A stretch of 32,302 nucleotides of DNA. Origin: a virus. The notes under the pieces were generated by a model, which was given only the letters and a program-made list of their open reading frames with translations, searched no databases and was not told where the DNA came from. The DNA is taken from the IMG/VR virus record IMGVR_UViG_3300042473_000041, positions 1-32,302 of that record, one strand, 5' to 3'. This document shows, one piece after another, positions 1 to 32,302 of this stretch; position 1 is the stretch's first letter, and each line of letters opens with the position of its first letter. Made by a program: the position numbers and the translations under genes.

Positions 1-621
1 ATTAAGTTTGGTACAGCACCATCAACATTTGGTTACAACGGAACTGCATTAACATATACATCAAATGTAAGTCTATCTAATACAAAAATTAATGATATAT
101 TGACAATCGCTAATGATAAACGAATTGTTTTTAATAATCCTACTGCTGGTAATGGAGCAAGGCTAGTTCATCAATCTGATGACAACTTCGTATTTTATGT
201 TGCTTCTACAACTGGAGCCGAGCGCGCAATATGGTCTACTGTAAGCAATAGCAATACTTCATCGTTTGCTGTACAGACTGCCATTACAGCCACAGGCGAC
301 ATTACAGCATTCTTCTCAGACGACCGACTAAAAGATAGATACTCAAACATTTCAAACGCGATAGAAAAAGTTAAATCATTAAATGGTTTCTATTACGAAC
401 CAAACATTACAGCTCAAGATCTCGGCTATCAAAAAGAAATGCATGTCGGTGTTTCTGCGCAAGAAGTAAATGCTATTATGCCAGAAGTCGTAGCACCTGC
501 ACCAATTGATAACAAATATATGACGGTTAAATATGAGAGATTAATTCCACTTTTAATTGAAGCAATTAAAGAACAACAGATTCAAATTGATGAGTTGAAA
601 GCACAACTCAGTAAGGATTAA
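1..621 (+). CDS. Tail fibre / receptor-binding protein, C-terminal part with S74 intramolecular chaperone (5' truncated by window)
   Basis: The frame is open from base 1, so the gene begins outside the window; the first internal start-like codon (TTG at 100) is not the real start. The visible 206 residues contain short beta-rich, Ser/Thr/Asn-rich sequence and then a peptidase S74 (endosialidase chaperone) domain. The hallmark is FSDDRLKD, with the Ser-Asp at 316-321 that is the self-cleavage site in this family, followed by a helical region with LNGFYYEP, HVGVSAQEV and a C-terminal coiled coil (LLIEAIKEQQIQIDELKAQL). S74 domains trimerise fibre or tailspike proteins and then usually cut themselves off. 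The product would be a trimeric host-recognition fibre. It ends two bases before the next gene, which fits a tail-fibre operon. Domain identity is seen by motif; fibre role is inferred. Confidence 0.85.
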   Translation: MKFGTAPSTFGYNGTALTYTSNVSLSNTKINDILTIANDKRIVFNNPTAGNGARLVHQSDDNFVFYVASTTGAERAIWSTVSNSNTSSFAVQTAITATGDITAFFSDDRLKDRYSNISNAIEKVKSLNGFYYEPNITAQDLGYQKEMHVGVSAQEVNAIMPEVVAPAPIDNKYMTVKYERLIPLLIEAIKEQQIQIDELKAQLSKD

Positions 622-623
622 TA

Positions 624-3600
624 ATGCCATTGCCGTTTTCTGGCACAATTAGTTTATCAAGCATCGCCCTAGAGTTTGGCGGTACAGCACCACACTCAAT
701 TTCTGAGTATTATCGTGGTGGTGTGTTTGTGGCTAACACACTGATTAATGCTGCGATTCCTACATCTGGAACTATTAAGTTTTCTGACTTCTATGGCGCT
801 TCTGCTGGAGTTGCTACTGTCTTTGAAACGTCGCGTGCAACTGGTACTACTAAATCTACAACTACGGTATTTGAGACAAGTCAAACCACGACGTTTGATA
901 CTAGCAAAACAACTGTTTATGCTACACTAACTAATCTTGATACTGCTACATCAAGATTGACCGACACAAATAGATTGACTACTGCTTCTACAAGCAAGTC
1001 AACAACTACTGCGTTTAATACCGTTTTCGCTACGACGTTTGTTACAACGTTTAATACAGATACTGCGTTCTTAACTAATACTAGTAGAACTACCGATACC
1101 ACTGCATCGACTTCTAATGTTACTGCTACTTCTAAGTCAACGACTACTGTATTTGATACTACGACCACGTTTGTTACTAGTTTTGAAACAACTTACATTA
1201 CGACGTTCACAACCGATACAGTTATTACAACACAGACAACCAGAAGTACGAACACTCTAGTCACTACTAATTTTGCGACTTCAAGAGCAACTTCTACTGT
1301 ATTCGATACTACGACTACATTTGCTACGACAACGACGTTTAATACTTCGTACGCAACAACGACTGTGTTTAATACGTCGCAAGGAACGTCTAGAACTACC
1401 GATACTACTATAACGACTACATTTGCTACGACTACTGTATTTGATACAGCATTTGCTACAACAACGACGTTTAACACTACGTTTGCTACGACTACTGTGT
1501 TTGATACTTCTCAAGATACGACCAAGACCACCGACACAAGCAAAACAACAACGTTCAATACAACTGGTTCTACTAGTAAAGTCACTGACACTAGCAGAAC
1601 AACGATGTTTAATACAACTGGTTCCACGAGCAAAGCTACTGACACAAGCCGATCGACAGTGTTTGCTACGACTACGATATTCAATACTTCGTATGCGACC
1701 ACAACTAATTTTGATACCACACAAGGTACAAGTAAAACCACTGATACTTCTCGTACAACGACGTTCGGTACAACAACTACGTTTAATACAATATTTGCTA
1801 CGACGACCACGTTTAATACGTCATACGCAACTACAACAACATTTGAAACTTCGCAAGGTACTTCTAAGGCGACAGCAACTTCAAGATTAACATCTTATGC
1901 TACGACTGGTTCTACTTCAAAGACAACAGACACTAGCAGAACAACTACATTTGATACAACTGGTTCTACCAGTAAAGCAACCGATACAAGCAAGACTACA
2001 ACCTACGATACGACTGGTTCTACTTCTCGAGCCACTGATACTTCTCGTGGAACAACGACGATATTTGGTACTACAACGACATTTAGTACCACATTTAATA
2101 CAACTGGTTCAACAAGCAGAGCAACTGATACAAGCAGAACGACTACGTATGCTACAACCACAACATTTAATACGACGTATATTACAGCATTTACTGCAAC
2201 GTCAATATTTTCGGTTGATAGTGGTACCACATCTACAGGTTCAACTATTGCAATTCCAGGCACCGCAGCTGTTGGACAAGTTGCTGTCTTGTTTGACTTT
2301 GGTTATAACTCAACAACAACTTCTGTTACAAACGTCTTACCTACAAACTGGACTAATATCGCAAACACTGCAAATAACACTGCTGGTACAGGTCGTGCTG
2401 CGTTTAACTGTTCTTATAAGGTACTGGCGTCTGGTGATATTGGCGCAACAGTTACTGGTATTAACGCTGCGACACAAAACGATAAAATATTAGTATTGAT
2501 TACTGGTGGCGTAGGTGTTAGAATTACAGGTGTTACTACCTCTTTTGTCGGAACAACCGCAAACCCAATAGACACGGCACCAGCAAATAACGCTGTAACT
2601 GTTGACAGTTCACAATCTATTGTTTTTGGTTTTTATGGCGCGTCTGCGTTGCCAGGAACAAGAAACTTTTTAGGATTTGCAGGTGGTGTAGATGTAACAC
2701 AAGGCGAATTTACTAACAGTAGAACAGCAGTAAAATATCAAGAAATGCCATTTTTATCTGCCCAAGGATATATCAACGTTCGTATAGGACAAAATGATGC
2801 GGGAAATAAAAACTTAACTAGAGGTGTCGTAATTACACTCAGCACTGCTGAAAAAGACACAACGCTTTCTACCTCTAGAGCAACCGATACTTCTCGTACT
2901 ACAACGTATGGCACAACCACAACGTTTAATACGACGTTTGATACAACTGGTTCTACTTCCCGAGTTACTGATACTTCTCGTGGAACCACGACGATATTTG
3001 CTACAACTACTACATTTAACACAACGTTTAATACGTCAAAGACCACTGTGTATGCTACTACAACGACGTTTAATACTACGTTTGCTACAAGTAAAACTAC
3101 AACGTTCGGTACAACTACAACGTTTAATACGACGTTTGATACTTCCAGAACCACGACGTTTGATACCACTACAGCTTACACCACAGTCTTTAACACAAGC
3201 AAAGCAACCGACACAACCGTAAGCACCAGCAGGTCTACTGATACAACTGGGTCTACAAGTAAAACAACGGACACTTCTAGAACTACAACGTTTGGAACAA
3301 CGACTGCCTACACGACTGCATTTAACACAAGCAAGTCGACGGACACTACTGTTTCTACTAGCAAGTCAACTGATACCAGCAAAACTACTTCTTTTGCTAC
3401 CACTACCACGTTTGATACAACGTTTGATACTTCTAAAACTACAACGTTCGGTACAACTACCGTATTTGATACAACGTTTGATACTTCTAAAACTACAACG
3501 TTTGGAACAACCACGACGTATGCGACCTTCTTTGCTACGAACAAAGCAACTGACACGACTGCATCAACCAGTAAAGCAACAGATACAACTAAGTCTACAA

Positions 3601-4232
3601 ATATAGCAACTGTAACTTCTAAATCAACTGCTTTTGGTACGACTACTGCGTTTAATACAACGTTTGATACTAATAAAGCAACTGATACAACCGTGTCAAC
3701 CAGTAAATCTACTGATACCTCGAAGGCTACGTCAACCAGTAAGTCAACTGCCACAGCCTACGATACTATCTTTGACACTGGCTTAAATACAACTACGACG
3801 TTTGGTACTGAAACTGCATTTGGAACGAACACTACTCGCGCGACAACTATTGGTACAAGTAGATCGACTAACTTCTTGACTGCTACAAGCAAATCAACAA
3901 CTAGTGTGTTTGATACGACGACTACATATACTACGACGTTTGGAACTTCTACTATATTCCAAACAACGACTATTGTTGCAACCAGTACCAGCCGTGATAC
4001 CACGATTGATACCAACAAAGAAACCAGCAAATCAACTTCTACCGTATTTGATACAACATATACAACGACGTTTGCAACATCCACTGTGTTCTTAACCAAC
4101 ACTGTGTTTAATACTGATACGTCGAAGACTACGACTTTTGCTACAAGTAAAACGACTACGTTCGATACGAATAAGTCTACTACAACCACATATGATACAA
4201 CAACCAGCTTTGAAACTTCTAGAAGCACGTAA
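624..4232 (+). CDS. Giant Thr/Ser-rich repeat protein, probable tail fibre or virion surface protein
   Basis: The 1202-residue protein starts two bases after the S74 fibre gene, with AAGGA 8 bases before the ATG. Residues 1-60 form a compact domain (GTISLSSIALEFGG, ISEYYRGG, GTIKFSDFYGAS) of a kind seen in structural proteins of aquatic T4-like phages. Residues of about 63-525 and 745-1202 are almost only Thr, Ser, Phe, Asp, Asn, Ala and Lys in short units such as TSKTTTF, TTTTFNTTF and TGSTSKATDTSR. Between them, residues of about 527-745 are a non-repetitive beta-rich domain (VGQVAVLFDF, LPTNWTNIAN, DKILVLITGG) resembling beta-sandwich domains of phage adhesins. Repeats run to the last residue, with no C-terminal cap or chaperone. 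A fibrous beta-structured shaft is the simplest reading; function is inferred from neighbours and composition. Confidence 0.6.
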   Translation: MPLPFSGTISLSSIALEFGGTAPHSISEYYRGGVFVANTLINAAIPTSGTIKFSDFYGASAGVATVFETSRATGTTKSTTTVFETSQTTTFDTSKTTVYATLTNLDTATSRLTDTNRLTTASTSKSTTTAFNTVFATTFVTTFNTDTAFLTNTSRTTDTTASTSNVTATSKSTTTVFDTTTTFVTSFETTYITTFTTDTVITTQTTRSTNTLVTTNFATSRATSTVFDTTTTFATTTTFNTSYATTTVFNTSQGTSRTTDTTITTTFATTTVFDTAFATTTTFNTTFATTTVFDTSQDTTKTTDTSKTTTFNTTGSTSKVTDTSRTTMFNTTGSTSKATDTSRSTVFATTTIFNTSYATTTNFDTTQGTSKTTDTSRTTTFGTTTTFNTIFATTTTFNTSYATTTTFETSQGTSKATATSRLTSYATTGSTSKTTDTSRTTTFDTTGSTSKATDTSKTTTYDTTGSTSRATDTSRGTTTIFGTTTTFSTTFNTTGSTSRATDTSRTTTYATTTTFNTTYITAFTATSIFSVDSGTTSTGSTIAIPGTAAVGQVAVLFDFGYNSTTTSVTNVLPTNWTNIANTANNTAGTGRAAFNCSYKVLASGDIGATVTGINAATQNDKILVLITGGVGVRITGVTTSFVGTTANPIDTAPANNAVTVDSSQSIVFGFYGASALPGTRNFLGFAGGVDVTQGEFTNSRTAVKYQEMPFLSAQGYINVRIGQNDAGNKNLTRGVVITLSTAEKDTTLSTSRATDTSRTTTYGTTTTFNTTFDTTGSTSRVTDTSRGTTTIFATTTTFNTTFNTSKTTVYATTTTFNTTFATSKTTTFGTTTTFNTTFDTSRTTTFDTTTAYTTVFNTSKATDTTVSTSRSTDTTGSTSKTTDTSRTTTFGTTTAYTTAFNTSKSTDTTVSTSKSTDTSKTTSFATTTTFDTTFDTSKTTTFGTTTVFDTTFDTSKTTTFGTTTTYATFFATNKATDTTASTSKATDTTKSTNIATVTSKSTAFGTTTAFNTTFDTNKATDTTVSTSKSTDTSKATSTSKSTATAYDTIFDTGLNTTTTFGTETAFGTNTTRATTIGTSRSTNFLTATSKSTTSVFDTTTTYTTTFGTSTIFQTTTIVATSTSRDTTIDTNKETSKSTSTVFDTTYTTTFATSTVFLTNTVFNTDTSKTTTFATSKTTTFDTNKSTTTTYDTTTSFETSRST
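812..2200 (+). repeat. Degenerate coding repeat array 1 (Thr-rich units)
   Basis: This part of the giant protein gene consists of tandem, imperfect units built around ACNACN(A/T)(C/T)NTTTGATAC-like sequence, encoding TTTFDT, TSKTTDTSR and TTGSTSK blocks. Units vary in length, so there is no single clean period. Thr codons mix ACA, ACT, ACG and ACC freely, so protein repetition is better conserved than DNA repetition. Confidence 0.8.
2856..4229 (+). repeat. Degenerate coding repeat array 2 (Thr-rich units, some recent duplications)
   Basis: This is the second repetitive block, running to the stop codon. Near-exact copies occur: the 38 bases beginning at 3411 recur at 3465, an offset of 54 bases (18 codons), indicating recent in-frame duplication or homogenisation. 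The encoded units are the same TTTF(D/G)TTTTF and TSK(S/A)TDT types as in array 1. Confidence 0.8.
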
Positions 4233-4238
4233 TAAATA
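4231..4238 (+). promoter_or_regulatory. Possible T4-type late promoter (AATAAATA)
   Basis: AATAAATA matches 7 of 8 bases of the T4 late promoter box TATAAATA. It lies in the short gap after the repeat protein, 21 bases before the ATG at 4260. It overlaps an AT-rich TATAAT at 4237-4242 that lacks an upstream TTTACTAA element. The AT-rich context makes chance plausible. Confidence 0.4.
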
Positions 4239-4259
4239 TAATATGAAAAGGAGAATATT

Positions 4260-4415
4260 ATGAATATACAAACTGATGAAAATGGCGCTCCAGTGAACGT
4301 CGATATGGTAAATCGCAAACTCGAATCTTTCGTAGAAGTAGTTCTACAGAAAATGATTGATATCGAGAAAGAAATTAAATCGTTGAAAAAACGAGTAAAA
4401 GATTTAGAAAAATAA
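4260..4415 (+). CDS. Small 51-residue coiled-coil protein, unknown function
   Basis: The ATG at 4260 is preceded by a strong AAAAGGAG ribosome binding site, and the frame closes with TAA at 4413-4415. The product begins MNIQTDENGAPVNVDMVNRK and then becomes a highly charged amphipathic helix (LESFVEVVLQKMIDIEKEI, then SLKKRVKDLEK), so residues of about 20-51 are a likely coiled coil. There is no signal peptide or membrane segment. It sits between the giant repeat protein and the sugar-related genes, and could be a fibre-associated or assembly factor, but that is only position-based. I do not recognise a family. Confidence 0.65.
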   Translation: MNIQTDENGAPVNVDMVNRKLESFVEVVLQKMIDIEKEIKSLKKRVKDLEK

Positions 4416-4429
4416 TCGAGGATTTTGTT

Positions 4430-5332
4430 ATGGTAGAAGAAGTCAAAAAGAAAAAGAAACCATTTATGTACATGTCGTCGAACGAATGGCTCGGCGACTC
4501 AGTTACACATTTTATGAAAACTGGAAATGCACTACGTTCTGATGAAAACGACGAACTAGCAAACATCTCTAAGTTGATTCCTAAGACTATAAATGGTGTT
4601 AAGATTGAATACGATATCTCGTACGAATCACCTAAAGATCGCATTCATGGCTACAAGTATACAGATTTGTTGACTAAAGTTGTAATGATTTCGCCATGTA
4701 ACTCTACGATTTCTGTTCAGAATTTGATCAATGTGATTAAAAAAGGACCAACCGAAGAAGGTCTTGCTATTGTTGCTAAACTGAAAGCTAATCTAACTGA
4801 CAAGTATTTGCTTGACGAAGAAAGCGATCTACCTGTAAAAGAACTTGTAATTCTTCCTGGAACTAATCTGCTGACTAAAGAGGGCGGATGGTGTGACATG
4901 GAAAAAATTGATCAGCTCGTAGCCGATGGCGCATATGTTAAACTGCATCCGATTACTGCTAAGGTTTGGCAGACCATGCTGATGAAACGTTGGGGTGACA
5001 AGTGTATCAATAATGACGTGGCTCTGTATCCACTTCTAAAGAAATGCGAAAAAGCATACTTCTGTATGAGTTCTGAAACTGGATTATCAGCTACTATCTT
5101 AGGAAAGAAACTTGGTCTTATCGATCTAAAAGAACGCAAAGGTCGTGGAACATTCGAACACGTTTACAATGCTCTTGACCGCTGTGGCGTCAAGGATACA
5201 CTTTACAATAAGCTCGCTGCTTTGTTTTCGCACCCTGAATCTGGATTTGTCTGTGTATATCACGACAACTATCAGGAACGAATCGATAAGTATTTTACTC
5301 ACATGAAAGAAACATACAAGCACAAAGAATGA
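4430..5332 (+). CDS. Glycosyltransferase-like protein (GT-B / capsule-polymerase type C-terminal half)
   Basis: The 300-residue protein has a basic N-terminus (KKKKK at residues 6-10). Its second half resembles the nucleotide-sugar-binding half of GT-B enzymes such as polysialyl- and CDP-glycerol transferases: residues 138-145 (ELVILPGT) form a strand-loop, VKLHP at 170-174 supplies the family-type His-Pro, and MSSETGLSATILGKKLGLID at 213-232 matches the Ser-Ser-Glu-Thr-Gly plus Gly-Lys-Lys pattern that binds the donor phosphates. The N-terminal acceptor half is not clearly recognisable. It overlaps the next gene by four bases (ATGA), so the two are probably coupled. It could glycosylate a virion protein or host glycan; this is inference from motif resemblance. 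Confidence 0.4.
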   Translation: MVEEVKKKKKPFMYMSSNEWLGDSVTHFMKTGNALRSDENDELANISKLIPKTINGVKIEYDISYESPKDRIHGYKYTDLLTKVVMISPCNSTISVQNLINVIKKGPTEEGLAIVAKLKANLTDKYLLDEESDLPVKELVILPGTNLLTKEGGWCDMEKIDQLVADGAYVKLHPITAKVWQTMLMKRWGDKCINNDVALYPLLKKCEKAYFCMSSETGLSATILGKKLGLIDLKERKGRGTFEHVYNALDRCGVKDTLYNKLAALFSHPESGFVCVYHDNYQERIDKYFTHMKETYKHKE

Positions 5333-6204
5333 AAACTTTAGTTATTATAGCAACGCACCATGGTTCGTTTCTAACAATCAAATCAGCCCTAAAGAACTCT
5401 TCGCACGATAAGCTAGTAGTTTTGGTGCCAAGATCTCAAGTTGATAAGTACAATAAAATGTACGAAGAGAACATTCACAAAAGTTCTGAGTTTGAGATAT
5501 TCAAAGACTATGATAAACTAGTCACTAATTTCTGTGGAACAGAAGTGTTCGTAGTTGACGATTGGGATCAAAACAATACTGTTAGTTCTACGATAGATGT
5601 ATTGGCTGGTCTTAATAGTAAAGGAAAACATTTTATTGTCTCAGCTGGCGCATTGATTCTTAAAGATCCATTTACAAATGAAATTATAGATCTTCTAGAA
5701 ACTCATAGACTGGCAATTAGCAAACCTCGTGTCTATGGCGATAACAAACGACTAAACATGTACCACATGATTGGGCTTCCTAAAAACGATAGCGCGTTTG
5801 ATGCTAATGTCTTTGCTGTAAATATGGATAAGGTTGAAGAAATTCCTGCTGTTGATGGTGCATTATTACAAGAACTAACGAATACCAAGCAACAGTCCAA
5901 TCTACCTCGTCATTATAATATGAAGCACGACGTGTTAATTGGTACTGCCATTTCAGCTAGAGAAACAGTAATACATAACATCAAGGCTTCTAAATCTATC
6001 GTAATTAACTTTTGGATGCCAGCTATCAAGAAATATGAAGATCTGTATCCAGAAGAAACGTTCGGATATCCGTTTGATATCTATCTAGATTATGCCGAAC
6101 AGGTCGAGGATTATCTACCAGCTTCGACCTATAATAGAATAAAACAAAATGGCGAAGCTACTAAATACTGGATAAAGGATATTCGAGATAATATCCTCGG
6201 ATAA
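5329..6204 (+). CDS. Conserved-looking hypothetical protein, possible sugar-related partner of the preceding gene
   Basis: The 291-residue protein starts in an ATGA overlap with the GT-like gene. The N-terminus (MKTLVIIATHHGSFLTIKSA) reads as a beta-strand followed by a loop and helix, typical of a Rossmann-like nucleotide-binding fold. Later stretches include EVFVVDDWDQ, a DD-containing acidic turn after a hydrophobic strand, and FGYPFDIYLDYAEQ. No signal peptide, membrane segment or firm catalytic signature is visible. Coupling to the upstream gene suggests a joint role, perhaps in sugar transfer or fibre modification. I do not recognise the family. Confidence 0.5.
   Translation: MKTLVIIATHHGSFLTIKSALKNSSHDKLVVLVPRSQVDKYNKMYEENIHKSSEFEIFKDYDKLVTNFCGTEVFVVDDWDQNNTVSSTIDVLAGLNSKGKHFIVSAGALILKDPFTNEIIDLLETHRLAISKPRVYGDNKRLNMYHMIGLPKNDSAFDANVFAVNMDKVEEIPAVDGALLQELTNTKQQSNLPRHYNMKHDVLIGTAISARETVIHNIKASKSIVINFWMPAIKKYEDLYPEETFGYPFDIYLDYAEQVEDYLPASTYNRIKQNGEATKYWIKDIRDNILG
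6160..6167 (+). promoter_or_regulatory. Possible late promoter ahead of gp13 (ACTAAATA)
   Basis: ACTAAATA lies inside the 3' end of the preceding gene, 51 bases before the gp13 ATG. The same eight bases occur upstream of gp18 (10761) and the prohead core gene (15059), which makes it a candidate late box. Its coding location lowers confidence. Confidence 0.35.
6177..6196 (+). other. Perfect 7-bp hairpin at the end of the gene before gp13
   Basis: GGATATT at 6177-6183 and AATATCC at 6190-6196 are exact reverse complements around a six-base loop. No T-run follows, so it is not a standard intrinsic terminator. It ends 22 bases before the gp13 start and could affect message stability or be chance in AT-rich coding sequence. 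Confidence 0.35.
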
Positions 6205-6218
6205 CACGGAGAATACAC

Positions 6219-6959
6219 ATGGCAGTTCCTGCTACCAGAGCTCAATTCAAAGAATATTGCCTTCGTAAACTGGGTAAGCCAGTCATCGAAATCAACGTCG
6301 ACGACGACCAAGTCGAAGATCGTATTGACGAGTCTATTCGTTATTTCTGGGATTATCACTTTGACGGTTCACACAGAACCTACTACAAGCACCTTGTAAC
6401 TCAACCTGATAAAGACAACAAGTATATTACCATGCCTGAGAACATCATCGGCGCGATTAATATCTTTGACATCGGTGATGCAGTCAATACCAATAATCTA
6501 TTCAATATTCGTTATCAGATTGCGCTTAATGACTTGTATACTTTAACCAGCCAGTCAATGGTGCCATACTTTATGGCTATGCAACACATTCAGTTCTTAG
6601 AAGAATTGCTAGTCGGTAAACAACCAATTCGCTACGAGCGCCATCGCGATCGTTTACATATCGATATGGATTGGGATAAAGTTGATGTCGGTCATTACAT
6701 TATCGTAGAAGCATATGAAGTCGTCGACCCAGACACATGGACTGACGCTTGGGGCGATCGTTGGCTTCAGAACTACTGCACTGCTAAAATCAAATATCAG
6801 TGGGGTTCAAATCTAACCAAGTTTACTGGTTTGAATCTTCCTGGTGGCGTTCAGTTTAATGGTGAGAAAATCTTAGACGACGCAGCTGCTGAAATTGCTA
6901 AGATGGAAGAAGAAATGCTGAATAGCTATTCGCTTCCAAATATGGATATGATTGGCTAA
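6219..6959 (+). CDS. 13: Neck protein gp13
   Basis: The 246-residue protein matches the T4 gp13 neck protein in character and position, directly before gp14 (T4 gp13 is 309 residues). Recognisable stretches are the N-terminal FKEYCLRKLGKPVIEINVDD, DRIDESIRYFWDYHFDG, and the C-terminal WLQNYCTAKIKYQWGSNLTK followed by GGVQFNGEKILDDA. gp13 sits with gp14 at the portal vertex and closes the filled head so that the tail can attach. The CACGGAG ribosome binding site 8 bases upstream supports this start. Its last base is shared with the gp14 start (TAATG). The shorter length relative to T4 is normal for diverged T4-like phages. Confidence 0.88.
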   Translation: MAVPATRAQFKEYCLRKLGKPVIEINVDDDQVEDRIDESIRYFWDYHFDGSHRTYYKHLVTQPDKDNKYITMPENIIGAINIFDIGDAVNTNNLFNIRYQIALNDLYTLTSQSMVPYFMAMQHIQFLEELLVGKQPIRYERHRDRLHIDMDWDKVDVGHYIIVEAYEVVDPDTWTDAWGDRWLQNYCTAKIKYQWGSNLTKFTGLNLPGGVQFNGEKILDDAAAEIAKMEEEMLNSYSLPNMDMIG

Positions 6960-7630
6960 TGGCCACCAACTTTTTCTTTAACAATTTTCAATCTTCGATG
7001 GAGCAAAACCTTATCGAAGATTTAGTTGTGGAATCAATTAAAATCTACGGTATTGATTTGTATTATCTACCGAAACGTGTAGTAGCCAGAGATACTGTGT
7101 TCCGCGAAGAAGAACTAGCGACCTACAACACCGCACATCCTATCGAAATGTACATTAAAAACGTCGATGGATTTGAAGGCGAAGGCGACTTTATGTCGAA
7201 GTTTGGTCTCGAGATTCGCGATCGAATTACCTTTACTGTTTCGCGTCGTAGTTTTGCTGGCGAAATTCTCACACAAGAATCGAATATGGTACGTCCACTA
7301 GAAGGCGACTTAATCTGGTTCCCACTGACTCGAAAAATGTATAAGATTATGTTTGTTGAGCACGAAGCCATATTCTATCAATTAGGTTCACTACAAACAT
7401 GGGATATGACTTGCGAGTTGTTTGAATTTAACAACGAAACATTTGATACTGGTATTCCAGATATCGACCAAATTTATTCTGAACTAGATGTTGATATTGG
7501 AACTGCTTTGTCTACATCTGTGGCTCTAACAGATATTCAAGCGCAAAATGAAGAGTTTGAAACCGATGGTCAGTCAGGTATTCTTGACTTTAGTGAAATG
7601 GATCCATTCAGTGAAGGCAACAACTACTAA
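6959..7630 (+). CDS. 14: Neck protein gp14
   Basis: The 223-residue protein starts on the last base of the gp13 stop (TAATG), the usual gp13-gp14 coupling. The N-terminal FFFNNFQSSMEQNLIEDLVV and then YLPKRVVARDTVFREE are characteristic of T4-like gp14, followed by PLEGDLIWFPLTRKMYKIMF and WDMTCELFEFNNETFDTG. T4 gp14 has 256 residues. The protein works with gp13 in the neck to complete the head and dock the tail. The acidic C-terminus ends at TAA 7628-7630, which overlaps the ribosome binding site of gp15. Confidence 0.88.
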   Translation: MATNFFFNNFQSSMEQNLIEDLVVESIKIYGIDLYYLPKRVVARDTVFREEELATYNTAHPIEMYIKNVDGFEGEGDFMSKFGLEIRDRITFTVSRRSFAGEILTQESNMVRPLEGDLIWFPLTRKMYKIMFVEHEAIFYQLGSLQTWDMTCELFEFNNETFDTGIPDIDQIYSELDVDIGTALSTSVALTDIQAQNEEFETDGQSGILDFSEMDPFSEGNNY

Positions 7631-7642
7631 GGAGAAAGTGTC

Positions 7643-8665
7643 ATTTTCGGTCACGAGTTTTACCACGAACATTTACGCAGATATATCGTTGTATTCGGAA
7701 CGATGTTCAACAACATCGTTGTTTCAAGAAAAACAACTGCTGGCGTAGTTGATAAACGAATTAAAGTTCCTATTTCATATTCACCACGCGATAAACTATT
7801 GGCTCGAATCGAAACAGATCCTTCTCTAAGAAAACCTGACGCTGTTTCTTTGCCACGCATGGGCTTTGAGATGACATCAATGACGTATGCTGGTGAGCGC
7901 AAATTAAGCACAATTAAGAAGTTTACTGCACTTGGAACCAATGGAACCAATCGTACAATTATGTACGCGCCAGTTCCATACGATGTAAACTTTCAACTAA
8001 GCATCATGGTAAAGAACGCGGAAGATGGTACTCAAATTCTTGAGCAGATCCTTCCATTCTTTACTCCGGAGTGGACTAATACCGTTCAGCTAATAGACGA
8101 TATGGATATTAAGTTAGATATCCCGCTCGTTTTACTTTCTGTTTCTTCAGACGACACGTACGAGGGAGATTTTGAAACTCGCCGTGCTTTAATCTGGACT
8201 TTAGATTTTACGATGAAGTGTTACTTCTTTGGTCCAACAAAGACTAAGAAACTAATTAAGTTGGCAAATGTCAATTTCTTTATCGATGGATTTGACACAG
8301 CTATCGGTACTTCAAACACTGCTCTAGAAAAAGTGACAATCCGACCAGGATTAGAGCCAACAGCTAACTTAGCTGGAACGATTTCTTCTTCTGGAAATTT
8401 GGTTACAGGTTCCGCAACTTCATTTACCACAACTATGGCAGTTGGTAATTATGTAAAAGCTGCCAATCAATTCAAGCTCGTTACATCGATTGCCAATAAT
8501 ATATCCATGAGAGTTGATTCTGCATTTAACACAAACTTGGTAGCAAACAACTACCAGTCAACCTATAAAGGAACTGGTACAGCTAATTCTTCGTTGAGCA
8601 TTAGCGAAGAATACATTTTGGTCACCGATGACTGGGATTATATCGTAACGATAGAAGACGTATAA
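7643..8665 (+). CDS. 15: Tail sheath terminator / stabiliser gp15 with apparent ATT start and an inserted beta domain
   Basis: The first ATG in frame is 7703, but the frame upstream is open and reads FGHEFYHEHLRRYIVVFGTM, which lines up with the N-terminus of T4 gp15 as I recall it (MFGYFYNSSFRRYATLMGDL). AAGGAG at 7629-7634 is eight bases from the ATT at 7643, which falls exactly where the initiating Met should be; the stop of gp14 blocks any start further up. That gives 340 residues, against 272 in T4. The excess is largely a Ser/Thr-rich beta domain in the last third (GTISSSGNLVTGSATSF, VGNYVKAANQFKLVTSI). gp15 caps the finished tail and joins it to the neck. Identity is firm; the ATT start is inferred. 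The conservative alternative is 7703-8665. Confidence 0.8.
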   Translation: MFGHEFYHEHLRRYIVVFGTMFNNIVVSRKTTAGVVDKRIKVPISYSPRDKLLARIETDPSLRKPDAVSLPRMGFEMTSMTYAGERKLSTIKKFTALGTNGTNRTIMYAPVPYDVNFQLSIMVKNAEDGTQILEQILPFFTPEWTNTVQLIDDMDIKLDIPLVLLSVSSDDTYEGDFETRRALIWTLDFTMKCYFFGPTKTKKLIKLANVNFFIDGFDTAIGTSNTALEKVTIRPGLEPTANLAGTISSSGNLVTGSATSFTTTMAVGNYVKAANQFKLVTSIANNISMRVDSAFNTNLVANNYQSTYKGTGTANSSLSISEEYILVTDDWDYIVTIEDV

Positions 8666-8668
8666 AAT

Positions 8669-9103
8669 ATGAACAGTATTATGGATAACTTGACCAAAGC
8701 ATTAGAAATGAATCCTCTTGTGGTTGAAGAACAAAAAGAAGAACAGCTTCCTGCGGTCGTCGAAGAAACAAACGATGCCGAGCAGGACTTTGAGCTTGCG
8801 CGCAAAAATCTACAAGAACTCGCTAAGAAAGGAAACAAGGCTCTTGATGAGTTGATTATGCTTGCTAAGAATAGCGAGCACCCTCGTGCGTACGAAGTGG
8901 TTGCCACGCTAATTAAAACACTAGCTGATACCAACAAAGACTTGCTTGAAACACGCAAGAAAAAAATTGATATCGATAAGGCTCGTGGTGTCCAACCCGA
9001 AGGCTCGCCTAAAACAGTTAACAATAATCTATTCGTCGGATCAACAGCTGAGTTACAAAAGTTTCTAAAAGAACGCGCCAAGAATCTGGAGTCAGATGAA
9101 TGA
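8669..9103 (+). CDS. 16: Terminase small subunit gp16
   Basis: The 144-residue acidic, helical protein lies directly before gp17, overlapping it by four bases (ATGA), as in T4-like phages (T4 gp16 is 164 residues). The central region (ARKNLQELAKKGNKALDELI, then LAKNSEHPRAYEVVATLIKT) is the predicted helical oligomerisation core, and NNNLFVGSTAELQKFLKE near the C-terminus is the conserved tail that contacts the large subunit. Small terminase forms rings that regulate gp17 and select DNA for packaging. Two starts are possible, ATG 8669 or ATG 8681 (MDNLTKALEM); neither has a good ribosome binding site, so coupling to gp15, which ends four bases upstream, is likely. Confidence 0.85.
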   Translation: MNSIMDNLTKALEMNPLVVEEQKEEQLPAVVEETNDAEQDFELARKNLQELAKKGNKALDELIMLAKNSEHPRAYEVVATLIKTLADTNKDLLETRKKKIDIDKARGVQPEGSPKTVNNNLFVGSTAELQKFLKERAKNLESDE

Positions 9104-10749
9104 GCGCAGTGATGCAAGAAGAAGATTATGATTTTGAGATTGAACATAATGGTGTAAACGGAAATCCGCTTCTAAAGCCAGTCGGTATGCAAATCGAGTG
9201 GCAACCATGGCAAATCGAAGAATACCTAAAGTGTAAAGAAGATCCGATTTATTTCTGTGAGAAATATGTAAAGATTATCTCTCTTGACGAGGGTGTAATC
9301 AACTTTAAGATGTTCGACTTTCAGAAGCGGTTCGTTAAGGCTGCTAAAGAAAATCGCTTTACTATTGTTCGTTGCGGTCGCCAGATGGGTAAAACTACCA
9401 CCGCGACTGGCTTATTGTTACACGAAGGCTTGTTTGCTGACAACCCATCCTATATCGCTATCCTCGCTAACAAAATGGATACGGCTCAGGAAATTCTTGA
9501 CCGTATTCAAATGGCATACGAAAACCTGCCATTGTGGATGCAACAAGGTGTTGTAGCTTGGAACAAACGAAGCTTCGCACTAGAAAATGGTGCCAAGTTT
9601 ATCTGTGCGCCTACATCAAGTTCTGCTATTCGTGGTAAGTCTATCTCGGTCCTGTACCTCGACGAATTTGCTCACATTCCGCCACACATTCAGCTAAAGT
9701 TCTTCACCGCTACATATCCAGTTATTTCGTCTGGTAAGCAAACCAAGATTATCATTACATCCACACCAAATGGTATGGAACTGTATTACAAGCTGTGGAC
9801 TGACGCTGTCAAGAAACGTAACAGCTATACAGCGGTTGACGTTCACTGGTCTGAATATCCTGGTCGTGATGAGAAGTGGAAAGAAGAAACAATTAACAAT
9901 ACTTCACCTGAGCAATTCCGTCAGGAATACGAAGTAGAGTTCCTTGGTTCTAGTAATACGCTACTATCGGCTGAGTGCTTGCAACGACTAACCTATGAAG
10001 ATCCTATTTCTACTCATGGTTCTACTAGAATCTATGCGATGCCAGATCCGGAACACCGTTATGTAATGACGGCTGACGTGGCGCGTGGTGTCGGCGGTGA
10101 CTACTCTACATTCGTCGTTGTTGATGTTACCGAATTTCCATATAGAGTGGCTGCGGTCTATCGAGATAACAACGTAGAACCACAGATGTTCCCGCACTTT
10201 ATTAATGAATCCCATAAGTTCTATAACTTTTGTCCCATTTTAGTTGAAACTAACGACATTGGCCAGCAGATAGCCGAAATGTTAATTTCAGATTTTGAGT
10301 GCGAGGGTGTACTGAGAATCACTCAAACTGGTCGTAAGGGTCAGGTTCTGGGTGGTGGATTTCACAAACAATCAAGAGTTGGTCTAAAGACAACTCAGCC
10401 TACAAAGCGAGTCGGTTGTTTGAACATGAAGGCTTTGATCGAGAACAATAAATTGATAATCAACGATTACGATTTGTTGAGTGAACTCTCTACTTTTATA
10501 AGTAAAGGGACGTCTTACGAAGCCGAGTATGGTAAACATGACGATCTTGTTATGTGTTTGGTATTATTTGCTTGGATGACAAATCAAAATTATTTCAAAG
10601 ATTTATTAGAAACCGATGTCAGAAAGAACTTAATGGAAGAACGAGAAAAAGAACTGGAAGACGACATGTTACCGTTCTTTGCCGACGATGGAATGAACTT
10701 CGAAGACGAAGTTTATGTGTCTGCTTTCGACCGTGAATTATTCTTCTAA
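9100..10749 (+). CDS. 17: Terminase large subunit gp17, packaging ATPase and nuclease
   Basis: The 549-residue motor protein (T4: 610) has all expected parts. The N-terminal ATPase shows Walker A GRQMGKTT at residues 93-100, Walker B VLYLDE at 184-189 with the catalytic Glu, and the coupling motif TSTP at 220-223. The C-terminal RNase H-like nuclease shows MTADVARG (Asp 326), LVETNDIG and the final KHDDLVMCLVLFAW with the metal-binding aspartates. It pumps DNA into the prohead through gp20 and cuts the concatemer. It overlaps gp16 by four bases. The stop is followed by the promoter region of gp18. No missing key residue is seen. Confidence 0.95.
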   Translation: MSAVMQEEDYDFEIEHNGVNGNPLLKPVGMQIEWQPWQIEEYLKCKEDPIYFCEKYVKIISLDEGVINFKMFDFQKRFVKAAKENRFTIVRCGRQMGKTTTATGLLLHEGLFADNPSYIAILANKMDTAQEILDRIQMAYENLPLWMQQGVVAWNKRSFALENGAKFICAPTSSSAIRGKSISVLYLDEFAHIPPHIQLKFFTATYPVISSGKQTKIIITSTPNGMELYYKLWTDAVKKRNSYTAVDVHWSEYPGRDEKWKEETINNTSPEQFRQEYEVEFLGSSNTLLSAECLQRLTYEDPISTHGSTRIYAMPDPEHRYVMTADVARGVGGDYSTFVVVDVTEFPYRVAAVYRDNNVEPQMFPHFINESHKFYNFCPILVETNDIGQQIAEMLISDFECEGVLRITQTGRKGQVLGGGFHKQSRVGLKTTQPTKRVGCLNMKALIENNKLIINDYDLLSELSTFISKGTSYEAEYGKHDDLVMCLVLFAWMTNQNYFKDLLETDVRKNLMEEREKELEDDMLPFFADDGMNFEDEVYVSAFDRELFF

Positions 10750-10756
10750 AACCGTA

Positions 10757-10786
10757 TTTTACTAAATATATTACAAATATTATTAT
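10757..10786 (+). promoter_or_regulatory. Composite promoter of gp18: TTTTACTAA-N15-TATTAT overlapping late box ACTAAATA
   Basis: TTTTACTAA at 10757-10765 is followed, after exactly 15 bases, by TATTAT at 10781-10786, the same geometry as the promoters of the replication genes. ACTAAATA at 10761-10768 also matches the late-promoter type. The region lies between gp17 and gp18, with the gp18 ribosome binding site (AAGGAG) downstream. Both signals are read by eye. Confidence 0.6.
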
Positions 10787-10820
10787 ATTTCTGGCTCTAT
10801 TTTGAACAAGGAGAAACAAG

Positions 10821-12815
10821 ATGGCATTCCAAGTCAGTCCAGGTATCAATGTAAGAGAAATTGACCTGACCACCGTTGTACCAGCAGTTTCCGCTTCTGT
10901 TGGTGCGTTTGCAGGCGTTTTTAGCTTCGGTCCAGCTGAAGAACGCGTGTTAGTCAGTTCTGAAAACTCTCTTGTAAAGATTTTCGGTAAGCCAACCGCA
11001 GACAATTTCGAAACATTCTACACTGCAGCTAACTTCTTAGCATACGGCAACGCTCTTTATGTTGTTCGTGCTATCGATACAGCTGCTAGAAACGCACAGG
11101 CTAACACAGCTGCTGAAACTACGATTCAAATTAAAAATCTAGCAGATTATGAAGATGGTATTTCTGCTGGCGCTAACGCTGTTTACTACGCTCGCTATGC
11201 TGGTACACTAGGTAATTCACTAAAGATCTCTGTTTGTGACTCGGCAAATGCTTATAGCAATGCCCTAGACATGACAGATGGCGCTGCTACTATTGAAGGC
11301 ACACTAACACTTGTTCCAAACAGCCTAACTGCTAACTTAAGAGTTGTTTCTGCTGTATCGAACACTGCTGCTAATACTTCTGCTACAAGCATCATCGGTA
11401 AAATTAGAGTTGGCGATTATCTAGTTGTAAATGGTCAGAGCCAATATCTAAAGGTAGCTTCTCTTGGTGCTGCTGTTGAAACTGGCAACGCCAGCGTATT
11501 CAGTGCACAAGCTGTAATTACTTTCGATAGCAAGTTTACTGGTTCTGCCAACGCAACCGCTAACTCTTCAAACGCACTAACTCGCTACTGGGAATTCTAC
11601 AATGAAGTAGATAAAGCTCCAGGACAGTCGACCTTTGTTGCTGCTTATGGTAATACTTTTGCACAGGACGAACTACACATTGTTGTAGTTGACGAAGATG
11701 GTCTATTCAGCGGTACTAAGAACGCTGTTTTAGAAGTATTTGAAGGTCTATCCCGCGCTACAAACGCTAAGGGCGAAAACGGTCAGACTTTATACTACAA
11801 AGATGTAATTACAACTGACTCTGAGTATATCTATTGGGCAAATCATCGTGCTGGTGCTCCAGCTGCTGTTGCTCTAAGCGTCGCTTCTTCAGCTCAAACT
11901 CTACCAATGACTCTATCGTTCTCGAATGGTGTCGATACTTCGACAGAAAGTTCGGTTACACTAGGAAATCTTGGTACTGCATACGACCTATTCAAAGACA
12001 AGAACGTTGTTGACGTTTCTCTAGTCATGACTGGTAAAGCAGGTTCGGGTGTTGCTAACTATGTAATCGACAATATCGCTGAAACTCGTAAAGATTGCGT
12101 GGCTTTCGTTTCGCCAACTCGCTCGACTTCAGCTGATTCTATCGTAACTTTCCGCAATACTCTATCGTCAACTTCTTACGCTGTAATCGATTCTGGTTAC
12201 AAGTATCAGTATGACCGCTATAACGACGTTTATCGCTACATCCCACTAAACGGCGACATCGCTGGTCTATGCGCAAGAACTGATGAAACTCGTGACCCAT
12301 GGTTCTCACCAGCTGGTTTCACTCGTGGTCAGATTAAAAATCTAGTTAAGCTAAACTTTAATCCAAACCAAGCAGAACGCGACCTACTTTACAAGAACGG
12401 TGTAAACCCAGTTGTAACTTTCCCAGGACGTGGTACTGTATTGTTTGGTGACAAGACTATGTTGGCTAAACCATCTGCGTTTGACCGCATCAACGTTCGC
12501 CGTCTATTCATCGTACTAGAGAAAGCGATTTCTACTGCTGCTGAATTTGCTCTGTTTGAATTCAACGACGAGTTTACTCGTGCGCAATTCAAGAACCTAG
12601 TTGAGCCATATCTACGCGAAGTACAAGGTCGCCAAGGCATTACCGATTTCAAAGTAATCTGTGATACCACTAACAACACTGGTGATGTAATTGATCGTAA
12701 CGAATTTGTTGGTGACATCTACATCAAGCCAGCTCGTTCGATTAACTTCATCCAGTTGAATTTTATCGCTGTACGCTCTGGTGTTGAGTTTAACGAAATC
12801 GTTCAAGGAGCATAA
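10821..12815 (+). CDS. 18: Tail sheath protein gp18
   Basis: The 664-residue protein is nearly the T4 length (659). The N-terminus (FQVSPGINVREIDLTTVVPA) is the classic sheath start, whose N-terminal arm links neighbouring subunits. The C-terminal third is best conserved, with IKNLVKLNFNPNQAERDLLY, NPVVTFPGRGTVLFGDKTM, DRINVRRLFIVLEKAI and QGITDFKVICDTTNNTGDVI. The middle (residues of about 90-280) is Ala/Ser/Asn-rich and beta-structured, corresponding to the variable protruding domains. Subunits stack around the gp19 tube and contract to drive infection. AAGGAG 7 bases upstream supports the start. It is followed three bases later by gp19. Confidence 0.95.
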   Translation: MAFQVSPGINVREIDLTTVVPAVSASVGAFAGVFSFGPAEERVLVSSENSLVKIFGKPTADNFETFYTAANFLAYGNALYVVRAIDTAARNAQANTAAETTIQIKNLADYEDGISAGANAVYYARYAGTLGNSLKISVCDSANAYSNALDMTDGAATIEGTLTLVPNSLTANLRVVSAVSNTAANTSATSIIGKIRVGDYLVVNGQSQYLKVASLGAAVETGNASVFSAQAVITFDSKFTGSANATANSSNALTRYWEFYNEVDKAPGQSTFVAAYGNTFAQDELHIVVVDEDGLFSGTKNAVLEVFEGLSRATNAKGENGQTLYYKDVITTDSEYIYWANHRAGAPAAVALSVASSAQTLPMTLSFSNGVDTSTESSVTLGNLGTAYDLFKDKNVVDVSLVMTGKAGSGVANYVIDNIAETRKDCVAFVSPTRSTSADSIVTFRNTLSSTSYAVIDSGYKYQYDRYNDVYRYIPLNGDIAGLCARTDETRDPWFSPAGFTRGQIKNLVKLNFNPNQAERDLLYKNGVNPVVTFPGRGTVLFGDKTMLAKPSAFDRINVRRLFIVLEKAISTAAEFALFEFNDEFTRAQFKNLVEPYLREVQGRQGITDFKVICDTTNNTGDVIDRNEFVGDIYIKPARSINFIQLNFIAVRSGVEFNEIVQGA

Positions 12816-12818
12816 GAA

Positions 12819-13343
12819 ATGGCATTTAATGTAAATGAAATTAGACAAAACATGATTGGTGACGGTGCTCGTCCGTCACTATTCGAAGTAACAATGGTCA
12901 ACCCTATCTCTAGAGTTGGCGATGAAACACTTCGTTACATGGTTCGTGCTGCTCAATTACCAGCTTCTAATCTTGGTCTAATCGAAATTCCTTATTTCGG
13001 TCGCCGTATTAAAGTTGCTGGTAGCAGAACTTTTGATAACTGGTCTGTAACTGTCATGAACGACGAAAACTTTGCAGTTCGTCGTGCCATGGAAGCATGG
13101 TCTTCAGCTATCAACAGCAATCAAACCAACCTAAGAAGCGTCCCTAACTATCGCACAACTGCTGATGTTATTCAGTATGCTAAGGATGGTTCGGAACTAC
13201 GTCGCTATCAATTCGTAAACATCTTCCCACTTTCAATTTCTGCAATAGAACTAAGCTGGTTAGACGGCGATGCGGTTGAAGAATACACTGTAGAATTCGC
13301 ATTCGACTACTGGACTGTAGCCGATAGCGAAATTATCCAGTAA
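12819..13343 (+). CDS. 19: Tail tube protein gp19
   Basis: The 174-residue protein (T4: 163) directly follows the sheath gene, with the ribosome binding site (AAGGAG at 12807-12812) inside the end of gp18. Typical tail-tube stretches are SLFEVTMVNPISRVG, RYMVRAAQLPASNLGLIEIP, FGRRIKVAGSRTFDNWSVTV, then FVNIFPLSISAIELSWLDGD and VEEYTVEFAFDYWTV at the C-terminus. Hexameric rings of this protein stack into the inner tube through which DNA passes. A second protein of the same apparent fold is encoded at 19625-20140. A strong hairpin follows the stop. Confidence 0.93.
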   Translation: MAFNVNEIRQNMIGDGARPSLFEVTMVNPISRVGDETLRYMVRAAQLPASNLGLIEIPYFGRRIKVAGSRTFDNWSVTVMNDENFAVRRAMEAWSSAINSNQTNLRSVPNYRTTADVIQYAKDGSELRRYQFVNIFPLSISAIELSWLDGDAVEEYTVEFAFDYWTVADSEIIQ

Positions 13344-13357
13344 AAATGACTTGATTT

Positions 13358-13386
13358 GGAACGCTACATATAATGTGTAGCGTTCC
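13358..13386 (+). promoter_or_regulatory. Perfect 11-bp palindrome with TATAAT in its loop, between gp19 and gp20
   Basis: GGAACGCTACA at 13358-13368 and TGTAGCGTTCC at 13376-13386 are exact reverse complements around the loop TATAATG. TATAAT at 13369-13374 could be a -10 box; 17 bases upstream is ATGACT, four of six matches to TTGACA. There is no T-run, so a standard terminator is unlikely. In RNA the stem would be stable and could act in processing or attenuation; in DNA it is an operator-like dyad around a -10 box. Confidence 0.6.
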
Positions 13387-13407
13387 TTCCAGTCGGAGAA
13401 AAATATA

Positions 13408-15045
13408 ATGGCTCAGTTGTTTGGTTTTGAAATCGTAAGAAAGAAAGAAGCAGAAGAGAAGGCGCAACCTGATCGCTTAGTAACATTTGCACCCGAAATT
13501 AAAGATGACGGTGCGGTTGTTGTAGCGGAAGGTGGCGTCTTTGGCACATACTTAGATCTTGAAGGTTCAGCTCGTACTGAATCAGATCTAGTTGCCAAGT
13601 ATCGCGAGATGTCACTTCAACCAGAAGTTGAATCCGCGATTGATGATATTGTAAATGAGTTCGTATCATACGACTCAGATTATAAATTAGTTGATATCAA
13701 CCTAGACGATCTAGAGTTTGGTAACAAAGTAAAAGATAAGATTCGCGAAGAGTTTAAGAACATCGTTCAGTTGTTAGACTTTAATAACAGTGGCTACGAA
13801 ATCGTTCGTCGTTGGTATATTGATGGTAGACTATACTATCATGCGATTATTGACGTACAGAACCCACGCGAAGGCATTCAAGAAATTCGTTATATCGATC
13901 CGCGCAAGATCCGTAAGATCCGCGAGATTAAAAGAGTTCGTAGAAACTCACAAGCATCAACTGCAGGTCAGCAAGTTCATACAACAGAAACTAAACAAGA
14001 ATACTACATGTATTCTGAGCGTGGTTTCTCTGGCGGTACTCGTGCTGGCGTAAGCACAACAAGTTATCAACCAGCTGCTGCTGGCTCAACTGGTATTCGT
14101 ATTGCTACTGATTCTATTATCCATGTGACATCTGGTCTAATGGATGCTTCCAATCAAATGGTACTTTCGTATCTACATAAAGCAATCAAGCCACTCAACC
14201 AACTACGCACACTAGAAGACGCAACAGTAATCTATCGTATTTCGCGTGCTCCTGAGCGTCGTATCTTCTACATTGACGTCGGTAATCTGCCAAAGATCAA
14301 AGCAGAACAATATCTTCGCGACATGATGGTTCGTCACAAGAACCGTCTGGTGTACGATGCTACAACTGGTGACATCCGCGACGACCGTAAGTTTATGACG
14401 ATGCTAGAAGACTTCTGGCTTCCACGTCGCGAAGGTGGTAAGGGTACAGAAATTACTACACTTCCTGGCGGTCAGAACCTTGGCGAAATCGACGATGTTC
14501 TATACTTCCAGAAGAAAATGTACAAGTCGCTTGGTGTTCCAGTTTCTCGTCTAGAAAGCGAGGGTGGATTTAATCTTGGTCGTGCTGCTGAGATTACTCG
14601 TGATGAGTTGAAGTTCGGCAAGTTCATCGACCGTATGCGCATGCGCTTCTCTAATCTATTCAAAGAAGCATTAAAGAAACAATTGATTCTCAAGGGAGTT
14701 ATTTCTGAAGAAGAATCAAATGAAATCTTTAGCAATATTCGTTTTGACTTTATGCGCGATGGTTACTTTACAGAATTGAAAGAAGCTGAAATCTTAACAA
14801 ATCGTTTAGCGTTGGCTCAGTCAATGGAACAATATGTCGGTAAGTATTACTCTCACCAATATATGCGTACTAAAGTTCTACATCAATCAGAAGAAGAAAT
14901 GGATCAGATTGATAAACAGATGGGCGAAGAGCATCAGGCTAATATCAAACTACAACAAGCATTAATTGACGCTGGACAGAATCCAAGTGCACCTCCTGGA
15001 GCTGACCAGCAAGGCGAGCAAGAACCGTCACCAGAACAACAATAA
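13408..15045 (+). CDS. 20: Portal vertex protein gp20
   Basis: The 545-residue protein (T4: 524) lies between the tube gene and the prohead core genes, as in T4. Diagnostic stretches are VAKYREMSLQPEVESAIDDI, VNEFVSYDSDYKLV, IRYIDPRKIRKIREIKRV, MVLSYLHKAIKPLNQLRTLE, YRISRAPERRIFYIDVGNLP and LGVPVSRLESEGGFNLGRAA. The dodecameric portal starts prohead assembly and is the channel for gp17-driven packaging. The C-terminus is rich in Gln, Glu and Pro (GADQQGEQEPSPEQQ) and probably disordered. The start is supported by CGGAG 12 bases upstream; the strong hairpin lies in the leader. Confidence 0.95.
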   Translation: MAQLFGFEIVRKKEAEEKAQPDRLVTFAPEIKDDGAVVVAEGGVFGTYLDLEGSARTESDLVAKYREMSLQPEVESAIDDIVNEFVSYDSDYKLVDINLDDLEFGNKVKDKIREEFKNIVQLLDFNNSGYEIVRRWYIDGRLYYHAIIDVQNPREGIQEIRYIDPRKIRKIREIKRVRRNSQASTAGQQVHTTETKQEYYMYSERGFSGGTRAGVSTTSYQPAAAGSTGIRIATDSIIHVTSGLMDASNQMVLSYLHKAIKPLNQLRTLEDATVIYRISRAPERRIFYIDVGNLPKIKAEQYLRDMMVRHKNRLVYDATTGDIRDDRKFMTMLEDFWLPRREGGKGTEITTLPGGQNLGEIDDVLYFQKKMYKSLGVPVSRLESEGGFNLGRAAEITRDELKFGKFIDRMRMRFSNLFKEALKKQLILKGVISEEESNEIFSNIRFDFMRDGYFTELKEAEILTNRLALAQSMEQYVGKYYSHQYMRTKVLHQSEEEMDQIDKQMGEEHQANIKLQQALIDAGQNPSAPPGADQQGEQEPSPEQQ

Positions 15046-15055
15046 GTTGAATAAT

Positions 15056-15084
15056 TTACTAAATATAGTGTTACTTTAATAAAG
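15056..15084 (+). promoter_or_regulatory. Late promoter candidate ACTAAATA (15059-15066) before the prohead core gene
   Basis: ACTAAATA lies 27 bases before the ATG at 15093, in the gap after gp20. As at gp18, it is embedded in a TTTACTAA element (15056-15063), but the hexamer 15 bases on is AATAAA, a poor -10. I therefore read this as a late promoter only. A ribosome binding site (AAAGGA) follows. Confidence 0.5.
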
Positions 15085-15092
15085 GAAACCCC

Positions 15093-15644
15093 ATGAAAGA
15101 CATCAAAGAATTAATTTATGCAGCGGTTGAAGAGAATGCAGTCAAGTTCCAAGAACTTGTAAACGCTCAGCTTCAAGTCCGCGCATACGATGCAATTGAA
15201 GCTCTTCGTCCTGAAATCGGCGCTTCTATGTTTGGCGAAGCCAAGAAAATGGAAGACGACGAAGAAGAAATGGAAGACGAGGATGAAGACGAAGAAATGG
15301 AAGACGAAGAAGAAATGGACGATAAAAAGAAGTCCATGAAAGAAGCTCTTCATTCTAACCAACAAAAGATTGATGTTGTCGACGACGAAAAGATCGACGC
15401 TAAAGATTTTGCTAAACTTCGTAAAATGAAGAAAGGCAACGTACAAGAAGTAGCAATGCCAAAAAATGCATCCGACTGGCAAGCACTAATCACTCATCAA
15501 GTTAAGACGGTCGGTCATCCAGTTGCAACTGATGCTCAGTTCCGTGCTACTCATGGTAAAGACACTAGCAAAATTGCAAGTCTAGAACCAGGAGAAGATA
15601 AGCTACAATACGCAACTGCTCAAGGCGGAACCGTAAAACAATGA
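15093..15644 (+). CDS. Acidic prohead core protein in the gp67 position
   Basis: The 183-residue protein directly follows portal gp20, where T4 encodes the small acidic core protein gp67. The N-terminal third is helical (KDIKELIYAAVEENAVKFQE), followed by an extreme acidic block at residues of about 52-77, made almost only of Asp, Glu and Met, then a Lys-rich stretch. The C-terminal part (NASDWQALITHQVKTVGHPV and on) is not seen in T4 gp67, which is only 80 residues. The acidic block and location suggest a scaffold component degraded by gp21 during maturation. Family membership is inferred from position and composition. It overlaps the next gene by four bases. Confidence 0.6.
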   Translation: MKDIKELIYAAVEENAVKFQELVNAQLQVRAYDAIEALRPEIGASMFGEAKKMEDDEEEMEDEDEDEEMEDEEEMDDKKKSMKEALHSNQQKIDVVDDEKIDAKDFAKLRKMKKGNVQEVAMPKNASDWQALITHQVKTVGHPVATDAQFRATHGKDTSKIASLEPGEDKLQYATAQGGTVKQ

Positions 15645-16021
15645 AATCATTTTCTGAATTCATGACCGAAGCTGCATTCTTGATGCGCAAGACAGGCGAA
15701 AACCTTGTCACGCAAAAGAACAAGTCAGGTCGCGCAGGATTTCCTGGCGGATTCGGCAAACATGAAAAAGTAAACGTCGGTGGTGAGTTGGGTTCTAGCA
15801 ATCCAACTCGTCATGCCAAAGCATTCGGCGGACTAAAGAAATTAATGCGCGATCGCGTTGAAGCTAAAGATGCTGTAAAGCAAATCTCTAAGCATGTCGA
15901 CCACAAACCATTAAATGATGAGATCGGAGCGATCGCAAGCGATAAACCAAACTCAGATGTACGCAATGTTATTAAACATCACTTGCGTAAAGCTGGTATG
16001 AAAAATACACATTTGCTGTAA
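15641..16021 (+). CDS. Probable internal head protein with T4-type capsid-targeting peptide
   Basis: The 126-residue basic protein begins MKSFSEFMTEAA, closely matching the capsid-targeting peptide of T4 internal proteins (MKTYQEFIAE, cut after Glu 10). Here Glu 10 is followed by Ala 11, the same place and residue type. The mature part would be 116 residues, Lys/Gly/His-rich at first (KNKSGRAGFPGGFGKHEKVN) and then helical (GGLKKLMRDRVEAKDAVKQI). It starts in an ATGA overlap with the acidic core gene and lies among the prohead genes, two genes from protease gp21. It could be packed with the DNA and injected, or be a core protein in the gp68 position. Targeting is inferred from motif and context. 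Confidence 0.6.
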   Translation: MKSFSEFMTEAAFLMRKTGENLVTQKNKSGRAGFPGGFGKHEKVNVGGELGSSNPTRHAKAFGGLKKLMRDRVEAKDAVKQISKHVDHKPLNDEIGAIASDKPNSDVRNVIKHHLRKAGMKNTHLL

Positions 16022-16030
16022 GGAACTAAT

Positions 16031-16375
16031 ATGCCAATCTATATCAATCAGCCAAGAGGCAAACTTGTAACTAGAATTGCTGCCAATTCAACTAATGGTG
16101 GCGTCGAAACAATCACTCTTGCCAGTGCTAATACTTCTGCTGAAGAAACTGTAAATGCTCTGCAAATCAGTAAAGTTTACTGGTCTGGCAATGTTGTTAT
16201 CGGTCGAGGTAATGCTGGCGCAACTACTTTGTTTAATTTAACAGGTGGCGGTAATTGGGATTTTGATGTTGCTGGTATTACACAAACTGAACAACCAACT
16301 ACCAACGTTGTTATCACCTATGCTAATAACGCTACGGTGTATGTTGAATTGAAAAAACAATCGACACTAGCATAA
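16031..16375 (+). CDS. Small beta-rich hypothetical protein in the prohead gene cluster
   Basis: The 114-residue protein is Thr/Asn/Val-rich and apparently all-beta (GKLVTRIAANSTNGGVETIT, NALQISKVYWSGNVVIGRG, TTNVVITYANNATVYVELKK). No signal peptide, membrane segment or catalytic motif is seen. TAAGGA precedes the start by nine bases, and the neighbours are the internal head protein and protease gp21, ten bases away on each side. It lacks the N-terminal targeting peptide of its neighbour. A minor capsid or decoration role is possible. I do not recognise the family. Confidence 0.6.
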   Translation: MPIYINQPRGKLVTRIAANSTNGGVETITLASANTSAEETVNALQISKVYWSGNVVIGRGNAGATTLFNLTGGGNWDFDVAGITQTEQPTTNVVITYANNATVYVELKKQSTLA

Positions 16376-16385
16376 GGAATAAGAA

Positions 16386-17045
16386 ATGAAACTTATTACC
16401 GAAACAATTGAAGATCTAGAGATTATTACCGAAGCTAATGAAAATGGCGGTAAAAATCTTTTTATTACTGGTCCGTTTCTTCAAGCTGAAGTAGTAAATA
16501 GAAATGGTCGTAAATATCCTTCAGCTGTAATGGAGCGCGAAGTTGCTCGCTACATGAAAGAAGCTGTTGGTACCAATCGCGCTTTGGGCGAATTAGGTCA
16601 TCCTGCTGGTCCTACAATCAATCTAGATCGTGTTTCACACATGATTGTTGATTTACAGAAAGAAGGAAACAACTATATCGGCAAAGCCAAAATATTAGAT
16701 ACACCTATGGGTAACATCGCTAAGAATTTAATCAATTCTGGTGTTAAACTTGGTGTCTCTTCACGTGGCATGGGTTCGTTGAAACCAAGAAATGGTATTA
16801 ACGAAGTCCAAGATGACTTTTATCTTGCAACTGCCGCAGATATTGTAGCGGATCCTTCAGCTCCAGATGCTTTCGTAAACGGAATCATGGAAGGAGTAGA
16901 ATGGGTTTGGGACAACGGACTTCTCAAAGCTCAACAGTTAGAGAGTTACAAAGCACAAGTCAACAAAGCTGCTTCTTCCGCAAACAAGAAAAAGCTAGAA
17001 GAAACCGTCCTGAAAGTTTGGAACGATTTCCTTCTAAAGATTTGA
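16386..17045 (+). CDS. 21: Prohead core protease gp21
   Basis: The 219-residue protein (T4: 212) is the herpes/T4-type serine protease that digests the scaffold and trims capsid proteins before DNA packaging. NLFITGPFLQAEVVNRNGR and YPSAVMEREVARYM form the early conserved part; RALGELGHP carries the likely catalytic His 72; KLGVSSRGMGSL carries the likely nucleophile Ser 125 or 126. ADIVADPSAPDAFVNGIMEG is the conserved C-terminal motif. Its usual cut is after Glu in (L/I)xE, and such sites are visible in gp23 and, in a related form, the internal protein at 15641. The start is preceded by TAAGGA. It is followed by a late promoter for gp22. Confidence 0.93.
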   Translation: MKLITETIEDLEIITEANENGGKNLFITGPFLQAEVVNRNGRKYPSAVMEREVARYMKEAVGTNRALGELGHPAGPTINLDRVSHMIVDLQKEGNNYIGKAKILDTPMGNIAKNLINSGVKLGVSSRGMGSLKPRNGINEVQDDFYLATAADIVADPSAPDAFVNGIMEGVEWVWDNGLLKAQQLESYKAQVNKAASSANKKKLEETVLKVWNDFLLKI

Positions 17046-17048
17046 TTT

Positions 17049-17056
17049 TATAAATA
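17049..17056 (+). promoter_or_regulatory. T4-type late promoter TATAAATA before gp22
   Basis: This is an exact match to the T4 late promoter box recognised by gp55 with DsbA/gp33/gp45 support. It lies three bases after the gp21 stop and 33 bases before the gp22 ATG, with AGGAGAG close to the start codon. Confidence 0.75.
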
Positions 17057-17089
17057 ATAAACTAAAGCAATCCACGCAGGAGAGTAAAG

Positions 17090-18130
17090 ATGAGTAATAA
17101 CGAAAACGAAATCTTGGAAGGCGACGATCTTCTAGAGTTTCAGGCATCGTATGGCGTCGACGCCATGATTCCTGAACCAGTCGCAACCAAAGATAATTCG
17201 CGACCAGCTGACAAGAAGGATGGCAAAGATGCCATGCCTACTCTAAGCAAGTCGGGCATTATCGCCGATATCGTCAAAGCAGCATACGATATGCCAGTTA
17301 AAAAATTGGCACAATTCCATGCTGGTATGGCAAATCAAGGCACACTAAAAGCTGGTTCGAAGCAACAAGACCCAATGCCAAAGTTGAATAATCCTGGCGG
17401 TCTGGGCGAAGACGTTGCTGCTATTTTCCAAGGTGCAGAACTTTCGGAAGAATTCAAAGACAAAGCTACAACTATCTTTGAAGCAGCTGTACACGCTCGC
17501 ACTATCGAATACAAAGCGCAACTTGACGAACAGTATGAAGCTCAATTAGCTGAAGCTGTAGAAGCAGTTGCTGACGAATTGACCGAGAAAGTAAACAGCT
17601 ACCTAAACTACGTTGTTGAACAATGGGTCGAAGATAACAAACTTGCTATTGAATCAGGTCTACGCACCGAAGTCATGGAAAGTTTCCTCGCTGGTATGCG
17701 CGAAGTTTTTGTCGAGCATTACGTCGAGATCCCTGAAGACAAAGTAAATGTCGTTGAGTCTATGGACGCTCGCATTGCTGAGTTGGAAGAAAAGCTGAAT
17801 GAGCAAATCAACCTGAATTTAGAAATTGCTGAACAAGTAGCGTCTTATCAGGCTGAGCAGGCATTCGCTGAAGTTGCTGAAGGTCTTACCGATACTCAGA
17901 AAGAAAAACTAGCTACCCTTGCTGAAAGCATCGATGCCAGTTCTGTTAAAGAGTATGCTGAGAAACTAAGCATTATCAAAGAATCCTATCTGTCTGTTAA
18001 GAAAGAGTCACAAGCTCAACAGCAGCTTACGGAAGAAGTTGAAGTCGTGCAAGAAGAAACAGCTAAGAAATCTGGTGATCCAACGATCAACAAATACGTA
18101 GCTGCTATTTCGCGTACCGTCAAGAACTGA
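17090..18130 (+). CDS. 22: Prohead core scaffold protein gp22
   Basis: The 346-residue protein lies between gp21 and gp23, as in T4 (gp22: 269 residues). It is acidic and strongly helical, with long Glu/Lys/Ala heptad-like stretches (AVEAVADELTEKVNSYLNYV, DARIAELEEKLNEQINLNLE), typical of a coiled-coil scaffold. ESGLRTEVMESFLAGMREVF and EHYVEIPEDKVNVVE are conserved stretches of T4-like gp22. The C-terminus (DPTINKYVAAISRTVKN) is the usual conserved tail. The protein shapes the prohead and is then degraded by gp21. The N-terminal 100 residues are extended relative to T4. AGGAGAG lies nine bases before the ATG. Confidence 0.9.
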   Translation: MSNNENEILEGDDLLEFQASYGVDAMIPEPVATKDNSRPADKKDGKDAMPTLSKSGIIADIVKAAYDMPVKKLAQFHAGMANQGTLKAGSKQQDPMPKLNNPGGLGEDVAAIFQGAELSEEFKDKATTIFEAAVHARTIEYKAQLDEQYEAQLAEAVEAVADELTEKVNSYLNYVVEQWVEDNKLAIESGLRTEVMESFLAGMREVFVEHYVEIPEDKVNVVESMDARIAELEEKLNEQINLNLEIAEQVASYQAEQAFAEVAEGLTDTQKEKLATLAESIDASSVKEYAEKLSIIKESYLSVKKESQAQQQLTEEVEVVQEETAKKSGDPTINKYVAAISRTVKN

Positions 18131-18134
18131 TTAT

Positions 18135-18142
18135 TATAAATA
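18135..18142 (+). promoter_or_regulatory. T4-type late promoter TATAAATA before gp23
   Basis: An exact TATAAATA lies four bases after the gp22 stop and 39 bases before the major capsid ATG, with AGGAG ahead of the start. A dedicated late promoter for gp23 fits the need for large amounts of capsid protein. Confidence 0.75.
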
Positions 18143-18181
18143 ACTATACCAATTCCTATTTCAAAGGACAGGAGAATAAAG

Positions 18182-19543
18182 ATGTATCTTAACGAAGAAA
18201 TCCAAACCAAGTGGGCACCAGTTCTAGAACACGCTGATTTGTCACCAATTAAAGACTCACACCGTCGTTCTGTAACTGCTCAGTTGCTAGAAAACACCGA
18301 GAAGGCTCTCCGTGAAAACGGTGGCTTCGCTCCACGCTCATTGCTAGAAACCAATGCTGCTGGCGGTCCAACCAACTCCATGAACTCATATTCGCCAAGC
18401 GAAATCGACACTTACGATCCAGTTCTAATTTCGTTAGTCCGTCGTGCAATGCCAAACCTAGTTGCCTATGACATCTGCGGCGTCCAGCCAATGACAGGTC
18501 CAACTGGCTTGATCTTTGCTATGCGTTCGCACTATGCCAACCAGCAAGGTACAGAAGCTTTCTACAACGAAGCTAATACCGAGTTCGGTGGTACAACTAC
18601 TGCTGCTGCTAACTCCGTCGGTCTAAACGACGTTGGTACAGTTCCAGGCGTCTCAAACAACGCAGGAACAAACACCTATAACTTCACAGCTGGTCTAACA
18701 ACTGCCCAAGCTGAATCGCTAGGTAACAGCACTCAAGCTTTTGCTGAAATGGCTTTCTCGATCGACAAGGTTTCTGTAACTGCCAAGTCGCGCGCTCTAA
18801 AAGCTGACTACTCGATGGAACTTGCTCAAGATCTTAAAGCTATTCATGGTCTTGACGCTGAAACCGAACTAGCCAACATCCTTTCGGCTGAAATTCTTGC
18901 TGAAATCAACCGCGAAATCATCCGTACTATCAACGTAACAGCTACAATCGGCGGTACTTCAATCGTATCTCCATTCACTGCTGCTGACGGTGTAACTACT
19001 GCTGGTCGTTTCAACCTAGACGTCGACTCTAACGGTCGTTGGTCAGTTGAAAAGTTCAAGGGTCTAATGTTCCAAATCGAGCGCGAAGCTAATGCTATCG
19101 CAAAACGTACTCGTCGTGGTAAGGGTAACATCCTAATCTGCTCGTCAGATGTGGCTTCTGCTCTTCAAATGGCTGGCGTTCTTGATTACACCCCAGCTCT
19201 TAACAGCAACAACCTACAAGTTGATGATACTGGCGCTACTTTCGCTGGCGTTCTAAACGGTCGCATCAAAGTTTACATCGATCCATACACCACTGGTAAC
19301 TACCTAACTATGGGTTACAAAGGTGCTTCTGCGTTCGATGCTGGTCTATTCTACTGCCCATACGTTCCTCTACAAATGGTTCGTGCGGTTGGTGAAGATA
19401 CCTTCCAGCCAAAAATCGGCTTCAAGACCCGTTATGGCGTCGTAGCAAATCCATTCTCACGTGGTGCTACTGCTTCGGACGGTACATTGATCCAAGACTC
19501 CAACGTTTACTACCGTCGTCTAATCGTAGACAACCTAATGTAA
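18182..19543 (+). CDS. 23: Major capsid protein gp23
   Basis: The 453-residue protein (T4: 521) lies after gp21-gp22 and has the T4-like HK97-fold capsid signatures YDPVLISLVRRAMPNLVAYD, ICGVQPMTGPTGLIFAMRS, KALKADYSMELAQDLKAIHG-like text at residues of about 204-223, and ANAIAKRTRRGKGNILICSS. The N-terminal 56 residues are a likely propeptide: PRSLLE ending at Glu 56 followed by Thr-Asn-Ala-Ala fits the gp21 rule (L/I)xE. The mature shell protein would then be about 397 residues. An intrinsic terminator follows 20 bases after the stop, and a late promoter precedes. No separate gp24 vertex gene is in the window. Confidence 0.96.
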   Translation: MYLNEEIQTKWAPVLEHADLSPIKDSHRRSVTAQLLENTEKALRENGGFAPRSLLETNAAGGPTNSMNSYSPSEIDTYDPVLISLVRRAMPNLVAYDICGVQPMTGPTGLIFAMRSHYANQQGTEAFYNEANTEFGGTTTAAANSVGLNDVGTVPGVSNNAGTNTYNFTAGLTTAQAESLGNSTQAFAEMAFSIDKVSVTAKSRALKADYSMELAQDLKAIHGLDAETELANILSAEILAEINREIIRTINVTATIGGTSIVSPFTAADGVTTAGRFNLDVDSNGRWSVEKFKGLMFQIEREANAIAKRTRRGKGNILICSSDVASALQMAGVLDYTPALNSNNLQVDDTGATFAGVLNGRIKVYIDPYTTGNYLTMGYKGASAFDAGLFYCPYVPLQMVRAVGEDTFQPKIGFKTRYGVVANPFSRGATASDGTLIQDSNVYYRRLIVDNLM

Positions 19544-19562
19544 TCTTGGTTGATACAAACTT

Positions 19563-19588
19563 AAAAGCCACCTTCGGGTGGCTTTTTT
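19563..19588 (+). terminator. Intrinsic terminator after the capsid gene
   Basis: AAAAGCCACC (19563-19572), loop TTCG, and GGTGGCTTTT (19577-19586) form a perfect ten-pair stem with a stable UUCG tetraloop, and the T-run extends to 19588. It begins 20 bases after the gp23 stop and should end the abundant capsid transcript. It is the only clear intrinsic terminator in the window. Confidence 0.95.
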
Positions 19589-19593
19589 GTTAC

Positions 19594-19600
19594 CTAAATA
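19594..19600 (+). promoter_or_regulatory. Late promoter candidate CTAAATA directly after the terminator
   Basis: CTAAATA lies six bases beyond the terminator T-run and 24 bases before the ATG at 19625, so it can restart transcription of the next structural gene. It is one mismatch in the core from TATAAATA. Confidence 0.55.
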
Positions 19601-19624
19601 ATAGGTGCTATCTGGGAAACTACT

Positions 19625-20140
19625 ATGAGCGTCGTAAACGAACCTACAAATAAAAACTTTCTGTCACCTCTCGGCTTTTCGTTTTCCGTAAAGAGATTGC
19701 CGACTGTCAACTTCTTTGTAACTAGGGTTTCACTTCCTGGTGTATCATTAGGTACAGCAGAAACTCCTACTCCGTTTATTACTATTCCTAGACCAGGAAG
19801 ATTGCAGTTTAGCGAACTACAAGTTACATTTAAGGTCGACGAAGACATGAAAAACTATAAAGAGATTTATGGTTGGATGACTGCTCTTGGTCGCGTAGAT
19901 GGATTTGAATCATATTCATCAATTGCTGCTGCAGAGAAAACTAGCGGAGCTGGTATTTACTCTGATGGTATGCTTGGTATTTTAACTTCTGCGATGAATC
20001 CAAATATACTTGTGACATTTGCTAATATGTTTCCTACTTCTATTTCTGATTTAGAATTTAATTCACAATTAGCTGACGTAGAGTATCTTGAAGCGACTGC
20101 TACATTTAGATTCCAGTCATTCAAACTAGAAGACGCATAA
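19625..20140 (+). CDS. Tail-tube-like structural protein (gp19-fold paralogue; possibly tail terminator or tube initiator)
   Basis: The 171-residue protein shares its pattern with gp19 of this phage: an N-terminal strand with NFFVTRVSLPGVSLG, a central PFITIPRPGRLQFSELQVTF followed by a charged helix (DEDMKNYKEIYGWMTALG), and a C-terminal FANMFPTSISDLEFNSQ-type strand pair ending in EATATFRFQSFKL. gp19 has FVNIFPLSISAIELSWLDGD and ends VEFAFDYWTV, a clear parallel. Related phages sometimes annotate a gene here as gp3, the tail terminator (T4: 176 residues). I cannot decide between a second tube-type protein, gp3 and a tube-initiator role. Its own late promoter lies just upstream. Confidence 0.6.
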   Translation: MSVVNEPTNKNFLSPLGFSFSVKRLPTVNFFVTRVSLPGVSLGTAETPTPFITIPRPGRLQFSELQVTFKVDEDMKNYKEIYGWMTALGRVDGFESYSSIAAAEKTSGAGIYSDGMLGILTSAMNPNILVTFANMFPTSISDLEFNSQLADVEYLEATATFRFQSFKLEDA

Positions 20141-20170
20141 TTTTACTAATTCGCTATTGTAGCGTATAAT
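20141..20170 (+). promoter_or_regulatory. uvsY promoter TTTTACTAA-N15-TATAAT
   Basis: TTTTACTAA at 20141-20149 and TATAAT at 20165-20170 are separated by exactly 15 bases. Read as a sigma-70 promoter it is TTTACT-N17-TATAAT. The spacer holds a small dyad, CGCTA/TAGCG (20152-20156, 20160-20164), adjacent to the -10 box. The start of transcription should fall near 20177, 26 bases before the uvsY ATG. Confidence 0.75.
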
Positions 20171-20173
20171 ATG

Positions 20174-20189
20174 ATGGAGTACTCTCCAT
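20174..20189 (+). other. Short leader hairpin before uvsY
   Basis: ATGGAG and CTCCAT pair perfectly around the loop TACT. It would lie at or near the 5' end of the predicted uvsY transcript and may protect the end or tune translation. Short stems like this also occur by chance. Confidence 0.35.
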
Positions 20190-20202
20190 CTATGGATATA
20201 TC

Positions 20203-20637
20203 ATGAAACTTGAAGAAATTTTTGAAATGTGGGCTAAAGACAGCGACATCGATCGTACCGAACTTGGTAAGGAATCGCTGAGAATCGCAAAACTCCACTA
20301 TAACTATTACCGCATCTTCTCTAACGAGCGTCTGCTGCTCAAGAAGATGGAAACTGAACACAAGCAACTTTACAAAGATAAAGCTGAATGGTTCAACGGA
20401 ATCATGGAACCAGACCGTCTAAAAGAACTTGGCTGGGAACCCAACTATCTAAAAATTATGAAATCGGAACTACCGATGCATATTGACTCAGACTCAGACA
20501 TAATCAAAAGCACATTAAAGATCGCCGTTCAACAAGAGAAAGTTGATGTGTTGGAATCAATCATCAAATCACTAAATGGTCGTGGCTATAATATCAAGTC
20601 AGCTATTGACTGGGAAAAGTTTAAGACAGGCATGTAA
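20203..20637 (+). CDS. uvsY: Recombination mediator UvsY
   Basis: The 144-residue protein (T4: 137) has the UvsY look: helical, charged, starting MKLEEIFEMWAKDSDIDRTE, with LHYNYYRIFSNERLLLKKME in the DNA-binding helical region and DIIKSTLKIAVQQEKVDVLE near the C-terminus. UvsY loads the UvsX recombinase on gp32-coated single-stranded DNA during recombination-dependent replication. It is followed by uvsW in an ATGA-type overlap. The gene has its own TTTTACTAA-type promoter. The ribosome binding site is weak (GGA about five bases before the ATG). Confidence 0.9.
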   Translation: MKLEEIFEMWAKDSDIDRTELGKESLRIAKLHYNYYRIFSNERLLLKKMETEHKQLYKDKAEWFNGIMEPDRLKELGWEPNYLKIMKSELPMHIDSDSDIIKSTLKIAVQQEKVDVLESIIKSLNGRGYNIKSAIDWEKFKTGM

Positions 20638-22085
20638 TGAGTAAGATTACCTTAGAACCAATCGACGAAGCGTTCATTCGATTCAACTGCGAGGCATGGC
20701 TTGCGCAGGAATTGTCAGACCACTTTACGTTCATGGTTCCAGGTGCTCAGTTTATGCCAGCTGTTCGTAACAAAGTCTGGGATGGTAAAATAAGATTAGC
20801 CAACCTAATGACCAAGTCAATCTACAAAGGATTGATTCCTTATATCGTAAAGTTCGCACAAGACCGCGACTACGAAATAGAAATACATAAAGACTTGCAC
20901 GTAACAAGTGACGAAACCGACGAGGACTTTGATAAGTTTATCGCTTCGCTAAAGCTACCATTCAACCCACGCCAGTATCAGGTGGACGCTTTTATGCACG
21001 CAGTAAGAAACCACAGAGGTATGATGCTTTCACCTACTGCTTCTGGTAAGTCGCTCATCATCTATATGGTAAGCAGATGGTTCAAGAAACAGCGTAAACT
21101 AATTATCGTTCCTACTACCTCGCTCGTCTATCAGATGCAGTCTGACTTCGTTGGTTACGGACACGACGAGAAAGACATACACATTATTATGTCAGGTAAA
21201 GAGAAACTTTCAACTGCGCCAGTAGTCATAACTACATGGCAGTCAATTTATAAACTACCAAAAAGCTGGTTTGAGCAGTTCGGTGTTGTAATAGGCGACG
21301 AAGCGCATTTATTCAAAGCTAAGTCACTTGCTTCAATTATGGAGAAGCTGAACGAATGCAAGTATCGTTTCGGGTTTACTGGTACGCTAGATGGTACGCA
21401 GACTCACAAGCTGGTACTTGAAGGATTATTTGGCGCGGTAAAGAAAGTCACTACGACCGCCAAACTGATTGAAGATAATCATCTCTCAGCATTCAAGATT
21501 AAGTGTCTGGTTTTGAAGCACTCAGATGCTGAAAAGAAACTGATGGCACGAAAGACTTACCAAGAGGAGATGGATTATTTGGTGCGTCATGATGGACGTA
21601 ATAAGTTTATTAGCAAACTGACTCTCTCGCTCGAGGGTAATACGCTGGTACTATTTCAATACGTTGATAAGCATGGTAAGGATTTATACAAGCAGATAAA
21701 AGATAAAGCCCATGACAAGCGTCACGTATTCTTCGTACACGGTGGCGTAGATGGCGAGGATCGAGAAGCTATTCGCCAGATCGTTGAGAAAGAAAAAGAC
21801 GCTATCATTATCGCGTCGTATGGTACGTTCTCCACAGGGGTGAATATTCGTAACCTACATAATATAGTATTCTCTTCTCCTACCAAGTCGATGATTCGTA
21901 CTTTGCAATCTATCGGTCGCGGACTTCGCCTTGGTGATGATAAAGAAGAAGCGGTTCTATATGACATCTCAGATGACCTAAGAACTAAAACGTGGACTAA
22001 CCATACCATGAATCATTTCGCCGAGCGTATTAAGATTTACACCGACGAACAATTCCAATATAAGATTTACCCAATTGAGATTTAA
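20637..22085 (+). CDS. uvsW: Recombination and R-loop helicase UvsW
   Basis: The 482-residue superfamily 2 helicase follows uvsY, as in T4 relatives. Motifs run in order: Q-like NPRQYQVDAF (110-119), Walker A PTASGKS (133-139), motif Ia VPTTSLVYQM, DEAH at 221-224, FTGTLDG (motif III region), ISKLTLSLEGNTLVLFQ, STGVNIRNLHNIVFSSPTKS, and motif VI QSIGRGLRLGD. The N-terminal 100 residues form the small UvsW-type DNA-binding domain (WLAQELSDHFTFMVPGAQFM). UvsW unwinds R-loops and remodels forks, which in T4 turns off origin replication late in infection. All catalytic motifs appear intact. Confidence 0.93.
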   Translation: MSKITLEPIDEAFIRFNCEAWLAQELSDHFTFMVPGAQFMPAVRNKVWDGKIRLANLMTKSIYKGLIPYIVKFAQDRDYEIEIHKDLHVTSDETDEDFDKFIASLKLPFNPRQYQVDAFMHAVRNHRGMMLSPTASGKSLIIYMVSRWFKKQRKLIIVPTTSLVYQMQSDFVGYGHDEKDIHIIMSGKEKLSTAPVVITTWQSIYKLPKSWFEQFGVVIGDEAHLFKAKSLASIMEKLNECKYRFGFTGTLDGTQTHKLVLEGLFGAVKKVTTTAKLIEDNHLSAFKIKCLVLKHSDAEKKLMARKTYQEEMDYLVRHDGRNKFISKLTLSLEGNTLVLFQYVDKHGKDLYKQIKDKAHDKRHVFFVHGGVDGEDREAIRQIVEKEKDAIIIASYGTFSTGVNIRNLHNIVFSSPTKSMIRTLQSIGRGLRLGDDKEEAVLYDISDDLRTKTWTNHTMNHFAERIKIYTDEQFQYKIYPIEI

Positions 22086-22087
22086 TT

Positions 22088-22504
22088 ATGAAAAATATGT
22101 TTATATTAATGAAGCTAAGTGACTCCGATAACTTTATCGTCGGCGAACTGAAAAACGAAACCGAGGGAGAAATCATCATAGGTTATCCAATCAGTATTCG
22201 ATTACAGCCAAATGCTATGGGAACCACTTCTGTTTCCACCACAAAGATGATGCCATTCAGTAAGAATAATTTGGTTGCTATCATGAAGCCAAAGATTGTT
22301 GCTATGAGCAAACCGAATGAAAAGATTATTGGATATTACACTAACTTCGTAGAGAAGTATGGTAAGATCTACGATGAGCTTCTTGAAGATGATATCCTTG
22401 GACTCAAGGCTCAAGAGGGTGAACTTCCAGATGAACTGGATGATGAAATCGAAGATAACGTTGTGACGTTTAAGCTACCAACTTCTAATAACTCCGTGCA
22501 TTAA
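22088..22504 (+). CDS. Sm-like protein, larger paralogue
   Basis: The 138-residue protein starts two bases after the uvsW stop. Its layout mirrors the two shorter Sm-like proteins at 29728 and 30015: an N-terminal strand and bend (FILMKLSDSDNFIVGELKNE), a strand after a proline (GYPISIRLQPNAMG), MPFSKNNLVAIMKP, and then a helix ending the fold (KIIGYYTNFVEKYG). An acidic tail follows (EDDILGLKAQEGELPDELDD), which the paralogues lack. Sm-like domains of this type have been described from cyanophage-like metagenomic sequence; they form rings that may bind RNA. Assignment rests on pattern similarity, so it is moderate. Confidence 0.5.
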   Translation: MKNMFILMKLSDSDNFIVGELKNETEGEIIIGYPISIRLQPNAMGTTSVSTTKMMPFSKNNLVAIMKPKIVAMSKPNEKIIGYYTNFVEKYGKIYDELLEDDILGLKAQEGELPDELDDEIEDNVVTFKLPTSNNSVH

Positions 22505-22528
22505 TATATCAACGGGAGTACACCTAAT

Positions 22529-22558
22529 ATTATACTGTCAAACTGGTAATTGGTAAAG
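22529..22558 (-). promoter_or_regulatory. Predicted leftward promoter CTTTACCAA-N15-TATAAT opposing gp55
   Basis: On the - strand, CTTTACCAA (22558 down to 22550) is followed, after exactly 15 bases, by a perfect TATAAT (22534 down to 22529). Seven of nine bases match the TTTTACTAA element of the rightward promoters, with identical spacing. No convincing - strand gene lies downstream, so any transcript would be antisense to the Sm-like gene at 22088 and then to uvsW. Confidence 0.5.
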
Positions 22559-22561
22559 TTA

Positions 22562-22591
22562 TTTTACTAATAGGAACAAAAGTAATATAAT
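22562..22591 (+). promoter_or_regulatory. gp55 promoter TTTTACTAA-N15-TATAAT
   Basis: TTTTACTAA at 22562-22570 and TATAAT at 22586-22591 have the exact 15-base spacing of this promoter class. Transcription should start near 22598, leaving a leader of about 17 bases with AAGGA before the gp55 ATG at 22615. Confidence 0.75.
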
Positions 22592-22614
22592 AGGTGTATG
22601 ATAAAAGGAATTAA

Positions 22615-23205
22615 ATGAAACAGCCAGCCCCACCAAAATCTAACCACTATGTAAGCAACCTCGAGTTCTATGCAGCGATGAAGGACTACAAACAAGCATG
22701 CCTTGATGCATCAGAACAAGGGCTACCGAAACCAAAGATACCAAAGTATATCGGTGAGTGTCTTTATAAGATAGCCACAAAGTTATCATACAGACCTAAC
22801 TTTATCAACTATTCATATCGCGATGAAATGATTGCTGATGGTCTAGAAAACTGCATCACTTATTTTGATAACTTTAATCCTGACAGATCTAATAATCCAT
22901 TCTCTTACTTTACTCAGATTATCTACTATGCGTTTCTGCGTAGAATCCAAAAAGAAAAGAAGCAAGTTTACGTCAAACATAAAGTGTATCACCAACAGAT
23001 GGTTGATGGCGCAATGCATCACCTACAAGAAGGAAACTCTGGTGAAGATTTTGACGTAGCAGTAATGGAAGACACCGACTACATTAATGATTTCGTGAAG
23101 AACTTTGAAGACAAGATCGAAGAGAAAAAGAAAGCCAAGACTGCAAAGGTCAAGAAGTCTATTGACACAGTTCTCACTCAATCATTTACTAATGACCCTG
23201 AATAG
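22615..23205 (+). CDS. 55: Late transcription sigma factor gp55
   Basis: The 196-residue protein (T4: 185) has the core of the gp55 sigma family: LSYRPNFINYSYRDEMIADG, LENCITYFDNFNPDRSNNPF and SYFTQIIYYAFLRRIQKEKK, which correspond to a sigma region 2-like helical segment that binds core polymerase and the late -10 box. The C-terminus is Lys-rich (FEDKIEEKKKAKTAKVKKS). gp55 replaces host sigma factor to read TATAAATA promoters such as those upstream of gp22 and gp23. The gene has an early-type promoter and AAGGA ahead of the ATG. The -35 element of the gp47 promoter is inside its last codons. Confidence 0.92.
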   Translation: MKQPAPPKSNHYVSNLEFYAAMKDYKQACLDASEQGLPKPKIPKYIGECLYKIATKLSYRPNFINYSYRDEMIADGLENCITYFDNFNPDRSNNPFSYFTQIIYYAFLRRIQKEKKQVYVKHKVYHQQMVDGAMHHLQEGNSGEDFDVAVMEDTDYINDFVKNFEDKIEEKKKAKTAKVKKSIDTVLTQSFTNDPE

Positions 23206-23213
23206 GGTATAAT
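23184..23213 (+). promoter_or_regulatory. gp47 promoter ATTTACTAA-N15-TATAAT inside the end of gp55
   Basis: ATTTACTAA at 23184-23192 and TATAAT at 23208-23213 are 15 bases apart; the upstream element overlaps the gp55 coding end. Only eight bases separate the -10 box from the gp47 ATG, so the predicted transcript is leaderless or nearly so. Confidence 0.7.
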
Positions 23214-23221
23214 ATCTTATA

Positions 23222-24304
23222 ATGAAAATTGCTATTTTAACTGACCAACACTTCGGTGTTCGCAATGACAACGTCGCCTTTTATGACTACCAAGCGAAAT
23301 TCTATCGCGAGGTAGTTTTACCATACATAGACGCCAACGATATTAAAGTCGTCTGGGATGGCGGTGACACATTCGATCGCCGTAAGTATATCAACTTCCA
23401 CTCGCTTAAAGCTGCCAAGGATATGTGGTTCGACGAACTGCGTACACGCAACGTTCAGCTTTATACTATCGTGGGTAATCATACTGCATATTATAAGAAT
23501 ACCAACGAAGTCAATACGATGGAGTTGCTGTTCGCTGACTACGAAAATATGCATATCGTATCCGAAGCCAAGACGCTTAACTTTGATGGACTTGACGTAG
23601 CATTCCTACCATGGATCTGCTCTGGTAATTATCAGTCGTCTATGGACTTTATTAATGACACTCCCGCACAAGTTCTAATCGGTCACCTAGAGTTGGCTGG
23701 CTTCGAAATGTATAAGGGTGTTGTTGGCAACGACCATGGCTTCGATTCAAAACTATTTGATAAGTTCGACGTTGTAATGTCAGGTCACTTCCATCACAAA
23801 TCCACCAAAGGTAATATCAACTATCTTGGTGCACCATATGAAATGACTTGGTCGGATTATAACGATCCGCGTGGCTTTCATATATTTGACACAGAGTCGC
23901 GCGAGCTGACGTTCATACAAAATCCATTTCCTATGTTTCACAAAGTCCTGTATGACGACGTGAATAAAACTATGGAAGAAGTCATCGAACAAGACTTTAG
24001 TGGTTTTAGTAATTCGTTTGTAAAGCTGATTGTTCGCAACAAGACAAACCCTTACTGGTTTGATATCGTCGTTGACAAGATTGAAAAGACTGGTGTTCTT
24101 GACCTACAAATCGTAGAAGACCATCTCAACCTCGACCTAGAAGATGACGCTGACATCGTCGACGAAGCCGAAGACACGCTGACTATCATGCGTAAGTTCG
24201 TCGCCCAGTATCTACCTGAAACTGAACAAACTATGGCTAAAGACCTTAACAACTTGCTGACTGAATTATATCAAGAAGCATTGAGCGCGGAGCGCGAAGC
24301 ATGA
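23222..24304 (+). CDS. 47: Recombination endonuclease subunit gp47 (Mre11/SbcD-like)
   Basis: The 360-residue protein (T4: 339) shows the metallophosphoesterase motifs in order: ILTDQHFG (Asp 8, His 10), VWDGGDTFDRR (Asp 49), IVGNHTAYY (Asn 86, His 87), LIGHLELAG, and VMSGHFHHKS with the final metal-binding histidines. With gp46 it forms an Mre11-Rad50-type complex that resects DNA ends for recombination-dependent replication and helps degrade host DNA. The C-terminus is acidic (LNLDLEDDADIVDEAEDTLT). It overlaps gp46 by four bases. No good ribosome binding site is close to the ATG, in line with a leaderless start. Confidence 0.94.
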   Translation: MKIAILTDQHFGVRNDNVAFYDYQAKFYREVVLPYIDANDIKVVWDGGDTFDRRKYINFHSLKAAKDMWFDELRTRNVQLYTIVGNHTAYYKNTNEVNTMELLFADYENMHIVSEAKTLNFDGLDVAFLPWICSGNYQSSMDFINDTPAQVLIGHLELAGFEMYKGVVGNDHGFDSKLFDKFDVVMSGHFHHKSTKGNINYLGAPYEMTWSDYNDPRGFHIFDTESRELTFIQNPFPMFHKVLYDDVNKTMEEVIEQDFSGFSNSFVKLIVRNKTNPYWFDIVVDKIEKTGVLDLQIVEDHLNLDLEDDADIVDEAEDTLTIMRKFVAQYLPETEQTMAKDLNNLLTELYQEALSAEREA

Positions 24305-26010
24305 TAAACTTCAAAGTAGTTCGCTGGAAGAACTTCCTGTCGACTGGCAACGTGTTTACCGAAGTCAAGCTGGATAAATCCAAGTCCACGTTGATTGTCG
24401 GTCAGAATGGTGCAGGTAAATCTACCATCCTTGACGCTATCTCGTTCGCGCTGTATAACAAACCATTCCGTAAGATTAACAAGCCGCAACTGATTAACAG
24501 CATCAATAATAAAGACGCTGTTGTAGAAATTGAGTTTACGGTTGGTCGCGATGAATATAAAGTTGTTCGTGGTATCAAACCTAATCTGTTTGAAATCTAC
24601 AAGAATGGCGCGATGTTTAATCAGGATTCAGCTAATCGTGATTACCAAGAGTTCCTAGAAAAAACTATTCTGAAACTGAACCATCGTTCGTTCTCTCAGG
24701 TAGTTGTTCTTGGTTCATCAACGTATGTGCCATTCATGCAGTTGCCAGCAAACCAACGACGCGAAGTAATTGAAGATCTACTTGACATTCAAATCTTTAC
24801 TTCTATGAACAATATTCTAAAAGAAAAGGTTGCTTCTAATAAAGTAGAAGTGGCAGATACCAAGTATGCTGCTGACCTATGTTCTGAAAAGATTGCAATG
24901 GAACAGAAGTATCTCGCAAGTGTCCGTAAAGATAAAGATACTCGTATTCAAGCCAACAATGCAAAGATTAAAGAAATCGCAAAGACTATCGTTGGACTGC
25001 GTGGGTCAATCAAAGATTATCAAAACGAGTATGTTACTCTTGAACTTGGTGTTAGCGACGAAGCTGAAGTATTACAGAAAGCTAATGATCTTTCAGATAA
25101 TCGCGTTCGTCTATGGGATCGTATGTTCTTGCTTGAGAAAGAAATCAAATTCTTTCACGACAACGAAAACTGTCCTACCTGTAAGCAGGGTATCGCGCAT
25201 GACTTCAAAGAGTCGGCGGTAAGTAACAAGAATGCTACTCTAGTTTCTATCAAAGAAGAACTAGAAATTATCGACGGCGAGCAGACTCAAGTGACTGCTC
25301 GTCTTGATAATATCAAACAAACTCGTCAAGCGATGATTAAAGCAAACGAACAAATCAAAGTAGTGACGGCTCAAATTGAATCTGAGAAACGAAACTACAA
25401 AGCACTAGAAACTGAAAATGCTTCTTTGTCCGTAGAACAAGATACAACCGAGTCGACTGCTACGTTGCTTGCGTTGAAAGAAGAACTGGCTGAGATCGAA
25501 GCTAAACGTGAGATGCTATCAAAACGAAACGCTGTTCTGTCTGCTGCTTCTGCTCTACTCAAAGACGGTGGCATCAAGACAAAGATTATCCGTCAGTATA
25601 TTCCTATCATGAATAAACTGATTAACAAGTATCTGGCTGCGATGGACTTCTTCGTTCACTTTGAGTTGGACGAACAGTTTAATGAAAAGATTAAGTCGCG
25701 CTTCCGTGATGAGTTCTCGTACAACTCGTTCTCCGAGGGTGAGAAGATGCGAATCAATCTGGCTGTATTGTTCACTTGGCGTGCTATCGCTAAGATGAGA
25801 AACTCAGCAACCACAAACCTGCTGATTATGGACGAAGTGTTTGACAGTTCGCTTGACGGTGTTGGTACAGACGAGTTCCTAAAGATTCTAAATAATCTCA
25901 CTGCGGATAATAACACATTCATTATCTCGCACAAAGGCGATGCTCTATACGACAAGTTCCATAGCATCATTAAGTTTGAGAAACAAGGCAATTTCAGTCG
26001 CATCGCATAA
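24301..26010 (+). CDS. 46: Recombination endonuclease subunit gp46 (Rad50/SbcC-like ATPase)
   Basis: The 569-residue protein (T4: 560) has Walker A GQNGAGKST at residues 34-42, a Q-loop region with FSQVVVLGSSTYVPFMQLPA, a coiled coil broken by the zinc-hook CPTC at 291-294, and the C-terminal ATPase half with signature FSEGEKMRINLAVLFTWRAI, Walker B LLIMDEVFDSSLDG and the switch His in TFIISHKGD. It clamps DNA and regulates gp47. It starts in an ATGA overlap with gp47. The coiled coil is short, as in other phage homologues. The stop is followed within one base by the next TTTTACTAA promoter. Confidence 0.95.
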   Translation: MINFKVVRWKNFLSTGNVFTEVKLDKSKSTLIVGQNGAGKSTILDAISFALYNKPFRKINKPQLINSINNKDAVVEIEFTVGRDEYKVVRGIKPNLFEIYKNGAMFNQDSANRDYQEFLEKTILKLNHRSFSQVVVLGSSTYVPFMQLPANQRREVIEDLLDIQIFTSMNNILKEKVASNKVEVADTKYAADLCSEKIAMEQKYLASVRKDKDTRIQANNAKIKEIAKTIVGLRGSIKDYQNEYVTLELGVSDEAEVLQKANDLSDNRVRLWDRMFLLEKEIKFFHDNENCPTCKQGIAHDFKESAVSNKNATLVSIKEELEIIDGEQTQVTARLDNIKQTRQAMIKANEQIKVVTAQIESEKRNYKALETENASLSVEQDTTESTATLLALKEELAEIEAKREMLSKRNAVLSAASALLKDGGIKTKIIRQYIPIMNKLINKYLAAMDFFVHFELDEQFNEKIKSRFRDEFSYNSFSEGEKMRINLAVLFTWRAIAKMRNSATTNLLIMDEVFDSSLDGVGTDEFLKILNNLTADNNTFIISHKGDALYDKFHSIIKFEKQGNFSRIA

Positions 26011-26040
26011 TTTTACTAATTGCCCAAAATAGGATATAAT
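26011..26040 (+). promoter_or_regulatory. Promoter TTTTACTAA-N15-TATAAT of the nucleotidyltransferase-glycosyltransferase genes
   Basis: TTTTACTAA at 26011-26019 begins right after the gp46 stop, and TATAAT at 26035-26040 follows with 15-base spacing. Only six bases separate the -10 box from the ATG at 26047, so transcription is expected to start at or beside the A of the start codon. Confidence 0.75.
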
Positions 26041-26046
26041 ATTATT

Positions 26047-26451
26047 ATGAAAGTAGGATTTACCGCTTCAGCTTTTGACCTGCTACACGCAGGTCATGTT
26101 GCTATGTTAGAAGAAGCAAAAGAGAACTGTGATTGGTTGATTGCTGGTCTTCAAACTGACCCGACTATCGATCGCCCAGAAAAGAACAAACCAATACAAA
26201 CTGTCACCGAAAGATTCATTCAACTTCGTGCATGCAAGTTCGTAGACGAAATCTATGTTTATGCTACCGAAGCTGACTTGATGGATTTGTTGGCAATCCT
26301 GCCGATTGATGTTCGTATTATCGGTTCTGATTACATTGAGAAAGAATTTACTGGTAAACAGTTCTGTATTGACAATAACATTGAGATTTATTATAATCGC
26401 CGAAGCCATAAACTAAGCACAAGTGAATTAAGATCTAGACTTAAAGGTTAA
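26047..26451 (+). CDS. Cytidylyltransferase-like nucleotidyltransferase (TagD/RfaE family)
   Basis: The 134-residue protein has the HxGH nucleotidyltransferase signature as LLHAGHV (His 14, His 17), preceded by the typical GFTASAFD strand-loop, and a C-terminal KLSTSELRSRL that corresponds to the ISTTxL nucleotide-binding motif of TagD-type enzymes. DVRIIGSDYIEKEFTGKQF matches the conserved late strand region. Such enzymes join CTP or ATP to a phosphorylated alcohol or sugar, giving an activated donor such as CDP-glycerol. A frame extension to 26020 would overlap the promoter and is not used. It is three bases ahead of the glycosyltransferase, so the pair may make and use one donor. Substrate is unknown. 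Confidence 0.75.
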   Translation: MKVGFTASAFDLLHAGHVAMLEEAKENCDWLIAGLQTDPTIDRPEKNKPIQTVTERFIQLRACKFVDEIYVYATEADLMDLLAILPIDVRIIGSDYIEKEFTGKQFCIDNNIEIYYNRRSHKLSTSELRSRLKG

Positions 26452-26453
26452 TT

Positions 26454-27806
26454 ATGAAAATTATGGTTGCGATGCACACCTTCAATAACTTTGGTGGCAT
26501 CATTGCTCACAACGAACAACTAATCGCTGGCTTGAAAGAACTGGGTCATGATGTTACGTTCGCTTATCTCAAACCATCCGCTCAATCCCCACGACCTGTA
26601 AACACCACCGATCTGCCAGAAGGCTATGAGTTTGGTGCTGGTACAGGTCTTCCTGTTCATCAAGGAAAGGGATGGAATGCGCCATACTATTCGTTCAAGA
26701 ATCAAGATTGTATTGACCGCTTCGTAGCTGATGCTAACAAACATGACATATTGATTTGGCAATCCATCTTTGGCTTCAAGAACAGCGAAACTGAATTGTT
26801 TACTGCGTGGAAGCCGATGATAGAAAACGTCAACGCTAAACAACTTGTTGTTATTCATGACGGTAATCTAAAGAAGCTATACAGCTGGATCTATAAGTTT
26901 AGTCATAAGTTTGCTGGTCTAGCGTGTGTGCATCCGAGTGCATACAAACAAGCTGAGTTTATGCCAGTTCCGAGAAATCTTATTCTCAATCCACAGGATG
27001 TCGAGAACAGACCAATTGCTCCAGAGTTCTCTTCACTAAAGCGACAGATTCTTTCGCTACAAACATTCAAACGTTGGAAGCGAGTTGATGACCTAGTTAA
27101 GTCTGTGCCATATATCTGCGCAGAAAAGATTATCATTGCTGGTGATGGTATCGAAAGAAACTATATGACGTCGCCAGACAAATGTAAAGAAGAGTATTTC
27201 TGTACTGCTGAGTCGGATCCAGATGCTACAACTGATATGGTTGGTAACAAGATCTGGGATAACGCTACGAAAACTGGTAGAATGGATTATATCGGTTTTA
27301 TTACAGAAGCCAAACGCGACGCTATTCTTTCTGAATCTAAATTCCTAATCGACACCTCTTGGTCTAACACATACGGCGAACACTTCAATCGTGTTGTGAT
27401 TGATGCTATCCGCGCTGGTGTCGTTCCTATCGCTAGAAACTTTGGTGTTTCCGAACGCGAGGATGGTGTTGGTATGCTACTTAAACCAAACATGAATTAC
27501 CTAATGATTCCGCACGATGCAACCCCGAAACAGTTCGGAAATCTAGTAAACGATTTTCTAAATATATCCGAGGAAGAATATAATCGTATTCGCGAAAATA
27601 ATTATAAACTTCTCAAGAAGTTTTCTCGCAAGAGAATTGCGCAACAATATATTGATTTAGCATTAGGAAATCCTGGCGGAGAGATGCCAGAGAACAAAGT
27701 TGGTTCTTTGAGTGTTGACCCGAAAGTACAACCTGTCGCAGATAAAATATGGGAAGAACACTTCGAACCTGTTGCTGTTAGCACCCTAGAAGATTTCTTT
27801 ACTTAA
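26454..27806 (+). CDS. GT-B glycosyltransferase (family 4-like)
   Basis: The 450-residue protein starts MKIMVAMHTFNNFGGIIAHN, the Gly-rich loop of GT-B enzymes, and continues EQLIAGLKELGHDVTFAYLK. The C-terminal donor domain has ILSLQTFKRWKRVDDLVKSV, KIIIAGDGIERN and TYGEHFNRVVIDAIRAGVVP, the last matching the E-x7-E helix region of family 4 glycosyltransferases, though with Asp in place of the second Glu. The tail (KVGSLSVDPKVQPVADKIWE) is an extra segment. It follows the nucleotidyltransferase by three bases and precedes the TET/JBP-like dioxygenase. Possible acceptors are hydroxylated DNA bases, a virion protein or host glycan; the island context favours the first but does not prove it. 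Confidence 0.75.
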   Translation: MKIMVAMHTFNNFGGIIAHNEQLIAGLKELGHDVTFAYLKPSAQSPRPVNTTDLPEGYEFGAGTGLPVHQGKGWNAPYYSFKNQDCIDRFVADANKHDILIWQSIFGFKNSETELFTAWKPMIENVNAKQLVVIHDGNLKKLYSWIYKFSHKFAGLACVHPSAYKQAEFMPVPRNLILNPQDVENRPIAPEFSSLKRQILSLQTFKRWKRVDDLVKSVPYICAEKIIIAGDGIERNYMTSPDKCKEEYFCTAESDPDATTDMVGNKIWDNATKTGRMDYIGFITEAKRDAILSESKFLIDTSWSNTYGEHFNRVVIDAIRAGVVPIARNFGVSEREDGVGMLLKPNMNYLMIPHDATPKQFGNLVNDFLNISEEEYNRIRENNYKLLKKFSRKRIAQQYIDLALGNPGGEMPENKVGSLSVDPKVQPVADKIWEEHFEPVAVSTLEDFFT

Positions 27807-27826
27807 TGCTTAAATTATGGTATAAT
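27797..27826 (+). promoter_or_regulatory. Dioxygenase promoter CTTTACTTA-N15-TATAAT
   Basis: CTTTACTTA (27797-27805) matches seven of nine bases of the recurring element and is 15 bases before TATAAT (27821-27826). TGG just before the -10 box could serve as an extended -10. Transcription should begin near 27833, 16 bases before the ATG, with CGGAGA as ribosome binding site. The upstream element lies in the end of the glycosyltransferase gene. Confidence 0.65.
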
Positions 27827-27848
27827 ACAATTTTGAATCGGAGAATAT

Positions 27849-29201
27849 ATGACTAAAATAATTACAGCTGACAAGTGGCTTAATTGCGAACACTTGTTGG
27901 GTACGTTCCTAGACGAATCACACTACGATCTTCTGATTGAAGAAGATTGTGATTTCTATGTTCCAAATAATACGTTGTTCCCAGGAAATGGCGAACACAA
28001 CATCGCATTCAAATTCCGTAAGGGAGTTTACACCGCCGAAGAACAACTTGGCGCATACGAAGGACTAATCAAGGGTGCTACTGAAAGTCAGAATCGTGGA
28101 CTTGCAGCAGGACCAAAAACTGATACATGCGGTGGTCGCGACTGGGTGACTGATTGGCAAACTGCAGTGCTTGACGCAATGTCGCATCCATCAGCCACAC
28201 TCGATGGTTCTGACCCAGTACAGACGTTGATTGCTGAGAAAGCCAGCTTCAAAGCTGAGTCAACTCGTGGTCTGGTTTGGCTACGCAACAAGATTACTGC
28301 TCGTCTAGAACCAAACGAAGAATACGAAGGTTTCTTTGACACTTGGTTAGCCAAGACAGTCAAGCTATCTAAAGAAGAACAAGTCAAGCAAGCCAAAGAA
28401 ATGGCTGACTGTATTTCTGGCACGACCTACGCTACTGTTGTCAACTCAGGTATCGCTGGTTTCTTTGACCGTTATCCGCGCATCCCTTATGGTCGTATCT
28501 GCGCCTACAACTGGAAACATCCAGAACTGTTTGAGAAAGCATTTCCATACTTCCGTAAGCTAGATAAGTTCTTCAAAAATCTATTACCACAACGCTATGG
28601 CGTTCAGAAAGAATATTCTGACAGGCTAGACAAGCGTTTCCGTGTCGCTGAAGATACTGTCTTTACCACGATTACTATTAACAAGAATTTCCGTACTGCC
28701 GCACATCGAGATGCTGGCGATCTTGGACCAGGATTCTCTAACCTTGGTGTCGTTACCAATGGCAAAGACTATCGCGGTGGCTATTTGGTATTGCCAGAGT
28801 TCCGAGTAGCTGTAAATATCCGCCCAGGAGATGTGTTGCTTATTGCTAACCACACAGCAATCCACGGTAATACGGAAATTCTACCACCAGACGACAACTG
28901 CTGTATGGACTGCGTTGAGCGTATGTCTATCGTCTGTTACTTCCGTGAGAACATGAAAGAACTTGGCTCGTGGGAATATGAAACTCTGCGTCGTGACTTC
29001 GTAGAAGCGCGTCGTCTGAACCAAGACCATCCTGAATGGCGTCCACTTTGGAACGGTGTATCACCTAACATGTGGGAAAGCAAAGAGTGGTATAAGTTTA
29101 TCGAAGGAATGCCAGACAAAGATGGTAAAGATATGCTTGCTAGATATCACCCAGAAGCACTTGAAACTAAACCAACTTCTCTCGAGGCATTCTTCGCATG
29201 A
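27849..29201 (+). CDS. TET/JBP-family 2-oxoglutarate, Fe(II)-dependent dioxygenase
   Basis: The 450-residue protein carries the TET/JBP oxygenase core in residues of about 265-368. AAHRDAGD holds the HxD iron ligands (His 286, Asp 288), followed by FSNLGVVTNG, RGGYLVLPE, IRPGDVLLIANHTAIHGN with the distal iron ligand (His 339), and ERMSIVCYFRENM with Arg 358 to bind 2-oxoglutarate. In TET and JBP enzymes this core hydroxylates 5-methylcytosine or thymine in DNA, and phage homologues act in DNA hypermodification. The N-terminal 260 residues are helical and mixed. The gene sits next to two glycosyltransferases and a nucleotidyltransferase. Family assignment is by motif order; DNA as substrate is inferred. 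No DNA methylase is in the window, so thymine or an externally methylated cytosine may be the target. Confidence 0.75.
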   Translation: MTKIITADKWLNCEHLLGTFLDESHYDLLIEEDCDFYVPNNTLFPGNGEHNIAFKFRKGVYTAEEQLGAYEGLIKGATESQNRGLAAGPKTDTCGGRDWVTDWQTAVLDAMSHPSATLDGSDPVQTLIAEKASFKAESTRGLVWLRNKITARLEPNEEYEGFFDTWLAKTVKLSKEEQVKQAKEMADCISGTTYATVVNSGIAGFFDRYPRIPYGRICAYNWKHPELFEKAFPYFRKLDKFFKNLLPQRYGVQKEYSDRLDKRFRVAEDTVFTTITINKNFRTAAHRDAGDLGPGFSNLGVVTNGKDYRGGYLVLPEFRVAVNIRPGDVLLIANHTAIHGNTEILPPDDNCCMDCVERMSIVCYFRENMKELGSWEYETLRRDFVEARRLNQDHPEWRPLWNGVSPNMWESKEWYKFIEGMPDKDGKDMLARYHPEALETKPTSLEAFFA

Positions 29202-29731
29202 AAGATGTAACAAGTTATAAAGGTGTAATACATGCTCTAGTGAAGGATACTGACCCTATCCTCTCACAAGAGATGCCAAGATTTGATTTTGATAATCCAA
29301 CCATCGACCCAATTCAATTAGCATACGATCTAGTTGAATCTATGCGACATCATGGTGGTATTGGTCTTTCTGCCAATCAGATCGGCTTGCCATACAGAGT
29401 ATTTGCTATGGAAGCTGTTCCTGCTCTTGTTTGTTTCAATCCTAAATTGATTGACGAATCTAGCGAGGAAATTATGTTGGAAGAAGGATGCTTGTCTTTT
29501 CCTGGACTTGGCATCAAAATTAAACGAGCGCGCCACATCAAGGTTCGTTATGCTGAACCGAGTGGCGAAATTATGACAAGAAAGTTTACTGGCATGGCTG
29601 CTCGTTGCTTTCTCCACGAATTAGACCATATGAATGGAACTAAGTATATTGACCGAGCTTCTTTCGTCCAGAAAGAACTCGCATTGAAACGCCAGAAGAA
29701 ACTGGCAAAATTGAAGAGGATATTAAAATGA
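29198..29731 (+). CDS. def: Peptide deformylase
   Basis: The 177-residue protein has the three deformylase motifs: GIGLSANQ at residues 54-61 (usual GxGLAAxQ), EEGCLSFPG with metal ligand Cys 98, and HELDHMNG (residues 140-147) with the two metal-binding histidines and catalytic Glu. It removes the formyl group from the N-terminal Met of new proteins. Deformylases are known from phages of aquatic bacteria, where they may sustain translation or organelle-like host functions. Full length suggests an active enzyme. It overlaps the dioxygenase stop by four bases and the next Sm-like gene by four, so it is co-expressed with them. Confidence 0.93.
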   Translation: MKDVTSYKGVIHALVKDTDPILSQEMPRFDFDNPTIDPIQLAYDLVESMRHHGGIGLSANQIGLPYRVFAMEAVPALVCFNPKLIDESSEEIMLEEGCLSFPGLGIKIKRARHIKVRYAEPSGEIMTRKFTGMAARCFLHELDHMNGTKYIDRASFVQKELALKRQKKLAKLKRILK

Positions 29732-30015
29732 GTGTAGAAGTAATTAAATTGACTACTGGCGAAGAAATCATTTCTGAGCTGGAAGATAAGGGCGACTCTG
29801 TAGAGTTGACCAATGCTATGTTGGTTGCTGTAAATGATGGTCGTCTAGTGTTCATCCCTTACATGCAGTACACATCTGCTGCTAAGTTTGTTACCATCGA
29901 TAAGAAGCATATTATGTTTATTGTCACGCCAGTCGAATCATTGATTGACGATTTTGAGAATGCTACTGCTAAGGTCACCAAACCTCGCAAGAGCATCGTA
30001 TCATCGGTGCCGTGA
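29728..30015 (+). CDS. Sm-like protein A
   Basis: The 95-residue protein has an Sm1-like start (VEVIKLTTGEEIISELEDKG), a central strand pair (TNAMLVAVNDGRLVFIPYMQ), AAKFVTIDKKHIMFIVTPVE as the Sm2-like part, and a C-terminal helix with a basic tail (KVTKPRKSIVSS). This is the pattern of the phage Sm-like family known from cyanophage-type metagenomic sequences. Sm folds form rings and often bind RNA, as Hfq does. It starts inside the deformylase stop (ATGA) and ends in overlap with its paralogue, indicating tandem duplication and co-translation. Confidence 0.7.
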   Translation: MSVEVIKLTTGEEIISELEDKGDSVELTNAMLVAVNDGRLVFIPYMQYTSAAKFVTIDKKHIMFIVTPVESLIDDFENATAKVTKPRKSIVSSVP

Positions 30016-30290
30016 TGGAAGTCAAACTAGTAAAACTAATTACAGGCGAAGATATTATTTGCGAACTTGAAATGACTGATGTTCAAGTAGCACATAATCC
30101 ATACTCGCTTGCCATGCACCCAGATAAAGGGTTGGTCTTGATGAAGTTCTCGCCGTATGCTATCACTGAAAAAGTATATTTCGAGAAATCTTCCATCCTA
30201 TGCATTCTTGACCCACAAGAACCACTAGTCAATCACTACAAAGAATTGACTGGTAAAATCATCACACCAAAACAAGGAATCATTGTATAA
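30015..30290 (+). CDS. Sm-like protein B
   Basis: The protein is 91 residues from ATG 30015 (overlapping the previous stop as TGATG) or 92 from GTG 30012; I prefer the ATG. It aligns by eye with Sm-like protein A: VKLVKLITGEDIICELEMTD, NPYSLAMHPDKGLVLMKFSP, EKVYFEKSSILCILDPQEPL and a helix NHYKELTGKIITPKQG. Keeping two tandem copies suggests a hetero-oligomeric ring or distinct RNA targets. Its stop overlaps the glycosyltransferase start by one base (TAATG). Confidence 0.7.
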   Translation: MEVKLVKLITGEDIICELEMTDVQVAHNPYSLAMHPDKGLVLMKFSPYAITEKVYFEKSSILCILDPQEPLVNHYKELTGKIITPKQGIIV

Positions 30291-31162
30291 TGGAGATTAA
30301 AGTAGAAATTGAAGAATTGCGCAAGCGTAAACTGTTTGTCGCAACACCTATGTACGGCGGACAATGCCACGGTACTTACTGTCGTTCTGTTGCTGACTTG
30401 ACTGCTATGTGCGTCAAGTATGGTATCGAGATGCGCGTTTACTATCTGTTCAATGAATCGCTGATTACTCGCGCTCGTAACTATTGCGTTGATGAGTTCT
30501 TACGTTCTGATTCAACTCACATGATGTTTATCGACTCGGATATCGGATTCAACCCTAACGACGTTCTGTCGTTGCTTGCATTGCAGGATGATGAATCTCC
30601 GTATGATATCATCGGTGGTCCATATCCTAAGAAATGTATCTCTTGGGAAAAGATCGTACAAGCTGTCAACAAAGGTGTAGGCGACGAGAATCCTAACGAA
30701 CTTGAAAAGTACGTTGGTGACTTTGTGTTCAATCCAATCGTTGATGCTGGCCAAACTGAAATCAAACTAAATGAACCAGCAAAGGTTCTTGAAATCGGAA
30801 CTGGCTTCATGATGATTAAGCGCAAAGTGTTCGATGAATACAAAGCTGCTTATCCGCAATACAGCTACAAACCAGACCACGTTCGCACTGCTGCGTTTGA
30901 TGGTACTCGTGAAATCCATGCTTACTTCGACTGCATCATCGATCCTGCGACGAAGCGTTATTTGTCGGAAGACTACATGTTCTGTCAGAATGTAATCAAG
31001 ATGGGCGGAACAATCTGGCTATGTCCGTGGATGGAACTACAACACACTGGTACTTACACCTTTGGTGGTTCGCTGTCTGCTCTTGCTTCTATCGGTGCTT
31101 CTGCAACTGCGGATACTGGTTTAATTAACAAGCAAAAACAAGCAGAAAAGAAGAAGAAGTAA
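30290..31162 (+). CDS. GT-A-type glycosyltransferase
   Basis: The 290-residue protein has the fold order of a GT-A enzyme: KLFVATPMYGGQCHGTYCRS at the first strand, NESLITRARNYCVDEFLRSD, then MMFIDSDIGFNPNDV with the DxD-type Asp-Ser-Asp at residues 82-84 for the metal and nucleotide sugar. DIIGGPYPKK, EIGTGFMMIKRKVFDEY and YLSEDYMFCQNVIKMGGTIW (the acceptor-side Glu-Asp) follow, and then LQHTGTYTFGG. Similar GT-A proteins occur in aquatic T4-like phages and have been linked with TET/JBP enzymes in comparative work. The C-terminus is Lys-rich (NKQKQAEKKKK). The substrate, DNA or otherwise, is not shown by sequence. Confidence 0.8.
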   Translation: MEIKVEIEELRKRKLFVATPMYGGQCHGTYCRSVADLTAMCVKYGIEMRVYYLFNESLITRARNYCVDEFLRSDSTHMMFIDSDIGFNPNDVLSLLALQDDESPYDIIGGPYPKKCISWEKIVQAVNKGVGDENPNELEKYVGDFVFNPIVDAGQTEIKLNEPAKVLEIGTGFMMIKRKVFDEYKAAYPQYSYKPDHVRTAAFDGTREIHAYFDCIIDPATKRYLSEDYMFCQNVIKMGGTIWLCPWMELQHTGTYTFGGSLSALASIGASATADTGLINKQKQAEKKKK

Positions 31163-31192
31163 TTTTACTAACAAACAACTTTAGAGTATAAT
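31163..31192 (+). promoter_or_regulatory. dsbA promoter TTTTACTAA-N15-TATAAT
   Basis: TTTTACTAA at 31163-31171 begins right at the end of the GT-A gene, and TATAAT at 31187-31192 follows with 15-base spacing. Only three bases separate it from the dsbA ATG, so transcription should begin at or even just inside the start codon; a second overlapping TATAAT (31192-31197) is also present. Confidence 0.75.
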
Positions 31193-31195
31193 ATA

Positions 31196-31441
31196 ATGAT
31201 TGAAGCTGACCGTGTAAAACTCAAGAAAGTTCTTGATGACGTTTCCAATATGATGACTATGGTTGAGGCAGAGCGATCTGCCATCAACGAAGCCATTAAT
31301 GAAGCAAGTAAAAACTTTAACATTGATAAGAAGGTCTTGCGCAAAATTGCCAAGACCTATCATAAACAAAACTTCAATGACGAAGTAGCAACAAATGAGA
31401 CATTCGTAGAAGTTTACGAACAATTGACCAAACAAGGATAA
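31196..31441 (+). CDS. dsbA: Double-stranded DNA-binding protein DsbA, late-transcription helper
   Basis: The 81-residue charged, helical protein resembles T4 DsbA (89 residues): NEAINEASKNFNIDKKVLRK followed by IAKTYHKQNFNDEVATNETF and VEVYEQL parallels the T4 C-terminal half (VDGKMFNRLLALYHKDN...VVELYDTV, as I recall it). DsbA binds near late promoters and stimulates gp55-dependent transcription. Placement beside gp45, the clamp that activates late transcription, supports this. The ATG is almost at the -10 box; GAG nine bases before could serve as a weak ribosome binding site on longer transcripts. The gene ends four bases before gp45. Confidence 0.72.
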   Translation: MIEADRVKLKKVLDDVSNMMTMVEAERSAINEAINEASKNFNIDKKVLRKIAKTYHKQNFNDEVATNETFVEVYEQLTKQG

Positions 31442-31445
31442 TATT

Positions 31446-32117
31446 ATGAAGATCTCAAGCCAAACCCTTTCCATTCTGAAGAACTTTTCTTCTATCAATG
31501 GAAACATCCTAGTTCGTGCAGGTTCAACACTGTCGACTATCTCACCGCAGAAAAATATTCTAGCTTCTGCTGTCGTTTCTGAAAACTTCCCGACCAGCTT
31601 CGCGATCTATGACCTCGGTCAGTTCCTTGGTGCTGTCAGCTTGTTCGAAGATCCTGACTTTGACTTTACTGACAAGTTCGTCACCATCTCTAGCGGTAAG
31701 CGTAGCATCAAGTATTGGTTCGCCGAGCCAAGCATGATTCTTGCTGCTCCTGAGAAGAAGCTACAACTTCCTACCGAAGAAGTTGTGTTTGATGCGTCTG
31801 CCTCTAACATCAGCGAAGTGTTGAAAGCTGCGAGCGTCCTTCAGGCTCCAGAAATCGCTGTTGTTTCTGATGGTTCAACCCAGACCAAGCTGGTTGCTAC
31901 CAACGTCAAGAACGATACTTCTAACGAATATCACGTTGATGTTGCAGTTACCAACGAAGCAAAGTTCCGTATGGTATTCAAGTCTGAGAACTTGAAGCTA
32001 ATCAGCGGTGACTATAAAGTATCCATCTCTTCGAAAGGTATGGGTAAGTTCGCCAACGAAAAGGCTGGACTTGAATACTTCATCGCAACAGAAAGCAGCT
32101 CAAAATACGGTCAATGA
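31446..32117 (+). CDS. 45: Sliding clamp gp45, DNA polymerase processivity factor and late-transcription activator
   Basis: The 223-residue protein (T4: 228) starts MKISSQTLSILKNFSSINGN, parallel to T4 gp45 (MKLSKDTTALLKNFATINSG). FAIYDLGQFLGAVSLFEDPD, IKYWFAEPSMILAAPEKKLQ and MVFKSENLKLISGDYKVSIS are further clamp landmarks. The homotrimeric ring holds the polymerase on DNA and, loaded by gp44/62, also contacts gp55/gp33 to activate late promoters. The clamp loader genes are not in the window. It overlaps the next gene by four bases (ATGA). AAGGA precedes the ATG by about nine bases. Confidence 0.93.
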   Translation: MKISSQTLSILKNFSSINGNILVRAGSTLSTISPQKNILASAVVSENFPTSFAIYDLGQFLGAVSLFEDPDFDFTDKFVTISSGKRSIKYWFAEPSMILAAPEKKLQLPTEEVVFDASASNISEVLKAASVLQAPEIAVVSDGSTQTKLVATNVKNDTSNEYHVDVAVTNEAKFRMVFKSENLKLISGDYKVSISSKGMGKFANEKAGLEYFIATESSSKYGQ

Positions 32118-32302
32118 TTCTAAACGATCGCCCACTCATCAAAGTAGTTGACAATTTCCTGACTAAGGAAGTTTGTCAAGATATCATAAATGAAGCAACT
32201 CCATTGTTGGAGCCTTCTAAGATATCGGGCGGTGAATCTGGATATCGTACAAGCAAGAGTACATGGCTATCGCATACGCATAGCCATGCTACTGTGTCCT
32301 TA
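32114..32302 (+). CDS. 2OG-Fe(II) oxygenase, prolyl-4-hydroxylase type (3' truncated by window)
   Basis: Only the first 63 residues are visible; the frame is open to the window edge. PLIKVVDNFLTKEVCQDIIN near the start and GYRTSKSTWLSHTHSH after it match the N-terminal part of prolyl-4-hydroxylase-type oxygenases (FLs.eeC.. and YRtS). The catalytic HxD/H residues would lie beyond the edge. Such enzymes are common in aquatic T4-like phages and hydroxylate proteins or small molecules. It starts within the gp45 stop. It is not of the TET/JBP subtype of the upstream dioxygenase. Confidence 0.65.
   Translation, partial: MILNDRPLIKVVDNFLTKEVCQDIINEATPLLEPSKISGGESGYRTSKSTWLSHTHSHATVSL

Follow-up and report, generated by a model that had tools for sequence, protein, structure and literature searches.

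Gene content of the island

The window analysed here is a 32,302-nucleotide stretch of viral DNA (IMG/VR record IMGVR_UViG_3300042473_000041). Packed on its plus strand between gp46 (24301–26010) and dsbA/gp45 lies a run of genes around a TET/JBP dioxygenase (TET), which the initial annotation had proposed as a DNA hypermodification island; each ORF was recovered at the position assigned to it there, all on one strand. An assembly artefact is unlikely, because a 72,883-base IMG/VR contig is 99.97% identical across the full window and the same gene arrangement recurs in further contigs.

The run opens with a 134-aa nucleotidyltransferase (NTase) of the RfaE/TagD type (26047–26451; CTP_transf_like PF01467, E 1.3e-12; phrog_7878, 2e-35), which likely makes an activated donor. 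It lies nearer to RfaE domain II (rfaE_dom_II, 74 bits, under the cut-off of 181.5) than to glycerol-3-phosphate cytidylyltransferase (49 bits, under the cut-off of 165.4), so a sugar fits better than the phosphoalcohol-type donor first suggested. The family is common in phages, with relatives in 135 phage records; among the 40 listed of these, the TET set shares only the two from Cr30. The NTase is followed by a 450-aa GT-B glycosyltransferase (26454–27806) that passes the Glycos_transf_1 profile barely (PF00534, E 3.5e-6, 27.1 bits vs. a cut-off of 26.4). GT-B adjoins or neighbours TET in 13 other loci of 87, comprising 7 that are closely related to the window and 6 remote ones at other genome sites, and decoration of a hydroxymethyl base in DNA is its likely, candidate function.

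Downstream of TET (27849–29201), a peptide deformylase (29198–29731, Pfam E 2.6e-36) and two DUF6561-like genes, putatively Sm-like in the initial annotation (E 0.009 and 0.0018, both below cut-off; PHROGs were also searched), fill positions 29198–30290. They do sit inside the run as first described, but all three are probably bystanders: none is among the three C-terminal tail hits of contig G001 (see below), and the deformylase adjoins gp46 in OC and I1_18. The 290-aa GT-A glycosyltransferase (30290–31162), weak in Pfam (GT2, E 0.05; Anp1, E 0.003), matches phrog_1574 (E 1.6e-69), and its AlphaFold2 model (mean pLDDT 73.8) matches GT-A enzymes in Foldseek (GalNAc-T2, E 7e-7). Neither window glycosyltransferase matches PF20691 (TAGT) at E up to 1. 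Since the GT-A gene also adjoins gp45 in phiM12, OC and I1_18, which have no match in the TET search, it is probably a lineage gene near gp45 and outside the TET module. The proposed linkage of TET to two glycosyltransferases thus stands for GT-B, which tracks TET and carries a tail, but probably not for GT-A. The sliding clamp gp45 itself lies at 31446–32117 (PF09116, E 2.5e-13).

A TET/JBP dioxygenase

Profile and fold agree with the first reading of the 450-aa protein at 27849 as TET/JBP. It scores 81.8 bits against Tet_JBP (PF12851, E 4.2e-23; cut-off 34.9) and matches phrog_24024 (E 7e-183), and its fold is nearest TET2 (Z 21.8, rmsd 3.8, 271 aligned), followed by NgTet1 (Z 19.1), CcTet (18.2) and CMD1 (18.0); the best AlkB/FTO-type row is ALKBH3 (Z 14.4). 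Residues H286, D288, H339 and R358, which the initial annotation had picked out, are where it put them and do not vary across the 39 aligned sequences, among which is the window's own protein. We take the first three to be the HxD...H iron triad and R358 to be the 2OG-binding arginine. Three residues past the metal aspartate lies D291, at the place of an NgTet1 aspartate that presumably contacts the cytosine amino group.

The TET sets are exchanged as blocks

TET is the fixed part of the island and the set upstream of it is variable. In two relatives, L011 and L017, flanks 90–94% identical to the window enclose a swapped gp46–TET segment (25996–27866 by blastn junctions). L011 aligns to 25696–25995 (93%) and 27867–29895 (90%), and L017 to 23001–26420 and 27859–32302 (both 94%). 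Where the window has NTase and GT-B, these relatives have a TAGT set or, in about 5 kb of L011, genes for a GATase, an amidoligase-like protein, a GNAT, an unknown protein, an ADDT (assigned by clustering with the Cr30 ADDT) and a P-loop kinase (assigned by Pfam). DNA-modifying sets accompany TET at several core genome sites. With near-identical loci kept in, 79 extend 3 kb or further to one side; 61 of these encode an ADDT, kinase, TAGT or GT-B no more than 6 kb from TET, and the other 18 encode none of them. PF20691 is matched above cut-off by proteins of DLP6, S-CBWM1 and L053 and below it by a Cr30 protein. Contig G001 (72.9 kb, itself a fragment) yielded neither ADDT nor kinase when searched.

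The closest isolate, Stenotrophomonas phage DLP6, has a TET 65% and a GT-A 78% identical to those of the window. Its island (AAY80_028 to _034) keeps the order gp46, variable set, TET, deformylase, two small genes, GT-A, dsbA and gp45, but TAGT, HAD-like and NTP-transferase/APH genes occupy the place that NTase and GT-B take in the window. DLP6 is listed as restriction-enzyme resistant in the available text of PMC8228603; the link is weak, because the original statement on digestion is garbled and resistance is also listed for other S. maltophilia phages in that table.

The ADDT found in many TET sets recalls the 5hmU kinase/ADDT phages Det7, phiW-14 and M6. These carry a divergent PF00303 gene (dUMP-hydroxymethylase-like in the phiW-14 annotation) and are absent from the 13 records of the TET search, and the kinase family of the TET sets, PF18751, was not found in them.

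The target base

The absence of a methylase, initially reported for the window, holds there and extends to the whole TET clade as searched. Cytosine C5-methyltransferase (C5-MTase; PF00145) was found in none of 22 records, which include four entries submitted as complete genomes (DLP6, C48C1, Cr30 and S-CBWM1), and our own HMM found no linked C5-MTase at any of 87 TET loci. Melnitz, as positive control, was detected at E 2.2e-56, and Melnitz-type TETs have a C5-MTase beside them at 58 of the 58 loci whose upstream sequence reaches at least 1.3 kb. PF00303 occurs in one of the 22 records, Cr30, where the protein is a true thymidylate synthase. Because 5-methylcytosine requires a C5-MTase and none was found in the clade, thymine, for which no methylase is required, rather than the 5-methylcytosine first put forward, is the leading candidate for the TET substrate, with the missing methylase as the one pointer to it.

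Burke et al. are said to have described in 2021 phage TETs that occur with a C5-MTase and glycosyltransferases. The island resembles such systems in its TET/JBP domain, its linked glycosyltransferase (GT-B adjoins TET) and its presumed hypermodification; unlike them it lacks a C5-MTase (22 of 22 records) and has exchangeable sets that include ADDT and kinase. The window TET is also longer than that of Melnitz (450 vs. 328 aa), and opposite the histidine of the TET2 YQH motif this clade has arginine (79 of the 83 loci in which the pattern was found), whereas the MTase-linked type has aspartate (34 of 43, the other nine being out-of-register hits).

C-terminal tails resembling that of the polymerase

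Both TET and GT-B end like the phage's own DNA polymerase (TLEDFFS): TET in TSLEAFFA (codons 29175–29198) and GT-B in STLEDFFT (27780–27803). In the excerpted text of PMC2988020, the C-termini of T4 gp43, gp55 and gp33 bind gp45 and can replace each other; both window tails conform to the clamp-ligand definition in that text, a hydrophobic and acidic C-terminal motif, and are predicted to bind gp45. The motif was scored on 850 non-redundant ORFs with a pattern composed after the tails had been inspected and broadened once. It is carried by 15/17 polymerases, 45/52 TETs, 7/7 GT-Bs, 8/10 TAGTs, 8/14 GNATs, 3/4 of a second GNAT group and 8/24 ADDTs. Outside the named groups, only 3 of 613 ORFs have it: two gp55 and one TET-adjacent protein that is weakly glycosyltransferase-like. 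NTase (0/10) and GT-A (0/15) lack it, as do the kinase (0/20), GATase (0/25), amidoligase-like (0/15) and 431-aa (0/13) proteins, so the tail is not on every TET-adjacent enzyme. A looser pattern picks up kinase (7/28), GT-A (3/26), amidoligase-like (2/29) and deformylase (1/31) proteins.

Ranked by similarity to the polymerase tail among the 64 non-polymerase ORFs of G001, GT-B comes first and TET third, outranked also by a 320-aa ORF (window 7703–8665). In DLP6, the first strict pattern matched the polymerase alone among 205 ORFs; read by hand, TET ends in ATLGDFFV and TAGT in SDLSSFFN. In two other lineages the motif takes a different form along with the polymerase, and in Det7 and phiW-14 the kinase and ADDT tails resemble that of their own polymerase. 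In G006, ADDT, GNAT and kinase tails rank low (44, 77 and 127 of 207). For 11 modifiers in four genomes, the mean tail-similarity percentile is 0.875, a value reached in none of 200,000 permutations.

T4 alpha-glucosyltransferase offers a parallel as a DNA glycosyltransferase reported to bind gp45: in the available text of PMC13216743 it co-purifies with gp45, and the glucosylation ratio is mostly not set by clamp binding. It differs in working on pre-made 5hmC and in a C-terminus without such a tail.

Proposed function and alternatives

We favour, at a probability of roughly 60%, the view that a T4-like phage here carries a module for post-replicative hypermodification of its DNA, with TET and GT-B held by the clamp and thymine the likeliest base. 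TET would hydroxylate a pyrimidine of existing phage DNA at its 5-methyl group, most probably turning thymine into 5-hydroxymethyluracil; the NTase would supply an activated donor, probably an NDP-sugar; and GT-B would move the sugar onto the hydroxymethyl group, giving a residue like base J or glucosyl-hmC that may block host nucleases. Docked on gp45 by polymerase-like tails, both enzymes would stay at the fork, and we infer that hypermodification is coupled to replication in this way. More tentatively, at somewhat less than even odds, T4-like phages may possess a clamp-docked line with a fixed TET that converts T in newly made DNA to 5-hydroxymethyluracil and swappable sets that add a sugar, or an amino acid via kinase and ADDT; TET and the transferases of these sets would dock through tails both copied from and co-varying with the phage's own polymerase. 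Kinetoplastid base J, made by JBP and a glucosyltransferase, would share thymine hydroxylation in DNA and subsequent glycosylation; the present system differs in its phage setting, clamp-type tail and other glycosyltransferase, and its thymine activity is putative.

The most serious competitor, with perhaps one chance in three, keeps the pathway and changes the base: TET would oxidise 5-methylcytosine made by a host or unrecognised methyltransferase, and GT-B would glycosylate 5hmC, in the manner of previously described phage TET systems. Phages often encode C5-MTase, TET/JBP and glycosyltransferases that yield glycosylated cytosine (in the available text of PMC12730594), the TAGT-like protein of Cr30 matches phrog_842, labelled beta-glucosyl-HMC-alpha-glucosyltransferase, and the aspartate at D291 is common to MTase-linked TETs also. 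The methylase and PF00303 counts, and the arginine opposite the YQH histidine, speak against this cytosine version. That the tails are a chance or compositional feature and not clamp ligands, which is compatible with DNA modification, we consider unlikely. The motif is short, 0.27% of internal decamers match it (46/17,000), the pattern was drawn up with the tails in view, and the 320-aa ORF of G001 and the tail-tube and baseplate proteins of G006, which score near TET, have similar ends; against this stand its rarity outside the named groups, where two of three hits are gp55, its tracking of the polymerase and the permutation result.

Use of the glycosyltransferases and NTase to remodel the host's capsule or surface and so hinder co-infection, with TET unrelated, is improbable for the module as a whole. 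Pelagimyophage glycosyltransferases are so interpreted in the available text of PMC7029224, and RfaE-type NTases belong by family name to LPS heptose synthesis; yet GT-B recurs near TET at differing genome sites, has a polymerase-like tail and swaps as a block with DNA-transferase sets. This reading may still apply to the GT-A gene. Least probable by far is action of TET on RNA or protein, such as tRNA, to which a weak PHROGs match (6.5e-8) labelled queuine tRNA-ribosyltransferase would point: the fold is nearest DNA-acting TETs, the neighbours include ADDT, TAGT and kinase, and the tail is of the clamp type.

If the module works as proposed, phages would possess TET-family thymine hydroxylation in DNA, which bears on where base J and TET came from; the swap of one gene block could change the DNA coat of a phage; and hypermodification would be tied to replication through a simple signature at the C-terminus. 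As tails of this kind also occur on ADDT and hydroxymethyluracil kinases in unrelated phages, they could flag unknown DNA-modifying enzymes by sequence alone.

The TET gene island and its predicted proteins

The initial annotation had read the run between gp46 and dsbA as a candidate DNA hypermodification island, and an ORF check found its reading frames intact, on a single strand and flanked by gp46 and dsbA/gp45. IMG/VR contig G001 (72,883 bases) is 99.97% identical to the window across the window's full span. Profile searches bore out the nucleotidyltransferase (NTase, 26047-26451; CTP_transf_like, E 1.3e-12), the GT-B glycosyltransferase (26454-27806; Glycos_transf_1, E 3.5e-6, marginally above the cut-off), the TET/JBP dioxygenase (TET, 450 aa, 27849-29201; Tet_JBP, E 4.2e-23) and the peptide deformylase (E 2.6e-36), while the two small genes are DUF6561-like, below the profile cut-off. 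The TET placement also holds by predicted structure (mean pLDDT 84.0): in a fold ranking that included no JBP structure, the model lies nearest to TET2 (Z 21.8), then NgTet1 (Z 19.1), CcTet (18.2) and CMD1 (18.0), with ALKBH3 (Z 14.4) as the first non-TET match. Its iron triad and arginine are invariant in 39 aligned sequences, the window's own counted.

The proposal of two glycosyltransferases in the island stands in part. GT-A (30290-31162) is weak by sequence, and its model (mean pLDDT 73.8) matches GT-A enzymes; we retain GT-B as a partner of the TET and reject GT-A, because its gene adjoins gp45 also in phages without a TET hit. GT-A, the deformylase and the DUF6561-like genes are probably outside the TET module. 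Nor is the NTase TET-specific, with matches in 135 phage records; of the matches listed (40 of the 135 records), the TET set shares only the two Cr30 records. A phosphoalcohol donor, suggested earlier, is no longer the first choice, since the NTase is nearer to RfaE domain II than to glycerol-3-phosphate cytidylyltransferase, with both scores below their cut-offs.

Elsewhere in the window, a 1202-aa ORF (624-4232), by eye mostly Thr/Ser-rich repeats (TTTFDTS-like), probably encodes a tail or fibre protein. Directly after gp45 lies a 184-aa ORF (32114-32302, to 32668 in G001) found in 11 loci (cluster 34); on visual inspection its start resembles a 2OG-Fe(II) prolyl-hydroxylase-type protein.

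TET relatives and exchange of neighbouring genes

A search of the isolate-phage collection found TET relatives in 13 records (E up to 1e-5). The nearest (65%) is in Stenotrophomonas phage DLP6, where gp46 is followed by variable genes and then by TET, the deformylase, two small genes, GT-A, dsbA and gp45. The label "SNF2 DNA repair protein" carried by TET relatives is wrong, as the S-CBWM1 protein is Tet_JBP by profile; this propagated misannotation of TET/JBP stands in DLP6 (L002 12001-13347), Cr30 (L004 12001-13329) and S-CBWM1 (L005 3729-5165). An unlabelled homologue in C48C1 is likewise Tet_JBP by profile, and the DLP6 and Cr30 proteins are TET by alignment. DLP6 AAY80_028 is a TET-associated glycosyltransferase (TAGT; PF20691, E 1e-9). 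The neighbouring entry AAY80_029 (L002 10274-11965) has, by Pfam, an NTP-transferase domain and weak similarity to APH, which would be fitting for sugar activation and not for ADP-ribosylation; the DLP6 paper names it ModA ADP-ribosyltransferase (PMC5349666). That paper also names 18 restriction enzymes, in a passage whose outcome sentence is garbled (PMC5349666), and the table of a 2021 review enters DLP6 DNA as restriction-enzyme resistant (PMC8228603). Because further S. maltophilia phages in the same table are also resistant (PMC8228603), the DLP6 entry supports, without proving, DNA modification.

We clustered the ORFs of 87 loci, comprising 80 IMG/VR loci (the best 80 of 486 TET relatives from a profile scan), loci L022 and L024, the window and four isolate phages. 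Families may be merged, as the clusters are single-linkage BLAST groups, and related loci are non-independent; the ORF picker swapped some true genes for reverse-strand ORFs and missed the TAGT, deformylase and GT-A genes of DLP6. Recurrent neighbours of the TET are amino acid:DNA transferase (ADDT; PF18724 at 1.3e-52 in Cr30), GATase, a weakly amidoligase-like protein, GNATs, TAGT and a P-loop kinase (PF18751, 6e-9). Where one flank reached 3 kb or more (79 loci), ADDT, kinase, TAGT or GT-B lies within 6 kb of the TET in 61 loci and none of them in 18, with near-identical loci counted and some genes missed. GT-B of the window type occurs in 14 of the 87 loci and the NTase in 20; in L069, L071, L072, L080, L085 and L092 this GT-B is beside or near TETs about 50-53% identical to that of the window.

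Other genes were seen near individual TETs. N6/N4 DNA methyltransferase genes stand between TET and ADDT in L089 (6634-7296) and, in P12024L (L114 7355-7990), after TET and an annotated glucosyltransferase gene. C48C1 has a UDP-galactopyranose mutase two genes downstream (L003 14345-15355), S-CBWM1 an annotated phosphoheptose isomerase and glucose-1-phosphate thymidylyltransferase (L005 6058-7139), and Cr30 an inositol-1-phosphate synthase (L004 17293-18474). Cr30 gp114 (L004 20256-20894), annotated "terminase small subunit", clusters with the ADDT-adjacent P-loop kinases of TET phages; the PF18751 profile matched nothing in Cr30.

Direct alignments reveal replacement of these gene sets around a conserved TET. 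Locus L011 aligns to the window at 25696-25995 (93%) and 27867-29895 (90%), and between these blocks has 5.0 kb (GATase, amidoligase-like, GNAT, an unknown, ADDT and kinase) instead of the 1.9 kb in which the window has NTase and GT-B. For L017 the aligned blocks are 23001-26420 and 27859-32302 (both 94%), and a TAGT/HAD-like/NTP-transferase-APH set stands where the window has GT-B. A 16-row TET tree interleaves loci that have the window's set (window, L015) with loci that have the L011 set (L011, L012, L020, L021), with firm support for three of ten inner branches, including that joining the window and L009 with L020. Nearly identical TETs are therefore paired with different finishing enzymes. 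As TET and sets are found at gp41, at gp46/deformylase or at gp44/62/regA, they appear to travel together.

Polymerase-like C-terminal tails

The TET (TSLEAFFA) and GT-B (STLEDFFT) end much as their own polymerase does (TLEDFFS). According to one report, the C-termini of T4 gp43, gp55 and gp33 are interchangeable gp45-binding motifs (PMC2988020); T4 gp43 ends SLDFLFG and gp55 SLDFLYEAND. We surveyed 850 non-redundant complete ORFs with a pattern drawn up, in three versions, after inspecting tails. The motif was found in polymerase (15/17), TET (45/52), GT-B (7/7), TAGT (8/10), GNAT (8/14), a second GNAT (3/4) and ADDT (8/24). It was absent from NTase (0/10), GT-A (0/15), kinase (0/20), GATase (0/25), amidoligase-like (0/15), 431-aa (0/13), HAD (0/7) and NTP-transferase/APH (0/4) proteins. 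Three of the 613 remaining ORFs carried it (two gp55 and one TET-adjacent, weakly glycosyltransferase-like protein), against a background of 46 in 17,000 internal decamers. A looser earlier pattern also hit kinase (7/28), GT-A (3/26), amidoligase-like (2/29) and deformylase (1/31) proteins.

With the first strict pattern, GT-B, TET and polymerase were the sole matches among 65 ORFs of G001, and polymerase, TET and GNAT among 212 of G006, another TET contig (168 kb). The polymerase alone matched among 205 ORFs of DLP6, where TET ends ATLGDFFV and TAGT SDLSSFFN. Single matches came from OC (1/17, its own polymerase), Cr30 (1/41, TAGT-like) and C48C1 (1/36, TET), and none from 20 ORFs each of the phiM12 stretch, gp43 included, and the S-CBWM1 stretch. 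The Cr30 TET ends GATLF, and the TETs of S-CBWM1, HTVC112P (32 kb) and P12024L (36 kb) have no such tail; the latter two are small phages that we take not to be T4-like. In Melnitz, TET ends NLNDFLGE and polymerase TLEDFFG. We did not find the motif at the C-termini of T4 alpha-GT and beta-GT, and one study reports that alpha-GT co-purifies with gp45 whereas beta-GT does not (PMC13216743), so the tail would be one of several clamp routes.

We also ranked ORFs by likeness of their last 12 residues to the polymerase tail of the same phage. Behind the G001 polymerase came GT-B, a 320-aa ORF and then TET. Among 195 ORFs of Det7 (polymerase tail ...VNLLSMMGKKG), the next ranks were a 69-aa ORF, 5-hmdU DNA kinase 2 (PF18747; gene 36, identified as a kinase only after its tail ranked high), ADDT and the 5-hmdU kinase helical protein (PF18723). 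For phiW-14 (KLGAFFV, 213 ORFs) the prediction was recorded before tails were computed, alongside retrieval of its annotation: ADDT (GLGSFFR) ranked third, gp55 fifth and the kinase (TLAQFAP) eleventh, polymerase counted. The tail of gp036, which the ORF picker had skipped, reads GLGGFFKG, and that of gp33 SLGGFAAT. All five scored modifiers of Det7 and phiW-14 matched their own polymerase best among four tested, the phiW-14 kinase by a single point only. Across 11 modifiers of four genomes the mean percentile was 0.875, reached in none of 200,000 permutations. In G006, ADDT, GNAT and kinase ranked 44, 77 and 127 of 207, and tail-tube and baseplate proteins scored near TET. Polymerase-like tails also mark Det7 DET7_120 (L192 34862-35071) and phiW-14 gp099 (DUF4326; L195 31188-31487), which are small or uncharacterised, and the phiW-14 gp032 nuclease (L194 26496-27356); all three are candidate new sliding-clamp ligands.

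The probable target base

We place the probability that the TET acts on thymine at about 0.55. PF00145 (C5-methyltransferase) matched none of 22 TET records, of which those from IMG/VR may be fragments and those of DLP6, C48C1, Cr30 and S-CBWM1 were deposited as complete genomes; an HMM trained on 45 C5-methyltransferases of phages had no hit in the 87 TET loci. In contrast, an HhaI-like methylase is present in all 58 loci of Melnitz-type, methylase-linked TETs with at least 1.3 kb upstream. Thymine is favoured because it is the one 5-methylpyrimidine surely present without a methylase. Cytosine is a less probable substrate, for which 5-methylcytosine could possibly come from host methylation or an unrecognised methylase.

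We reject the idea that a dNMP hydroxymethylase supplies the handle: PF00303 occurs in one of 22 records (Cr30), as a true thymidylate synthase, whereas the PF00303 genes of M6, phiW-14 and Det7 are divergent. In the active site, an arginine (R366) lies two residues past Y364 in 79 of 83 loci showing the pattern; Melnitz-type TETs have aspartate there in 34 of 43 pattern hits (57 sequences), the remaining nine being out of register, and TET2 has histidine, within its aligned YQH motif. D291 is common to both TET types and R366 differs, and the base contacts in TET2 and NgTet1 are not taken as proof of the base. Ploopntkinase3 as a sign of uracil is uninformative, being weakly present beside the methylase-linked Melnitz TET too. 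Melnitz itself (L115 4010-8090) has polymerase, HhaI-like methylase, TET, a 427-aa unknown and P-loop kinase in line, and Melnitz-type IMG/VR loci with sufficient flank include such a kinase in 19 of 41 cases.

Discussion

Iyer's 2013 work may have predicted part of the TET neighbourhood. Titles and abstracts on phage TET, JBP, and clamp and DNA modification contained no clamp-binding phage TET and, as far as these parts go, neither a methylase-less, set-swapping TET family nor clamp-type tails on TET or hypermodification enzymes. TET-based hypermodification in phages has been described for cytosine, in systems that include a methylase (PMC12730594, citing Burke 2021), and a jumbo-phage survey notes that TET/JBP is absent from jumbo phages (PMC7824862). 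The analysis establishes the genes, their folds and linkage, the gene exchange, the tails and, within the sequences searched, the lack of a methylase, whereas substrate, sugar, docking and protection are inferred. For this T4-like phage, we propose that TET and GT-B would work on newly made DNA while tethered to gp45, with the donor for a putative sugar supplied by the NTase, and the resulting modification may protect the phage DNA.
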